This document shows, piece by piece, positions 1 to 41,172 of a stretch of DNA of 41,172 nt. A program made the position numbers and the translations under genes. Source of the DNA: Gemmatimonadota bacterium. GTDB taxonomy: Bacteria; JAAXHH01. Within the stretch, counting starts at the first letter, position 1; each line of letters opens with the position of its first letter. The DNA lies in contig VXTP01000039.1 of NCBI GenBank assembly GCA_009837395.1, positions 1 to 41,172 on the forward strand. The letters are read 5' to 3'. Under the pieces are notes generated by a model. That model was given only the letters and a program-made list of their open reading frames with translations. It was not told where the DNA came from and made no database searches.

Positions 1-1
1 G

Positions 2-2866
2 ATCTGGTCGAGCGATGACGCGGCCGTGGCCCCCGTCAGTCCGCAGGGGCTGGTGACCGCGGCCGGAACAGGCAGTACCCAGGTTACCGCCCGGTCGGGA
101 GACGCATCGGCCATGATCCCGATCTACGTACCGGGCATGGATACGGATCCGGAACGGGTAGCCCTGATCACGTTATACAACGCCGCGGGCGGCCCGAATT
201 GGACGAACAACACGAACTGGTTGAGTGAAGATTCGCTGGGAACCTGGCATGGGATTACCGTCGACGAGGGTGGACGGGTGACGCGGATAGAGTTGGCAAA
301 CAACCAGTTGTCGGGCACTATTCCACCCGAGATGGAACAACTCGAGCACCTTGCGGGACTGTCGCTCAACGGAAACCAGCTGTCGGGAAGCATCCCACCC
401 GAGTTGGGCCGACTCGCCCGCCTCGAATGGCTGGATCTGGGCGGTAACCAGTTGTCCGGCGGAATCCCGTCCGAATTTGGCCGGCTTGAAAAACTGGCTG
501 ATCTGGTTATTCCCAGTAACGAATTGACCGGCGAGATTCCCTCCGAACTGGGTCGGCTTGAAAACCTGACCGACCTGAATCTCCACGGAAACGCGTTGAC
601 CGGCGAGATGCCCTCCGAGCTGGGTCGGCTTAAAAACCTTTCGAGGCTGGCGGTTGGCGTCAACCAGTTGTCAGGTTCCATACCCCCTGAACTGGGCGAT
701 CTTGAAAACCTGTCGGCCTTGTCCCTGGGCAGTAACGAATTCGAAGGGGAAATCCCTCCTGAGCTGGGCCGGCTCGCCCGCCTGGAGTGGCTGGATATCA
801 CCGGCAACCCGTTGACGGGCGAAATCCCGCCCGAACTGGGCCAGCTTAAAAACCTGTCGACCATGCACCTGGGCGGAAACTCGTTAACGGGCAAAATCCC
901 TCCTGAACTGGGCCAGCTTAATAACCTGACGACCCTGGACCTGGGCGGAAACGCGTTGACGGGCGAAATCCCGCCCGAACTGGGCCAGCTCGAAAACCTG
1001 CTGGTTCTTTCTGTTTCAGGTTCCGGGCAGAGAGACTATCTGGGCAATGTCGGACTGACGGGCGAAATCCCGCCCGAACTGGGCCGGCTTGTCCGGCTCG
1101 AAAAACTGTATTTGAACCGGAACCAGTTGAGCGGGATCATCCCGGAGGAACTGGGCGATCTTGAAAACCTTCAGGAACTGTACCTTCAATATAACGGTTT
1201 TACCGGCAACGTACCGGAGTCCCTGGGAGGACTCACAAGACTGAAAATACTACACCTGCAAGGCAACGGGGGCCTGTTTGGCGTACTGCCGTCATCCTTC
1301 ACACAGTTGATGCTGGACGAACTGCGGTTGGAGGGAATCGGTCTGTGCCTGAGGGAGGATGACGAAACCCGGGACTGGTTACAGGCTATTCCCATGACCG
1401 ACGTCGACTTCTGCCGGGGGTTTTTAACGAAATCGGCGGCCATGCTCATTCAGGCGACCCAGACGCTTGATGGCTCCGTTCCCCTGGTGGCGGGAAGAGA
1501 CGCCCTGCTCCGTGTCTTCATCGCATCGGAAAACGATGCCACCGTACCTATGCCGCACGTCACCGCGCGTTTCTTTCATGACGATGTCGAGGTTTTCACC
1601 GCGGAAATGGAGAATACGGACAAATTCATTACTTCGTTGCTCCATATGGGCGACAGCGAGGCCACGTCCAACGCGCCGATTCCAGGTTCGGTTATCCAGC
1701 CGGGACTGGAGATGGTCATTGAACTGGGTACATCGGGCCGCCTGCCCGCCTCGGGCCGGCTGTCCGTGGAAGTGGTCGACATGCCGCCTTTCCATCTGAC
1801 CGTCGTGCCCTTCTACTGGATGGACAACCCGGACATGGGGCTGGTGTCCACGGTACAAAGCCTTTCGGCGGATTCGGATTACTTCAACGCTTCGAAAGAC
1901 CGCCTTCCCGTGAATGAATTCACCGTCGAAATCCGCAGCCCGGTGGCGGTCTCCTTCGACCCCGTGAGTTCGGTCAGGACCCTGGAAAGGGTGGAGTTGA
2001 CGCGTACCATGGACGGTTCGAGCGATTATTACATGGGTATTGTCACCCGCGGCGGGGGACTTGGCCGGCGACCCGGTTTTACAACGGTATCCGAGCTGAA
2101 CGAGGCGTTCATGGCCCACGAATTGGGGCATAACCTGGCCATGGGACACGCTCCCTGCGGCGGACCATCTTTTCTTGAAGTCGATTTCCCTTATCCGGAC
2201 GGAAGCATAGGCATCTGGGGGTACGATCACAGGAACGACGAGCTGGTTCCCTCGTCAATGCCCGATTTCATGTCCTATTGCGGACCGCCTGACTGGACCA
2301 GCGACTACAGCTTCGTGAAGATGATAAACCGCCGGCAGATCCTGGCAGGCGAGCCGGTATTCGCTTCAGCACACTCGCCATCCGGGAGAAGCTTGCTGGT
2401 GTGGGGAGGCAGGAACGAATATGGCGAGCTCTACCTCGAGCCTGCTTTCGTGGTCGACGCGCCGCCGTCCCTTCCCGGGGAACGCGGACCATACCGGCTG
2501 GCGGCGGGAGACGCCGAAGGCAACGCGCTTTTCGATTTGAGTTTTTCAATGGGGGATACCGATTGTGGCGAAGGTGAAAGCGGAGGTTTCGTCTTCGCGG
2601 TCCCCGTTCGGCCGGACTGGCCCGGCCGGCTGGAACACCTGGAACTGTCCGGTCCCGGGGGATTCGCGGCAATGAACAGGGGCAGGGACAGGGACGACGG
2701 CCGGTCCACCGCACTCCTGCTCGATCGATACACGGGCGAACTTCGGGGGGTCCTGGACGACTGGCCCGAGGCGGGGTCGTCCCTGCAGGCCGCGAGACGC
2801 GCATTGCCCGAACCCGGGCTCGAGATCGTCGTCAGCACCGGGATTCCCGATTCGTCCGATTGGTAG
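2..2866 (+). CDS. LRR surface protein fused to a metzincin-like metalloprotease (5' partial)
   Basis: The frame is open to the left edge, so the N terminus and any signal peptide lie outside the window. The visible part starts inside an Ig-like BIG2 domain (WSSDDAAVAPVSPQGLVTA). A cap follows (LYNAAGGPNWTNNTNWLS), then about 14 plant-type 24-residue LRRs (consensus LxGxIPxELGxLxxL) at about nt 270-1300, and a Cys-containing C-cap. The second half (about 1430-2866) is a different module: a beta-rich segment, then a zinc-binding motif HELGHNLAMGH at 2117-2149 and a downstream Met-turn (DFMSYC, about 2260-2280). That combination marks the metzincin clan, as in M12/M66-type peptidases, although the usual Gly at motif position 8 is Ala. 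It is probably an exported or surface protease with LRR-mediated binding. The substrate is unknown. It converges on the kinase gene with a 19-bp gap. Confidence 0.85.
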   Translation: MWSSDDAAVAPVSPQGLVTAAGTGSTQVTARSGDASAMIPIYVPGMDTDPERVALITLYNAAGGPNWTNNTNWLSEDSLGTWHGITVDEGGRVTRIELANNQLSGTIPPEMEQLEHLAGLSLNGNQLSGSIPPELGRLARLEWLDLGGNQLSGGIPSEFGRLEKLADLVIPSNELTGEIPSELGRLENLTDLNLHGNALTGEMPSELGRLKNLSRLAVGVNQLSGSIPPELGDLENLSALSLGSNEFEGEIPPELGRLARLEWLDITGNPLTGEIPPELGQLKNLSTMHLGGNSLTGKIPPELGQLNNLTTLDLGGNALTGEIPPELGQLENLLVLSVSGSGQRDYLGNVGLTGEIPPELGRLVRLEKLYLNRNQLSGIIPEELGDLENLQELYLQYNGFTGNVPESLGGLTRLKILHLQGNGGLFGVLPSSFTQLMLDELRLEGIGLCLREDDETRDWLQAIPMTDVDFCRGFLTKSAAMLIQATQTLDGSVPLVAGRDALLRVFIASENDATVPMPHVTARFFHDDVEVFTAEMENTDKFITSLLHMGDSEATSNAPIPGSVIQPGLEMVIELGTSGRLPASGRLSVEVVDMPPFHLTVVPFYWMDNPDMGLVSTVQSLSADSDYFNASKDRLPVNEFTVEIRSPVAVSFDPVSSVRTLERVELTRTMDGSSDYYMGIVTRGGGLGRRPGFTTVSELNEAFMAHELGHNLAMGHAPCGGPSFLEVDFPYPDGSIGIWGYDHRNDELVPSSMPDFMSYCGPPDWTSDYSFVKMINRRQILAGEPVFASAHSPSGRSLLVWGGRNEYGELYLEPAFVVDAPPSLPGERGPYRLAAGDAEGNALFDLSFSMGDTDCGEGESGGFVFAVPVRPDWPGRLEHLELSGPGGFAAMNRGRDRDDGRSTALLLDRYTGELRGVLDDWPEAGSSLQAARRALPEPGLEIVVSTGIPDSSDW

Positions 2867-2885
2867 CGGTTGAATGGCGGCCGCC

Positions 2886-5237
2886 CTACCCATCCCCCGG
2901 CCGGATCAGGCGGTAGCCGACGCCGCGCACGTTGGCAACGTAGGACGGGTCGTCGGCACTTTCACCGAGCTTTCTGCGTAGTCGCTTGATGATGGCCCGC
3001 ACGAGCCTCGCGTCACCGAGACCGCGCCGGCCCCAGATCTCGCGCAACAGGGTGTCGTAGGTAGCGATCCGCCCCGCGCTAAGCGAAAGCACGCGCAGCA
3101 CCTCGTACTCGGTAGCCGTCAGGGCCACCGGCCGACCCGCGAGCTTGACCTCGCGGCGGTCGTAATCGATGGCCAGCTCGCCGAGCACGAAACGATCCGG
3201 ATTGGCCCGCCGGCGGAGGATGGCCCCGATCCGGGCCGTGAGTTCGGTCGGCGAGAAGGGCTTGACGATGTAATCCTCGGCGCCGGCCTCCAGCGCCCTG
3301 GCGATCGTCTCGTCGCGTCCGTAACCCGAAATGAAGATCACCGGAAGGGTGGCAAGCTCGGGAATCTTCCGCATGAGTTCGATCCCGTCGGATCCGGGCA
3401 GCATCAGGTCGAGCAGGACCAGTTTGGGCTTCTCCGCTTCGATGATGCTCGATATCTCCCGGTGATCGGCCGTCACCACGGCGGAATAGTCCGCGTCGGC
3501 GAGGACGTCGCGCACGTAACTCAGCGTCTGCGGGTCGTCGTCCACGATGAGCACCTTCGTCGGCTGGCGTCCCTCGGAAACCTGACCAGGGGCGTACCGG
3601 GCATCGCCGGCCGCGGTGTCTACGGCGGCCGTCTCCGCGACAGGTATGGTGAAGGTGAAGCGCGTGCCCTTGCCCACGCCCGGACTTTCGGCCCGTATGC
3701 GCCCGCCGTGCGCCTCGACCAGCCCCTTGCAGATGGCAAGACCCAGTCCACCGGCCACGCCGGAGTCTACTACGTTGCGCCCGTACTTGCGAAACAGTCG
3801 CCCCAGCAGTTCCGGTGCAATGCCCCGGCCCTCGTCGGCCACCGCGACCGCGACGTACACGCCGTCCCGCTCGGCCGAGATACGGATAGGGGCCGTTGCC
3901 GCCGAATGGCGGGCGGCGTTGGCCAGCAGATTGTTCAGCACCTGCACGATACGTTTCCGGTCGGCGAGCACCGGGGGCAGATCGGGCGGCAGGTCGATGA
4001 GGACGTTGTGCCTGGCGCCGGCGGACAGGAAAGTGTTGCGGGCCTGGTCCACCAGGAAGCTCACCTCCGAGGGTTCCGGGGTCACCGACAGCGTGCCCGT
4101 ATCGGTGCGCCCCGCGTCGAGCAGGTCGCCGATCAGGCTGTCCATGAGATTGGCCTGTTCATCGATGATCCGGAAGAACTGGCGCACTTCGGCCGGATCC
4201 AGTTCCCGCGAGGCATTCAGCACCGTAGTCGCCGACCCCTTGATGGAGGTCAGCGGCGCGCGCAGCTCGTGGCTCACCATGCTGAGAAACTCGGCCCGCG
4301 TCCGGTCCAGTTCCTGCAGCGCCGCCAGGTCCTGCATGGTGACCACCATCGACGTCACCGCACCGTCCTCGCCGCGAACCGGGGTGGCGCTTACGAGCAC
4401 TGTCACACTGCGGCCGTCGGGTATGGTAATCACGACCTCCACGTCGCGCGCCGTCTCGGAGCTGCGGAGCACCTGGACAAGGGAGAACTGGTCCAGCGCG
4501 ATTTCCCGTCCGTCGGCGAAGCGGCAGGTCGCCACCTCGAGTATGGCTTGAATGGGTTTGCCCGGCAGGCGCAGGTTCTCCGCGATCCGCTTCGCCTCCC
4601 GGTTCAACGACACCGTACTGCCGGTCACCGCTTCGAACACGACGACGCCCACCGGGGAAGTCTCGATCAGCGCCTCGAGGTCGGCCCTGGTGCGCAACTC
4701 GGCGCAGTACTTGCGGGCGTTGGCAATCGCGGCGGCCGCGTGAGGGGCGAACTGCAGGAGGACCTCCTCGTCCTCGTCCGTGAACTCGCCGCCGTTCGTC
4801 TTTCCGGCCAGGAAGAGGATTCCTGTCTGTGTGCCGCGATGACGCATCGGCGCGACCTGGAAGGCACAGGCAGCCGGCAGCGGGTCCGCCGAATTGCCGG
4901 TCTTACGCACGTATTCCGATAAGTCCGCCTGTCTCAGTGGACCGGCCAGGCCGCGGAAGTATTCGAAGAGCTGCGGCCCGTCGGGCCATGCCGACAGTCG
5001 CCGATGCTCCTCGTCGGAGAAATCGGTGGAGACGAAATCCTGGAGAACACCGGCCTCGTCGACGGTGGCGATGGCGCCATAGCGCGCACCAGTGAGCGAC
5101 CTGGCACGCTCCACGACCTCATCGAGGACGGTCTCGAGGTCCAGGTTCGCACTGATACGCAGGATCGCCTCGTTGAGCGCGGCGTTGCGCGCGCGCAGCG
5201 CCTCTACCTCCCGTAACGGATCATCGCGTGCAGTCAA
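2886..5237 (-). CDS. One-piece two-component regulator: GAF-PAS-histidine kinase-receiver-OmpR-type DNA-binding domain
   Basis: A 783-residue soluble protein with no visible membrane segment. Domains in order: GAF (about 20-180), PAS (about 190-305), HisKA with phospho-acceptor His near residue 323 (SMVSHELRAPLTS), HATPase_c (N box NLLANAARHS about 435-445; G box GGLGLAICKGL about 496), receiver (VLIVDDDPQT about 564, phospho-acceptor Asp in LLDLMLPG about 607) and a C-terminal OmpR/PhoB winged helix (about 680-775, ending VRGVGYRLI). Sensor and transcription output are therefore in one polypeptide; these are normally separate proteins. The TTG start is supported by an AGAGG Shine-Dalgarno 8 bases upstream. 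The leader carries a promoter-like sequence overlapped by a 16-bp near-palindrome that recurs upstream of the peptide operon and an M48 gene, so autoregulation and control of those genes is plausible but unproven. Confidence 0.93.
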   Translation of the reverse strand: MTARDDPLREVEALRARNAALNEAILRISANLDLETVLDEVVERARSLTGARYGAIATVDEAGVLQDFVSTDFSDEEHRRLSAWPDGPQLFEYFRGLAGPLRQADLSEYVRKTGNSADPLPAACAFQVAPMRHRGTQTGILFLAGKTNGGEFTDEDEEVLLQFAPHAAAAIANARKYCAELRTRADLEALIETSPVGVVVFEAVTGSTVSLNREAKRIAENLRLPGKPIQAILEVATCRFADGREIALDQFSLVQVLRSSETARDVEVVITIPDGRSVTVLVSATPVRGEDGAVTSMVVTMQDLAALQELDRTRAEFLSMVSHELRAPLTSIKGSATTVLNASRELDPAEVRQFFRIIDEQANLMDSLIGDLLDAGRTDTGTLSVTPEPSEVSFLVDQARNTFLSAGARHNVLIDLPPDLPPVLADRKRIVQVLNNLLANAARHSAATAPIRISAERDGVYVAVAVADEGRGIAPELLGRLFRKYGRNVVDSGVAGGLGLAICKGLVEAHGGRIRAESPGVGKGTRFTFTIPVAETAAVDTAAGDARYAPGQVSEGRQPTKVLIVDDDPQTLSYVRDVLADADYSAVVTADHREISSIIEAEKPKLVLLDLMLPGSDGIELMRKIPELATLPVIFISGYGRDETIARALEAGAEDYIVKPFSPTELTARIGAILRRRANPDRFVLGELAIDYDRREVKLAGRPVALTATEYEVLRVLSLSAGRIATYDTLLREIWGRRGLGDARLVRAIIKRLRRKLGESADDPSYVANVRGVGYRLIRPGDG

Positions 5238-5626
5238 TGTGCTGACCTCTCGTGTTTGTCCGCCACGCGTTCATTCCATCCCTTGCGTAAGTTCGACCTA
5301 CCGGCCGACCGGACAGGAAACGGATGCTCTGCAAACGCGCTTGCCATCGCGCAATTCCGCGAAAGGCGGGCATGCGCGTGTTTGTTTCTGAATATCGCGG
5401 AGGTTACACACGTTTGTCAACAAAAAACTGGTTTTTAACCTGCCTGTGGTTTTTCATTTAGCGTTACCGGTGACGGCATGGACATCCTGCCGGCAACGGG
5501 CCATTGTCCACCAGACTTCGCGGAAGAGCGCGGTCCTGTGATTGCCGGGCGTTGGGCAGTTTATCGGCTTGTGATCACCCTGGCATGGCTGTAATTTGGT
5601 AATTCGGCCTGAAACAACACCCCGGA
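5238..5626. other. Divergent intergenic region between regulator and exported-protein genes
   Basis: This holds the minus-strand promoter and operator described separately, and a weak plus-strand promoter candidate (TTGTGA at 5569-5574, 17-bp spacer, TAATTT at 5592-5597) for the gene starting at 5627. A small AT-rich inverted repeat (AAAAAC TG GTTTTT) lies near 5423-5436. I see no credible gene here. Confidence 0.5.
5391..5420 (-). promoter_or_regulatory. Promoter and palindromic operator (site 1) for the kinase-regulator gene
   Basis: On the minus strand TTGACA (5415-5420) is followed by an 18-bp spacer and GATATT (5391-5396). It is overlapped by the near-palindrome TGACAAACGTGTGTAA (5404-5419; 6 of 8 base pairs symmetric about the central CG). 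The operator ends exactly 7 bp before the -10 hexamer. The same arrangement recurs at 8952-8980 and 17055-17083, which is the main support. The leader to the TTG start is about 150 nt. Confidence 0.55.
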
Positions 5627-8251
5627 ATGAACTTCATGCGGATCTTACGGCGTTTTTTCCTGATTCCTTTCCTGGTATGCTGCCTGTCGCCTCTTCACGC
5701 CTCGACCGCGTCGCAGGAGGTGACCGGCCGGCAGGAAACGAGCGCGCGGCAGGAAGTGCTCACGGGGCAAGAGACGTCCGTGCGACAGGAGTCGAGCGCC
5801 CGCCAGGAAGCCGGTGCCCGCCTGCTCGTCGTCGACTACGCCATGGCCTATCCGGAAGAGCACGCCCGGATGATCCGCGCGTTCTCGGAAGCGGGGTTCG
5901 ACGTCGACTACCGGCCGTATTACCCCGCCATGGTGGAACGGGACGCCCGGGACTACGACGCCATCGTGCTGCTGGGCGGAGGCGATCCGGGCATGAGCAT
6001 CCAGGAAGTGGACCTGGCCATCAACTTCGTCTCGCGCGGCAGAGTGCTCGTGCTGGCCTTGCCTTCCGATGGGCCCTACGGCGAACGGAGGAAGGTCAAT
6101 CCCGGCGTCCACGACCGGTACCAGTTCAACGAGGTCCTGGCCCGCCTGGATATCAACCTGCACGCGCTGAACGCCGACCATGAAACCGGTCCCGTCCTGA
6201 ATCCCGTCGTGGACTTCAAACTGGCCGCCGGTCATCCCGTCGGACAGGGCCTGGACGGCAGCGTGGCGGCCCGCGCCGGCACCCGCCTGCTCGTGGGTGA
6301 CGGAGCCGATCCGCTGCTCTTGGAACCTGAAGGTCCGCCGCTCGAAGAGGAAACCGAACCCGAACCCGCGCCCGAACCTGAATACCGCGTGGTCCGCCGG
6401 ACCCTGCGCATTCCGCCGGCCGGCGCGGTGCCGGGGGAAGAGGTCGAGTTGCTGTTGCGTGGCGACCAGGAACTGCGGCCCAGTCTGTACTACCGGAACC
6501 GGGAGCCCGTCCCGGTGGATTGGACCACGGCGAGATTCAGCGGCAGGGTGGAAGTCGTCTCGGACGCGAAGGACACGCTGACCGTGCGCATGTCCGGCAA
6601 CCGCTGGGGTTCCGAATACGCGCTGGTCGGCGTTCCGATGGGGATCATCGCCGCCGCTTTCGCCGACCGGGAGATCCGGGAGGAGATCCGGTCCGCATCA
6701 GACCTGGCGTCCATGCGGGACGACGAAGAGACCTTCGGCCGCCTGGCGGTGGCGGCCGCGGGAAGGACCGGGCGGCTGAACGAAGGATTCGTCCTGGCCG
6801 TGGACCGGCAGGTGCTGTCCGGACTCGACCGGCCCTTGCCGCCCCTGGGCATCCCGACCGTGGAAGCCGGCCCCGAAGGAATCCCCAAAGGACTGGAAGG
6901 TTTTCTGGGCGGATTCGCGCGGTACGTCCGCGCACTGGTCGATGCCCCAAGGGACTGGTCTCCCGACCACGGGTATGCCACGGCCCAGATGCCCGGCAAT
7001 CGGAAACCGGATATCTCCCTCAACAACGTATCCGTAGGTGCGGTATTGCCCGAACGGGTCCGGGTGGTCCGTAGCGCGGAGGCCGGTCGGGGCGACAGGG
7101 GGAGCGCGGCCGCGAACGCCGCCTCGGTTTCCGACCCGGCGGTTGGCGCGGAGCCTGCCGATGTGGAAGCTGCCGTCGCGGAGCCTGCCGTCGCGGCGGA
7201 TGCCGTTCCGCTTCGAGGCGTCTGGGATTTCGTCGCAAGGCGGCATGAGCATATGGGCGATCTCGCCGGCATGCTGCCCGGCCTCGGGATGGATTTCCTC
7301 TGGACCGTAGCGCCGGCCGCCAGCTACACCGGGGGTGCCGTGGCGACGGGCGACGTGCGCTTCGAATCGTGGGCGCTGCCCATCCTCAACCGCCTGGGGG
7401 GCACGACGACGGCCTGGTACGCCGGCGTCAGCGCGCCGCGCGAAGGCGAGATCACCGGCGACTACGAAGCCGCCCGGGACGCCCGGGGCGACGCGGTCGG
7501 CCTGCCCTCCCGGCTGGACATGGTCTACCTGAACCGGCACCTCTTCGAGCCGGCGCGCGCCATCGCCCGGCACAGTCGCGGCCAGCGGGCCCTGAAGGCC
7601 ATCGTGCACGACTGGGAGCCCCATATCACGCGCCCCGCGGAGGCCTATGCCGCGACCGACGCCTTCGACGACCTGCATTTCCAATACTTCATTCGCCATC
7701 TCGTCCGGAACGGACTGTACCACGGCGACGAATTCAGGTCGCTCATGGGGCTGGACCGGGAAGATCGCTTCGAGTGGCTGCTGAAATCGGGTTACCTGGA
7801 GACCTACATCCAGCTCCAGGAAGCCAACGCAGAGCGCCTCGGCGTACTCTACCGGCAGTCCATGGACGAAATCAATCCCGTTCTGCACCACGGCGCCTTC
7901 GTCCGCTCCCTGCGGCCGAACTGGTTTCGCCTGGGCTTCTGGCGAGGCGCCGGCACGCCGGAACGTCCTTTCCTCGTGTTCTCATATGAACGTCCACCGG
8001 ACTGGTATGCCGGCTTCCTGCGCGATAGGGGCATCTTCGCCCGGGTGATTCCCGTCGGGCTGCTGGGCCTGATGGGCGGCGAAGACCGGCAGGATCTCCT
8101 GCGGAAGGCCGCCGGTCGAGGCGGCTATGCCCTTGAGCGCGGCATCTGGCTCGTCGCCGATCCGGGCGAGGAATCGGGTCTGAACACGCCTCCCACGGGC
8201 ATGACGCGGGAAGCGCTGCTGGAGGCGGTGCGGGAGGGGGACGGGGAGTAA
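5627..8251 (+). CDS. Large exported protein, GATase-like N-terminal domain, function unknown
   Basis: An 874-residue protein with a basic, hydrophobic N-terminal signal (MRILRRFFLIPFLVCCLS), so it is probably exported; the second Met, at 5636, is an equally possible start. After the signal come six imperfect hexapeptides of the type RQETSA (nt 5711-5818). A segment then resembles the class-I glutamine-amidotransferase/DJ-1 fold (ARLLVVDYAMAYPEEH, DYDAIVLLGGGDPGMS) but has no obvious nucleophile-elbow Cys. An acidic Pro-Glu linker, a beta-rich middle and a Trp/Tyr-rich C-terminal domain (about 540-860) follow. I do not recognise the C-terminal family. Low-complexity linkers separate the modules. 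It could be an envelope carbohydrate- or peptidoglycan-related protein, but that is only a guess. Confidence 0.8.
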   Translation: MNFMRILRRFFLIPFLVCCLSPLHASTASQEVTGRQETSARQEVLTGQETSVRQESSARQEAGARLLVVDYAMAYPEEHARMIRAFSEAGFDVDYRPYYPAMVERDARDYDAIVLLGGGDPGMSIQEVDLAINFVSRGRVLVLALPSDGPYGERRKVNPGVHDRYQFNEVLARLDINLHALNADHETGPVLNPVVDFKLAAGHPVGQGLDGSVAARAGTRLLVGDGADPLLLEPEGPPLEEETEPEPAPEPEYRVVRRTLRIPPAGAVPGEEVELLLRGDQELRPSLYYRNREPVPVDWTTARFSGRVEVVSDAKDTLTVRMSGNRWGSEYALVGVPMGIIAAAFADREIREEIRSASDLASMRDDEETFGRLAVAAAGRTGRLNEGFVLAVDRQVLSGLDRPLPPLGIPTVEAGPEGIPKGLEGFLGGFARYVRALVDAPRDWSPDHGYATAQMPGNRKPDISLNNVSVGAVLPERVRVVRSAEAGRGDRGSAAANAASVSDPAVGAEPADVEAAVAEPAVAADAVPLRGVWDFVARRHEHMGDLAGMLPGLGMDFLWTVAPAASYTGGAVATGDVRFESWALPILNRLGGTTTAWYAGVSAPREGEITGDYEAARDARGDAVGLPSRLDMVYLNRHLFEPARAIARHSRGQRALKAIVHDWEPHITRPAEAYAATDAFDDLHFQYFIRHLVRNGLYHGDEFRSLMGLDREDRFEWLLKSGYLETYIQLQEANAERLGVLYRQSMDEINPVLHHGAFVRSLRPNWFRLGFWRGAGTPERPFLVFSYERPPDWYAGFLRDRGIFARVIPVGLLGLMGGEDRQDLLRKAAGRGGYALERGIWLVADPGEESGLNTPPTGMTREALLEAVREGDGE

Positions 8252-8324
8252 CTGGCCTGTGCCGCCGTACGCTTGCCTTCACCCGCGGGATTTTACTCAT
8301 CTAATACTGTCAGGAGGTAAACGA

Positions 8325-8603
8325 ATGCTGGGATTGCCCGATGGCCCCATGCAGTTTGAAGAGGATCTGGAGCAAATCAGGGACGATATCAGTCGGATAC
8401 GGGAGGACATCGACTGGATGAGTCAACTCGGGCCGGCCTTGATTAACACCATGATCGAGCTCAGGACGATCCGGCGACTGATGGAAGTGCACATGGGAGA
8501 AGCAACCCAGGAGGAGTTGGCTGAGGAGGTGGAGGCGGATAAGAAGGAACTACGTGAATTCGAAAGTGAAAACAAGAAGCGAATGAATCGAAGAAGGGAT
8601 TAA
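8325..8603 (+). CDS. Small charged coiled-coil protein
   Basis: A 92-residue protein. The start is set by an excellent Shine-Dalgarno (AGGAGG, 7 bases before ATG at 8325); the frame opens further upstream but without such a signal. It is rich in Glu, Asp, Lys and Arg, with heptad-like runs (EEDLEQIRDDISRIREDIDWM, then a short hydrophobic stretch, then EELAEEVEADKKELREFESENKK), so a mostly helical, coiled-coil, cytosolic protein is likely. No domain family recognised. A strong terminator lies 44 bp downstream, so it probably ends the transcript of the preceding gene (74-bp gap) or forms its own unit. Confidence 0.75.
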   Translation: MLGLPDGPMQFEEDLEQIRDDISRIREDIDWMSQLGPALINTMIELRTIRRLMEVHMGEATQEELAEEVEADKKELREFESENKKRMNRRRD

Positions 8604-8647
8604 GGCCAGATAGCCTGGTATACAGGCATACGAGCGGGATTTCAAAC

Positions 8648-8676
8648 GCCCGGCGGAACGATCGCCGGGCTTTTTT
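8648..8676 (+). terminator. Rho-independent terminator
   Basis: A perfect 8-bp GC-rich stem, GCCCGGCG (8648-8655) with CGCCGGGC (8663-8670), a 7-nt loop, then six T (8671-8676). It ends the transcript containing the coiled-coil gene and insulates the peptide operon from upstream transcription. Confidence 0.92.
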
Positions 8677-8951
8677 ATTGCAACAAAAAAAGATTTATCG
8701 CGAGAATCCAAAAATTCCGAAGGACTAATCCATTTAGACCGCGCGGCAGATGCTGGATTCAGTGACCACATCAGGTCGAGTTTCCGTTTGACGATCGAAG
8801 CGCTCTCAGAACCGCGCATTCCGAGACCTGTAACCGAATTCCCTGGTACCAGCGCAGAGAATGAGGTCCGCATCGAAGGAGAACGGAGGATGGAACCTGA
8901 ATCGAAGAGGAAAGGAGGCTGACGGAATTCCAATTGCGTTCGAAAGGTAAA

Positions 8952-8980
8952 TAACACACGTTTGTTATTCGTTCTATACA
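8952..8980 (+). promoter_or_regulatory. Promoter and palindromic operator (site 2) for the peptide operon
   Basis: The near-palindrome TAACACACGTTTGTTA (8952-8967; 7 of 8 pairs symmetric) ends 7 bp before TATACA (8975-8980), a good -10. The sequence at the -35 position (TAACAC) is poor, which would fit activator dependence. The same 16-bp motif at the same 7-bp distance precedes the kinase-regulator gene and the second M48 gene. The ATG of the peptide gene is 38 bp further on. Confidence 0.5.
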
Positions 8981-9018
8981 CGTTCGATCAAACCAGCAAT
9001 AGAGGAGTACTGTTCATT

Positions 9019-9303
9019 ATGAAAAAGCTCATTCTCTCCGTATTCATGTTCGCCCTGATCGCGGGCGCAAGCGTCAACTCGACGGCCAACGCATCGCTGG
9101 GTGAAACGCCCGGTGTCGTAGCGACGCCGAACATTGCCTACTGTTTGTGGGGTTCCGAAGACGCCCGGACAAGCGGTTACGTATTGGGCGGTGTAGGTGG
9201 AGGTGCAGCGGGTGGTTGGGCGATAGTAGCAGGATACGGCCTCGCGGCCACCGTGGGCATTGCAGTAGGAGTCGCCGGTGGGTTTATAGCGCTTGGGTTG
9301 TAG
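9019..9303 (+). CDS. Exported glycine-rich hydrophobic peptide, candidate bacteriocin-like precursor
   Basis: A 94-residue protein starting at ATG 9019 with an AGAGGAG Shine-Dalgarno at 9001-9007. The first 25 residues form a textbook Sec signal (MKKLILSVFMFALIAG..., likely cleaved after ANA). The mature part of about 69 residues has a short polar head with a single Cys (AYCLWGSEDA) and a long Gly/Ala/Val tail with GxxxG-like spacing (GGVGGGAAGGWAIVAGYGLA, then TVGIAVGVAGGF), ending in hydrophobic residues. Such tails insert in membranes and are seen in bacteriocin-type peptides. It heads an operon with SpoIIM-like, Yip1-like, M48 protease and adaptor/permease genes and is followed by a strong hairpin, as is common after abundantly expressed small-peptide genes. 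An ordinary glycine-zipper envelope protein is the main alternative. Confidence 0.8.
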   Translation: MKKLILSVFMFALIAGASVNSTANASLGETPGVVATPNIAYCLWGSEDARTSGYVLGGVGGGAAGGWAIVAGYGLAATVGIAVGVAGGFIALGL

Positions 9304-9317
9304 TCCATAAATAGGCC

Positions 9318-9353
9318 GCAGGGATGAAGGGCTTGAATAGCCTTCATCCCTGC
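9318..9353 (+). promoter_or_regulatory. Intercistronic 13-bp hairpin after the peptide gene
   Basis: GCAGGGATGAAGG (9318-9330) pairs perfectly with CCTTCATCCCTGC (9341-9353) around a 10-nt loop. It begins 14 bases after the peptide stop codon. No T-run follows, so it is not a canonical terminator. It is better read as a processing, mRNA-stabilising or partial-attenuation structure giving more peptide than downstream proteins. It also makes an ATG at 9324, inside the stem, an unlikely start for the next gene. Confidence 0.75.
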
Positions 9354-9398
9354 AAACGGACTCTCAGGACAAACATTAAAGTGATCATTTCCACGCAG

Positions 9399-9959
9399 AT
9401 GACAATGAAGCTTCCATTCATACTGGCTGTGAGTTCCCTCGTGATCGGTCTGTGTATTGGCGCGGTGATTTCCCTGGACTCAACATTAAGGGAAGCAACT
9501 AACAAGCAGTCTTCTACCGCTCCCGTTAATACCCGTCCCCTACTAGACGGCGCCGATGAATGGCGGTACATATTTAGTACGAATCTGATCGTTTCTTTTA
9601 AGATGTTGTTTGGGATTTTGACATTGGGAATGATCGGCATGGTGTCTCTTTGTTGGACCGGAATCAACCTTTCATGGGTTCTTCTGTCCGCATATGAATC
9701 CGGCGTTTCGTTATATGCCATAGCCGCATTGATCCTGCCCCATGGCGTAGTCGAGTTGGCAGGATTTGTGTTCTTCGGCGCTGTTGGATGCGAAGGCCTG
9801 GTTCTCTTCTATCAGAAACTACGGCATGATACATGTCTGATCGATTCAAACAGGCTGGCTGTAAACGTACGCAGACTCGTCACAGGGTTCCTTCTGATTT
9901 CAGCGGCATCAATAATTGAAGCATTTGTAACCGGCCAGATTGCGGCCAAAATCAATTGA
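9399..9959 (+). CDS. SpoIIM/DUF95-like integral membrane protein
   Basis: About 186 residues from ATG 9399; ATG 9405 or GTG 9381 are possible, and none has a strong ribosome-binding site. Four or so membrane segments are visible. The stretch LILPHGVVELAGFVFFGAVG matches the hallmark PHGxxELxxxxxxGxxG signature of the SpoIIM (DUF95) family. Members of that family occur in several circular-bacteriocin gene clusters, where they act in production or self-protection. It sits directly after the peptide gene and overlaps or abuts the next membrane-protein gene. The coding sequence is visibly richer in A+T than the flanking genes, hinting at acquisition from elsewhere. Family assignment is fairly firm; the role is inferred. 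Confidence 0.8.
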   Translation: MTMKLPFILAVSSLVIGLCIGAVISLDSTLREATNKQSSTAPVNTRPLLDGADEWRYIFSTNLIVSFKMLFGILTLGMIGMVSLCWTGINLSWVLLSAYESGVSLYAIAALILPHGVVELAGFVFFGAVGCEGLVLFYQKLRHDTCLIDSNRLAVNVRRLVTGFLLISAASIIEAFVTGQIAAKIN

Positions 9960-9970
9960 TCGGGTCAATC

Positions 9971-10606
9971 ATGATAAAACCAAGTTGGTACTTCGATAGA
10001 TTCTCGTCGATTAGCGTACCCCAGTCTATATGGATGGGCATCGGTGTATTTACTACGTACTTAATAATGAACGGACTGGTGTTGTTCCAAACGTTTAGCA
10101 TAATCAAAGAGCACTTACCGAATCATCTTTCCGGTTTATTTGCACAAGTGTTTCCAGTGCTGTACATCAGCTCGGCAGTGGGTGCCGCCCTAGGTGAGAT
10201 CGCAACCTATATCCTTGGTTGGTTATTCATTATGATCGCCGTAACACTCTTGAACGGTAAACGCCAACACCGTGCTCTGTTTGGATGGCTTGGAATTGTG
10301 TATATCCCAGTCGCATTGTATTCGGCATTGGCATTTACATTCATTCTGCTTTATTCCGACCAAATGGTCCCTGCCGGGGTGTCCGCCATTTCCCAAATCG
10401 AACAGTTGCCAGTTGAAATAATGAAAATGCAAAACTCAGGGTGGTTTCAGTTGATTCGATATGGACGGTATGGCGCGATAGTTCTGGTCGTTATTTTCGC
10501 AATTGAGGTGGTTCACAGGATCTGCGTACTGACCAGGTATAAGGCAACCGGGGCTTTGCTGGCTTATGTTGTCATTATCGGGTTAATACATCTGATCATT
10601 GCATAA
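9971..10606 (+). CDS. Yip1-like integral membrane protein
   Basis: About 211 residues with five or so hydrophobic segments (around 16-38, 55-85, 90-110, 160-180 and the C terminus LLAYVVIIGLIHLIIA). The pattern resembles Yip1-domain proteins (YLIMNGLVLF, then a long first loop, LGWLFIMIAVTLLNGKRQHRALFGWLGIVYIPVAL). A TTG at 9956, overlapping the SpoIIM-like stop, is an alternative start that would couple translation. Relatively A+T-rich like its two neighbours. It may form a membrane complex with the SpoIIM-like protein for peptide processing, export or self-protection; this is inference from order only. Confidence 0.7.
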   Translation: MIKPSWYFDRFSSISVPQSIWMGIGVFTTYLIMNGLVLFQTFSIIKEHLPNHLSGLFAQVFPVLYISSAVGAALGEIATYILGWLFIMIAVTLLNGKRQHRALFGWLGIVYIPVALYSALAFTFILLYSDQMVPAGVSAISQIEQLPVEIMKMQNSGWFQLIRYGRYGAIVLVVIFAIEVVHRICVLTRYKATGALLAYVVIIGLIHLIIA

Positions 10607-10617
10607 GTATGAATTGA

Positions 10618-11556
10618 TTGGAGTTTCCAGTGTGTATTAACAAGTCCAGTATAAATCAAAAAACCGAGTATACGATTAAGGATGAAGTGATCCGGTTGTC
10701 ATGGAATGAAAAACTGGCAGAATTTGGATTACACATGGGATTGGTGATTTCGGGGATGTTGATTACCGCTGTCGTTTACTTCGGATTACTAATCATAACA
10801 TTCGATACAGTCGATACGATAGTACCAGGTTATTGGAGTGATTCAACAATAAAATCAGTGGCTCTTGTAATCGTGTCCGCCTGTACCGGTAATGCATGTG
10901 CTTTTTTCTGCTTTCCCTACTTGATACGACTGGTCTTTCGAGGGTATGAACTACAGGACAATCGCTTGGACCGCTCGGTTAGGAAACTTGTTTCGGCAAC
11001 CGGAATGAACATCACGGCAGAGAGGCTATATGCTATAAACAGTAAAACGGCGAATGCGGTTGTTTCAGGATTGTTTCGTAAATCACGATACATATTCTTC
11101 ACGAAAAAGTTATTGGAGAAAATGACAGAAGAGGAAATAATCGCAATCTTTGCCCACGAACTGGCTCATGCAAAACACCGGCATATTCCCAAAATGTTGT
11201 TCGCTGTAATGCTATGGATATGCGCAATACAGACCTTCCTGTATTTGATAGGCTTTAATCACTACTTCAATGCAAGTGATGAGTCCCTGAAAATGTTGGT
11301 TGTCAGTTTGATTACCTGTTTGAATGTATGGCTGATGTTGTTCCTGGTTCTATTTCCGTTATCGAGAAAGAATGAATATGAAGCGGATTCAACTGCAGCG
11401 TCATGGGTCGGAATTGACAGTTACAAAAGTGCGCTCCACCGTTTGTATCAGTTGAATGACAAATTAAAACCACCTCCGGTATATACGAGAGTACTGCAAC
11501 CACATCCCACCCTGCAAGATCGCCTCGACCGCGTTGCACAGTTGAACTCGAAATAG
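10618..11556 (+). CDS. M48-family (HtpX/Ste24-like) membrane zinc protease, copy 1
   Basis: A 312-residue protein from a TTG start 11 bases after the Yip1-like gene; an in-frame ATG at 10609 is followed at once by a stop. There are two N-terminal membrane segments, then a conserved block (TANAVVSGLFRKSRYIFFTKKLLEKM) and the zinc site HELAH (residues 180-184), with the third ligand Glu in NEYEADS (about 253). Two further membrane segments lie between them. The C terminus PHPTLQDRLDRV is typical of M48 peptidases. It is clearly paralogous to the gene at 16047-16997. In this operon it could mature the exported peptide or clear it from the membrane. A+T-rich compared with its paralogue. Confidence 0.9.
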   Translation: MEFPVCINKSSINQKTEYTIKDEVIRLSWNEKLAEFGLHMGLVISGMLITAVVYFGLLIITFDTVDTIVPGYWSDSTIKSVALVIVSACTGNACAFFCFPYLIRLVFRGYELQDNRLDRSVRKLVSATGMNITAERLYAINSKTANAVVSGLFRKSRYIFFTKKLLEKMTEEEIIAIFAHELAHAKHRHIPKMLFAVMLWICAIQTFLYLIGFNHYFNASDESLKMLVVSLITCLNVWLMLFLVLFPLSRKNEYEADSTAASWVGIDSYKSALHRLYQLNDKLKPPPVYTRVLQPHPTLQDRLDRVAQLNSK

Positions 11557-11593
11557 TTGAGTTTTAATCCGATGAAAAGGAAACATCCCTACA

Positions 11594-12796
11594 TTGAAAC
11601 TTCATCGACTTTTAGTATTGACGGCACTTTGCGTCTTGCTCGACCTGCGATTTGCTTCGCATGGGGCAGTGCCGGACTCCCTGGCGCTGTCCGAATTCGC
11701 CAGGATCATGACCGCATTCTCCGAAGCGCCCGGTCACTTCCCGGGGGACAATTTCGTTACCAATGAATCGTCCTACCTGCACGTCGTTCCCACGGTCATC
11801 GAACTAGGCAAACGCGGCGGCGTCTACATCGGCGTCGGTACGGAGCAGAACTTCTCCTACATTGCCGCCTCGAGACCGGATATCGCTTTCATCGTCGACA
11901 TCCGTCGCGAAAACCTGCTTCAGCATCTCCTCTACAAAGCCCTTTTTACCCAGGCCCGGGACCGAACGTCCTTCCTGATGCTGCTGTTCAGCAGGAAGTA
12001 TCGGGATGGCGAATCGGATGCGATCGGACGGCCGGACCGCACGGCTTCCGTTACCGAAATCCTGGATTACATCGAAACGTCGACCACGGCCGACTCCCTG
12101 CTTTTTGTAGAAAACTGGAAGCGGCTTCGGCGTGAAATAAGGCGGTACGGGATCGAAGACCGGGACGATCTCGACAAGATGCTGTACATCTACCGGTCGT
12201 TCTACGAAAAACAGCTTTCGATCCGCTATGCCGAAACACCCCTGGGAAACGGCCTGTCTTATCCTGCGTTCAGGGACCTGATGGCAGGTAAGACGAAAGA
12301 AGGGGAATACGCCAGTTTCCTGAGTACCGAAGACGCGTTCGGGTTTGTGAAGCACCTGCATCTCAAGAACCTGGTCATTCCCGTCGTGGGAAACTTCGCG
12401 GGCGGGAAGGCGCTGAGGGCCATCGGCACTTTCGCCGAAGCTCACGAAACGAGCGTATCCGTTTTCTACGTTTCAAACGTCGAGTACTTCCTGATCAACC
12501 ACTTCTACTACGTGTTCAAGTGGTACGTCGCGAATGTCGACGCGCTTCCGATCGATGAGCACAGCCTGATGATCCGTTCCTACCTGGGCGTGGAATCCCA
12601 TCCCAGGAGAGTCGGCCGGCATCTGTCCACGAGCACGGCACATCACATTGGCACGTTCCTGGAGAGTTACAGGCGGGGTGCGTATACCCGTACGAAACCG
12701 GTCTGGTGGAGGTTCTGGCCCTGGGACAGTCCATTCTGGTCCGGCGGCGGACACAGCTACTACCATCTGGTTATCATGGGGGATCTATGTCCATGA
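11594..12796 (+). CDS. Exported conserved protein of unknown function
   Basis: About 400 residues from TTG 11594 with a signal peptide (MKLHRLLVLTALCVLLDLRFASHGA). The body contains YIGVGTEQNFSYIAASRPDIAFIVDIRR, which resembles a conserved bacterial family whose fold is reminiscent of SAM-dependent methyltransferases (possibly the LIC_10091 family); I hold this loosely. Other recognisable stretches are YASFLSTEDAFGFVKHLH and VPVVGNFAGGKALRAIG in modified form, and VSVFYVSNVEYFL. No catalytic motif that I can name. The gene returns to the GC-rich codon usage of the region, overlaps the next gene by 10 bp and is therefore translationally coupled to it. Confidence 0.75.
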   Translation: MKLHRLLVLTALCVLLDLRFASHGAVPDSLALSEFARIMTAFSEAPGHFPGDNFVTNESSYLHVVPTVIELGKRGGVYIGVGTEQNFSYIAASRPDIAFIVDIRRENLLQHLLYKALFTQARDRTSFLMLLFSRKYRDGESDAIGRPDRTASVTEILDYIETSTTADSLLFVENWKRLRREIRRYGIEDRDDLDKMLYIYRSFYEKQLSIRYAETPLGNGLSYPAFRDLMAGKTKEGEYASFLSTEDAFGFVKHLHLKNLVIPVVGNFAGGKALRAIGTFAEAHETSVSVFYVSNVEYFLINHFYYVFKWYVANVDALPIDEHSLMIRSYLGVESHPRRVGRHLSTSTAHHIGTFLESYRRGAYTRTKPVWWRFWPWDSPFWSGGGHSYYHLVIMGDLCP

Positions 12797-13518
12797 GCGC
12801 TTCCATAGATCTGGCAAAATACGCCGGTCGATGGCTCCAGGTTTTCTACCGACCGGGGAAGGCATTCGCGGATCTTGAATCAGAACCTGCCTCCGCCGAG
12901 TGGATGCTGATGCTGGTCCTGGTCATGTCGGTCGTTCTTTGCGCCGGAATAGTCACTTTGCCCGTTGCGATGGATAGGGAAAAGGCGTTGTTCGAGACCG
13001 AATTCCAGTCTTATTCGGATCTGAGTGCAGATCAACAATCCGTCATACTACGCGAGGCCGTGCAATTCGACCATCGTCAGCTCATCGGCCTTTTCGTCCT
13101 GCCGGCGAGCGTCTGCTTCATGGTCGCTGCGTGGTCGGTCGTGGGCAAACACTGCGGTGAATTGATCTTCGGCAAGCCGCTGCCCTACGGCAAGGTCGTT
13201 CCGATAACCGTCTATGCCTCGCTAGTCCTGGTACCCGAAACCATCGTCAAGACCTCGCTGGTCTTGCTGACCGGTTCGCTCGATCCCCCCATCCATCCTG
13301 GTGTGTTTCTCGGTGATGCGGACCCCGAAACGCTCTGGAGCCTGTTCCTGCCTGGCGTCGATTTCTTCGGAGTCTGGTTCCTTTTCCTGCTGGGACTCGG
13401 CCTGGCACAGACTTTCCGGGGATCGGCCAGGCTCACCCGGCTCGCGCTGGGACTGATGTGGGGCATGTGGATTGTCATTCGCAGGACTTTCGAGTTGCTC
13501 GGTACGGTTTACGTGTAG
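12787..13518 (+). CDS. Yip1-domain membrane protein (second)
   Basis: A 243-residue protein. ATG 12787 follows a GGGGGA Shine-Dalgarno and overlaps the end of the preceding gene by 10 bp. The N terminus (VFYRPGKAFADL) is the typical short soluble start of Yip1-domain proteins, followed by about five membrane segments (about 36-58, 100-125, 150-170, 195-215, 222-243). Yip1 proteins commonly precede periplasmic-adaptor and MacB-type genes in GC-rich environmental bacteria, as here. A role in the assembly or energisation of that exporter is a reasonable guess. Confidence 0.8.
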   Translation: MSMSASIDLAKYAGRWLQVFYRPGKAFADLESEPASAEWMLMLVLVMSVVLCAGIVTLPVAMDREKALFETEFQSYSDLSADQQSVILREAVQFDHRQLIGLFVLPASVCFMVAAWSVVGKHCGELIFGKPLPYGKVVPITVYASLVLVPETIVKTSLVLLTGSLDPPIHPGVFLGDADPETLWSLFLPGVDFFGVWFLFLLGLGLAQTFRGSARLTRLALGLMWGMWIVIRRTFELLGTVYV

Positions 13519-13539
13519 CTACTGGTAACCATTTTGGTC

Positions 13540-14754
13540 ATGAAAAAACGGTTAATCATTACCTCTGTAACGGCCTGCAGCCTCGTAGCCCTTCTGCTGT
13601 ATTTCGTGTTCACTTCCACGGCTCGCGATGCCACGTTCCGGATCCTCCAGGTACAACACGGATCGATTTCCGATGTGCTGGCGGAAACGGGAACCATCCA
13701 GTTCGTCCGAACCGTCATGGTCAAGCCCACGATTTCCGGGGAAGTCAGGCACATTCACGCCGATGTTGGAGATCGGGTTTCAGCGGGGGATGTGCTTGCC
13801 GTGATAGAGCCGGACCCGTCCCAGTCCCTGCAGTTGTCCCGGCAGCGCGCACGGGTGGACGGTGCCCGGATCGATCTTTCCGAAAGGGCGTTGAACTTCG
13901 AGCGAAAGCGCGCGCTTCATGAGCGGTCCCTGATTTCGTCGGAGGAATTCGACCAGGCAAGGATCGCGCACACCAGGGCCCGTCACGACCTCGACATGGC
14001 GGAGCTCGAACTCCAGATTCTGGAATTGAAGGTAAACGTCGAGGTGGATGCGAACCAGACGCATACTGCCGTGCGGGTCCTGTCGCCCCTGGAAGGTATC
14101 GTCATTGCCCGCACGGTGGAAGAGGGCGAGGTCGTGGCATCAGGTACTTCTTCGTATACCGGCGGCACGGAGATGTTCCGTATCGGCGATCCGGACCGGA
14201 TGATCGTCAAATCGGCCGTTGGTGAAATTGACGCGGGACGGGTCCGGCCCGGACAGGACGTGCGGATTCGTGTCGATGCCTACCCGGACGCGATGTACCA
14301 TGGACGGGTGGAGCGCGTCGCGCCGGTCGGTGTGCGCAGGCCCGGCAGCACGCTGGTCACGTTCGATGCCGAAATCGTGATATCGGACCCATCGATGGAA
14401 TTGCAGCAGGGCATGTCCTGCGATATCGACATCGTGGTGGAGCAGAACGACCACGCGGTGCTGGTGCCTGCTTCTTCCGTCATGGAAGTGGTCGACAACC
14501 AGGGTGCGTTCAATGAACAAGGCGATCCTGCATTGACCGGGTCGGCGTCCGGCAGGCGGTACACGGTCTATCGTTGCACATCGGCGGATCCCGGATCGTC
14601 GAGGTGCCCGGAATCGTACCTGGTATCCGCCATGGTCGAGATCGGTATCGAATCGACCGAAAACGTGGAGATCCTGTCCGGCATTGAACCCGGCGCGCAC
14701 ATTGCACTGGATGCCCGGGCGGTTCATGCCGCACTGAACGCGAAACACCCTTAA
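13540..14754 (+). CDS. Periplasmic adaptor (HlyD/MacA-type membrane fusion protein)
   Basis: A 404-residue protein from ATG 13540, with one N-terminal anchor segment (LIITSVTACSLVALLLYFVF). The layout is typical of membrane fusion proteins: first biotinyl-lipoyl half (VKPTISGEVRHIHADVGDRVSAGDVLAVIEPD), a long alpha-helical hairpin (about 90-165, QLSRQRARVDGARIDLSERAL...), second lipoyl half (RVLSPLEGIVIARTVEEGEVV) and beta-barrel/membrane-proximal domains. It would link the inner-membrane FtsX-type permease, encoded 21 bp downstream, to an outer-membrane factor not seen here. An Asn/Gly/Ser-rich insertion near 330-360 precedes the last beta-barrel strand. Confidence 0.92.
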   Translation: MKKRLIITSVTACSLVALLLYFVFTSTARDATFRILQVQHGSISDVLAETGTIQFVRTVMVKPTISGEVRHIHADVGDRVSAGDVLAVIEPDPSQSLQLSRQRARVDGARIDLSERALNFERKRALHERSLISSEEFDQARIAHTRARHDLDMAELELQILELKVNVEVDANQTHTAVRVLSPLEGIVIARTVEEGEVVASGTSSYTGGTEMFRIGDPDRMIVKSAVGEIDAGRVRPGQDVRIRVDAYPDAMYHGRVERVAPVGVRRPGSTLVTFDAEIVISDPSMELQQGMSCDIDIVVEQNDHAVLVPASSVMEVVDNQGAFNEQGDPALTGSASGRRYTVYRCTSADPGSSRCPESYLVSAMVEIGIESTENVEILSGIEPGAHIALDARAVHAALNAKHP

Positions 14755-14775
14755 GCTCAAAGGATCCTGTCGTCT

Positions 14776-15999
14776 GTGTCCATAACGCACCATATCCAGT
14801 CCGTGATTGCCAATCTCACGCACTACAGGCTGCGTTCAGCGCTGACGCTGCTGGGGATCGCGGTCGGCGTCGGCGCCGTAACCGCCATCATCGCGATCGG
14901 CGAAGGGCTTCACGACATGGTGATGGCGGAGTTCGAATCTGTGCGCGGCGGCACCATGGTATGGGTGAGTCCATCGAGATTCGTAAACCGGGATGGACAG
15001 TGGCTCGAGGTACCGGATTACGAGCATCTCGTCTGGCAGGACGTGCTGGAAATCGGCAGAAGGTCGAACGCCGTGCGCCAGGTGGTCCCGGCCGCGACAT
15101 TGAACGCGGATCTCAGGTACGTGAAAACGTCCCATGGCGGGATGGTGTACGGCACGACACCATCGTTTTCGGACCTGTACCAGTGGCCGGTTTCCAGGGG
15201 CCGGTTCATTATCAATCGCGACGTAACACGCTGGCGCAAAGTATGCGTGCTGGGCGATGAGCTGGCCGCTAAACTGTTTGGCGACACCGACCCGGTCGGC
15301 AAGGAACTGAAACTGAACGGTCAGCGGTTTGCCGTGATCGGCGTCATGGAGGCAAAGACGGTTTTCAATGAAAGCTGGGGAAACCGGGTCTTCGTTCCGA
15401 TTACAACGGCCCAGGAACGGATGCTTGGCCATGAAGGCTTCGATCTTCTGTCCATCAAGGTGGTGGATTCGCGTGTTTTGGAAAGTGCGGTGGGTGACAT
15501 CGAGGCAGCCTTGAGGTCTGTCCACGGCGATGAGGCCGGATTCGACATCGTCAGCGGGAAGGACGCCATGGACCAGATCGGTGGCGTAATCAACGCCGTC
15601 AAATCTTCGATTGCCGCCCTGGCGGGCATCTCGCTGATGGTGGGCGGAATCGGGATCATGAACATGATGCTGGTCTCCGTCACTGAACGGCGGCGGGAAA
15701 TAGGCATTAGGAAGTCAGTAGGGGCAAGGCATGTCGATATCGTGAATCAGTTTACGCTGGAAGCCACCTGTATCAGCGCTTTAGGCGGTTTGCTGGGGAT
15801 ATCGCTGGGACTGGGCCTCGGTTCGGTTTTTTCGTTTGTCTTGAATCAGGTGTGGGACCTTGGTTTCACGAGTGGCGCTTCGGTTTCGAATATCCTCGTA
15901 TCGCTGGCGATTTCACTGGCCATAGGCCTTTGCGCAGGTATCTATCCGGCCTTGAAGGCATCGCAGTTGAGCCCGGTGGATGCGATGAACCAGGAGTGA
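14776..15999 (+). CDS. MacB/FtsX-type ABC transporter permease lacking its ATPase
   Basis: A 407-residue protein from a GTG start with an AAAGGAT Shine-Dalgarno. The N-terminal membrane helix (LRSALTLLGIAVGVGAVTAIIAIGEG) is followed by a large periplasmic MacB_PCD domain (about 50-250) and three C-terminal helices with the FtsX signature (GGIGIMNMMLVSVTERRREIGIRKSVGA, then LLGISLGLGLGSV). This is the permease half of a MacB-like mechanotransmission ABC system. No protein with Walker motifs lies between the adaptor and the permease or anywhere in this operon, so the ATPase must be encoded elsewhere or is absent. It ends 47 bp from the convergent M48 gene. Confidence 0.93.
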   Translation: MSITHHIQSVIANLTHYRLRSALTLLGIAVGVGAVTAIIAIGEGLHDMVMAEFESVRGGTMVWVSPSRFVNRDGQWLEVPDYEHLVWQDVLEIGRRSNAVRQVVPAATLNADLRYVKTSHGGMVYGTTPSFSDLYQWPVSRGRFIINRDVTRWRKVCVLGDELAAKLFGDTDPVGKELKLNGQRFAVIGVMEAKTVFNESWGNRVFVPITTAQERMLGHEGFDLLSIKVVDSRVLESAVGDIEAALRSVHGDEAGFDIVSGKDAMDQIGGVINAVKSSIAALAGISLMVGGIGIMNMMLVSVTERRREIGIRKSVGARHVDIVNQFTLEATCISALGGLLGISLGLGLGSVFSFVLNQVWDLGFTSGASVSNILVSLAISLAIGLCAGIYPALKASQLSPVDAMNQE

Positions 16000-16046
16000 G
16001 TCCGTTAAACCAAAGCAGATCGGTTGCGGAACGCACCAATGGTGTG

Positions 16047-16997
16047 CTATTCGAGACTCCCCACCCGCTCCAGCCTTTCCTGCAGCGTCGGATGGGTGCC
16101 GAGCTTCGCCAGGAACTTTCGCGGCGGTTTCAGCTGGTCGTTGATCTGATACAGCCGGTAAAGGGCCTGCTTGTACAGGCCGATGCCCACCCACAGGGCA
16201 GCGGTCCCGTCCGCCTGGTATTCGTTACGCCTCGAAAGCGGGAACAGGACGAGGAACATAAGCAGGTAGATATTCACTAAGTTTATTCCGGAAAACACCC
16301 ACATTTTCCAGGATTCTCCGATCGAATCGAAGTAGGCATAGTAGTCGATCAGACTCAGAAATACTTGGACGACGAGGGTCCATAGCAGGAGAACCAGGAA
16401 CATCCAGGTCATGTGCCGGTGCCGCCCATGGGCCAGTTCGTGGGCCAGGGCCGCCATGATCTCTCCTTCGCTCATACGCTCCAGGAGCTTGTCGGTAAAG
16501 AAGATGTACTGTGCCTTGCGGAAAAGGCCGGACACGACGGCGTTGGCGGTCTTGCCCTTTATGGCGTAGATCCTCTCGGCCTTGATGTCCATCCCGGTCA
16601 CGGAGATCAAGTGATTCACGGCGCGGTCCATCCGATCGTCCTTCAACTCGTTGCCTCGAAAGAGGAGACGTATGATGTAGGGCGCGCAGCTGAACGAACA
16701 TACATTGCCGATGGCCACGGCCACGACGACCAGGATGATGAACGGGATCGATCCCGCCTCCGTGAATCCCGGCGCCAAATCATTCAGGGTATTGCGCATG
16801 GTAATCAGAGAAGTCACGGCGACCAATACCCCGATCAGCGTGCCGAACATGGCCATCGCCATTACCAGGCCGAATTCGACCAGCTTCTCACGCCAGTTCA
16901 GCCGGATCGTATCGTCAACGGTCTGGTCCGGCTGGTCCGGACCTTCTGCATGAGATACCCCGTCATTCATGGGTACGTCGTTCCCATTGTTACGCAC
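16047..16997 (-). CDS. M48-family membrane zinc protease, copy 2
   Basis: A 316-residue protein; GTG start with GGAGG 7 bases upstream. Zinc motif HELAH at residues 186-190 and a third-ligand motif NEYQADG, with the same membrane topology as the 10618-11556 protein. The two share long stretches: IRLxWxEKLxEFGL, KTANAVVSGLFRK, LVLFPLSR, DQLKPP/DKLKPP and HPTLQxRLxRV. This copy is GC-rich like the host genes. It is on the opposite strand, closing the peptide locus, and its promoter carries the same operator-like sequence as the peptide operon. The pair may divide signal-peptide remnant clearance and peptide maturation, or one may be a housekeeping HtpX-like protease. Confidence 0.9.
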   Translation of the reverse strand: MRNNGNDVPMNDGVSHAEGPDQPDQTVDDTIRLNWREKLVEFGLVMAMAMFGTLIGVLVAVTSLITMRNTLNDLAPGFTEAGSIPFIILVVVAVAIGNVCSFSCAPYIIRLLFRGNELKDDRMDRAVNHLISVTGMDIKAERIYAIKGKTANAVVSGLFRKAQYIFFTDKLLERMSEGEIMAALAHELAHGRHRHMTWMFLVLLLWTLVVQVFLSLIDYYAYFDSIGESWKMWVFSGINLVNIYLLMFLVLFPLSRRNEYQADGTAALWVGIGLYKQALYRLYQINDQLKPPRKFLAKLGTHPTLQERLERVGSLE

Positions 16998-17054
16998 GGT
17001 TTATCCTCCGGCTGAGGGTCGGAACAAGTTTGTATAACTTAGATTGAGTTAAGT

Positions 17055-17083
17055 ATAATGCCGTAAGTTACAAACGTTTGCAA
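17055..17083 (-). promoter_or_regulatory. Promoter and palindromic operator (site 3) for M48 copy 2
   Basis: On the minus strand TTGCAA (17078-17083), a 17-bp spacer and CATTAT (17055-17060) form a promoter. It is overlapped by the near-palindrome TTGCAAACGTTTGTAA (17068-17083; 7 of 8 pairs symmetric), ending 7 bp before the -10. Fourteen central bases, CAAACGTKTGTAAC, match site 1 with one difference. The leader to the GTG is about 50 nt. The plus strand of the same stretch also reads TATAAT (17054-17059), which makes the orientation less than certain. Confidence 0.55.
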
Positions 17084-17241
17084 GATGTAATTTAATCACG
17101 CCTTCGATATTAGTGTTTAGGCCACTCGTTTCCTGTAGGTTGAGTTACGTCGAATGCCGCGGTGCCAGTCGCGCAGGTCCCGGTTCCATCAAGAAACGGG
17201 CGCTCTAGTGAGGGTATAGTGGTTACTTCGATGGGAAGTGG

Positions 17242-20200
17242 TCATCGCGTGATAGCACAGTTCTCTACTCTTCTATCCTCGATTCCCGCCAGCCACATCT
17301 GGAATCCGGCGTTCAAAGGGGCGCACAACTGTGTGTCTTGCAACTTCAGCCGTTCAAGGGGTACATTGACGAGTTCGAGAGGGAGCCGCCCGGACATTTG
17401 CGTGTTCCGTGTCAGAATCAACTGCTTGAGATTCGTGAGTCGGCCGAATTCCGGTGGAATTGAACCGGTAAAGTCGTTGTGAGAGAAAAACAGCCACGAT
17501 AACTCAGTCAGTTTTCCGATCTCCGGAGGGAGAGGACCGGTCAACTTGTTGTTAAACAGTTCGATGTGTGTCAGCCTGGTCATTTGACCGATTTCGGGTG
17601 GGATGGAACCGGTCAACTCGTTAGCACTGACATCAAGCCCATCCAGATTGGTCAGTTTTCCGACCTCCGGGGGGATAACACCTTCCAATCGGTTATACTG
17701 AAGACTCAGCAACTCCAGACTGGACAGTTGTCCGATTTCAGGTGGGATGGGGCCGGTCAGCCGGTTGTGGTTAAGCCACAGGTTGCGGAGACTCTCGAAT
17801 GACAGGATTTCGGTTGGAATCGTCCCGGTCAGTTCGTTAGATCGCAACACAAGCCATTCCAGGTTGCCCAATCGTCCAATCTCGACAGGGATAGCGCCTG
17901 ATATCTGGTTGTATTCAAGGAATAGATCCGTGAGTTTCGAAAGCATTCCAATCTCTGGCGGAATGGAACCGGTCAACTGGTTCTGTCCCAGATCCAACAC
18001 TTTCAGACTGCCCAGCTGCCCGATCTCGGGGGGAATCGGACCACTCAACGAGTTTCTGAAGAGTCGCAGCGTTCGCAGATCGGACAGTTGCCCGATCTCG
18101 GGTGGAATCATTCCGAGCAGGTTGTTCTCGCTCAGTCGCAGGTCGATCACCTTCACTTCGTTGTCTGTCGCTACACCGTACCAGGTTCCAATAGGTTCGT
18201 CGCTCAGCCAGTTTGTGTTGTCCGTCCAGTTCGGACCATCGGTCGCGTGGTAGAAGGCAATGAGCGCGTCGCGGTCGGACGAGGTATCTGACGACGGCGG
18301 AGGTTCCGGATCTGTGTCAGGTCCTGGCATGGTGGCACAGTTCTCCACGCTTTTATCCTCGATTCCCGCCAGCCACATCTGGAATCCGGCGTTCAAAGGC
18401 GCGCACAACTGCGTGTTTTGCAATCTGAGCTGTACCAGGGGAACATTCACGAGTTCAATTGGGAGAGGTCCGGACAAATCACGATTATCGTTCAGTATCA
18501 GCCGATCCATCTTATTGAGTTGCCCGATTTCGGGTGGAAGACCTCCGGACAACTGGTTGTCGCTTAAAATGAGGCTCTTGAGACCGACAAGTTGGCCGAT
18601 TTCTGACGGGATTTCGCCGGTCAACCGGTTTCCGTGCAACACCAGGCCATTCAGGTTTACAAGCTGTCCGATCTCGGACGGAATCTCTCCGGTCAGTAAG
18701 TTGTCGTTTAACAACAAGCCGTTCAGCTTTTCAAGTTGCCCGATTTCGTGCGGGATCACGCCCGTTAACCGGTTGCCTTCGAGCGACAGGGAGCCCAGAT
18801 TCAAAAGTTGCCCGATTTCGTGCGGGATTACGCCCGTGAGCTGATTCCCGTTCAGGGCGAGATAGGCCAGATTACTCAATTGTCCGATTTCAGGCGGAAT
18901 ATGTCCGGTAAATTGGTTCGTGGAGAGGTGCAGGTCTATTAGATTGGCCAGTTTCCCTATCGCAGGTGGAATTTCGCCCGATAGCTGATTGTCAAACAGT
19001 GACAGGATCATGAGTGTGTTTGACTGATAGGTTTCAGGTGGAATTTCGCCGGTGAGTTGATTGTCCCCCAGGTGCAAATACCGCAGTGCGTTCATTTTTC
19101 CGAATACAGGCGGGATTGTACCGGTGATACGGTTGCGCGACAGATTCAGCAGTATAAGGTTCTGCAGTTGTTCGATTTCAGGCGGAATGGATCCGGTCAA
19201 CTGGTTCTCGCGCAGACTGAGCTTGGTCACCCTCCCATCGGCGTCCGTGGACACTCCGTACCATTCATTGAGAGGATTCTCACTCAGCCACTTGGTATTG
19301 TCCATCCAGTTCGGGCCGTCCGTTGCGTGGTAGAAAGCGATCAGTGCTTCGCGATCGGCCGACGTACCCGGCGGCTCCGGTGGCGGTGGAGGCGGTTCAG
19401 GTGGCACAGGCGGCGGCTCGGGCTGCTCTGTATCCTCGATGACCACGTGTATGATCGCCTGCGCCGACACGCCGCGGGAGGAAGCCGTGATCCGCGTCGT
19501 GCCGTTCGCCACCGCGATCACCAGGCCGCTGGCGTCCACCGTGGCGATCTCCGGCCGGCTGCTCGTCCACGCCACCGCCGCGCCCGGGATGGCTGCCCCT
19601 GCCGAATCGTACACCTGGGCGTCCAGCTGCAGGCTCTGGCCCACGGTCGCCAGCGTCGCTTCTGTTACGTTGAGCACGACACGCGAAGGCACCCGCGGGA
19701 CCTCGACGAACACCGGCCGGGACGTGGAGACTCCACCCGAGGAGGCCGTGATCAGGGCGGATCCCCGCGACACCGCCGTCAGCCGTCCGTTGGCGTCCAC
19801 CGTGGCGATCTCCGGATTACTGCTGGACCAGACCACCGCCGCATCCGGGATGGGCCTGTTGTTCGCGTCGTAGACGACCGCCGTGAATCGGCCTGTCCCG
19901 CCCACTTGCGAAATCGTGATGGCAGATGGGCTGATCTCGATGCTGCTCGCCTCCTGCTCCACCGAGACCGTCGCGGTAGCCGTGGCGTAACCTGAACTGA
20001 CGCTGATCTGTGTCGTTCCGCTCCCAGCGGCCGTCACCACGCCCCGGTCGCTGACCCGGGCGACACTGTTGTCCGCGCTGCGCCAGTGCACCGTGGCGTC
20101 GGTGATCACCCTGCTGTCCTGGTCCAGCACCGTGGCGTCGATGCGTATACTCTCGTTGATGGCCGTGAAGACGATCCGGTAGGTCGACAGCGTGATCGTG

Positions 20201-20370
20201 GTGGGCTCTTGCACCGGCGGTGCGGAAGGACTCTTCAGGCAGGCGGAAAACAGTCCGAAGATAAGCACCGCAAGGGACAGGTGAAAGCTATTCCGTAGGG
20301 AGTGGAACGCGGAAACAGTCGCGATCAAATCAGCGTCCTGCGGTAGGGTTCGGTATGCGTTGTTGCGCAA
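17242..20370 (-). CDS. BIG2-LRR lipoprotein with two LRR modules
   Basis: A 1042-residue protein, TTG start at 20370 (no ATG precedes the signal). The N-terminal signal ends LFGLFSAC, a lipobox-like site, so it is probably a lipoprotein. Three Ig-like BIG2 domains follow (about 50-310, each with a WSSSNPEIATVDANG-type core), then a Pro/Glu linker (EPPPVPPEPPPPPPEPPG). Two complete LRR modules come next. Each has an N-cap (FYHATDGPNWxDNTxWLS), 11 plant-type LRRs of 24 residues (LTGxIPPEIGQLxxL) and a C-cap with paired Cys (LCAPLNAGFQMWLAGIED). The two C-caps are nearly identical at DNA level, showing internal duplication. Likely a surface recognition or adhesion protein. A strong promoter lies upstream at 20408-20436. 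Confidence 0.9.
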   Translation of the reverse strand: MRNNAYRTLPQDADLIATVSAFHSLRNSFHLSLAVLIFGLFSACLKSPSAPPVQEPTTITLSTYRIVFTAINESIRIDATVLDQDSRVITDATVHWRSADNSVARVSDRGVVTAAGSGTTQISVSSGYATATATVSVEQEASSIEISPSAITISQVGGTGRFTAVVYDANNRPIPDAAVVWSSSNPEIATVDANGRLTAVSRGSALITASSGGVSTSRPVFVEVPRVPSRVVLNVTEATLATVGQSLQLDAQVYDSAGAAIPGAAVAWTSSRPEIATVDASGLVIAVANGTTRITASSRGVSAQAIIHVVIEDTEQPEPPPVPPEPPPPPPEPPGTSADREALIAFYHATDGPNWMDNTKWLSENPLNEWYGVSTDADGRVTKLSLRENQLTGSIPPEIEQLQNLILLNLSRNRITGTIPPVFGKMNALRYLHLGDNQLTGEIPPETYQSNTLMILSLFDNQLSGEIPPAIGKLANLIDLHLSTNQFTGHIPPEIGQLSNLAYLALNGNQLTGVIPHEIGQLLNLGSLSLEGNRLTGVIPHEIGQLEKLNGLLLNDNLLTGEIPSEIGQLVNLNGLVLHGNRLTGEIPSEIGQLVGLKSLILSDNQLSGGLPPEIGQLNKMDRLILNDNRDLSGPLPIELVNVPLVQLRLQNTQLCAPLNAGFQMWLAGIEDKSVENCATMPGPDTDPEPPPSSDTSSDRDALIAFYHATDGPNWTDNTNWLSDEPIGTWYGVATDNEVKVIDLRLSENNLLGMIPPEIGQLSDLRTLRLFRNSLSGPIPPEIGQLGSLKVLDLGQNQLTGSIPPEIGMLSKLTDLFLEYNQISGAIPVEIGRLGNLEWLVLRSNELTGTIPTEILSFESLRNLWLNHNRLTGPIPPEIGQLSSLELLSLQYNRLEGVIPPEVGKLTNLDGLDVSANELTGSIPPEIGQMTRLTHIELFNNKLTGPLPPEIGKLTELSWLFFSHNDFTGSIPPEFGRLTNLKQLILTRNTQMSGRLPLELVNVPLERLKLQDTQLCAPLNAGFQMWLAGIEDRRVENCAITR

Positions 20371-20375
20371 TGACT

Positions 20376-20453
20376 AAAATGTATACTTCACAAATTTGAA
20401 TTTCGACATTATAAACCATCTCTTCAGTTAGAGCAATCCATTGTATACATTTT
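20376..20453. repeat. 11-bp perfect inverted repeat flanking a promoter
   Basis: AAAATGTATAC (20376-20386) and GTATACATTTT (20443-20453) are exact reverse complements with 56 bp between them. That interval contains the TATAAT-bearing promoter that reads toward the LRR lipoprotein gene. Each arm also contains the palindrome GTATAC. Possible meanings: paired operators for a DNA-looping repressor, or the ends of a small invertible promoter. No recombinase gene is visible in the window. Confidence 0.6.
20408..20436 (-). promoter_or_regulatory. Promoter of the two-module LRR lipoprotein gene
   Basis: On the minus strand TTGCTC (20431-20436), a 17-bp spacer and a perfect TATAAT (20408-20413) point to the TTG start at 20370, leaving a leader of about 30 nt that contains one arm of the inverted repeat. 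No clear Shine-Dalgarno precedes the TTG. Confidence 0.6.
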
Positions 20454-20545
20454 GATTGGCACGTTTTACTTTAAGGCACGTTCTGCGAGTCGGCATCGAA
20501 AGAAGAACAGAGATCTGCGGTCTGTGTATCTAAGGGGTATCACCC

Positions 20546-21049
20546 GTGAAATGGACCACCGCGAAGGCCGTCGTCCTTCTTCCGGCGGCGGCTACGATCT
20601 ATGTCCCGGCCGTGATCTTGTGGGTATTGGCCGATACACCGGGCGCTCTGTCGCCGGCGGAGCCCAACCAGTTCCGCTTCTGGATCGGGATCGCGATGGC
20701 GTTGGACGGCCTGGTCCTGGCGGCGTGGACCATGGCGCTGTTCGACCGGATCGGGAAGGGTACGCCGGCACCGTGGGCCCCGCCCGAGAAGCTGGTCGTC
20801 CTCGGCCCCTATCGCCACCTGCGCAATCCCATGAATTCGGGCATGCTGCTCATCCTGGGCGCCGAAGCCCTGCTCTTCGGCTCATGGCACCTGGCGGGCT
20901 GGATGTGCGTGTTCTTCGCGGTGTGTGCGATCTACTTCCCGCTCTACGAGGAGCCGGGCCTGGAGTGCCGGTTCGGTGAACCCTATCGGCTGTACAAGGC
21001 AAACGTACCGCGATGGATACCGAGGATACGGCCGTGGGAGGGGCAGTGA
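20546..21049 (+). CDS. Isoprenylcysteine methyltransferase/PEMT-type membrane methyltransferase
   Basis: A 167-residue protein from GTG 20546 with AAGGGG 8 bases upstream. Four membrane segments precede and follow the family signature GPYRHLRNPMNSGMLL, and the C-terminal block EEPGLECRFGEPYRLYKANVPRWIPR carries the Glu-Glu and FGxxYxxY elements typical of ICMT/phospholipid N-methyltransferase proteins. It probably transfers methyl from S-adenosylmethionine to a lipid or other hydrophobic acceptor in the membrane. The real substrate cannot be told from sequence. It diverges from the LRR gene and is followed by an unknown gene on the same strand (44-bp gap). Confidence 0.88.
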   Translation: MKWTTAKAVVLLPAAATIYVPAVILWVLADTPGALSPAEPNQFRFWIGIAMALDGLVLAAWTMALFDRIGKGTPAPWAPPEKLVVLGPYRHLRNPMNSGMLLILGAEALLFGSWHLAGWMCVFFAVCAIYFPLYEEPGLECRFGEPYRLYKANVPRWIPRIRPWEGQ

Positions 21050-21093
21050 ATCGGATGGACCTGATTTAAGACCTGACTTACCAGGGAGCGCAC

Positions 21094-21495
21094 ATGGCCA
21101 TCATCGAGGACGTGAACGGCGTGCTCAGCCGGATCAACGATATGGATCTGCATATCCGCATCGTCAAGGGCACGGAATCGAAGTCCATCAAGTACGAAAG
21201 CGATCCGGAAATCGAGATCAACTGGGCGGTCGCGAACGACTGGGACGGCATACCCGAAGAGATCGGTTTCTGGATCATTTTTACGAAGGACTGGGTGTTT
21301 GACGATACGCAGAAGTTTTACGACGTTATCTTCAACACCGTCCGGGGGAACCTGAACCTGCGAAGGTGGATAAAACTGGAACCGATTTACAGCAACGAAC
21401 ACCTGCTCGAAGGAAAGTTCTACATCGTGGCGATCGTCGCGGATGTGCTGATGAATGACGAGGTGCGACGGCAGGCGGTCGAGAACAGCCAGTGA
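21094..21495 (+). CDS. Hypothetical cytosolic protein
   Basis: A 133-residue protein from ATG 21094 with an AGGGAG Shine-Dalgarno. Acidic, with alternating beta-like strands (DLHIRIVKG, EIEINWAVAND, FWIIFTKDWVF, KFYIVAIVADVLM) and a short C-terminal helix. There is no signal peptide and no membrane segment. I do not recognise the family. It is co-oriented with the methyltransferase gene and convergent with the winged-helix gene. Confidence 0.75.
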   Translation: MAIIEDVNGVLSRINDMDLHIRIVKGTESKSIKYESDPEIEINWAVANDWDGIPEEIGFWIIFTKDWVFDDTQKFYDVIFNTVRGNLNLRRWIKLEPIYSNEHLLEGKFYIVAIVADVLMNDEVRRQAVENSQ

Positions 21496-21595
21496 CCTTC
21501 CGTGCGGTACGAGATGGACCGGAAATCCGGTGGACTGACGCTTCTGTTTTCCAAGAGATGCTTTCTCGGTAAGGATCGTTCTCGCGCAGGTCAAT

Positions 21596-22282
21596 CTAGT
21601 CTTCGGAAACAGCCTCCACGAGCGGATGTAGATCGATCGGGGTAAGCACGCCGTGGAAGCCGTACTTGATGCCCGACCGGTCTCCTTTACCGGGCGGGAA
21701 GTACTCCTTGATGAGCGACAGCAATCGGTTGTTGAATTCGGCGGCCTGGGCTTCCGATAGCCGTGCGCGGTTGTGATTGACGGACATCTGGAAGGTCGTT
21801 CCGTACATCCCTTCGGCCGCTTCACGGAATGCCTGGTTGAACTGGCCGGCCACGCCCGCCGGGATGGCCTGTTCCGACTGGTTGTGCGCCGTGGCGGTGC
21901 TGCCCTCCGTACCTTGGCCGTCCCCCGTGTCCCCATCGTCACTCGACCCGAATGGATCATCTCCCTCCCGGCTCTCCTGCTCCGCCCGTACACGGATCAC
22001 TCCCGCCGCGGGCAGACACCGCCATTTCCGGGGATCCGTCGCCACATTACCCTCTAGACGCACGCCGCCTGTCTCTGCCAGCTTCTGCACGTGGTACAGC
22101 ACCCGGGCATCCGTAACATCGAGCGCATCTGAAATCTCCGTCACCGATTTTCCTGCTTCCAGGATCTCGAGGATACGCCAGCGAAGGGGATCGAGGATGA
22201 CACCTGCACGATCATCTTCGACAATGAGCTCAGCTGTGTCTTGGGACTCGATCGGAAAGGAGAGTTTACGCCAGGCTGTCAT
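21596..22282 (-). CDS. Winged-helix (ArsR-like) transcriptional regulator
   Basis: A 228-residue protein, ATG with AGGAG upstream. The N-terminal winged helix spans about 25-95 (ILDPLRWRILEILEAGKSVTEISDALDVTDARVLYHVQKLAETGGVRLEG), typical of ArsR-type regulators. An acidic, low-complexity linker (DDPFGSSDDGDTGDGQGTEG) is followed by a helical C-terminal domain (about 140-228) of the type seen in related regulators of unknown ligand. It is the last gene of a likely minus-strand operon with the LRR lipoprotein (41-bp gap) and the SAM methyltransferase. Confidence 0.85.
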   Translation of the reverse strand: MTAWRKLSFPIESQDTAELIVEDDRAGVILDPLRWRILEILEAGKSVTEISDALDVTDARVLYHVQKLAETGGVRLEGNVATDPRKWRCLPAAGVIRVRAEQESREGDDPFGSSDDGDTGDGQGTEGSTATAHNQSEQAIPAGVAGQFNQAFREAAEGMYGTTFQMSVNHNRARLSEAQAAEFNNRLLSLIKEYFPPGKGDRSGIKYGFHGVLTPIDLHPLVEAVSED

Positions 22283-22323
22283 GTTGGTGCTCCTACAGGA
22301 AAGGTTTCAGACCTCATTATCGT

Positions 22324-23595
22324 TCAGTTACCCGAACAGAAAACAACCCCTCCAAGCGTATTGCTAAATCTAAGACCTCTTACCATTTCCAACCAGGCCC
22401 GAAAGTCAGGGTGGGTTGGCGCGCACAGACCGGTACCTATCAAATCCAGCGACCTGAGCATGGTGAGTTGGGTGAGTTCAAACGGCAAGGCCCCCGTCAG
22501 TCGTATATTGTGATTGAGATACAGCAGATCAAGGTTACCCAATCCACCCAATTCGGGAGGAATCGAACCCGATAGCTGGTTATTCGAAAGTCTTAACTCT
22601 TCGAGCACCGCCAGGTTACCCAATTCCGGGGGAATTTGTCCACTGAGCCCGTTATTCTGCAATGAAATGAACCGTAGGCTGGACATGTTGCCCAACTCCG
22701 ATGGGATACTTCCCGTTATGCGGTTGGACGATAGAGATAAATCAACAAGGTTTTCAAGTCGGCCTACAGATCCCGGTATTTCTCCACTCAGTGCGTTCTC
22801 GTACAACCATAATCCCTCGAGATTGACGAGGTTACCCAATGACGAAGGAATTGAACCACTTAGATCGTTCATACCTAAAGCCAATATCCGAAGTTTGGGA
22901 AAGTTGCCGAGGGACGCGGGTATCTCACCACTTAAATTGGCGTGGGCGATCCGAAATTCCTCGAGGTTGCGAAGCTGCCCGACGGCACCGGGGATATTCC
23001 CGGTGATCGAATTCCCGCCAAGATCCAGGATTCTGAGTTCGTCAAGGTCTCCCAGCGCCGCCGGTAGTACTCCACTCAGACCGTTGCCCCAGAGGTTCAA
23101 TTCTGTTACACGGTCGTCCGGACTGACGGTCACACCATGCCAGGCGCTGATAGGAAACGAACTCGCCCAGTTCGCGCTGTTCTCCCAGGCGGGACCTCCC
23201 AGGGCATTGTAAATGGCAACCAGCGCCGCCCGGTCTTTGCTGACGATCACCACGACGGTCGCTTCACTGGCGCCCGACTTCACGGTAATGTCCGCTCTCC
23301 CGAACGAATGGACGGTAAGAACCCCCTGGTTGTTCACACTGACAATCTCGGGCTCGCTGCTTGACCAGTTCAATGGCGCGTCCTCGATCGGCAATCGGTT
23401 CTCATCCAGCACGACGGCTTCAATGGAAACGGATTCGCCGATTCCAAGGTACAGAAGCGTCGAAGAAACATTGATCGTGGTCGGGATGGGCTCGGTGGCC
23501 TCTGTGGGGCTGAAGATACATCCTCCCCACATCAACAGGAGCGCTGTCGTAACGGAAACTCCCCATACCTGGTTCTTAGAGGTTTTATGCATCAT
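22324..23595 (-). CDS. BIG2-LRR lipoprotein, short form
   Basis: A 423-residue protein with two adjacent ATG codons; GAGGAG abuts the first, so the second (23592) may be used. The signal ends in the lipobox LLMWGGC. One BIG2 domain (about 38-118, core WSSSEPEIVSVNNQG) is followed by the cap AIYNALGGPAWENSANWASSFPISAWHGV, nine LRRs of the IP type and a C-cap with paired Cys (LCAPTHPDFRAWLEM, then VVFCSGN). It is the most divergent LRR protein in the window. It is encoded 12 bp after a SAM methyltransferase gene and 41 bp before a winged-helix regulator, so all three are probably co-transcribed. Confidence 0.9.
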   Translation of the reverse strand: MMHKTSKNQVWGVSVTTALLLMWGGCIFSPTEATEPIPTTINVSSTLLYLGIGESVSIEAVVLDENRLPIEDAPLNWSSSEPEIVSVNNQGVLTVHSFGRADITVKSGASEATVVVIVSKDRAALVAIYNALGGPAWENSANWASSFPISAWHGVTVSPDDRVTELNLWGNGLSGVLPAALGDLDELRILDLGGNSITGNIPGAVGQLRNLEEFRIAHANLSGEIPASLGNFPKLRILALGMNDLSGSIPSSLGNLVNLEGLWLYENALSGEIPGSVGRLENLVDLSLSSNRITGSIPSELGNMSSLRFISLQNNGLSGQIPPELGNLAVLEELRLSNNQLSGSIPPELGGLGNLDLLYLNHNIRLTGALPFELTQLTMLRSLDLIGTGLCAPTHPDFRAWLEMVRGLRFSNTLGGVVFCSGN

Positions 23596-23607
23596 CTCCT
23601 CACCCGT

Positions 23608-24420
23608 TCAGGACTTTTTCGCCGTCACCATATATGAACCGTACTTTCGATCACGGAACCATGCGGACGCTTTCGGGTTTCTTTCGCTGTAGAAGGCGAC
23701 CGATTCCTTGACCCATTCGGATTCGACCTGATGAAAACCCACGGCCTTTAGGCAGTCCAGGGTCGGTTCCAGGTAATTTCGCGGCCCTGTCGGCAGGAAA
23801 TCGGGATGGCGCCTGTCGTCTTCGTCAGTGTGGCGACTGGTAAAAAAAGAAGTCTGTACCGCGAGTCGGCCGTCCGGACGCAACACGCGGTAGCATTCCT
23901 GGAAGATCTTCTTCACATCGCCGGTGAAGGGCAAGGCCCCCTGGCTCCATACCACGTCGAAGCTGTGGTCCTCGAAGGGCATCTCGGCCGCATCCCCAAA
24001 CTTGAAACGTACCTTGTCCAGCAGGCCCATCAATCGCGTACGGATGGTCGCTATGAGCAGCCGGTCGTATTCCCGGTCCAGTCCGACCACCGAACAGCCC
24101 CATGCTTCCGCCAGGTGCCGGGCCGGTCCGCCCGCGCCGCACCCCGCGTCCAGCAGCAGGTCTCCCGATGAAAGGCCGATCCGCTCAGCCATGCGCACCG
24201 TGGCCTGTTGCCCGCCGCAGTGATAACCCGCGTCTCCCCGCAGTTCGTCTTCCGTGTTCCGGAAGAGTCCGATATCGATGGATTCGTCCTTGAACGCGGT
24301 CAGACGCTCAAGGAAACCATTCTTGTCCAGCAACCCTTTCTCTTCGAGCAGGTCGACGATGCCCAGGAGCAGGAGACTGTTGGTCTGCGTCCAGGTTTCC
24401 TGTCTGTCTTTTGATTCCAT
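23608..24420 (-). CDS. Class I SAM-dependent methyltransferase
   Basis: A 270-residue cytosolic protein. Motif I is LLLDAGCGAGGPARHLA (about 86-102), followed by VVGLDRE (motif II), FGDAAEMPFEDHSFDVVWSQGAL (motifs III-IV) and a post-core CYRVLRPDGRLAVQT. The pattern is that of small-molecule or lipid methyltransferases of the UbiE/type 11 kind. An N-terminal helical extension of about 60 residues (VDLLEEKGLLDKNGFLERL) may bind the substrate, which is unknown. First gene of a minus-strand operon with an LRR lipoprotein and a winged-helix gene. Confidence 0.9.
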   Translation of the reverse strand: MESKDRQETWTQTNSLLLLGIVDLLEEKGLLDKNGFLERLTAFKDESIDIGLFRNTEDELRGDAGYHCGGQQATVRMAERIGLSSGDLLLDAGCGAGGPARHLAEAWGCSVVGLDREYDRLLIATIRTRLMGLLDKVRFKFGDAAEMPFEDHSFDVVWSQGALPFTGDVKKIFQECYRVLRPDGRLAVQTSFFTSRHTDEDDRRHPDFLPTGPRNYLEPTLDCLKAVGFHQVESEWVKESVAFYSERNPKASAWFRDRKYGSYMVTAKKS

Positions 24421-24560
24421 GTTACCAATATACTTTCAAAATCATCAACATGCCGCCTAATTGGGATAAGCTAGAACGGTATGAGTTATGAATGGTACAA
24501 CGCGTCGGTCACAGTTCGCCCGGTTTATCCGGCTGATAATCGGTGGCATTCGGAGGCATT

Positions 24561-25040
24561 ATGAATAAGCAACATACGTACGAGGTCGGTGTAACATGGA
24601 CGGGAAATCAGGGCGATGGCACGAGCACGTACAAGGCCTATACGCGGGATTACGATATCGCATGCGAGGGCAAGCCGGTAGTCAAGGGCTCCGCGGACCC
24701 CGGCTACCTGGGCGACGCCGCGCGCCATAATCCGGAGGACATGCTGCTGGCTTCTCTTTCGGCCTGTCACATGCTCTGGTATCTGCATCTCTGCACGGTG
24801 AGCAAGGTCGTGGTGACCGCCTACGAAGACCGCGCGGAAGGCGTGCTGGAACTGAATCAGGACGGATCAGGCCAGTTCGCGCGCGTGACCCTCAGGCCCC
24901 GCGTTACGATTTCGGCGGAGAGCGACGCGGCCACCGCGGAGCGACTGCACGAGCGGGCCAATGCCATGTGCTTCATCGCCAGATCCGTGAATTGCCCGGT
25001 GGATCACGAGGCGGAGACGGTTATTGCGCAAAGCCAGTAA
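24561..25040 (+). CDS. OsmC/Ohr-family peroxiredoxin-like protein
   Basis: A 159-residue protein from ATG 24561 with GGAGG 4 bases upstream. The family layout is clear: N-terminal beta strands with GSADPGYLGDAARHNPEDMLLASLSACHMLWYLHLC, then the second cysteine in NCPVDHEAE. The likely catalytic pair is Cys69 and Cys145, with an extra Cys137. It should reduce organic or inorganic hydroperoxides in the cytosol. It stands alone and ends 4 bp from a convergent ATPase gene. Confidence 0.92.
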   Translation: MNKQHTYEVGVTWTGNQGDGTSTYKAYTRDYDIACEGKPVVKGSADPGYLGDAARHNPEDMLLASLSACHMLWYLHLCTVSKVVVTAYEDRAEGVLELNQDGSGQFARVTLRPRVTISAESDAATAERLHERANAMCFIARSVNCPVDHEAETVIAQSQ

Positions 25041-25044
25041 TTGG

Positions 25045-26193
25045 CTAGGAGCCTGTTATAAACTCGAGATAGTTCTCCGGATGAACGACCTGGAACGAAC
25101 TGTCCGGATAAGCCTTGCGCCACGCACCCGGTACCCGGCTTGATTTGGCAGGCCACTTCAGTTCCGCGGCAAGAAGTTTGCCCCCCCACTCCTCGACCAG
25201 GTCGATCTCCTGGCGGTCGTAGGTACGCCAGAAGTAGCTTTCGTCCAGGTGGCCGTTGTACAGGTTGTACTTCAATCGCTCCGCCAGGATGTAGTTTTCC
25301 CACAATTCCCCAGCGTCATCCCGCATGGTCAGTAGGTTGAAGTTGTTGATCAATCCGTTCCTGATGCCGTTGTCGTAGAAGTAGTATCGCCGGCTTTTAG
25401 ATATTTCCTTACGCAGATTGCGGCTGAAACCTCGGCGGCTGTAAAGGATATGGTATTTCTCCAGCAGGTCGAGATAGCGATCTACGGTGTTCGCGCTCAT
25501 GCCCAACAGGGTACCCAGTTCGGAAGTCGATACCTCTCGTCCGATCTGGAAGGCGACCAATTGCAGCAACCTGAGCAGCTTGTCCGCATGGCGTATGCCT
25601 TCCAGCTGGAGGATGTCCCTGAAAAGATTGGAAGCGATCAGTTCCTTTATATAGAGCTGCCGGTCCTCGTTCGAGTCCATGAGGATAACTTCAGGATACG
25701 ACCCGTAGATCAGCCTTTCTTCGAGATGGGCCCTGGTCTGGTGCGCGGATTCGGTTTCCTGGATTTCCAGTTGGGCCGGTGGTAGAAGCTGCAGCGTATA
25801 CTTGCGGCCGGTCAGGGGCTCTCCGGTTTGATGGGCCAGGTCGAAAGAGGACGAGCCCGTGGCAATGATCCGAAGTCCCTCGACGTGATCGACGAGCAGC
25901 TTGAGATTCAATCCGATTTCCCGGATATGCTGTGCTTCATCGATGATCAGCGTACGGCGACGGCCGACGAAGGACGTCAATTTGGCCAGGGACTGGCTCT
26001 CGAGATACTCCCGGACCACGATATCCTCTCCCGTCACGAGCAGGGCGTCGGGGTCGTGTTCCCGGATGTAGCGTTTGATCAGCGTAGTCTTGCCCACCCT
26101 TCTGGGACCGTAAACCACGACAACTTTGCCCGGCGTTATCAGGTGAGTGAGCCTGGAAAGTTGCGCCTGAGGAATGTATAATTCTGTCATCAT
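25045..26193 (-). CDS. AAA+ ATPase with DUF4143 domain
   Basis: About 382 residues from ATG 26193 (26190 equally possible). The frame can be extended 12 codons to 26229, but that would place a strong palindrome inside the gene. Walker A is VYGPRRVGKTTLIKRY, Walker B RRTLIIDEAQHI, and sensor 1 is IIATGSSSFDL. After a winged-helix-like segment (STSELGTLLGMSANTVDRYLDLLEKY) the DUF4143 part ends with a PD-(D/E)xK-like pattern (EIDLVEEWGGKLLAAELKW). Such ATPases are widespread, often in accessory regions, and their role is unknown. It lies next to a HicBA pair, fitting a small accessory island. Confidence 0.9.
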   Translation of the reverse strand: MMTELYIPQAQLSRLTHLITPGKVVVVYGPRRVGKTTLIKRYIREHDPDALLVTGEDIVVREYLESQSLAKLTSFVGRRRTLIIDEAQHIREIGLNLKLLVDHVEGLRIIATGSSSFDLAHQTGEPLTGRKYTLQLLPPAQLEIQETESAHQTRAHLEERLIYGSYPEVILMDSNEDRQLYIKELIASNLFRDILQLEGIRHADKLLRLLQLVAFQIGREVSTSELGTLLGMSANTVDRYLDLLEKYHILYSRRGFSRNLRKEISKSRRYYFYDNGIRNGLINNFNLLTMRDDAGELWENYILAERLKYNLYNGHLDESYFWRTYDRQEIDLVEEWGGKLLAAELKWPAKSSRVPGAWRKAYPDSSFQVVHPENYLEFITGS

Positions 26194-26223
26194 ATTGATA
26201 TAATTAACGTTAATTGTGTCAAT
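26194..26223. promoter_or_regulatory. 30-bp palindrome upstream of the ATPase gene
   Basis: A perfect 14-bp core AATTAACGTTAATT (26202-26215) is extended on both sides by ATTGAYAY arms, giving a 30-bp palindrome with two mismatched pairs. It touches the ATG at 26193, so a bound repressor would block initiation. Autoregulation by the ATPase or a linked factor is possible. Confidence 0.5.
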
Positions 26224-26403
26224 AAGCAAGGCGTATTATTGAAAAATGCCTTTGGCATGTGATGCGAAGAGAGATTGAGATGTCGCGTCACCGGTTCAGT
26301 GTCGGCGTTCGTTGCGGACCGTATAGTTGCTTCAAGTATCAGATTCGTTTATTATTGGATTGTAGGGTGTTGGAATCATCATCGGTGAACCTTACGTCGA
26401 TTG

Positions 26404-26421
26404 TTGATTGGATAAAATCAA
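26404..26421 (+). promoter_or_regulatory. Inverted repeat over a -10-like element upstream of hicBA
   Basis: TTGATT (26404-26409) and AATCAA (26416-26421) are exact reverse complements 6 bp apart and overlap a TAAAAT -10-like hexamer (26413-26418). They end 45 bp before hicB. This could be an autoregulatory operator, but this HicB is short and seems to lack its own DNA-binding domain. Confidence 0.35.
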
Positions 26422-26466
26422 TGCCGATTACCAAATGCCCACTCGCTGCCTAACGGGGGACCAGAT

Positions 26467-26676
26467 ATGGAATACACCGCAGTAGTGAAACACACAGGCG
26501 AATGGTGGATTGGCTGGATTGAGGAAGTGCCCGGTGTCAATTGCCAGGAACGTACCCACCAGGAATTACGGCAAAGCCTGGTCGAATCGCTTTCAGAAGC
26601 ATTGGAATTCAACAGGCGCGATGCCTTGGCTGCCGCAGGAGACGACTACCAGGAGGAAAAAGTCGTTATCGCATGA
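26467..26676 (+). CDS. hicB: HicB-like antitoxin
   Basis: A 69-residue protein with a GGGGGA Shine-Dalgarno. It matches the compact HicB fold (MEYTAVVKHTGEWWIGWIEEVPGVNCQERTHQEL followed by LVESLSEALEFN), a partly degenerate RNase H-like antitoxin. It lacks the C-terminal helix-turn-helix or ribbon-helix-helix of longer HicB proteins. Its stop codon overlaps the start of hicA (ATGA), so the two are translationally coupled, with the antitoxin first. Confidence 0.9.
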   Translation: MEYTAVVKHTGEWWIGWIEEVPGVNCQERTHQELRQSLVESLSEALEFNRRDALAAAGDDYQEEKVVIA

Positions 26677-26861
26677 AACGGATCGAACTTCTGAAACACC
26701 TTCGGCGAAAAGGATGCGTAATGATTCGTGAAGGCAGACGCCATTCCTGGTGGCGAAATCGTCGAGGGGATCGACGTTCTTCGATTCCACGACATAGAGA
26801 AATACACGACTTGCTTGCGAAAAAGATATGTCGAGATCTTGAGGTAGAGCCGATTAAATAG
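26673..26861 (+). CDS. hicA: HicA-like mRNA interferase toxin
   Basis: A 62-residue protein whose ATG overlaps the hicB stop by 4 bp. It shows the HicA pattern KRIELLKHLRRKGCVMIREG, followed by the active-site region RRHSWW (His24 in the position of the catalytic His), SIPRHREIHDLLAKKI and a short C-terminal helix. HicA toxins bind double-stranded RNA and cleave mRNA when not neutralised by HicB. Length is normal for the family. This is a complete, apparently intact type II toxin-antitoxin pair. Confidence 0.9.
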   Translation: MKRIELLKHLRRKGCVMIREGRRHSWWRNRRGDRRSSIPRHREIHDLLAKKICRDLEVEPIK

Positions 26862-26916
26862 TTGTTGTTTAAGTTTTTCATACAGTGCAGACTGACCGAA
26901 GGATCCATAGTCCGGT

Positions 26917-27033
26917 TTATCTCGATCCTCCGTACGCTCTCTCCCCGATATCCCGTAACATTCGCCTGAAAACCACATACTCCACAAAGGCAAGGCCGGT
27001 CAGCCTGCCTGGGAACTCCTGTGGTTCTTTCAT
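26917..27033 (-). CDS. Possible small protein divergent from lexA
   Basis: A 38-codon frame, ATG at 27033, TAA at 26917. The product would be basic and amphipathic, with a hydrophobic centre (LTGLAFVEYVVFRRMLRDIG). An AGGG lies only 2 bases before the ATG, closer than a normal Shine-Dalgarno. It is divergent from lexA, 53 bp from the SOS operator, and could be a small SOS-induced membrane-active peptide or simply chance. Confidence 0.25.
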   Translation of the reverse strand: MKEPQEFPGRLTGLAFVEYVVFRRMLRDIGERAYGGSR

Positions 27034-27078
27034 AGCCCTTTGATCGGTCTCAATGCTCATTCAGTCCCTAAAAACTGC

Positions 27079-27107
27079 TTGACATAACAGACAAATGTCT
27101 GTTTTAT
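27079..27107 (+). promoter_or_regulatory. lexA promoter with LexA-type SOS operator in its spacer
   Basis: A perfect -35 TTGACA (27079-27084), 17-bp spacer and -10 TTTTAT (27102-27107). The spacer and -10 are covered by a perfect inverted repeat AACAGACA AA TGTCTGTT (27086-27103). Position, symmetry and the downstream lexA-imuAB-dnaE2 genes identify it as the autoregulatory SOS box; its sequence defines the LexA recognition motif for this organism. Confidence 0.88.
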
Positions 27108-27131
27108 GGATTTTCAGGCGCTCGTTTTGGC

Positions 27132-27222
27132 GCGCTGGTCCGTTGCGCCGGCCCGTTGCGCTGGCCCAATTCGTCAGCCCATGGCGCCGGCCCATTTCAG
27201 CGGCCCATCGCGCCGGCCCATA
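27132..27222. repeat. Seven 13-bp tandem repeats in the lexA leader
   Basis: Seven consecutive 13-bp units with exact period, of the type GCGCCGGCCCATT, varying at a few positions. They lie between the lexA promoter and its start codon, in the transcribed leader. The period is not a multiple of three, which argues against coding. Confidence 0.85.
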
Positions 27223-27271
27223 GTGGCGCGCCGCCCCGTTTTCCTCATCCCCGGACCGCGAGGAGACCATC

Positions 27272-27886
27272 ATGGCCTACACATCGCCTGGGAAGACCAG
27301 GGAGAAGATCTACGATTTCGTGCGGGAGCGTATCCTGAGCGGGACCCCGCCCACGACCCGGGACGTGCAGCGCGCATTCGGGTTCCGTGCGGTCCAGTCC
27401 GCCCGCCAGCACCTGGAGAAGCTGGTGTTCGAGGGGAAGCTCGCCAAGGTGGACGGCAGGTCCCGGGGTTACCGGCTGCCGGAGTTCGGCAAGGCCAGTC
27501 CCACCCAGTTGATCGCCATGCTGGGGCGCGTACAGGCGGGCGAGCTGACCGAGGCCATGGAGGATCCGCCGGAATACATCATGGTACAGACGCGTTTCGA
27601 CGACGATGAACTCTTCGCCCTGACCGTGGAGGGGGAGAGCATGCTTCATGCCGGCATCCTGCCGGGGGACATGGTGATCGTGCGCCGGCAGCCGACGGCC
27701 AGTCCGGGGGACATCGTGGTGGCCCTGGTGGGCGATGAGGCGACGGTCAAGCGGTACCGGGAGCGGGACGGCCGCGTCGAGCTGCATCCGGAGAACGAGG
27801 CCTTCGACCCGATCATCCCCCGGGAGGATGGCGCGCCCTTCTCGCTGCTGGGCAAGGTCATCGAGATACGGCGGAGTGTTGAGTAG
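27272..27886 (+). CDS. lexA: LexA SOS repressor
   Basis: A 204-residue protein from ATG with GAGGAG upstream. N-terminal winged helix (KTREKIYDFVRERILSGTPPTTRDVQRAFGFRAVQSARQHLEKL), then the self-cleavage site Ala89-Gly90 in VQAGEL, catalytic Ser123 in EGESMLHAG and Lys160 in EATVKRY. The spacings are nearly the same as in E. coli LexA. It represses its own operon until RecA-stimulated autocleavage after DNA damage. It is first in lexA-imuA-imuB-dnaE2 (52 bp to imuA), so the mutagenesis genes respond directly through this promoter. The HTH recognition region differs from E. coli, consistent with the non-E. coli operator. Confidence 0.97.
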   Translation: MAYTSPGKTREKIYDFVRERILSGTPPTTRDVQRAFGFRAVQSARQHLEKLVFEGKLAKVDGRSRGYRLPEFGKASPTQLIAMLGRVQAGELTEAMEDPPEYIMVQTRFDDDELFALTVEGESMLHAGILPGDMVIVRRQPTASPGDIVVALVGDEATVKRYRERDGRVELHPENEAFDPIIPREDGAPFSLLGKVIEIRRSVE

Positions 27887-27938
27887 GACGGCCGGTCCGG
27901 CGCGTCGAGTAACACATCGCACAACCGAAGGAATCATC

Positions 27939-28574
27939 ATGCCGTCCCTGCAGGACCGGGATCTGCAGGATCTCGAACCCTATTTCACGCGGATGCCCGC
28001 CGGAAAGCGGGAGGAGCGGCCGTGCTGGTCGCGGTCGCATTTGGCCGGGCGCCTCTGCGAGCTCTCGTCCGTCCCGGGGGCCGCCCTGCTGACGGCCGCC
28101 TTCCGTCTGGTGCTGGACGCCCAGCTCGAGGGCGAGCCGGCGGCCTGGATCACGGCGACGCCGGACACCTTCTTCGCGCCGGACGCGGCGGAGAGCGGCG
28201 TGGACCTGGACGCCCTGGTGGTCATCCGCGTGCCGGACGCCCGGGCCGCGGCGCGGGCGGCGGACCGGGTCCTGCGTTCGGGCGGCTTCGGCCTGGTGGT
28301 GATGGACCTGCACGCCGATTCCAGGATCCCCGTGCCCCTGCAGGTGCGCCTGGCCCGGCAGGCGCGGGACCACCATGCCGCCCTCCTGTGCCTGACCGCC
28401 AAGTCCCGCGAGGCGCCTTCGCTGGGGCCGATGGTCACCCTGAGGGGCCAGACCTCCTGCCGCCGCCTGGCGGTGGACCGTTTTCAATGCGAAGTCGAAA
28501 TCCTGAAGGACAAACGTCATGGACCGGGCTGGCGCCACACCGAAATCTGCCGCGGGCCGGACGGCCTGCATTAA
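27939..28574 (+). CDS. imuA: ImuA-type SOS mutagenesis accessory protein
   Basis: A 211-residue protein from ATG 27939 with AAGGA upstream. It has the RecA/SulA-like core of ImuA proteins (PGAALLTAAFRLVLDAQ, AAWITATPDTFFAPDA, DALVVIRVPDARAAARAADRVLRSGGFGLVVMDLHAD, ARDHHAALLCLTAKSREAPSLGPMVTLR). No intact Walker A, as is common in shortened ImuA forms. It would work with ImuB and DnaE2 in translesion synthesis. Its last 56 bp overlap the start of imuB. Assignment rests on pattern and operon position. Confidence 0.85.
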   Translation: MPSLQDRDLQDLEPYFTRMPAGKREERPCWSRSHLAGRLCELSSVPGAALLTAAFRLVLDAQLEGEPAAWITATPDTFFAPDAAESGVDLDALVVIRVPDARAAARAADRVLRSGGFGLVVMDLHADSRIPVPLQVRLARQARDHHAALLCLTAKSREAPSLGPMVTLRGQTSCRRLAVDRFQCEVEILKDKRHGPGWRHTEICRGPDGLH

Positions 28575-30009
28575 CATCCGGGCGCTGCCGCTCCGGCTCC
28601 TGCTGAGGAGCCATCCGCAGTGGCGGGAACGGCCGGTGGCGGTGGTGGAAGAGGATAAGCCCCTGAGCCCCATCCTGTGGCTCAACGCCGCGGCCGTCAA
28701 GGGCGGGATCCGTCCGGGCATGAAGTACGCCGCGGCCCTCTCCCTGGACCGCGGCCTGTGCGCCGGGACGGTTTCGGAGGAGGAGGTCGGGGCGGCGGTC
28801 CGGCAGGTCCACGGCGTGCTGGACCGTTTCAGCCCCCGGGTGGAGCCGAGCGCCGAGGAGCCGGGGATCTTCTGGGTGGACGCGGGGGGACTGGACCGGC
28901 TCTACGCGTCGCTGGAGGACTGGGCCGGGCAGATGCACGCCGCCCTCTCCGGGCTGGAACTGCCGGCGAGCATCGCGGTCGGTTTCGGCCGCTTCGGCAC
29001 CTATGCTGTCGCCAAGGCGAGGGACGCGGTGGTCGTGCTCCCCACCATGGCGGCCGAGGATACCGAAAGCCGAAAGGTGCGGCTGCTCGATCTGCAGCTC
29101 GAGCCGAAGCTGCGGGAACGGCTGGACAAGCTGGCCGTGTATACCGTGGGGGATTTCCTGGCCCTTCCCGGGGAGCGGATCGCCCGGCATCTCGGCGAGC
29201 AGGCCCGGGCCCTCTACCGCTTCGCGGCGGGAGACCGGTCCCTGCCCCTTCAGCCGCGGGGCCTTTCCGAACCGCTCCGCGCCCGGATGGAACTGGACGC
29301 GAACGAATCGGACGCCCGGGGCCTCCAGTTCCGGGTGTCCCAGCTATTGGCGCCCCTGCTGAAGGCCGCGGGCGAAAGATACCAGGCGGCCGCCGCCCTC
29401 CGGCTGGCGTTCCGGCAGGAGAACGGCACGCGCCACCGCTGCCGGATCCAGGCGGCCGAACCGACGCTGGATGCCAGGGTCTTGCTGGAACTGGTGGGCC
29501 TGCGCCTGGAAACGATTTCCTTCCCCTTCCCCCCGGTGGAGCTGGCCCTCGAGGTGGAGGGCGTGCCCGTCACCGCCGACAAGCTGAACCTCCTGCAGGA
29601 GAATCCGGACCGCGACACCGGTTCGGCCATGCGGGCCCTGGCGCGGGTCCGGGCCGAGTTCGGCCCCGGTTCGGTCCTCACGGCGCGGCTGGCGTCGGGC
29701 CATCTCCCGGAAGCCCGTTTCGGGTGGCAGCCCTTCGGCAAGCTCGCCGCGGCCGCCCCCCGGCCGGTGGCCGTGCGCGCCCTGGTGCGCCGCGCCCACG
29801 CCAGTCCCCGGCTCCTGGAAGGCCAGCCCGTGAACTGGCAGGCGCCTTCGGGCCCTGGCCCGCCCCCGGAACACCTGGTCAGCGGCGGATGGTGGGTCCG
29901 GGAAATCCGGAGGGCTTACCGTTTCGTCGACACCGCGCGGGGCGAAACCCTCTGGATCTACTACGACCACGGGAGCGGCCGCTGGTACGTCCAGGGCCGG
30001 GTGGAATAA
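28519..30009 (+). CDS. imuB: ImuB, catalytically inactive Y-family polymerase-like protein
   Basis: A 496-residue protein from ATG 28519 with AAGGA upstream, overlapping imuA. It has the Y-family outline (palm/fingers about 15-230, thumb HhH motif [23 protein letters not shown], little finger 250-370, then an ImuB C-terminal extension). The metal-binding acidic residues are lost: the first Asp region reads [14 protein letters not shown], and the second reads [12 protein letters not shown] in place of SxDE. This is typical of ImuB, which is an adaptor linking the beta clamp, ImuA and DnaE2. KLNLLQ (about 355) resembles a clamp-binding motif but is not canonical. Its stop overlaps the dnaE2 start (TAATG). 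Confidence 0.93.
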
Positions 30010-33000
30010 TGGCCGGCCCCTACGCGCCCCTCTGGTGCAAGAGCAATTACTCCTTCCTGGAAGGGGCCAGCCATCCCGAGGAACTGGTGGAGGCCTGCCG
30101 GCGCCTGGGGCTTCCCTCCCTGGCCCTCACCGACCGCAACGGGGTGTACGGCATCGTGCGGGCCCACGTCCGCGCCCGGGAACTGGACGTCCACCTGGTC
30201 GTGGGGTCGCAGGTCAGCCTCCGGGACGGCTCGGAGATCGTGCTGCTGGTCCAGGATCGGGAGGGCTACGCCCATCTCTGCCGGCTGCTGACCGCCGGGC
30301 ACCTGCGCGGCGCCAAGGGGAACTGCCGGGTGAGCTGGGAGGAGGTGTGCCGCCACAGCCCGGGGCTGATCGCCCTGTGGATCGGTGGAACAGGGTCGAC
30401 GGGCTCCGGGGGAATCGGTCCGGCTGGCGGCGACGTCGCGTCCGCCGGCGCGTCCGGCTCGAACCTTTCGGGCTTGGCCGCCCCCGCCCCCTTCCCCGAA
30501 CCGCTCCGCGCGGCCTTCGAAGACCGCCTGTACGTGGTCCTGGCCCGGCACCGCCGGGCGGAGGAGACCCTGAAGGAGATCCGCCTGCGGGAACTGGCGG
30601 ACCGGTTCGGCCTGCCCACCGTGGCCGCCGTGGAGGCCCTCTACCATACGCCCGGACGGCGCCCCCTGCAGGACGTGCTGACCTGCATCCGGGAGGGGGT
30701 GACCCTGCCCGCGGCCGGGCGGCTCCTCCGGCCGAACGACCAGCACGCGCTCAAGGGGCCGGAGGACATGGCCCGCCTCTTCGCCGACGACCCGGCGTCC
30801 CTCGAGCGGACCCGCGAGGTGGCCGCCCGCTGCGCCTTCTCCCTCGGGGAACTGCGCTACCGCTACCCGCTGGAGCACCTGCCGAGGGGCAAGACGTCCA
30901 TCCAGTACCTGGAGGAGCGTACCTTCGAGGGCGCGGCCCGCCGCCTGGGAAGCAAGTTCGAAACGCAGGTCCCCCAGCTGAAGAAGGAACTCGCGCTGAT
31001 CCGGGAGCTGGAGTACGAGGGTTATTTCCTGACCATGCACGAGATCGTGGAGTACTGCCGCCGCGAGCGCATCCTCTGCCAGGGCCGCGGGTCGGCGGCC
31101 AACTCCGCCGTCTGCTTCGCCCTGGGCATCACGGGCGTGGACCCCACCCAGGTGAACCTCCTCTTCGAGCGGTTCATTTCCAGGGAAAGGGCCGAGCCGC
31201 CGGACATCGACCTGGACATCGAGCACAACCGCCGGGAGGAGGTGATCCAGCACGTGTACAAGAAGTACGGCCGCACCCACGCCGCCATGGTGGCCAACGT
31301 GGTCCGCTACCGCCACCGGTCCGCCATCCGGGAGGTGGGCAAGGTCCTCGAGGTCCCGGCCACCGGCCTGGACCGCCTGGCCCGGCAGGTGTCCCACGGG
31401 CACTGGGACGAGGACTTCATCCGGCAGGCCGGCCTCGACCCGGAGAACCCGGCCCTGCGCCACCTGGCCGCCCTGGTACTGGAGATCCAGGACTTCCCCC
31501 GCCACCTCTCCATCCACCCCGGGGGCTTCCTGCTGGGCCACCACCCCGTCCACGACCTGGTGCCCATCGAGAACGCCACCATGGAGGGGCGGACGGTGAT
31601 CCAGTGGGACAAGGAGGACGTGGAGGACGCGGGGCTGTTCAAGGTGGACCTCCTGGGCCTGGGCGCCCTCAACCTGCTGCACCTCGGCTTCGACCTCCTG
31701 CGGCGGCACCGCCGGATGGAGCTCTCCCTGGCCACGCTCCCCCGGGAGGACGCCGCCACCTTCGACCTGATCTGCCGCAGCGACACGGTGGGCGTGTTCC
31801 AGATCGAGAGCCGGGCCCAGATGGCCATGCTGGGGCGTCTGAAGCCGCGCACCTACTACGACCTGGTGATCGAGATCAGCATCGTCCGCCCCGGGCCCAT
31901 CACGGGCGGCATGGTCCATCCCTACCTGCGGCGGCGCAACGGCGAGGAAGAGGTCACCTATCCCCACGAAAGCCTCGTGCCCGTCCTGGAGAAGACCCTG
32001 GGCGTGCCCCTCTTCCAGGAGCAGGTGATGCAGCTGGCCATGGTGGCGGCGGACTACACCCCCGGCGAGGCCGACCAGCTCCGGCGGGACATGGCCGCCT
32101 GGCGGCGGTCGGGACGGATCGAGCGGCACCGGGAACGGCTGGTCTCGCGCATGATCAAAAAAGGCATCCGGCAGGAATTCGCCGAGCACGTCTTCATGCA
32201 GATCCGCGGTTTCGGCGAGTACGGCTTCCCGGAGAGCCACGCCGCCAGCTTCGCCCACATCGCCTACGCCACCGCCTACCTGCGCTGCCACTACCCGGCG
32301 GAGTTTACCTGCGCCCTGCTGAACGCCCAGCCCATGGGGTTCTACTCGCCCTCCACCATCGTCAACGACGCCAGGATACACGGGGTGGAGGTGCGCCCGG
32401 TGAGCCTGCGCCGCAGCCGCTGGGACTGCACGCTGGAAGAGATCGCGCGGGAGGGCGGTGGTGGCGCGGGTGGTGGCCGCGGCGCGAGCGGTCCAGTCGG
32501 CAGTGAGGGCGGTGGCGGTGCGACCGGAGCGGGTTCGGACCGCGGCGCGAGCGGCCGCAAGCCCCGCCTCTCCTTCGCGGTCCGCATGGGCCTGCGCTAC
32601 GTCCGCGGACTGGGGGAAGGAGACGGCGCGCGGCTGGAAGCGGCCATGGAGCAGGCGCCCTTCCGCGATATCGCCGACGTCGCCCGGAGAAGCGGCCTGA
32701 ACGCGGACAAACTCGAGTCCCTGGCCGAGGCGGGCGCCTTCGCGTGCTTCGGTCCGCTTGGCCCGTCCGGCCCGGACCGCCGCAGCGCCTTATGGGAGGT
32801 CCTGGGGACCGAAACCGGCGGGCTGCCCCCCTTGCCGCTGAAAGCCCGCGGCGCCCCGCCCCGCTTCCAGTCCCTGAACAGCCTGGAGACCATCCTCTGG
32901 GACCACCAGGCCGCCGGCCACAGCGTGCAGGGCCACCTCCTCAAGCCGCGCCGCGCCGAACTCGCCGCCCGGGGACTGCCCACCGCCCAGGAACTCAACG

Positions 33001-33296
33001 CCATGCCGGACGGCCGCTCGGTTCGCTACGTGGGCCTGGTCATCTGCCGCCAGCGCCCCGGGACCGCCCAGGGCGTCACCTTCATGACGCTGGAGGACGA
33101 GACCGGCTTCGTGAACCTGGTCATCTGGGAAAAGGTGTTCGAGCGCAACGCCCTGCTGGCCAGGACGCTGCACTGCATGGGCGTGACCGGCAACCTGCAG
33201 GTGGGCGAGGGCGTGGTCCACCTCGTGGTCGAGGCGGTCTGGGACCCGAAGCTGGAGGACCGGACGCTGCGGCTGCGGAGCCGGGATTTTCGATGA
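30009..33296 (+). CDS. dnaE2: Error-prone DNA polymerase DnaE2
   Basis: A 1095-residue protein; ATG 30009 overlaps the imuB stop and begins the usual [21 protein letters not shown]. Order: PHP domain (1-270), C-family polymerase palm and fingers with the catalytic Asp cluster PDIDLD (398-403), HhH region and OB-fold (about 1000-1095, ending LRSRDFR). It carries out mutagenic lesion bypass in the SOS response. Two glycine-rich insertions are unusual: about 125-158 in the PHP domain and about 813-850 before the HhH region; the second is built from a DNA-level duplication. A family member is normally about 1050 residues, so these inserts explain the excess. Confidence 0.96.
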
Positions 33297-33299
33297 GAG

Positions 33300-33409
33300 T
33301 TGCAATTGGACGGCCCAAAACTTGCAATCAGCCGCACTATGACTTGCAATTGGACGGCCTAAAACTTTCAATCAGCCGACAATAAACTTGCAATCAGCCG
33401 GGACCGTAC
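33300..33409. repeat. Five 22-bp tandem units immediately after dnaE2
   Basis: Five consecutive 22-bp units start 3 bp after the dnaE2 stop. Each begins TTGCAAT or TTTCAAT and ends AC. Units 1 and 3 continue TGGACGGCC, and units 2, 4 and 5 continue CAGCCG, so two variants alternate. Function unknown. Arrays of repeated approximately 20-bp sites occur at the ends of some insertion sequences (for example IS21 family), but no transposase is present. Confidence 0.85.
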
Positions 33410-33443
33410 ATCAACTAGCCGGCAGGAAGCGGCTTTCGTACGG

Positions 33444-33770
33444 CTACTTCGCCGGCAGGGAAGCCGCGTAATCGGCGGCGCGGGCGACCCAGGTCGCCAG
33501 GTCATCCTCGCTCGCAATGCCCGCCGGCTCCACCAGGGCCCATCCCCTCATGATCCGTCCCGCGATGTCGGCAGGCTTCGTGTGCGGTTCGGCCAGCGTC
33601 TCCTCGTGCTTCTCCCGCTCGAGTCGTACGATGAGCGAATCCTTCCAGGTCCCCACGCACATGTTGCCGTGGATCATGAAGCAGACGCCTCCGAACATGT
33701 TTTTCTCGGAGAATCCCGGAAGCTGTGTAAGCAGAGGCCGTATCCGGCCGGCCAACGCGTTGTCGCTCAT
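33444..33770 (-). CDS. TfoX N-terminal-domain protein
   Basis: A 108-residue cytosolic protein. The TfoX N-terminal fold is recognisable (LTQLPGFSEKNMFGGVCFMIHGNMCVGTWKDSLIVRLEREKHEETLAEPHTKP, then GRIMRGWALVEPAG). The TfoX C-terminal domain is missing, as in many stand-alone members of unknown role. Convergent with dnaE2 and divergent from the acetyltransferase gene. Confidence 0.88.
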   Translation of the reverse strand: MSDNALAGRIRPLLTQLPGFSEKNMFGGVCFMIHGNMCVGTWKDSLIVRLEREKHEETLAEPHTKPADIAGRIMRGWALVEPAGIASEDDLATWVARAADYAASLPAK

Positions 33771-33912
33771 CTTGACCCGCCTTCCGGAAAATATGGTCGC
33801 CTTCGTTTCAGTTTAATCATTATCATTCCTCAATATAAGTCGACATCAGTTATTTCAACATGGTAACGCGATTACTACGCGATACCAACGCGATTCCCGG
33901 AGAGATTCACAA

Positions 33913-34359
33913 ATGGTAAACCTGGTCATACGCGAATGCGAACCCGAAGACGTGGAAGCCGTTCATCAGCTGGACCTTGACTGGGAATCCGAAGGGGTAA
34001 CATACGGCTTCGGACCCAGTTCTCCGGACGAAATAAGGGAAGCCCTGGGGCCCTATTTGCTCGTGGCCGTTGCGGCAGACGAAATCATCGGGTACAGCCG
34101 CGGCGAGGTCCACGTCAGCCGCGACCTGTGTATATTCGAAGAGGGGGAGCAACACCTCGAAATATATGATCTGTACGTCAGGGAACCCTACCGAAGCGCG
34201 GGAATCGGCGGAAAGCTGGTTGAACGCATGAAGGAGATTGCCGGGCGGAACGGCATCCGGCGATTCCGCGTGCACTCGGCCACCATGGACCTGGACCGCG
34301 TGCTAAAGTTCTACCGGAATCACGGCTTCAGGACGTGGTGCCTGGAGATGTTCATATGA
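33913..34359 (+). CDS. GNAT-family N-acetyltransferase
   Basis: A 148-residue protein from ATG with GGAGAG upstream. GNAT motif A with the acetyl-CoA-binding pyrophosphate loop is LEIYDLYVREPYRSAGIGGKLVERM (about 76-100), preceded by a beta strand (LLVAVAADEIIGYSRGEV) and followed by FRVHSATMDLDRVLKFYRNHGFRTW, the typical motif B. Substrate unknown. Monocistronic; the next LRR gene starts 113 bp downstream. Confidence 0.93.
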   Translation: MVNLVIRECEPEDVEAVHQLDLDWESEGVTYGFGPSSPDEIREALGPYLLVAVAADEIIGYSRGEVHVSRDLCIFEEGEQHLEIYDLYVREPYRSAGIGGKLVERMKEIAGRNGIRRFRVHSATMDLDRVLKFYRNHGFRTWCLEMFI

Positions 34360-34472
34360 AGTCGGACGACGCAATATGATGAAGGTGAAAACTCCCTAAT
34401 TGATGTTGACTATCAAAAACGAACAGTTCATTTTGTGAAACTATTACTCGAAACGCATCCGGGAGTCGTCAG

Positions 34473-36260
34473 TTGACCAGCATGCTTCGCGGTCTCATAG
34501 CATTCACAACGACCCTGTCGCTGTTCGCGCTGTTCTCGTGCGGGAAAGACGGCCCCACGGAACCGCCGGCGCAGGTCCCTGCCACAATTAACCTGTCTTC
34601 ATACGAAGTCTCGCTTACCGCCGTCGGCCAGATGGTCCAGATTACCGCCACGGTGCTGGACCAGGAAAGCAAAGTTATACCGGGCGCGACCGTCACGTGG
34701 TCGAGCAGCAACCCCAACATCGCCAGGGTCGGCCCGGACGGTACGGTAACCGCGGCTTCGAACGGATCCGCACAGATCACCGCTTCGTTCGATCAGGCCA
34801 GGGCGACCGCGTCGGTCAGCGTCCGGCAGGAGCCGGCACGCATCGCCATCATCCCGGAATCCGCGACGCTGACGACGGTCGGAGAGACCGTCCAGTTGGA
34901 AGCCGCAGTGTACGATCGTGGCGACACGATCATCCCCGGCGAACAGGTGGTCTGGACCAGCAGTCATCCCGCCGTCGCGACGGTCGGCGCCAACGGACTG
35001 GTGACCGCGGTTTCGAGTGGTATCACGCAGGTCGCCGCCGCATCGGGCACCGTGAAGATGCTGGCTTCGGTCTCGGTCGTCTTTCCTCCTGAGGCGTTCA
35101 GCATCACCCTCAACATATCTTCCGCCACGCTGACCGAAGTCGGACAGACCCTCCAGCTGGCGGCCAGGGTGTACGATATCGATGGCGAAGCGATCCAAAG
35201 TGCACCGGTGACGTGGTCCAGCAGCAATCCTGCGGTAGCCAAGGTCGACGAGACCGGGCTGGTGACAGCGGTGTTTAACGGTACCACGCAGATCACCGCC
35301 ACATCGGGCGACGCCAGGGAATCCGCGAGGATTTCCGTCGACATCAGCGGCACGGGACCTAGGCCCTCGGTCGATCGGGAAGCGCTGATCGCCTTTTACA
35401 ACGAGACGGGTGGACGGGACTGGACGAACCGTTCAAACTGGGTGAGCAACACGCCCATCGGGACCTGGTACGGGGTCACTGCGGATGACGACGGGCGGGT
35501 GGTCGGACTGCGCCTGAGAGACAACAACCTTTCGGGCTCGATACCCGCGGACCTGCGGCATCTGGACGAGATGAAAACTATGGACCTGGGATCGAACCAG
35601 TTGACGGGAGGGCTTCCTCCGGAGCTGGGTCAGTTGCTGAAACTGGCCGTATTGTCGCTGGATGGAAATCAACTAACAGGCAGCATTCCGGCCGAACTGG
35701 GCGACATGATCAACCTGGAATCGCTGAATATCGGCGCCAACCGGATATCGGGCGGAATACCGCCAGCACTGGGCCGCATGGGCAGGCTGAAAGACATGCA
35801 TTTCCACGCGAACGATCTTACGGGTGGGATTCCACCCGAACTCGGGCAATTAACCGCTCTCGTAACCATCAGGCTCGACAATAATCGGCTGTCCGGCGTT
35901 CTTTCCGCTGCGTTCGGTCAGTGGACCAGACTCACCCATCTCGGCTTGCACGACAACCAACTGTCGGGCACCATTCCCCCCGAATTCGGGCAACTGACAA
36001 GTCTCGTCGGGTTCGAACTGCACAACAATCAACTGACCGGAGGCGTGCCTTCCGAACTTGGAAACCTCACCGCCATGAGATCGCTTCAACTTCAAAACAA
36101 CCGCGGTATGGCCGGTCCGTTGCCCCTGTCGCTGACCGGCGTCAGCCTGAACAGCCTGTCACTGGACTCCACCCAGTTGTGCGTACCGCCGGATGCTGCT
36201 TTTCAAACATGGTTGGCACGCATAGAAAACGTGTCGGGCGTTATTGAATGTTCGCCCTGA
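34473..36260 (+). CDS. BIG2-LRR lipoprotein, first of a tandem set
   Basis: A 595-residue protein. TTG 34473 has GGGAG 8 bases upstream; ATG 34482 is possible but poorly spaced. The signal ends LFALFSC, a lipobox. Three BIG2 domains (about 36-290) are followed directly, without a Pro-rich linker, by the cap FYNETGGRDWTNRSNWVSNTPIGTWYGV, nine LRRs and the C-cap LCVPPDAAFQTWLARIENVSGVIECSP. The last 16 residues match those of the next gene but one substitution, and both genes are followed by nearly the same 36-bp spacer. It begins a three-gene tandem family probably anchored to the outer membrane and exposed outside. Confidence 0.92.
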   Translation: MTSMLRGLIAFTTTLSLFALFSCGKDGPTEPPAQVPATINLSSYEVSLTAVGQMVQITATVLDQESKVIPGATVTWSSSNPNIARVGPDGTVTAASNGSAQITASFDQARATASVSVRQEPARIAIIPESATLTTVGETVQLEAAVYDRGDTIIPGEQVVWTSSHPAVATVGANGLVTAVSSGITQVAAASGTVKMLASVSVVFPPEAFSITLNISSATLTEVGQTLQLAARVYDIDGEAIQSAPVTWSSSNPAVAKVDETGLVTAVFNGTTQITATSGDARESARISVDISGTGPRPSVDREALIAFYNETGGRDWTNRSNWVSNTPIGTWYGVTADDDGRVVGLRLRDNNLSGSIPADLRHLDEMKTMDLGSNQLTGGLPPELGQLLKLAVLSLDGNQLTGSIPAELGDMINLESLNIGANRISGGIPPALGRMGRLKDMHFHANDLTGGIPPELGQLTALVTIRLDNNRLSGVLSAAFGQWTRLTHLGLHDNQLSGTIPPEFGQLTSLVGFELHNNQLTGGVPSELGNLTAMRSLQLQNNRGMAGPLPLSLTGVSLNSLSLDSTQLCVPPDAAFQTWLARIENVSGVIECSP

Positions 36261-36296
36261 CGCGGTAATGAACCATCCAGTCAGGATACCGGTTAG

Positions 36297-39200
36297 ATGA
36301 GATTCGCTCCCGGTTTTCACTTCCTGTCCCTTTTTTTGGGCCTGGCCCTAACGCTGTTCCTGCAGCCCGCCTGCCTGACGAATCCCTCCGGTCCGCCAAC
36401 CCAGGAACCCACCACGATCACGCTGTCGACGTACCGGATCGTGTTCACGGCCGTCAACGACCATGTGCGCATTGACGCCACGGTGCTGGACCAGGACAGC
36501 AGGGTGATCTCCGACGCCTCGGTGAACTGGCGCAGCGCGGACAACAGCGTGGCCCGTGTGACCGACCGGGGCGTGGTGACGGCCGCGGGAGCCGGAACGA
36601 CGCAGATCACCGTCTCATCGGGTTACGCCACGGCGACCGCGACGGTCTCGGTGGAGCAGACGGCGGACAGCATCGAGATCACACCGCCTTCCATTACACT
36701 GGCGCAGGTGGGCGAGACGGGCCAGTTCACGGCGGTGGTTTACGATGCGAACGACCGGATCATCCAGGGCGCGGCGGTGGTGTGGTCGAGCAGCAATCCC
36801 GAAATCGCCACGGTGGACGCCAGCGGCCTGGTGACGGCGGTGTCGCCCGGGGATGCCCTGATCACGGCTTCCTCGAGCGGGGTCTCCACGTCTCGTCCCG
36901 TCTACGTCGAAGTCGCGCCGGAGCCGTCGCGCATCGTGCTCAATATCTCGGAAGCGACGCTGGCGGCCGTGGGCCAGAGCCTGCAGCTGGACGCCCAGGT
37001 GTACGATTCGGATGGTGCGGCCATCCCAGGCGCGGCGGTTATGTGGTCGAGCAGCCGTCCGGAGGTGGCCACGGTGGATGCGGCCGGCCTGGTGATCGCG
37101 GTGTCGAACGGCACGACGCGGGTCACGGCGTCCTCGGGCGATGCGTCGGCGCAGGCGACGATACACGTGGTTATCGAGGGCACGGACCCGCCGGAGCCGC
37201 CGTCGGAGCCTGAGCCACCTGAGCCACCTGAGCCTCCTGAGCCGCCCCCGCCTCCTCCACCTACCCCGCCGATAACGTTGCCGGACCGCGACGCCCTGGT
37301 CGCGTTCTACCACGCCACGGACGGTCCGAACTGGACGAATAACACAAACTGGCTGAGTGATGCGCCGATGGGAACCTGGTATGGCGTAGCGACGGATAAT
37401 GAATTAAATGTGATTGACCTGCAACTGAACAGGAACAACCTGAATGGAGTGATCCCCCCCGAGATCGGACAATTGTCCAATCTGCGAACGCTGCGACTCT
37501 TCAGTAACGCCTTGGGAGGTCCGATTCCCCCCGAGATCGGGCAATTGGCCAGTTTACGATACCTGGACATTTCAGATAACAAATTCACCGGAGTTATTCC
37601 ACCCAGTTTCGGACAGTTAGTAAATTTAAGAGACCTGATCCTGTCCTATAACCAATTTACCGGAAATATCCTGCCTGAAGTCTGGCAACTAAGCAATCTG
37701 GTCTTCCTGGATTTGGCCGATAATCAACTCACGGGTATAATCCCGCCCGAAATCGGGCAACTTGTGAAATTGCGTACCTTGTCGCTTCATGGCAACCGGT
37801 TAACGGGTGTAATTCCACCCGAAATTGGACAGCTTGTAGAACTTGGAGGCCTGTTGTTACACGCGAATTTACTGACCGGCGAAATCCCATCGGAAATCGG
37901 ACAGCTTGTAAATTTGAACGGCCTGAGGTTGGAAAGAAACCGGTTATCAGGCGAAATCCCGTCCGAAATCGGGCAACTTGTCGGTCTTAAAGGCCTCCAT
38001 TTAAGCGAGAACCAGTTGACCGGAGATATACCATCCGAAATCGGAAATTTGACTGTTCTTGAGCGGCTGACCCTTTTTGAAAACCAGTTATCAGGGGGAG
38101 TTCCACCAGAAATAGGTGGAGTCACCAAGCTGTTGGTGTTGGATCTACGAGACAATCAACATATGTCAGGTCCCCTTCCGACTGCAATCACCTCTCTTTC
38201 GTCTTTGAACCGCCTGGCCCTTGAAGGGACGGAGCTTTGCGTTCCATCCAATGAGACTTTCCGAGCGTGGCTGGGCAGCATCGACAGACATTCCGGTGTC
38301 ATTTTCTGCGAGGATGCGCCCGAACCATTGTCTGACCGCGACGCACTGGTCGCGCTTTACCACGCCACGGACGGCCCGAACTGGACGAATAACACCAACT
38401 GGCTAAGCGACAAGCCGATTGGAGATTGGTACGGAGTGTCCACGGACGCCGATGGGAGGGTGACCTGGCTCGCACTGGAACTGAATCGGTTGAACGGTGT
38501 CATTCCACCGGAAATCGGCGATCTTGGCAACCTTGTTGATCTCAATCTCTATGCCAACCAACTGAGGGGCCACATTCCACCGGAAATCGGATTGCTATCT
38601 AATCTTACATTCCTGAATCTGGGTCATAACAGCTTGACCGGACCTATCCCGGCAGAAATCGGACTACTTAGTGCAATCCGAGAATTACAAATCTACGAGA
38701 CCAAGTTGTCGGGGTCCATACCGCCGGAGATCGGACAACTCAGGACACTGGTTGAGCTTTTGCTGTATGGTAACGAACTGACTGGCGCGATCCCACCCGA
38801 ACTCGGCAATTTGCGCGTCCTTGAAACGCTACATCTAGGGTCTAATGATTTGGAAGGTACCATCCCGTCTGAACTCGGCAATCTGAATAGCCTGAAGAAC
38901 CTCTCACTTGATAGCACGCAACTGACAGGCACCCTACCTCCCGAATTAGGCAATCTTGTTGCGCTTGAAAGGCTGAGTATTACTAACAACCAGTTGTCGG
39001 GCGGAATCCCTCCTGAATTCGGTCATCTCGACAAGCTGGAATCGTTGCAACTACAATACAATGAGCACATGGTTGGACGGTTACCTATCGAATTAACCGC
39101 CATCTCCACCTTGAGTTACTTGAATCTGGAAAGTACAAAGTTGTGCGTACCCGACCAATCCGCTTTCAGGGCGTGGCTGGGTGGCATCGAGAGACAACCC

Positions 39201-40199
39201 GGTGTCGTTTTCTGCGAGGACGTGCCCGAACCTTTGTCCGACCGCGACGTGCTGATCGCCCTATACAACGCAACCGATGGACCGAACTGGACGAACAGTA
39301 CAAACTGGCTGAGTAACAAGCCGCTTGAGGAATGGCACGGCGTTACCACGGACATCGATGGCAGGGTGATCTACCTCGGGTTGCACAGGAACGGGTTGTC
39401 GGGCCCCCTTCCCCCTGAACTGGGCCAACTGGACCAACTTCAAAGCCTGTTATTCTCGGTTAACGGACTGACCGGCTCGATTCCACCGGAAATTGGCAAA
39501 CTCCGCAACCTTGTTATTCTTAGTTTCCATCGAAACCAACTGAGTGGTCAGATCCCACCGGAAATCGGGATGCTTTCTAACCTTCAAAACCTAAATTTGG
39601 GTTACAATAGCCTGTCCGGTTCCATTCCAGGCGAATTGACCAATCTGACTGCCTTGGAGGTTGTGTCATTCAACACAAACCGGTTGGAAGGAGCGATACC
39701 GCGTGGAATCGGGAACCTGCGTGCGCTTGTCAGACTGGATTTTGCGCACAATCAGTTAACCGGAGAAATACCTGCTGGAATCGGCAATCTCACCGCACTC
39801 GAGATGCTTTGGCTAGGTAAAAACAAGTTATCTGGAGGAATACCTGCTGATATCAGCAATCTAACGATGCTAATTGACCTATCGATTCATAACAACCGGC
39901 TATCAGGAGAAATACCTCCGGAAATCGGTAGCCTGGTTGCACTTACAGATTTGAATGTTTATAACAACGTGCTATCTGGCGGGTTGCCACCTGAATTGGG
40001 CGATCTCTCAAATCTTAAATCGCTGGATCTCCGTAGGAACATCGGATTGACAGGTCCTTTGCCGCTGTCGTTAACCAGTGCCAAGCTTGAAGATTTGTGG
40101 CTGGGCGCTACGAAGCTCTGCGTGCCGCCGGAATCCGCCTTCCAGACCTGGTTGGCGCGCATAGCAAATGTGTCGGGCGTAATTGAATGTTCGCCCTGA
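36297..40199 (+). CDS. Giant BIG2-LRR lipoprotein with three LRR modules
   Basis: A 1300-residue protein, ATG with AGGA at 8 bases. Signal with lipobox-like LFLQPAC. Three BIG2 domains (about 40-290), a Pro/Glu linker (about 295-325) and three LRR modules of about 11, 9 and 10 plant-type repeats. Each has the N-cap DRDALVAFYHATDGPNWTNN and a C-cap with paired Cys (LCVP...FRAWL...GVIFCED). The repetition of whole cap-LRR-cap units shows growth by intragenic duplication. No enzymatic domain. Its 5' half is almost the same as that of the following gene. A surface recognition or adhesion role is inferred. Confidence 0.93.
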   Translation: MRFAPGFHFLSLFLGLALTLFLQPACLTNPSGPPTQEPTTITLSTYRIVFTAVNDHVRIDATVLDQDSRVISDASVNWRSADNSVARVTDRGVVTAAGAGTTQITVSSGYATATATVSVEQTADSIEITPPSITLAQVGETGQFTAVVYDANDRIIQGAAVVWSSSNPEIATVDASGLVTAVSPGDALITASSSGVSTSRPVYVEVAPEPSRIVLNISEATLAAVGQSLQLDAQVYDSDGAAIPGAAVMWSSSRPEVATVDAAGLVIAVSNGTTRVTASSGDASAQATIHVVIEGTDPPEPPSEPEPPEPPEPPEPPPPPPPTPPITLPDRDALVAFYHATDGPNWTNNTNWLSDAPMGTWYGVATDNELNVIDLQLNRNNLNGVIPPEIGQLSNLRTLRLFSNALGGPIPPEIGQLASLRYLDISDNKFTGVIPPSFGQLVNLRDLILSYNQFTGNILPEVWQLSNLVFLDLADNQLTGIIPPEIGQLVKLRTLSLHGNRLTGVIPPEIGQLVELGGLLLHANLLTGEIPSEIGQLVNLNGLRLERNRLSGEIPSEIGQLVGLKGLHLSENQLTGDIPSEIGNLTVLERLTLFENQLSGGVPPEIGGVTKLLVLDLRDNQHMSGPLPTAITSLSSLNRLALEGTELCVPSNETFRAWLGSIDRHSGVIFCEDAPEPLSDRDALVALYHATDGPNWTNNTNWLSDKPIGDWYGVSTDADGRVTWLALELNRLNGVIPPEIGDLGNLVDLNLYANQLRGHIPPEIGLLSNLTFLNLGHNSLTGPIPAEIGLLSAIRELQIYETKLSGSIPPEIGQLRTLVELLLYGNELTGAIPPELGNLRVLETLHLGSNDLEGTIPSELGNLNSLKNLSLDSTQLTGTLPPELGNLVALERLSITNNQLSGGIPPEFGHLDKLESLQLQYNEHMVGRLPIELTAISTLSYLNLESTKLCVPDQSAFRAWLGGIERQPGVVFCEDVPEPLSDRDVLIALYNATDGPNWTNSTNWLSNKPLEEWHGVTTDIDGRVIYLGLHRNGLSGPLPPELGQLDQLQSLLFSVNGLTGSIPPEIGKLRNLVILSFHRNQLSGQIPPEIGMLSNLQNLNLGYNSLSGSIPGELTNLTALEVVSFNTNRLEGAIPRGIGNLRALVRLDFAHNQLTGEIPAGIGNLTALEMLWLGKNKLSGGIPADISNLTMLIDLSIHNNRLSGEIPPEIGSLVALTDLNVYNNVLSGGLPPELGDLSNLKSLDLRRNIGLTGPLPLSLTSAKLEDLWLGATKLCVPPESAFQTWLARIANVSGVIECSP

Positions 40200-40265
40200 C
40201 GCGTTAGTGAACCATCCAGTCAGGATATCACTTTGATGAGACTCGCTCCCGGGTTTTGCTTCTTG
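40162..40265 (+). repeat. Duplicated gene junction (copy 2; copy 1 at about 36223-36326)
   Basis: The end of one LRR gene (coding GVIECSP), its TGA, a 36-bp spacer with CCATCCAGTCAGGATA and the start of the next gene (MRLAPGF/MRFAPGF) recur almost unchanged at both junctions of the tandem LRR genes. This places a duplication endpoint inside coding sequence on each side, as expected from unequal crossing-over. Confidence 0.75.
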
Positions 40266-41172
40266 CCCTTTCTCGCGACGCTGATCTTCGGCTTCCTGTC
40301 GGCCTGCCTGACGAACCCCTCGGGTCCGCCGACGCAGGAACCCACCACGATCACGCTGTCGACGTACCGGATCGTGTTCACGGCCGTCGACGACTATGAA
40401 CGCGTTGACGCCACGGTGCTGGACCAGGACAGCAGGGTGATCTCCGACGCCACGGTGCACTGGCGAAGCGCGGACGGCAGCATCGCCCGGGTCAGCGACC
40501 GGGGCGTGGTGACGGCCTCGGGAAACGGAACGACGCAGATCACCGTCTCATCGGGTTACGCCACGGCGACCGTGACGGTCTCGGTGGAACAGGCGGCGGA
40601 CAGCGTCGAGATCATGCCGTCTGCCATCACACTGTTGCAGGTTGGTGCGACGGGCCAGTTCACGGTGGTGGTTTACGACGCGAACGACCGGATCATCCCG
40701 GGCGCGGTGGTGGTGTGGTCGAGCAGCAATCCCGAAATCGCCACGGTGGACGCCAACGGCCTGGTGACAGCGGTCTCGCCCGGGGATGCCCTGATCACGG
40801 CCTCCTCGGGCGGTGCCTCCACGTCCCGTCCCGTCTACGTCGAGGTCGCGCCGGAGCCGTCGCGCATCGTGCTCAACATATCGGAAGCGACGCTGGCGGC
40901 CGTGGGCCAGAGCCTGCAGCTGGACGCCCAGGTGTACGACGATAACGATGCGGCCATCCCGGGCGCGGCGGTAATGTGGTCGAGCAGCCGACCGGAGGTG
41001 GCCACGGTGGACGCCTCCGGCCTGGTGATCGCGGTGTCGAACGGCACGACGCGGGTCACGGCAACCTCGGGCGACGCGTCGGCGCACGCGTTGGTACACG
41101 TGGTCATCGAGGGTACGGAGCCGCCGGAACCGCCGGAGCCGCCGGACCCGCCACCTACTGAACCCCCGGAAC
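40236..41172 (+). CDS. BIG2 lipoprotein, third of the tandem set (3' partial)
   Basis: It starts at ATG 40236 and is open at the right edge (312 codons visible). Signal MRLAPGFCFLPFLATLIFGFLSAC has a lipobox-like end, and TNPSGPPTQEPTTITL follows as in the preceding protein. Three BIG2 domains and the start of the Pro/Glu linker (PPEPPEPPDPPP) are present. The LRR part should lie beyond the window. Its third BIG2 domain is almost identical at DNA level to that of the preceding gene, evidence for recent duplication or gene conversion. Confidence 0.9.
   Translation, partial: MRLAPGFCFLPFLATLIFGFLSACLTNPSGPPTQEPTTITLSTYRIVFTAVDDYERVDATVLDQDSRVISDATVHWRSADGSIARVSDRGVVTASGNGTTQITVSSGYATATVTVSVEQAADSVEIMPSAITLLQVGATGQFTVVVYDANDRIIPGAVVVWSSSNPEIATVDANGLVTAVSPGDALITASSGGASTSRPVYVEVAPEPSRIVLNISEATLAAVGQSLQLDAQVYDDNDAAIPGAAVMWSSSRPEVATVDASGLVIAVSNGTTRVTATSGDASAHALVHVVIEGTEPPEPPEPPDPPPTEPPE

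Follow-up and report, generated by a model that had tools for sequence, protein, structure and literature searches.

A hypervariable peptide core exchanged between Latescibacterota species with its SpoIIM, Yip1-like and M48 genes: a probable bacteriocin-like system

Does a small exported peptide of an uncultured bacterium belong to a dedicated system with its own protease and self-protection, and if so, of what kind? The question arises from a 41,172-nucleotide stretch of DNA (the window), in which an operon opens with a 94-residue precursor. A preliminary description had listed eight genes there (peptide, SpoIIM, Yip1-like, M48 protease, exported protein, second Yip1, HlyD and FtsX), and open reading frames together with Pfam matches bear out all of them. 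They are closely packed at 9019-15999 on the plus strand. The claim of a single orientation is correct for these eight genes and fails for the described interval, which also contains a second M48 gene (M48b) on the minus strand.

Gene content of the locus

The features of the locus are as follows.

8648..8670, plus strand: intrinsic-terminator-like hairpin (9-bp stem, then TTTTTT), setting the peptide operon apart from the gene upstream of it
9019-9303, plus strand: precursor gene, 94 aa, with a leader part and a core part
9019..9132, plus strand: leader-coding part, codons 1-38; signal peptide-like MKKLILSVFMFALIAGASVNSTANA plus SLGETPGVVATPN
9133..9303, plus strand: core-coding part, 56 aa (IAYCLWGS...FIALGL) and stop; hydrophobic, Gly/Ala 48%, net charge -1
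9133..11507, plus strand: exchangeable cassette of core, SpoIIM, YipA and nearly all of M48a, delimited by identity drop and recovery at both ends, dS, GC and AU tests
9315..9354, plus strand: long RNA hairpin without a U-tract, just 3' of the peptide stop (z -4.2)
9399..9959, plus strand: SpoIIM/DUF95-family membrane protein (Pfam 2.2e-13; family A2); the frame opens at 9324, and the conserved part and likely start are at about 9399
9956..10606, plus strand: YipA, Yip1-like multi-spanning membrane protein with five hydrophobic segments; candidate immunity/transport protein
10618..11556, plus strand: M48a, HtpX/Ste24-type membrane metalloprotease (Pfam M48 4e-28) with intact HELAH...NEYEAD and four hydrophobic segments
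11594..12796, plus strand: exported DUF7790/LIC_10091-like protein (Pfam DUF7790 6.6e-36)
12778..13518, plus strand: YipB, a YknW-like Yip1 protein (Pfam Yip1 5.1e-8)
13534..14754, plus strand: HlyD/RND-type periplasmic adaptor, MacA/YknX-like (Pfam HlyD 8e-18; NCBIfam RND_mfp 5e-36, above cut-off)
14776..15999, plus strand: MacB/FtsX-type permease without ATPase, YknZ-like (Pfam MacB_PCD 1.5e-40, FtsX 3e-18)
16047..16997, minus strand: M48b, paralogue of M48a (~55% identical), transcribed towards the operon; present at the same locus across the genus

The precursor divides into a conserved, Asn-terminated leader of 38 residues and a hypervariable, Gly/Ala-rich, hydrophobic core, with median amino acid identities of 82% and 42%, respectively. 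Since it is conserved in 13 genomes with near-invariant leader positions, the peptide is not a chance open reading frame. Asn precedes the core in 13/14 precursors, and a Cys near the core start is invariant; several cores have a second Cys, and the window's own core has one. As the leader resembles a Sec signal peptide with an ANA/S site, signal peptidase could cut there first. None of the 14 precursors matched a bacteriocin family in Pfam or NCBIfam, and comparison with bacteriocin families and solved structures revealed no sequence similarity. The AlphaFold2 model of the core was unreliable (pLDDT 52). Three leads were discarded: a match to the PG1828 lipoprotein was confined to the signal peptide, Cys42 is too distant from the hydrophobic segment for lipoprotein processing, and the best of the weak matches outside the phylum came from a cytochrome-c-like protein, at its signal peptide.

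The hairpin that follows the precursor gene recurs at the same position in the congeners tested (z -2.8 to -5.7), its stem sequences varying by allotype, and is a candidate RNA-stabilising or attenuating element. A 7-bp inverted repeat ~50 bp 5' of the gene is only partially conserved, and Rfam gave no convincing match near the operon. SpoIIM is single-copy in the genome, and its profile aligned with the SpoIIM proteins of gassericin, plantacyclin and AS-48 (hhalign probability 92.5%, E 5e-7). The match of YipA to Pfam Yip1 is weak alone (0.13); 11 of 13 family members match weakly, the best at 6.6e-5. The motifs expected of an M48 peptidase, HELAH or HEVAH with NEYEAD, are present in M48a of every congener having the gene.

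Exchange of the core with three partner genes

The peptide was found in 13 genomes of the phylum Latescibacterota, 12 in one genus and one in a second. The relatives' genomes, assembled from metagenomes of uncultured Latescibacterota, appear to derive from marine sponges. The peptide, SpoIIM and YipA families have matching phylogenetic distributions across 384 genomes, and all three are missing from the other 3 members of the phylum and from ~370 further sampled genomes. SpoIIM and YipA adjoin the peptide in 13/13 carriers, and M48a is next in 12/12 where the contig continues. Thus, the pattern that the preliminary description had set against its own proposal, peptide homologues without SpoIIM, Yip1 and M48, was not seen in the relatives. 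The dedicated unit of peptide, maturation and protection that it envisaged is further supported by the way these genes travel together when they are swapped.

In congeners with flanks 88-95% identical, a drop in DNA identity to ~50-60% begins precisely at the leader/core codon; low identity persists across SpoIIM, YipA and M48a, with recovery within the last M48a codons. Against one congener (G002), the 114 nt of the leader are 100% identical, identity is ~50% from the next codon on, and recovery comes at ~11507, a 3' end accurate to about 10 bases. In all, the leader-coding 114 nt are 100% identical to those of two congeners whose cores are unrelated at the DNA level. Corresponding dS values are ~0.2 in all flanking genes, >1.8 in SpoIIM, YipA and M48a, and 2.4 in the core; GC is 0.45 in the cassette vs 0.58-0.64 in the flanks. 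The cassette tree joins genomes G000 and G004 (100/100), where flank trees place G000 elsewhere. A common history of cassette and flanks was rejected (p-AU 9e-65 upstream, 2e-8 downstream and 1.6e-4 in the cassette); therefore, the core and its partners travel as a cognate set. The dS jump and the tree conflict rule out relaxed selection as the cause of divergence. Furthermore, dN/dS is low within the cassette genes, which are therefore under selection. M48a is thus placed inside the exchanged block and is a candidate leader peptidase or cyclase. No small cationic gene was seen in the locus, and YipA and SpoIIM, which co-travel with the core, are candidate immunity proteins.

Comparison with known systems and rival explanations

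The locus most likely encodes an allotypic, bacteriocin-like RiPP system whose mode of working resembles that of the group ii (gassericin A-like) circular bacteriocins, a reading to which we give a probability of about 0.6. Group ii members (gassericin A, acidocin B, butyrivibriocin AR10 and plantaricyclin A) share with the locus a long leader with a terminal Asn and cores of similar size, hydrophobicity and charge. Their cores have 58 residues, GRAVY 1.00-1.06 and charge -2 to +2, with leaders of 22-33 residues (PMC6131525); cores across our relatives have 52-61 residues, GRAVY 0.90-1.38 and charge -2 to +1. An asparaginyl site is conserved in gassericin-type precursors (PMC8659200), and in cerecyclin, with its N4-V5 site, Asn also stands before the core (PMC8534725). 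The layout equals that of gassericin, where gaaA is followed by a strong 3' hairpin and then SpoIIM, and the second precursor in tandem in one genome (G006) has counterparts in some circular clusters. However, the locus precursor and gassericin A do not align, so that homology is undetectable, and the locus lacks the ABC ATPase/permease pair, has an M48 protease and a Yip1-like protein, and belongs to a diderm phylum. Surveyed circular precursors come from Firmicutes, two Actinobacteria and one Thermotogae, and the stated minimum of their clusters is precursor, SpoIIM and ATPase (PMC8534725). Of the features of such clusters, the locus has the adjoining SpoIIM and a small precursor made up of a leader and a hydrophobic core; it lacks the ATP-binding transporter protein and a precursor match to a known family. 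Its Sec-like leader and the absence of the usual aromatic C-terminal residue also differ from most circular bacteriocins.

The likeness to circular-bacteriocin loci is nevertheless closer than had been claimed. SpoIIM and Yip1 are listed in surveyed clusters, and two of them have an M48 gene as the third gene downstream from the precursor (PMC8659200), a spacing identical to that of our locus. Those two group 1 clusters differ in having amylocyclicin- or enterocin NKR-5-3B-like precursors and a transporter. Nothing there ties M48 to the peptide, whereas M48a of our locus is exchanged with the core.

The preliminary description had also assigned the HlyD adaptor and FtsX permease to the system as its export part. 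They form a separate, slowly evolving unit without an ATPase and are absent from the second genus, and we therefore place them outside the core system. The DUF7790 protein evolves slowly too, is retained in the second genus and has paralogues elsewhere. No ABC ATPase occurs in the window (0 of the genome's 49 ATPase domains), nor was one found there or in 15 related loci with the genome's 25 own ATPases as queries. Three of the four YknWXYZ components (Yip1, adaptor and FtsX permease) are present in the same order as in this Bacillus SDP protection pump; the YknY ATPase is missing, and YipB scores far below the NCBIfam YknW_fam cut-off (1.1e-6, 28 bits vs 110). Enterocin AS-48 (as-48EFGH) likewise combines a precursor, SpoIIM, an adaptor and a MacB/FtsX permease, and the locus permease is 28% identical (1e-24) to its self-protection permease. 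In contrast, AS-48 has two ATPases, As-48E has no match to YipB, and the adaptor similarity is marginal.

These pump components bear on an unlikely alternative, that of a linear, Sec-exported, membrane-active cannibalism-type toxin like Bacillus subtilis SdpC, externally processed, countered by immunity proteins in the membrane together with a YknWXYZ-like pump, and never cyclised. The signal-peptide-like leader with its ANA/S site and the Cys residues of the cores would suit such a toxin, as would the resemblance of YipB to YknW, since YknWXYZ confers protection against SDP (PMC4887032). However, the single Cys of the window's core precludes an intramolecular disulfide, no SdpA, SdpB or SdpI relative was identified in the operon, and SpoIIM marks circular, not SDP, loci. 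The missing ATPase and the second genus without HlyD/FtsX also argue against it.

Block exchange would be equally expected of a pheromone or kin-recognition ligand matched to a Ste24-like processing protease and a membrane receptor or transporter. The nearest solved structure to M48a is indeed Ste24p, a pheromone-processing protease, and a hybrid sensor kinase is encoded upstream of the operon. Nevertheless, this kinase lies outside the exchanged block, conserved along with the flanks, and the very hydrophobic core of 52-56 residues is unlike diffusible pheromones, which makes this reading improbable. Least probable is a small membrane protein with a structural or housekeeping role, accompanied by its HtpX-like quality-control protease (M48/HtpX proteases serve in membrane quality control), with divergence from relaxed constraint: conservation in 12/12 genomes of the main genus would fit, but the jump of dS as well as dN at exact boundaries, the conflicting trees and the low dN/dS speak for exchange under selection.

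A proposed mechanism and its meaning

Under the preferred, gassericin A-like reading, the precursor would be made in excess over its partners by means of the hairpin after its gene, and the signal-like leader would insert it into or across the inner membrane. M48a, the membrane metalloprotease that we infer to be the maturation enzyme, would cut after Asn38, possibly with head-to-tail joining into a circle, and the hydrophobic core of 52-56 residues would be freed as a presumably membrane-active peptide. SpoIIM and YipA may be the cognate membrane proteins for maturation or export and for self-protection, and YipB-HlyD-FtsX might act as an accessory pump, like YknWXYZ or As-48EFGH, dependent on a borrowed ATPase. 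Between species, recombination moves the core together with its cognate partners in a single block; the leader would serve as upstream homology arm, and each lineage would therefore carry one of several allotypes. More tentatively, and with the odds leaning against it, the locus may represent a class of diderm membrane peptides that mature, by cyclisation or in another way, independently of an ATPase, with the co-encoded M48 as leader peptidase or cyclase; the class would diversify through joint exchange of core, SpoIIM, Yip1 and M48 in one cassette that starts at the leader/core codon.

Other natural-product clusters have been reported from the host phylum, and a peptide-SpoIIM-Yip1-M48 cluster was not found in that literature. 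For the SpoIIM-Yip1-M48 set, PMC8659200 was the sole relevant match in a search that mostly left aside subscription papers and preprints, so that a prior description is possible. For circular bacteriocins, no enzyme of leader removal and cyclisation has been identified, a matter that the same survey states as open (PMC8659200). Here, natural recombination amounts to genetics already done: SpoIIM, the Yip1-like protein and M48 change with the core, and all else stays. Three genes, one of them a protease, are therefore singled out, and the block exchange points to the M48 protease as a candidate maturation enzyme of circular-bacteriocin-like peptides. If this is true, the range of such bacteriocin-like systems would also take in an uncultured, diderm phylum.

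Gene content and distribution of the locus

The window is a single 41,172-bp contig within a 3.8-Mb draft genome, whose close relatives are 'Candidatus Latescibacterota' MAGs (two labelled Gemmatimonadetes); isolate names suggest sponge samples as the source of the relatives' MAGs. Eukaryote-like repeat proteins such as LRR and Big_2 proteins are typical of sponge symbionts. Five large LRR proteins are encoded on the contig, four with bacterial Ig-like (Big_2) domains:

26-2866, large LRR protein
17242-20370, large LRR protein
22324-23595, large LRR protein
34473-36260, large LRR protein
36297-40199, large LRR protein

The preliminary description placed a candidate peptide production, maturation and export locus at 9019-16997, with all genes on one strand. 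Every gene it named was found on the plus strand (9019-15999), namely the precursor, SpoIIM, YipA (Yip1-like), the protease M48a, DUF7790, YipB (second Yip1), an HlyD adaptor and a MacB/FtsX-type permease (FtsX); the interval additionally holds M48b, a minus-strand paralogue of M48a. No ABC ATPase accompanies the permease at the locus. An intrinsic terminator (8648-8670) sets the upstream gene apart, so that the operon's own transcription unit probably starts at the peptide gene. The preceding DNA (8680-9018) is conserved between congeners (88-100%) like coding DNA, and an inverted repeat of 7 bp (AATAACA/TGTTATT), some 50 bp ahead of the peptide start, is partially conserved among them. On the opposite strand, 2886-5237 encodes a hybrid sensor kinase (HK) with GAF/PAS, receiver and OmpR-type DNA-binding domains in one protein, conserved along with the flanks.

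The peptide occurs in 12/12 genomes of the genus and in a single genome from a second genus in the same family, and was not found in three other phylum members examined. Across 384 genomes, the SpoIIM and YipA families are distributed identically to it, except for one borderline SpoIIM match in an unrelated genome. The order peptide-SpoIIM-YipA is kept in 13/13 genomes, with M48a next in 12/12 (the 13th contig stops after YipA). In the second genus, peptide-SpoIIM-YipA-M48a-DUF7790-YipB precede unrelated genes; HlyD, FtsX and M48b at the locus are confined to the first. The conserved core of the locus is these six genes, peptide through YipB. Since there is no second SpoIIM anywhere in the genome, the operon's copy is a dedicated one. 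DUF7790/LIC_10091-like exported proteins, distant matches to the solved structure 6ulo, have at least one copy in 16/16 phylum genomes and share about 40% identity with the operon's own (11594-12796); one paralogue lies at G000:C24:443427-444425 in the window's own genome.

The precursor and a likeness to circular bacteriocins

The precursor comprises a conserved leader (residues 1-38, MKKLILSVFMFALIAGASVNSTANA-SLGETPGVVATPN), ending in Asn (Gln in 1/14 precursors), and, from residue 39, a Gly/Ala-rich, hydrophobic and strongly variable core (median pairwise identity 82% for the leader versus 42% for the core). One relative (G006) has two tandem precursors with near-identical leaders. The cores (52-61 aa, GRAVY 0.90-1.38, charge -2 to +1) overlap in range with group ii circular bacteriocins (PMC6131525: length 58 aa, GRAVY about 1.0, charge -2 to +2), whose asparaginyl cleavage site (PMC8659200) resembles the Asn-ending leader. 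Directly 3' of the peptide stop codon, every congener examined has a long hairpin (12-15 bp) without a U-tract (in G006 it follows the second precursor), with z-scores of -2.8 to -5.7 in the congeners tested and a stem sequence differing between allotypes, the cassette versions carried by different lineages; the second genus has none at the corresponding spot. Gassericin A has a hairpin in the same position, and for AS-48, mRNA processing takes place between the precursor and its partner genes (PMC3942455). The hairpin is likely to keep the precursor in excess over its partner proteins.

The locus most likely operates in the manner of circular bacteriocin loci, and it has SpoIIM, Yip1 and also the position of M48 in common with two published clusters (PMC8659200). 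It is not classed as one, because the ATPase sought at the locus was not found and none of the 14 precursors matched a known bacteriocin family in Pfam or NCBIfam. Circular precursors are almost confined to Firmicutes in a published survey (PMC8534725), and published accounts of Latescibacterota from sponges name clusters of RiPP-like, LAP, ranthipeptide and further types, and no bacteriocin cluster resembling the present locus. Elsewhere in the genome, an ABC transporter (G000:C36:238133-241527, L128) has an N-terminus resembling a C39 peptidase domain, which suggests a separate double-glycine-leader peptide system.

In the most likely mechanism, the leader would bring the precursor to the inner membrane, where M48a, a membrane protease of the Ste24/HtpX type whose motifs are intact, would cleave after Asn38 and perhaps also join the ends. 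SpoIIM and YipA would handle and tolerate the product, and YipB-HlyD-FtsX would form an accessory pump, YknWXYZ- or As-48EFGH-like, dependent on another ATPase of the genome; an ATPase lies beside an FtsX-type permease at three other loci. We infer cleavage, cyclisation, activity and immunity; direct observation covers anatomy, co-inheritance and recombination.

Exchange of the cassette

Core, SpoIIM, YipA and nearly all of M48a form a cassette exchanged as one block. DNA identity to the congeners G002 and G003 is 88-100% from upstream through codon 38 (100% over the 114-nt leader), about 50-60% from the very next base across 2.37 kb, and again 90-95% from about 11507, inside the last 16 codons of M48a. 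Correspondingly, dS versus G002 is about 0.2-0.3 for HK, DUF4159-like (our own label for an 874-aa gene without a Pfam match), DUF7790, YipB, HlyD, FtsX and M48b, and 1.8-2.5 for SpoIIM, YipA and M48a (2.4 for the core). The window's cassette is akin to the one in G004, a genome with distant flanks, and the cassette tree conflicts, with strong support, with both flank trees (AU test p = 9e-65 upstream flank, 2e-8 downstream flank, 1.6e-4 cassette). Four allotypes were found (G000/G004; G001-3, 7, 8, 10; G006; G005/9/11). GC is lower in the cassette than in the flanks wherever both were measurable, bar G003, whose short upstream piece is as GC-low as the cassette.

G008 (locus L031, 1-18000) is a further mosaic, with a foreign upstream flank and a cassette near-identical to that of G010, and represents an independent recombination near the leader; its upstream flank matches G011 (HK 93%, 874-aa gene 83%). 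In some congeners M48b (16047-16997) is more variable than the adjacent FtsX (71% and 92%, respectively, in G007), and its exchange may thus have been separate from that of the main cassette.

Read most simply, the pattern means that core, SpoIIM, YipA and M48a need to match one another, with the leader exempt, being recognised by something common and serving as a homology arm for exchange.

Follow-up and report, generated by a model that had tools for sequence, protein, structure and literature searches.

In the genome designated G000 (3.80 Mb), seven short repeats lie between a predicted LexA-box promoter and the start codon of a lexA gene. This raises the question of whether they take part in the control of that gene or are a local case of intergenic repeat DNA. 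The original prediction was that they form a GC-rich RNA leader that could fold or bind protein, or an array that varies in copy number and tunes SOS expression. Absence of the array from close relatives with normal lexA control, or its scattering through the genome as a neutral repeat, was to count against this. The window, namely the whole 41,172-nt stretch of DNA that was analysed, is contig C33 of G000, and all coordinates refer to it. The features at the locus are as follows.

27079..27107, + strand: predicted promoter, TTGACA (27079-27084), 17 bp, TTTTAT (27102-27107), from the sequence and its conservation in congeners
27087..27102, no strand: LexA-box-like palindrome ACAGACAAATGTCTGT within the promoter, from a pattern search in relatives
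27115..27271, + strand: predicted 5' leader of lexA2, 157 nt from CAGGCG
27132..27222, + strand: tandem array of seven 13-bp units, consensus GCGCCGGCCCATT, from direct count, Tandem Repeats Finder and a self-identity test
27260..27265, + strand: GAGGAG, resembling a ribosome-binding site, 6 bases 5' of the ATG
27272..27886, + strand: lexA2, 204 aa (TIGR00498; Pfam LexA_DNA_bind and Peptidase_S24)
27939..28574, + strand: imuA-like gene, 211 aa (NF033429 ImuA, E 3.9e-6, 26.9 bits, curated cutoff 150; weak RecA matches)
28519..30009, + strand: gene for an ImuB-like Y-family protein (Pfam IMS PF00817, E 1e-9, 38.9 bits, cutoff 23.2)
30009..33296, + strand: dnaE2, error-prone DNA polymerase (NF004225, 1306 bits, cutoff 939)

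The array and the cassette that follows it

The interval 27132-27222 is exactly filled by seven back-to-back units. Tandem Repeats Finder reported 27132-27221 with a period of 13, 6.9 copies, 71 % matches, no indels and a score of 82. Self-identity at lag 13 was 0.71, a value reached by none of 5000 dinucleotide shuffles (best shuffle value 0.57, lags 5-39). The predicted repeats are therefore real and, as claimed, their period is exact, but the units are imperfect. In order, they match GCGCCGGCCCATT at 10, 12, 11, 9, 13, 9 and 12 of the 13 positions and no two of the seven are identical, though all have a GGCCCRT-like core in common at regular spacing. Self-identity was slightly higher at lag 26 (0.77) than at lag 13, indicating that alternate units are more alike and that the units tend to alternate. 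A coding role was set aside because 13 is not a multiple of three; three open frames cross the array (27061-27273 on the minus strand, 27106-27609 and 27156-27338 on the plus strand) and were set aside on period alone. What is found here, head-to-tail units beyond chance in non-coding DNA, is the arrangement seen in minisatellites.

The lexA2 product exceeded the TIGR00498 cutoff (152.8 against 110.95 bits), and the gene order is lexA2-imuA-imuB-dnaE2, with the imuB-like Y-family gene followed by dnaE2. The gene between lexA2 and imuB probably encodes a diverged ImuA: the position fits, though the score falls well below the family cutoff. As G000 encodes a further LexA on contig C26, which is 37 % identical to LexA2, the gene at 27272..27886 is a second, cassette-heading copy. 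Hence the array does lie between a LexA-box promoter and a lexA start, as originally described, but this lexA is not the only one. All 12 genomes of the genus carry both this LexA (90-100 % identity) and another (36-39 % identity), and the latter would be the main LexA. Among named relatives, the closest are six loci of 90-100 % identity, from MAGs that bear the label Candidatus Latescibacterota or Gemmatimonadetes bacterium; isolate names and papers on sponge Latescibacterota lead us to guess that they live in sponges. In the other two genera of the family only a 35 % match to this LexA was found, and of the 16 genomes of the order, 12 have it at E<=1e-30, every one of them in this genus. Within the order, the leader is therefore not comparable outside the genus.

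The TTGACA hexamer is kept in all 12 congeners and TTTTAT in 11 (TTTTTT in G004). A consensus promoter scanner, which requires A at position 2 of the second hexamer, returned no site at 27079-27107, and the lexA2 promoter and transcript start given here are predicted from the sequence. With up to 2 mismatches allowed, all 11 genomes searched have the ACAGACAAATGTCTGT box at the lexA2 promoter, and G011 has one further 2-mismatch site; the reversed pattern, as a control, gave 0-2 matches per genome. The twelfth genome, G010, also carries a LexA box at this promoter. As the box is almost confined to the lexA2 promoter in the genomes searched, the palindrome is probably a dedicated operator of the cassette, as for LexA2 in Pseudomonas putida (see below). 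The array would be transcribed as part of the leader, and a terminator/attenuator scan of 26850-27350 gave no sites.

Other parts of the cassette also differ between congeners. The lexA2-imuA spacer (27887-27938 and its counterparts) contains, in several of them, ACATCGCAC units in varying number, and variable CTGCAGGATCGGGAT-like coding repeats are found at the start of imuA. In G000, imuB and dnaE2 overlap by one base (30009). In six of the 10 congeners measured (G002, G004, G005, G008, G010 and G011; the count leaves out G003), 69-160 extra bases lie between the conserved parts of these two genes, apparently reflecting a longer or shifted dnaE2 start.

The lexA2 leader in twelve congeners

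Leaders were compared in 12 genomes, one per species, and measured from 36 bases after the TTGACA start to the start codon. While TTGACA, the box and lexA2 are kept in all 12, and a GGAG-containing stretch precedes the start codon in each (by eye), the leader is between 77 and 168 nt long. The lengths are 157 nt in G000, 138 in G001, 81 in G002, 120 in G003, 149 in G004, 77 in G005, 155 in G006, 168 in G007, 79 in G008, 104 in G009, 122 in G010 and 136 in G011. Close relatives can differ substantially. The short leaders of G002 and G008 are without the 13-bp array, yet their lexA2 DNA is 98 and 97 % identical, respectively, to that of G000. The leader of G005 is 91 nt shorter than that of its sister G007, the lexA2 genes being 97 % identical. 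Long and short leaders are intermixed in a tree of the cassette (first 2750 nt), in which two nodes have support of just 0.345 and 0.805.

In the shuffle test, a period of 13 or a multiple of it leads in the leaders of G000 and G004 (0 of 500 shuffles), G007 (0.002) and G006 (0.044). The best lag in G001, 39, was not significant (0.42), G005 has a different period of 34 (0.008), and no significant period was detected in G002, G003, G008 (lag 20, 0.054), G009, G010 or G011. Local alignment to the G000 array recovered common segments in G001, G004, G006, G007 and G009, with scores above all 200 shuffles, and none by the same measure in G003, G005, G008, G010 or G011. The G002 score also exceeded the shuffles, but this stems from the common 3' flank and not from the array. 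This distribution suggests that the array is older than parts of the genus and has been shortened or lost more than once.

The predicted variation in copy number is thus borne out across species, as is usual for minisatellites in related genomes, rather than among strains. The array is missing from G002, G008 and G005, where retention of the promoter, box and lexA2 points to normal lexA control, which is an outcome that the original prediction had named as contrary to it.

Tandem arrays elsewhere in the genome

The 13-bp unit is not part of a dispersed repeat family. When 27050-27300 was compared to its own genome using blastn, only itself and 25 chance-level matches were found (next best E 0.24). 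The pattern GGCCCRT-N6-GGCCCRT has three sites in G000, two of which are the array, and one each in G004, G006, G008 and G009; it is absent from six of the 11 genomes searched, and the reversed control gave 0-3 matches per genome. The G004 site is in the lexA2 leader, and those in G006, G008 and G009 are on contigs other than that of lexA2.

Arrays with other, unrelated units are, however, common. In 580 kb of G000 (29 sampled stretches, L144-L172), 22 intergenic tandem arrays were recorded using a filter of period 9-60 and >=2.8 copies and crude gene calls based on codon usage, and 11 of them have a period not divisible by three. For 19 of the 22, a called gene start follows within about 110 bp, a raw count uncorrected for the share of intergenic DNA that lies upstream of genes. 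When arrays in coding DNA are counted as well, those whose period is not a multiple of three numbered 14 in these 580 kb under the same Tandem Repeats Finder filter, compared to three in 423 kb from other bacteria, consisting of 73 lexA neighbourhoods with a GC content of 0.52 (0.62 in G000). No such array was present in the seven of these control loci (41 kb) whose labels are Latescibacterota or Gemmatimonadetes. The lexA2 leader array has more copies (6.9) than any of the 14 sampled in G000 (maximum 5.5), and five of the 14 have a higher score.

Two further loci, chosen for having arrays in G000, were followed through the congeners. Orthologues were identified in all 11 genomes for locus A and in 10 of the 11 for locus B (G011 without a match). 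At locus A, where ten rows were readable (G005, at a contig edge, was left out), a 19-bp unit occurs three times in G000 and G009, twice in G001 and once in each of the remaining seven (by eye). At locus B, also scored by eye, G000 has four copies and G001, G002, G004, G008 and G009 have none; G003 and G006 lack a clear array, and the array of G005 and G007 is a different one. Copy-number turnover at these unrelated loci resembles that of the lexA2 leader array. Hence, the alternative that the array is a scattered neutral repeat does not apply to the 13-bp unit itself but holds in kind, as unrelated intergenic arrays are frequent and two of them vary in a like manner.

Repeats of other types were also noted in the window. 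Tandem repeats of 72 bp at 446-1000 and 18724-18891 presumably encode leucine-rich repeats. A second array near the cassette, at 33300-33394, begins 4 bases past the dnaE2 stop and has units AACTTGCAAT(TGG or CAG)(A or C)CG, mostly 22 bp apart; a minus-strand ORF follows (33444-33776). Arrays of this motif with 22-23 bp (or double) spacing are also found in G003, G004, G006, G007, G009 and G011, recurring about 1.5 kb further on in G003, G007 and G011, and a single site is present in G002 and G010. The stretches compared for G001, G005 and G008 stop before this position. Unlike that of the lexA2 leader array, the core is well conserved, and as 22 bp is about two helical turns, this array could be a candidate for protein binding.

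Alternative explanations and known systems

The array is most likely a locus-specific intergenic minisatellite in the lexA2 leader, arisen in DNA under little constraint through tandem duplications and deletions, and probably near-neutral. This reading is supported because the promoter, box and lexA2 are constant while the leader between them varies. Short GC-rich units would have been duplicated in tandem in the untranslated leader of the cassette, giving growth of the array, and slippage or recombination between short repeats would have lengthened or shortened it. If the leader 3' of the promoter is weakly constrained, such length changes would be tolerated provided that the LexA-box promoter and ribosome site are retained. 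The array would then probably have no dedicated role, and expression would be affected, if at all, only incidentally through leader length and GC content. Some observations point the other way. A minimum length of 77 nt, and the near-conservation of GCTCGTTT near the leader start (identical in seven of the 12 genomes, with a single-base difference in the remaining five), suggest that part of the leader may be constrained. Array segments that are alike persist in G000 and G007, whose lexA2 genes are 89 % identical, and neutral decay on its own would not demand this. The copy number is the highest among the sampled arrays, and the leaders of G000 and G003 fold better than most shuffles. The lower GC of the comparison set and its restriction to lexA neighbourhoods, and the choice of both control loci for their arrays in G000, also weigh against this reading.

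Folding bears on whether the stability or translation of the lexA2-imuA-imuB-dnaE2 mRNA depends on copy number, so that an adjustable leader tunes inducible mutagenesis between species. The range of leader lengths under a conserved promoter would suit this, as would the fold of the G000 leader and gene start (-78.8 kcal/mol, z -2.4; three of 200 shuffles fold as well). However, z-scores were scattered from -3.1 (G003) to +0.9 over the 12 leaders and the predicted shapes, all single-sequence folds, differ. The cost of opening the ribosome site ranged from 6.8 to 12.1 kcal/mol and, judged by eye, did not track leader length. It was 7.9 kcal/mol in G000 with the array or with the array removed in silico, so masking of the ribosome site by the array was rejected. 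A structured RNA leader was likewise rejected on the scattered z-scores, the dissimilar folds and an Rfam search of the window, which gave no match at the gathering score. Given also that two unrelated loci vary in a like manner, we consider an adjustable leader unlikely. A broader version, in which the quick appearance and disappearance of private minisatellites in leaders generally supplies regulatory variation in the genus and at lexA2 sets the cassette leader and thereby the inducible mutation rate between species, is decidedly unlikely. If leader-length turnover did tune the cassette, repeat instability would be linked to inducible mutagenesis.

It is highly improbable that a DNA- or RNA-binding regulator of the cassette recognises the units. 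Their regular spacing and common core could be read in this way, but the unit does not recur as a repeat family in the genome and the 13-bp periodicity is absent from the lexA2 leaders of several congeners. In addition, 13 bp is not near a whole number of helical turns and 26 bp makes roughly two and a half turns. Copy number that differs between species might also suggest that the array is a phase-variable contingency repeat acting as a switch for the cassette inside one population. Such repeats have near-identical units, whereas those here match the consensus at just 9-13 of 13 positions (71 % matches), making recent frequent slippage unlikely and this explanation extremely improbable. The specific RNA fold, protein binding and SOS tuning originally proposed thus found no positive support, and the near-neutral minisatellite is preferred. 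We note that a striking array in an SOS leader can resemble other intergenic DNA of its genome and be missing in close relatives, and caution is therefore appropriate. Tandem-repeat turnover in the leaders of this genus may merit a survey of its own.

Minisatellites (variable-number tandem repeats) are a known kind of repeat in bacterial intergenic DNA. The G000 array is like them in having short head-to-tail units and a copy number that differs between related genomes, but unlike typical examples in that its units are diverged and the variation seen is between species. In a literature search by title and abstract start, tandem repeats in a lexA leader were not found among the matches listed. 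The STAR elements of staphylococci are reported to be intergenic direct repeats as well that vary between genomes, but they belong to one interspersed family (PMC3532100), whereas the arrays in G000 have different units. For the cassette, the closest parallel is in P. putida, where a second lexA heads a lexA2-imuA-imuB-imuC(dnaE2) cassette and LexA2 controls its own operon (PMC3901139, PMC5261740). The present cassette is similarly headed by a second lexA and similarly contains a probable ImuA, a Y-family-like ImuB and DnaE2. It differs in that its relatives are labelled Latescibacterota or Gemmatimonadetes, its putative ImuA scores below the family cutoff, its regulation is predicted from sequence, and its leader contains a variable array.
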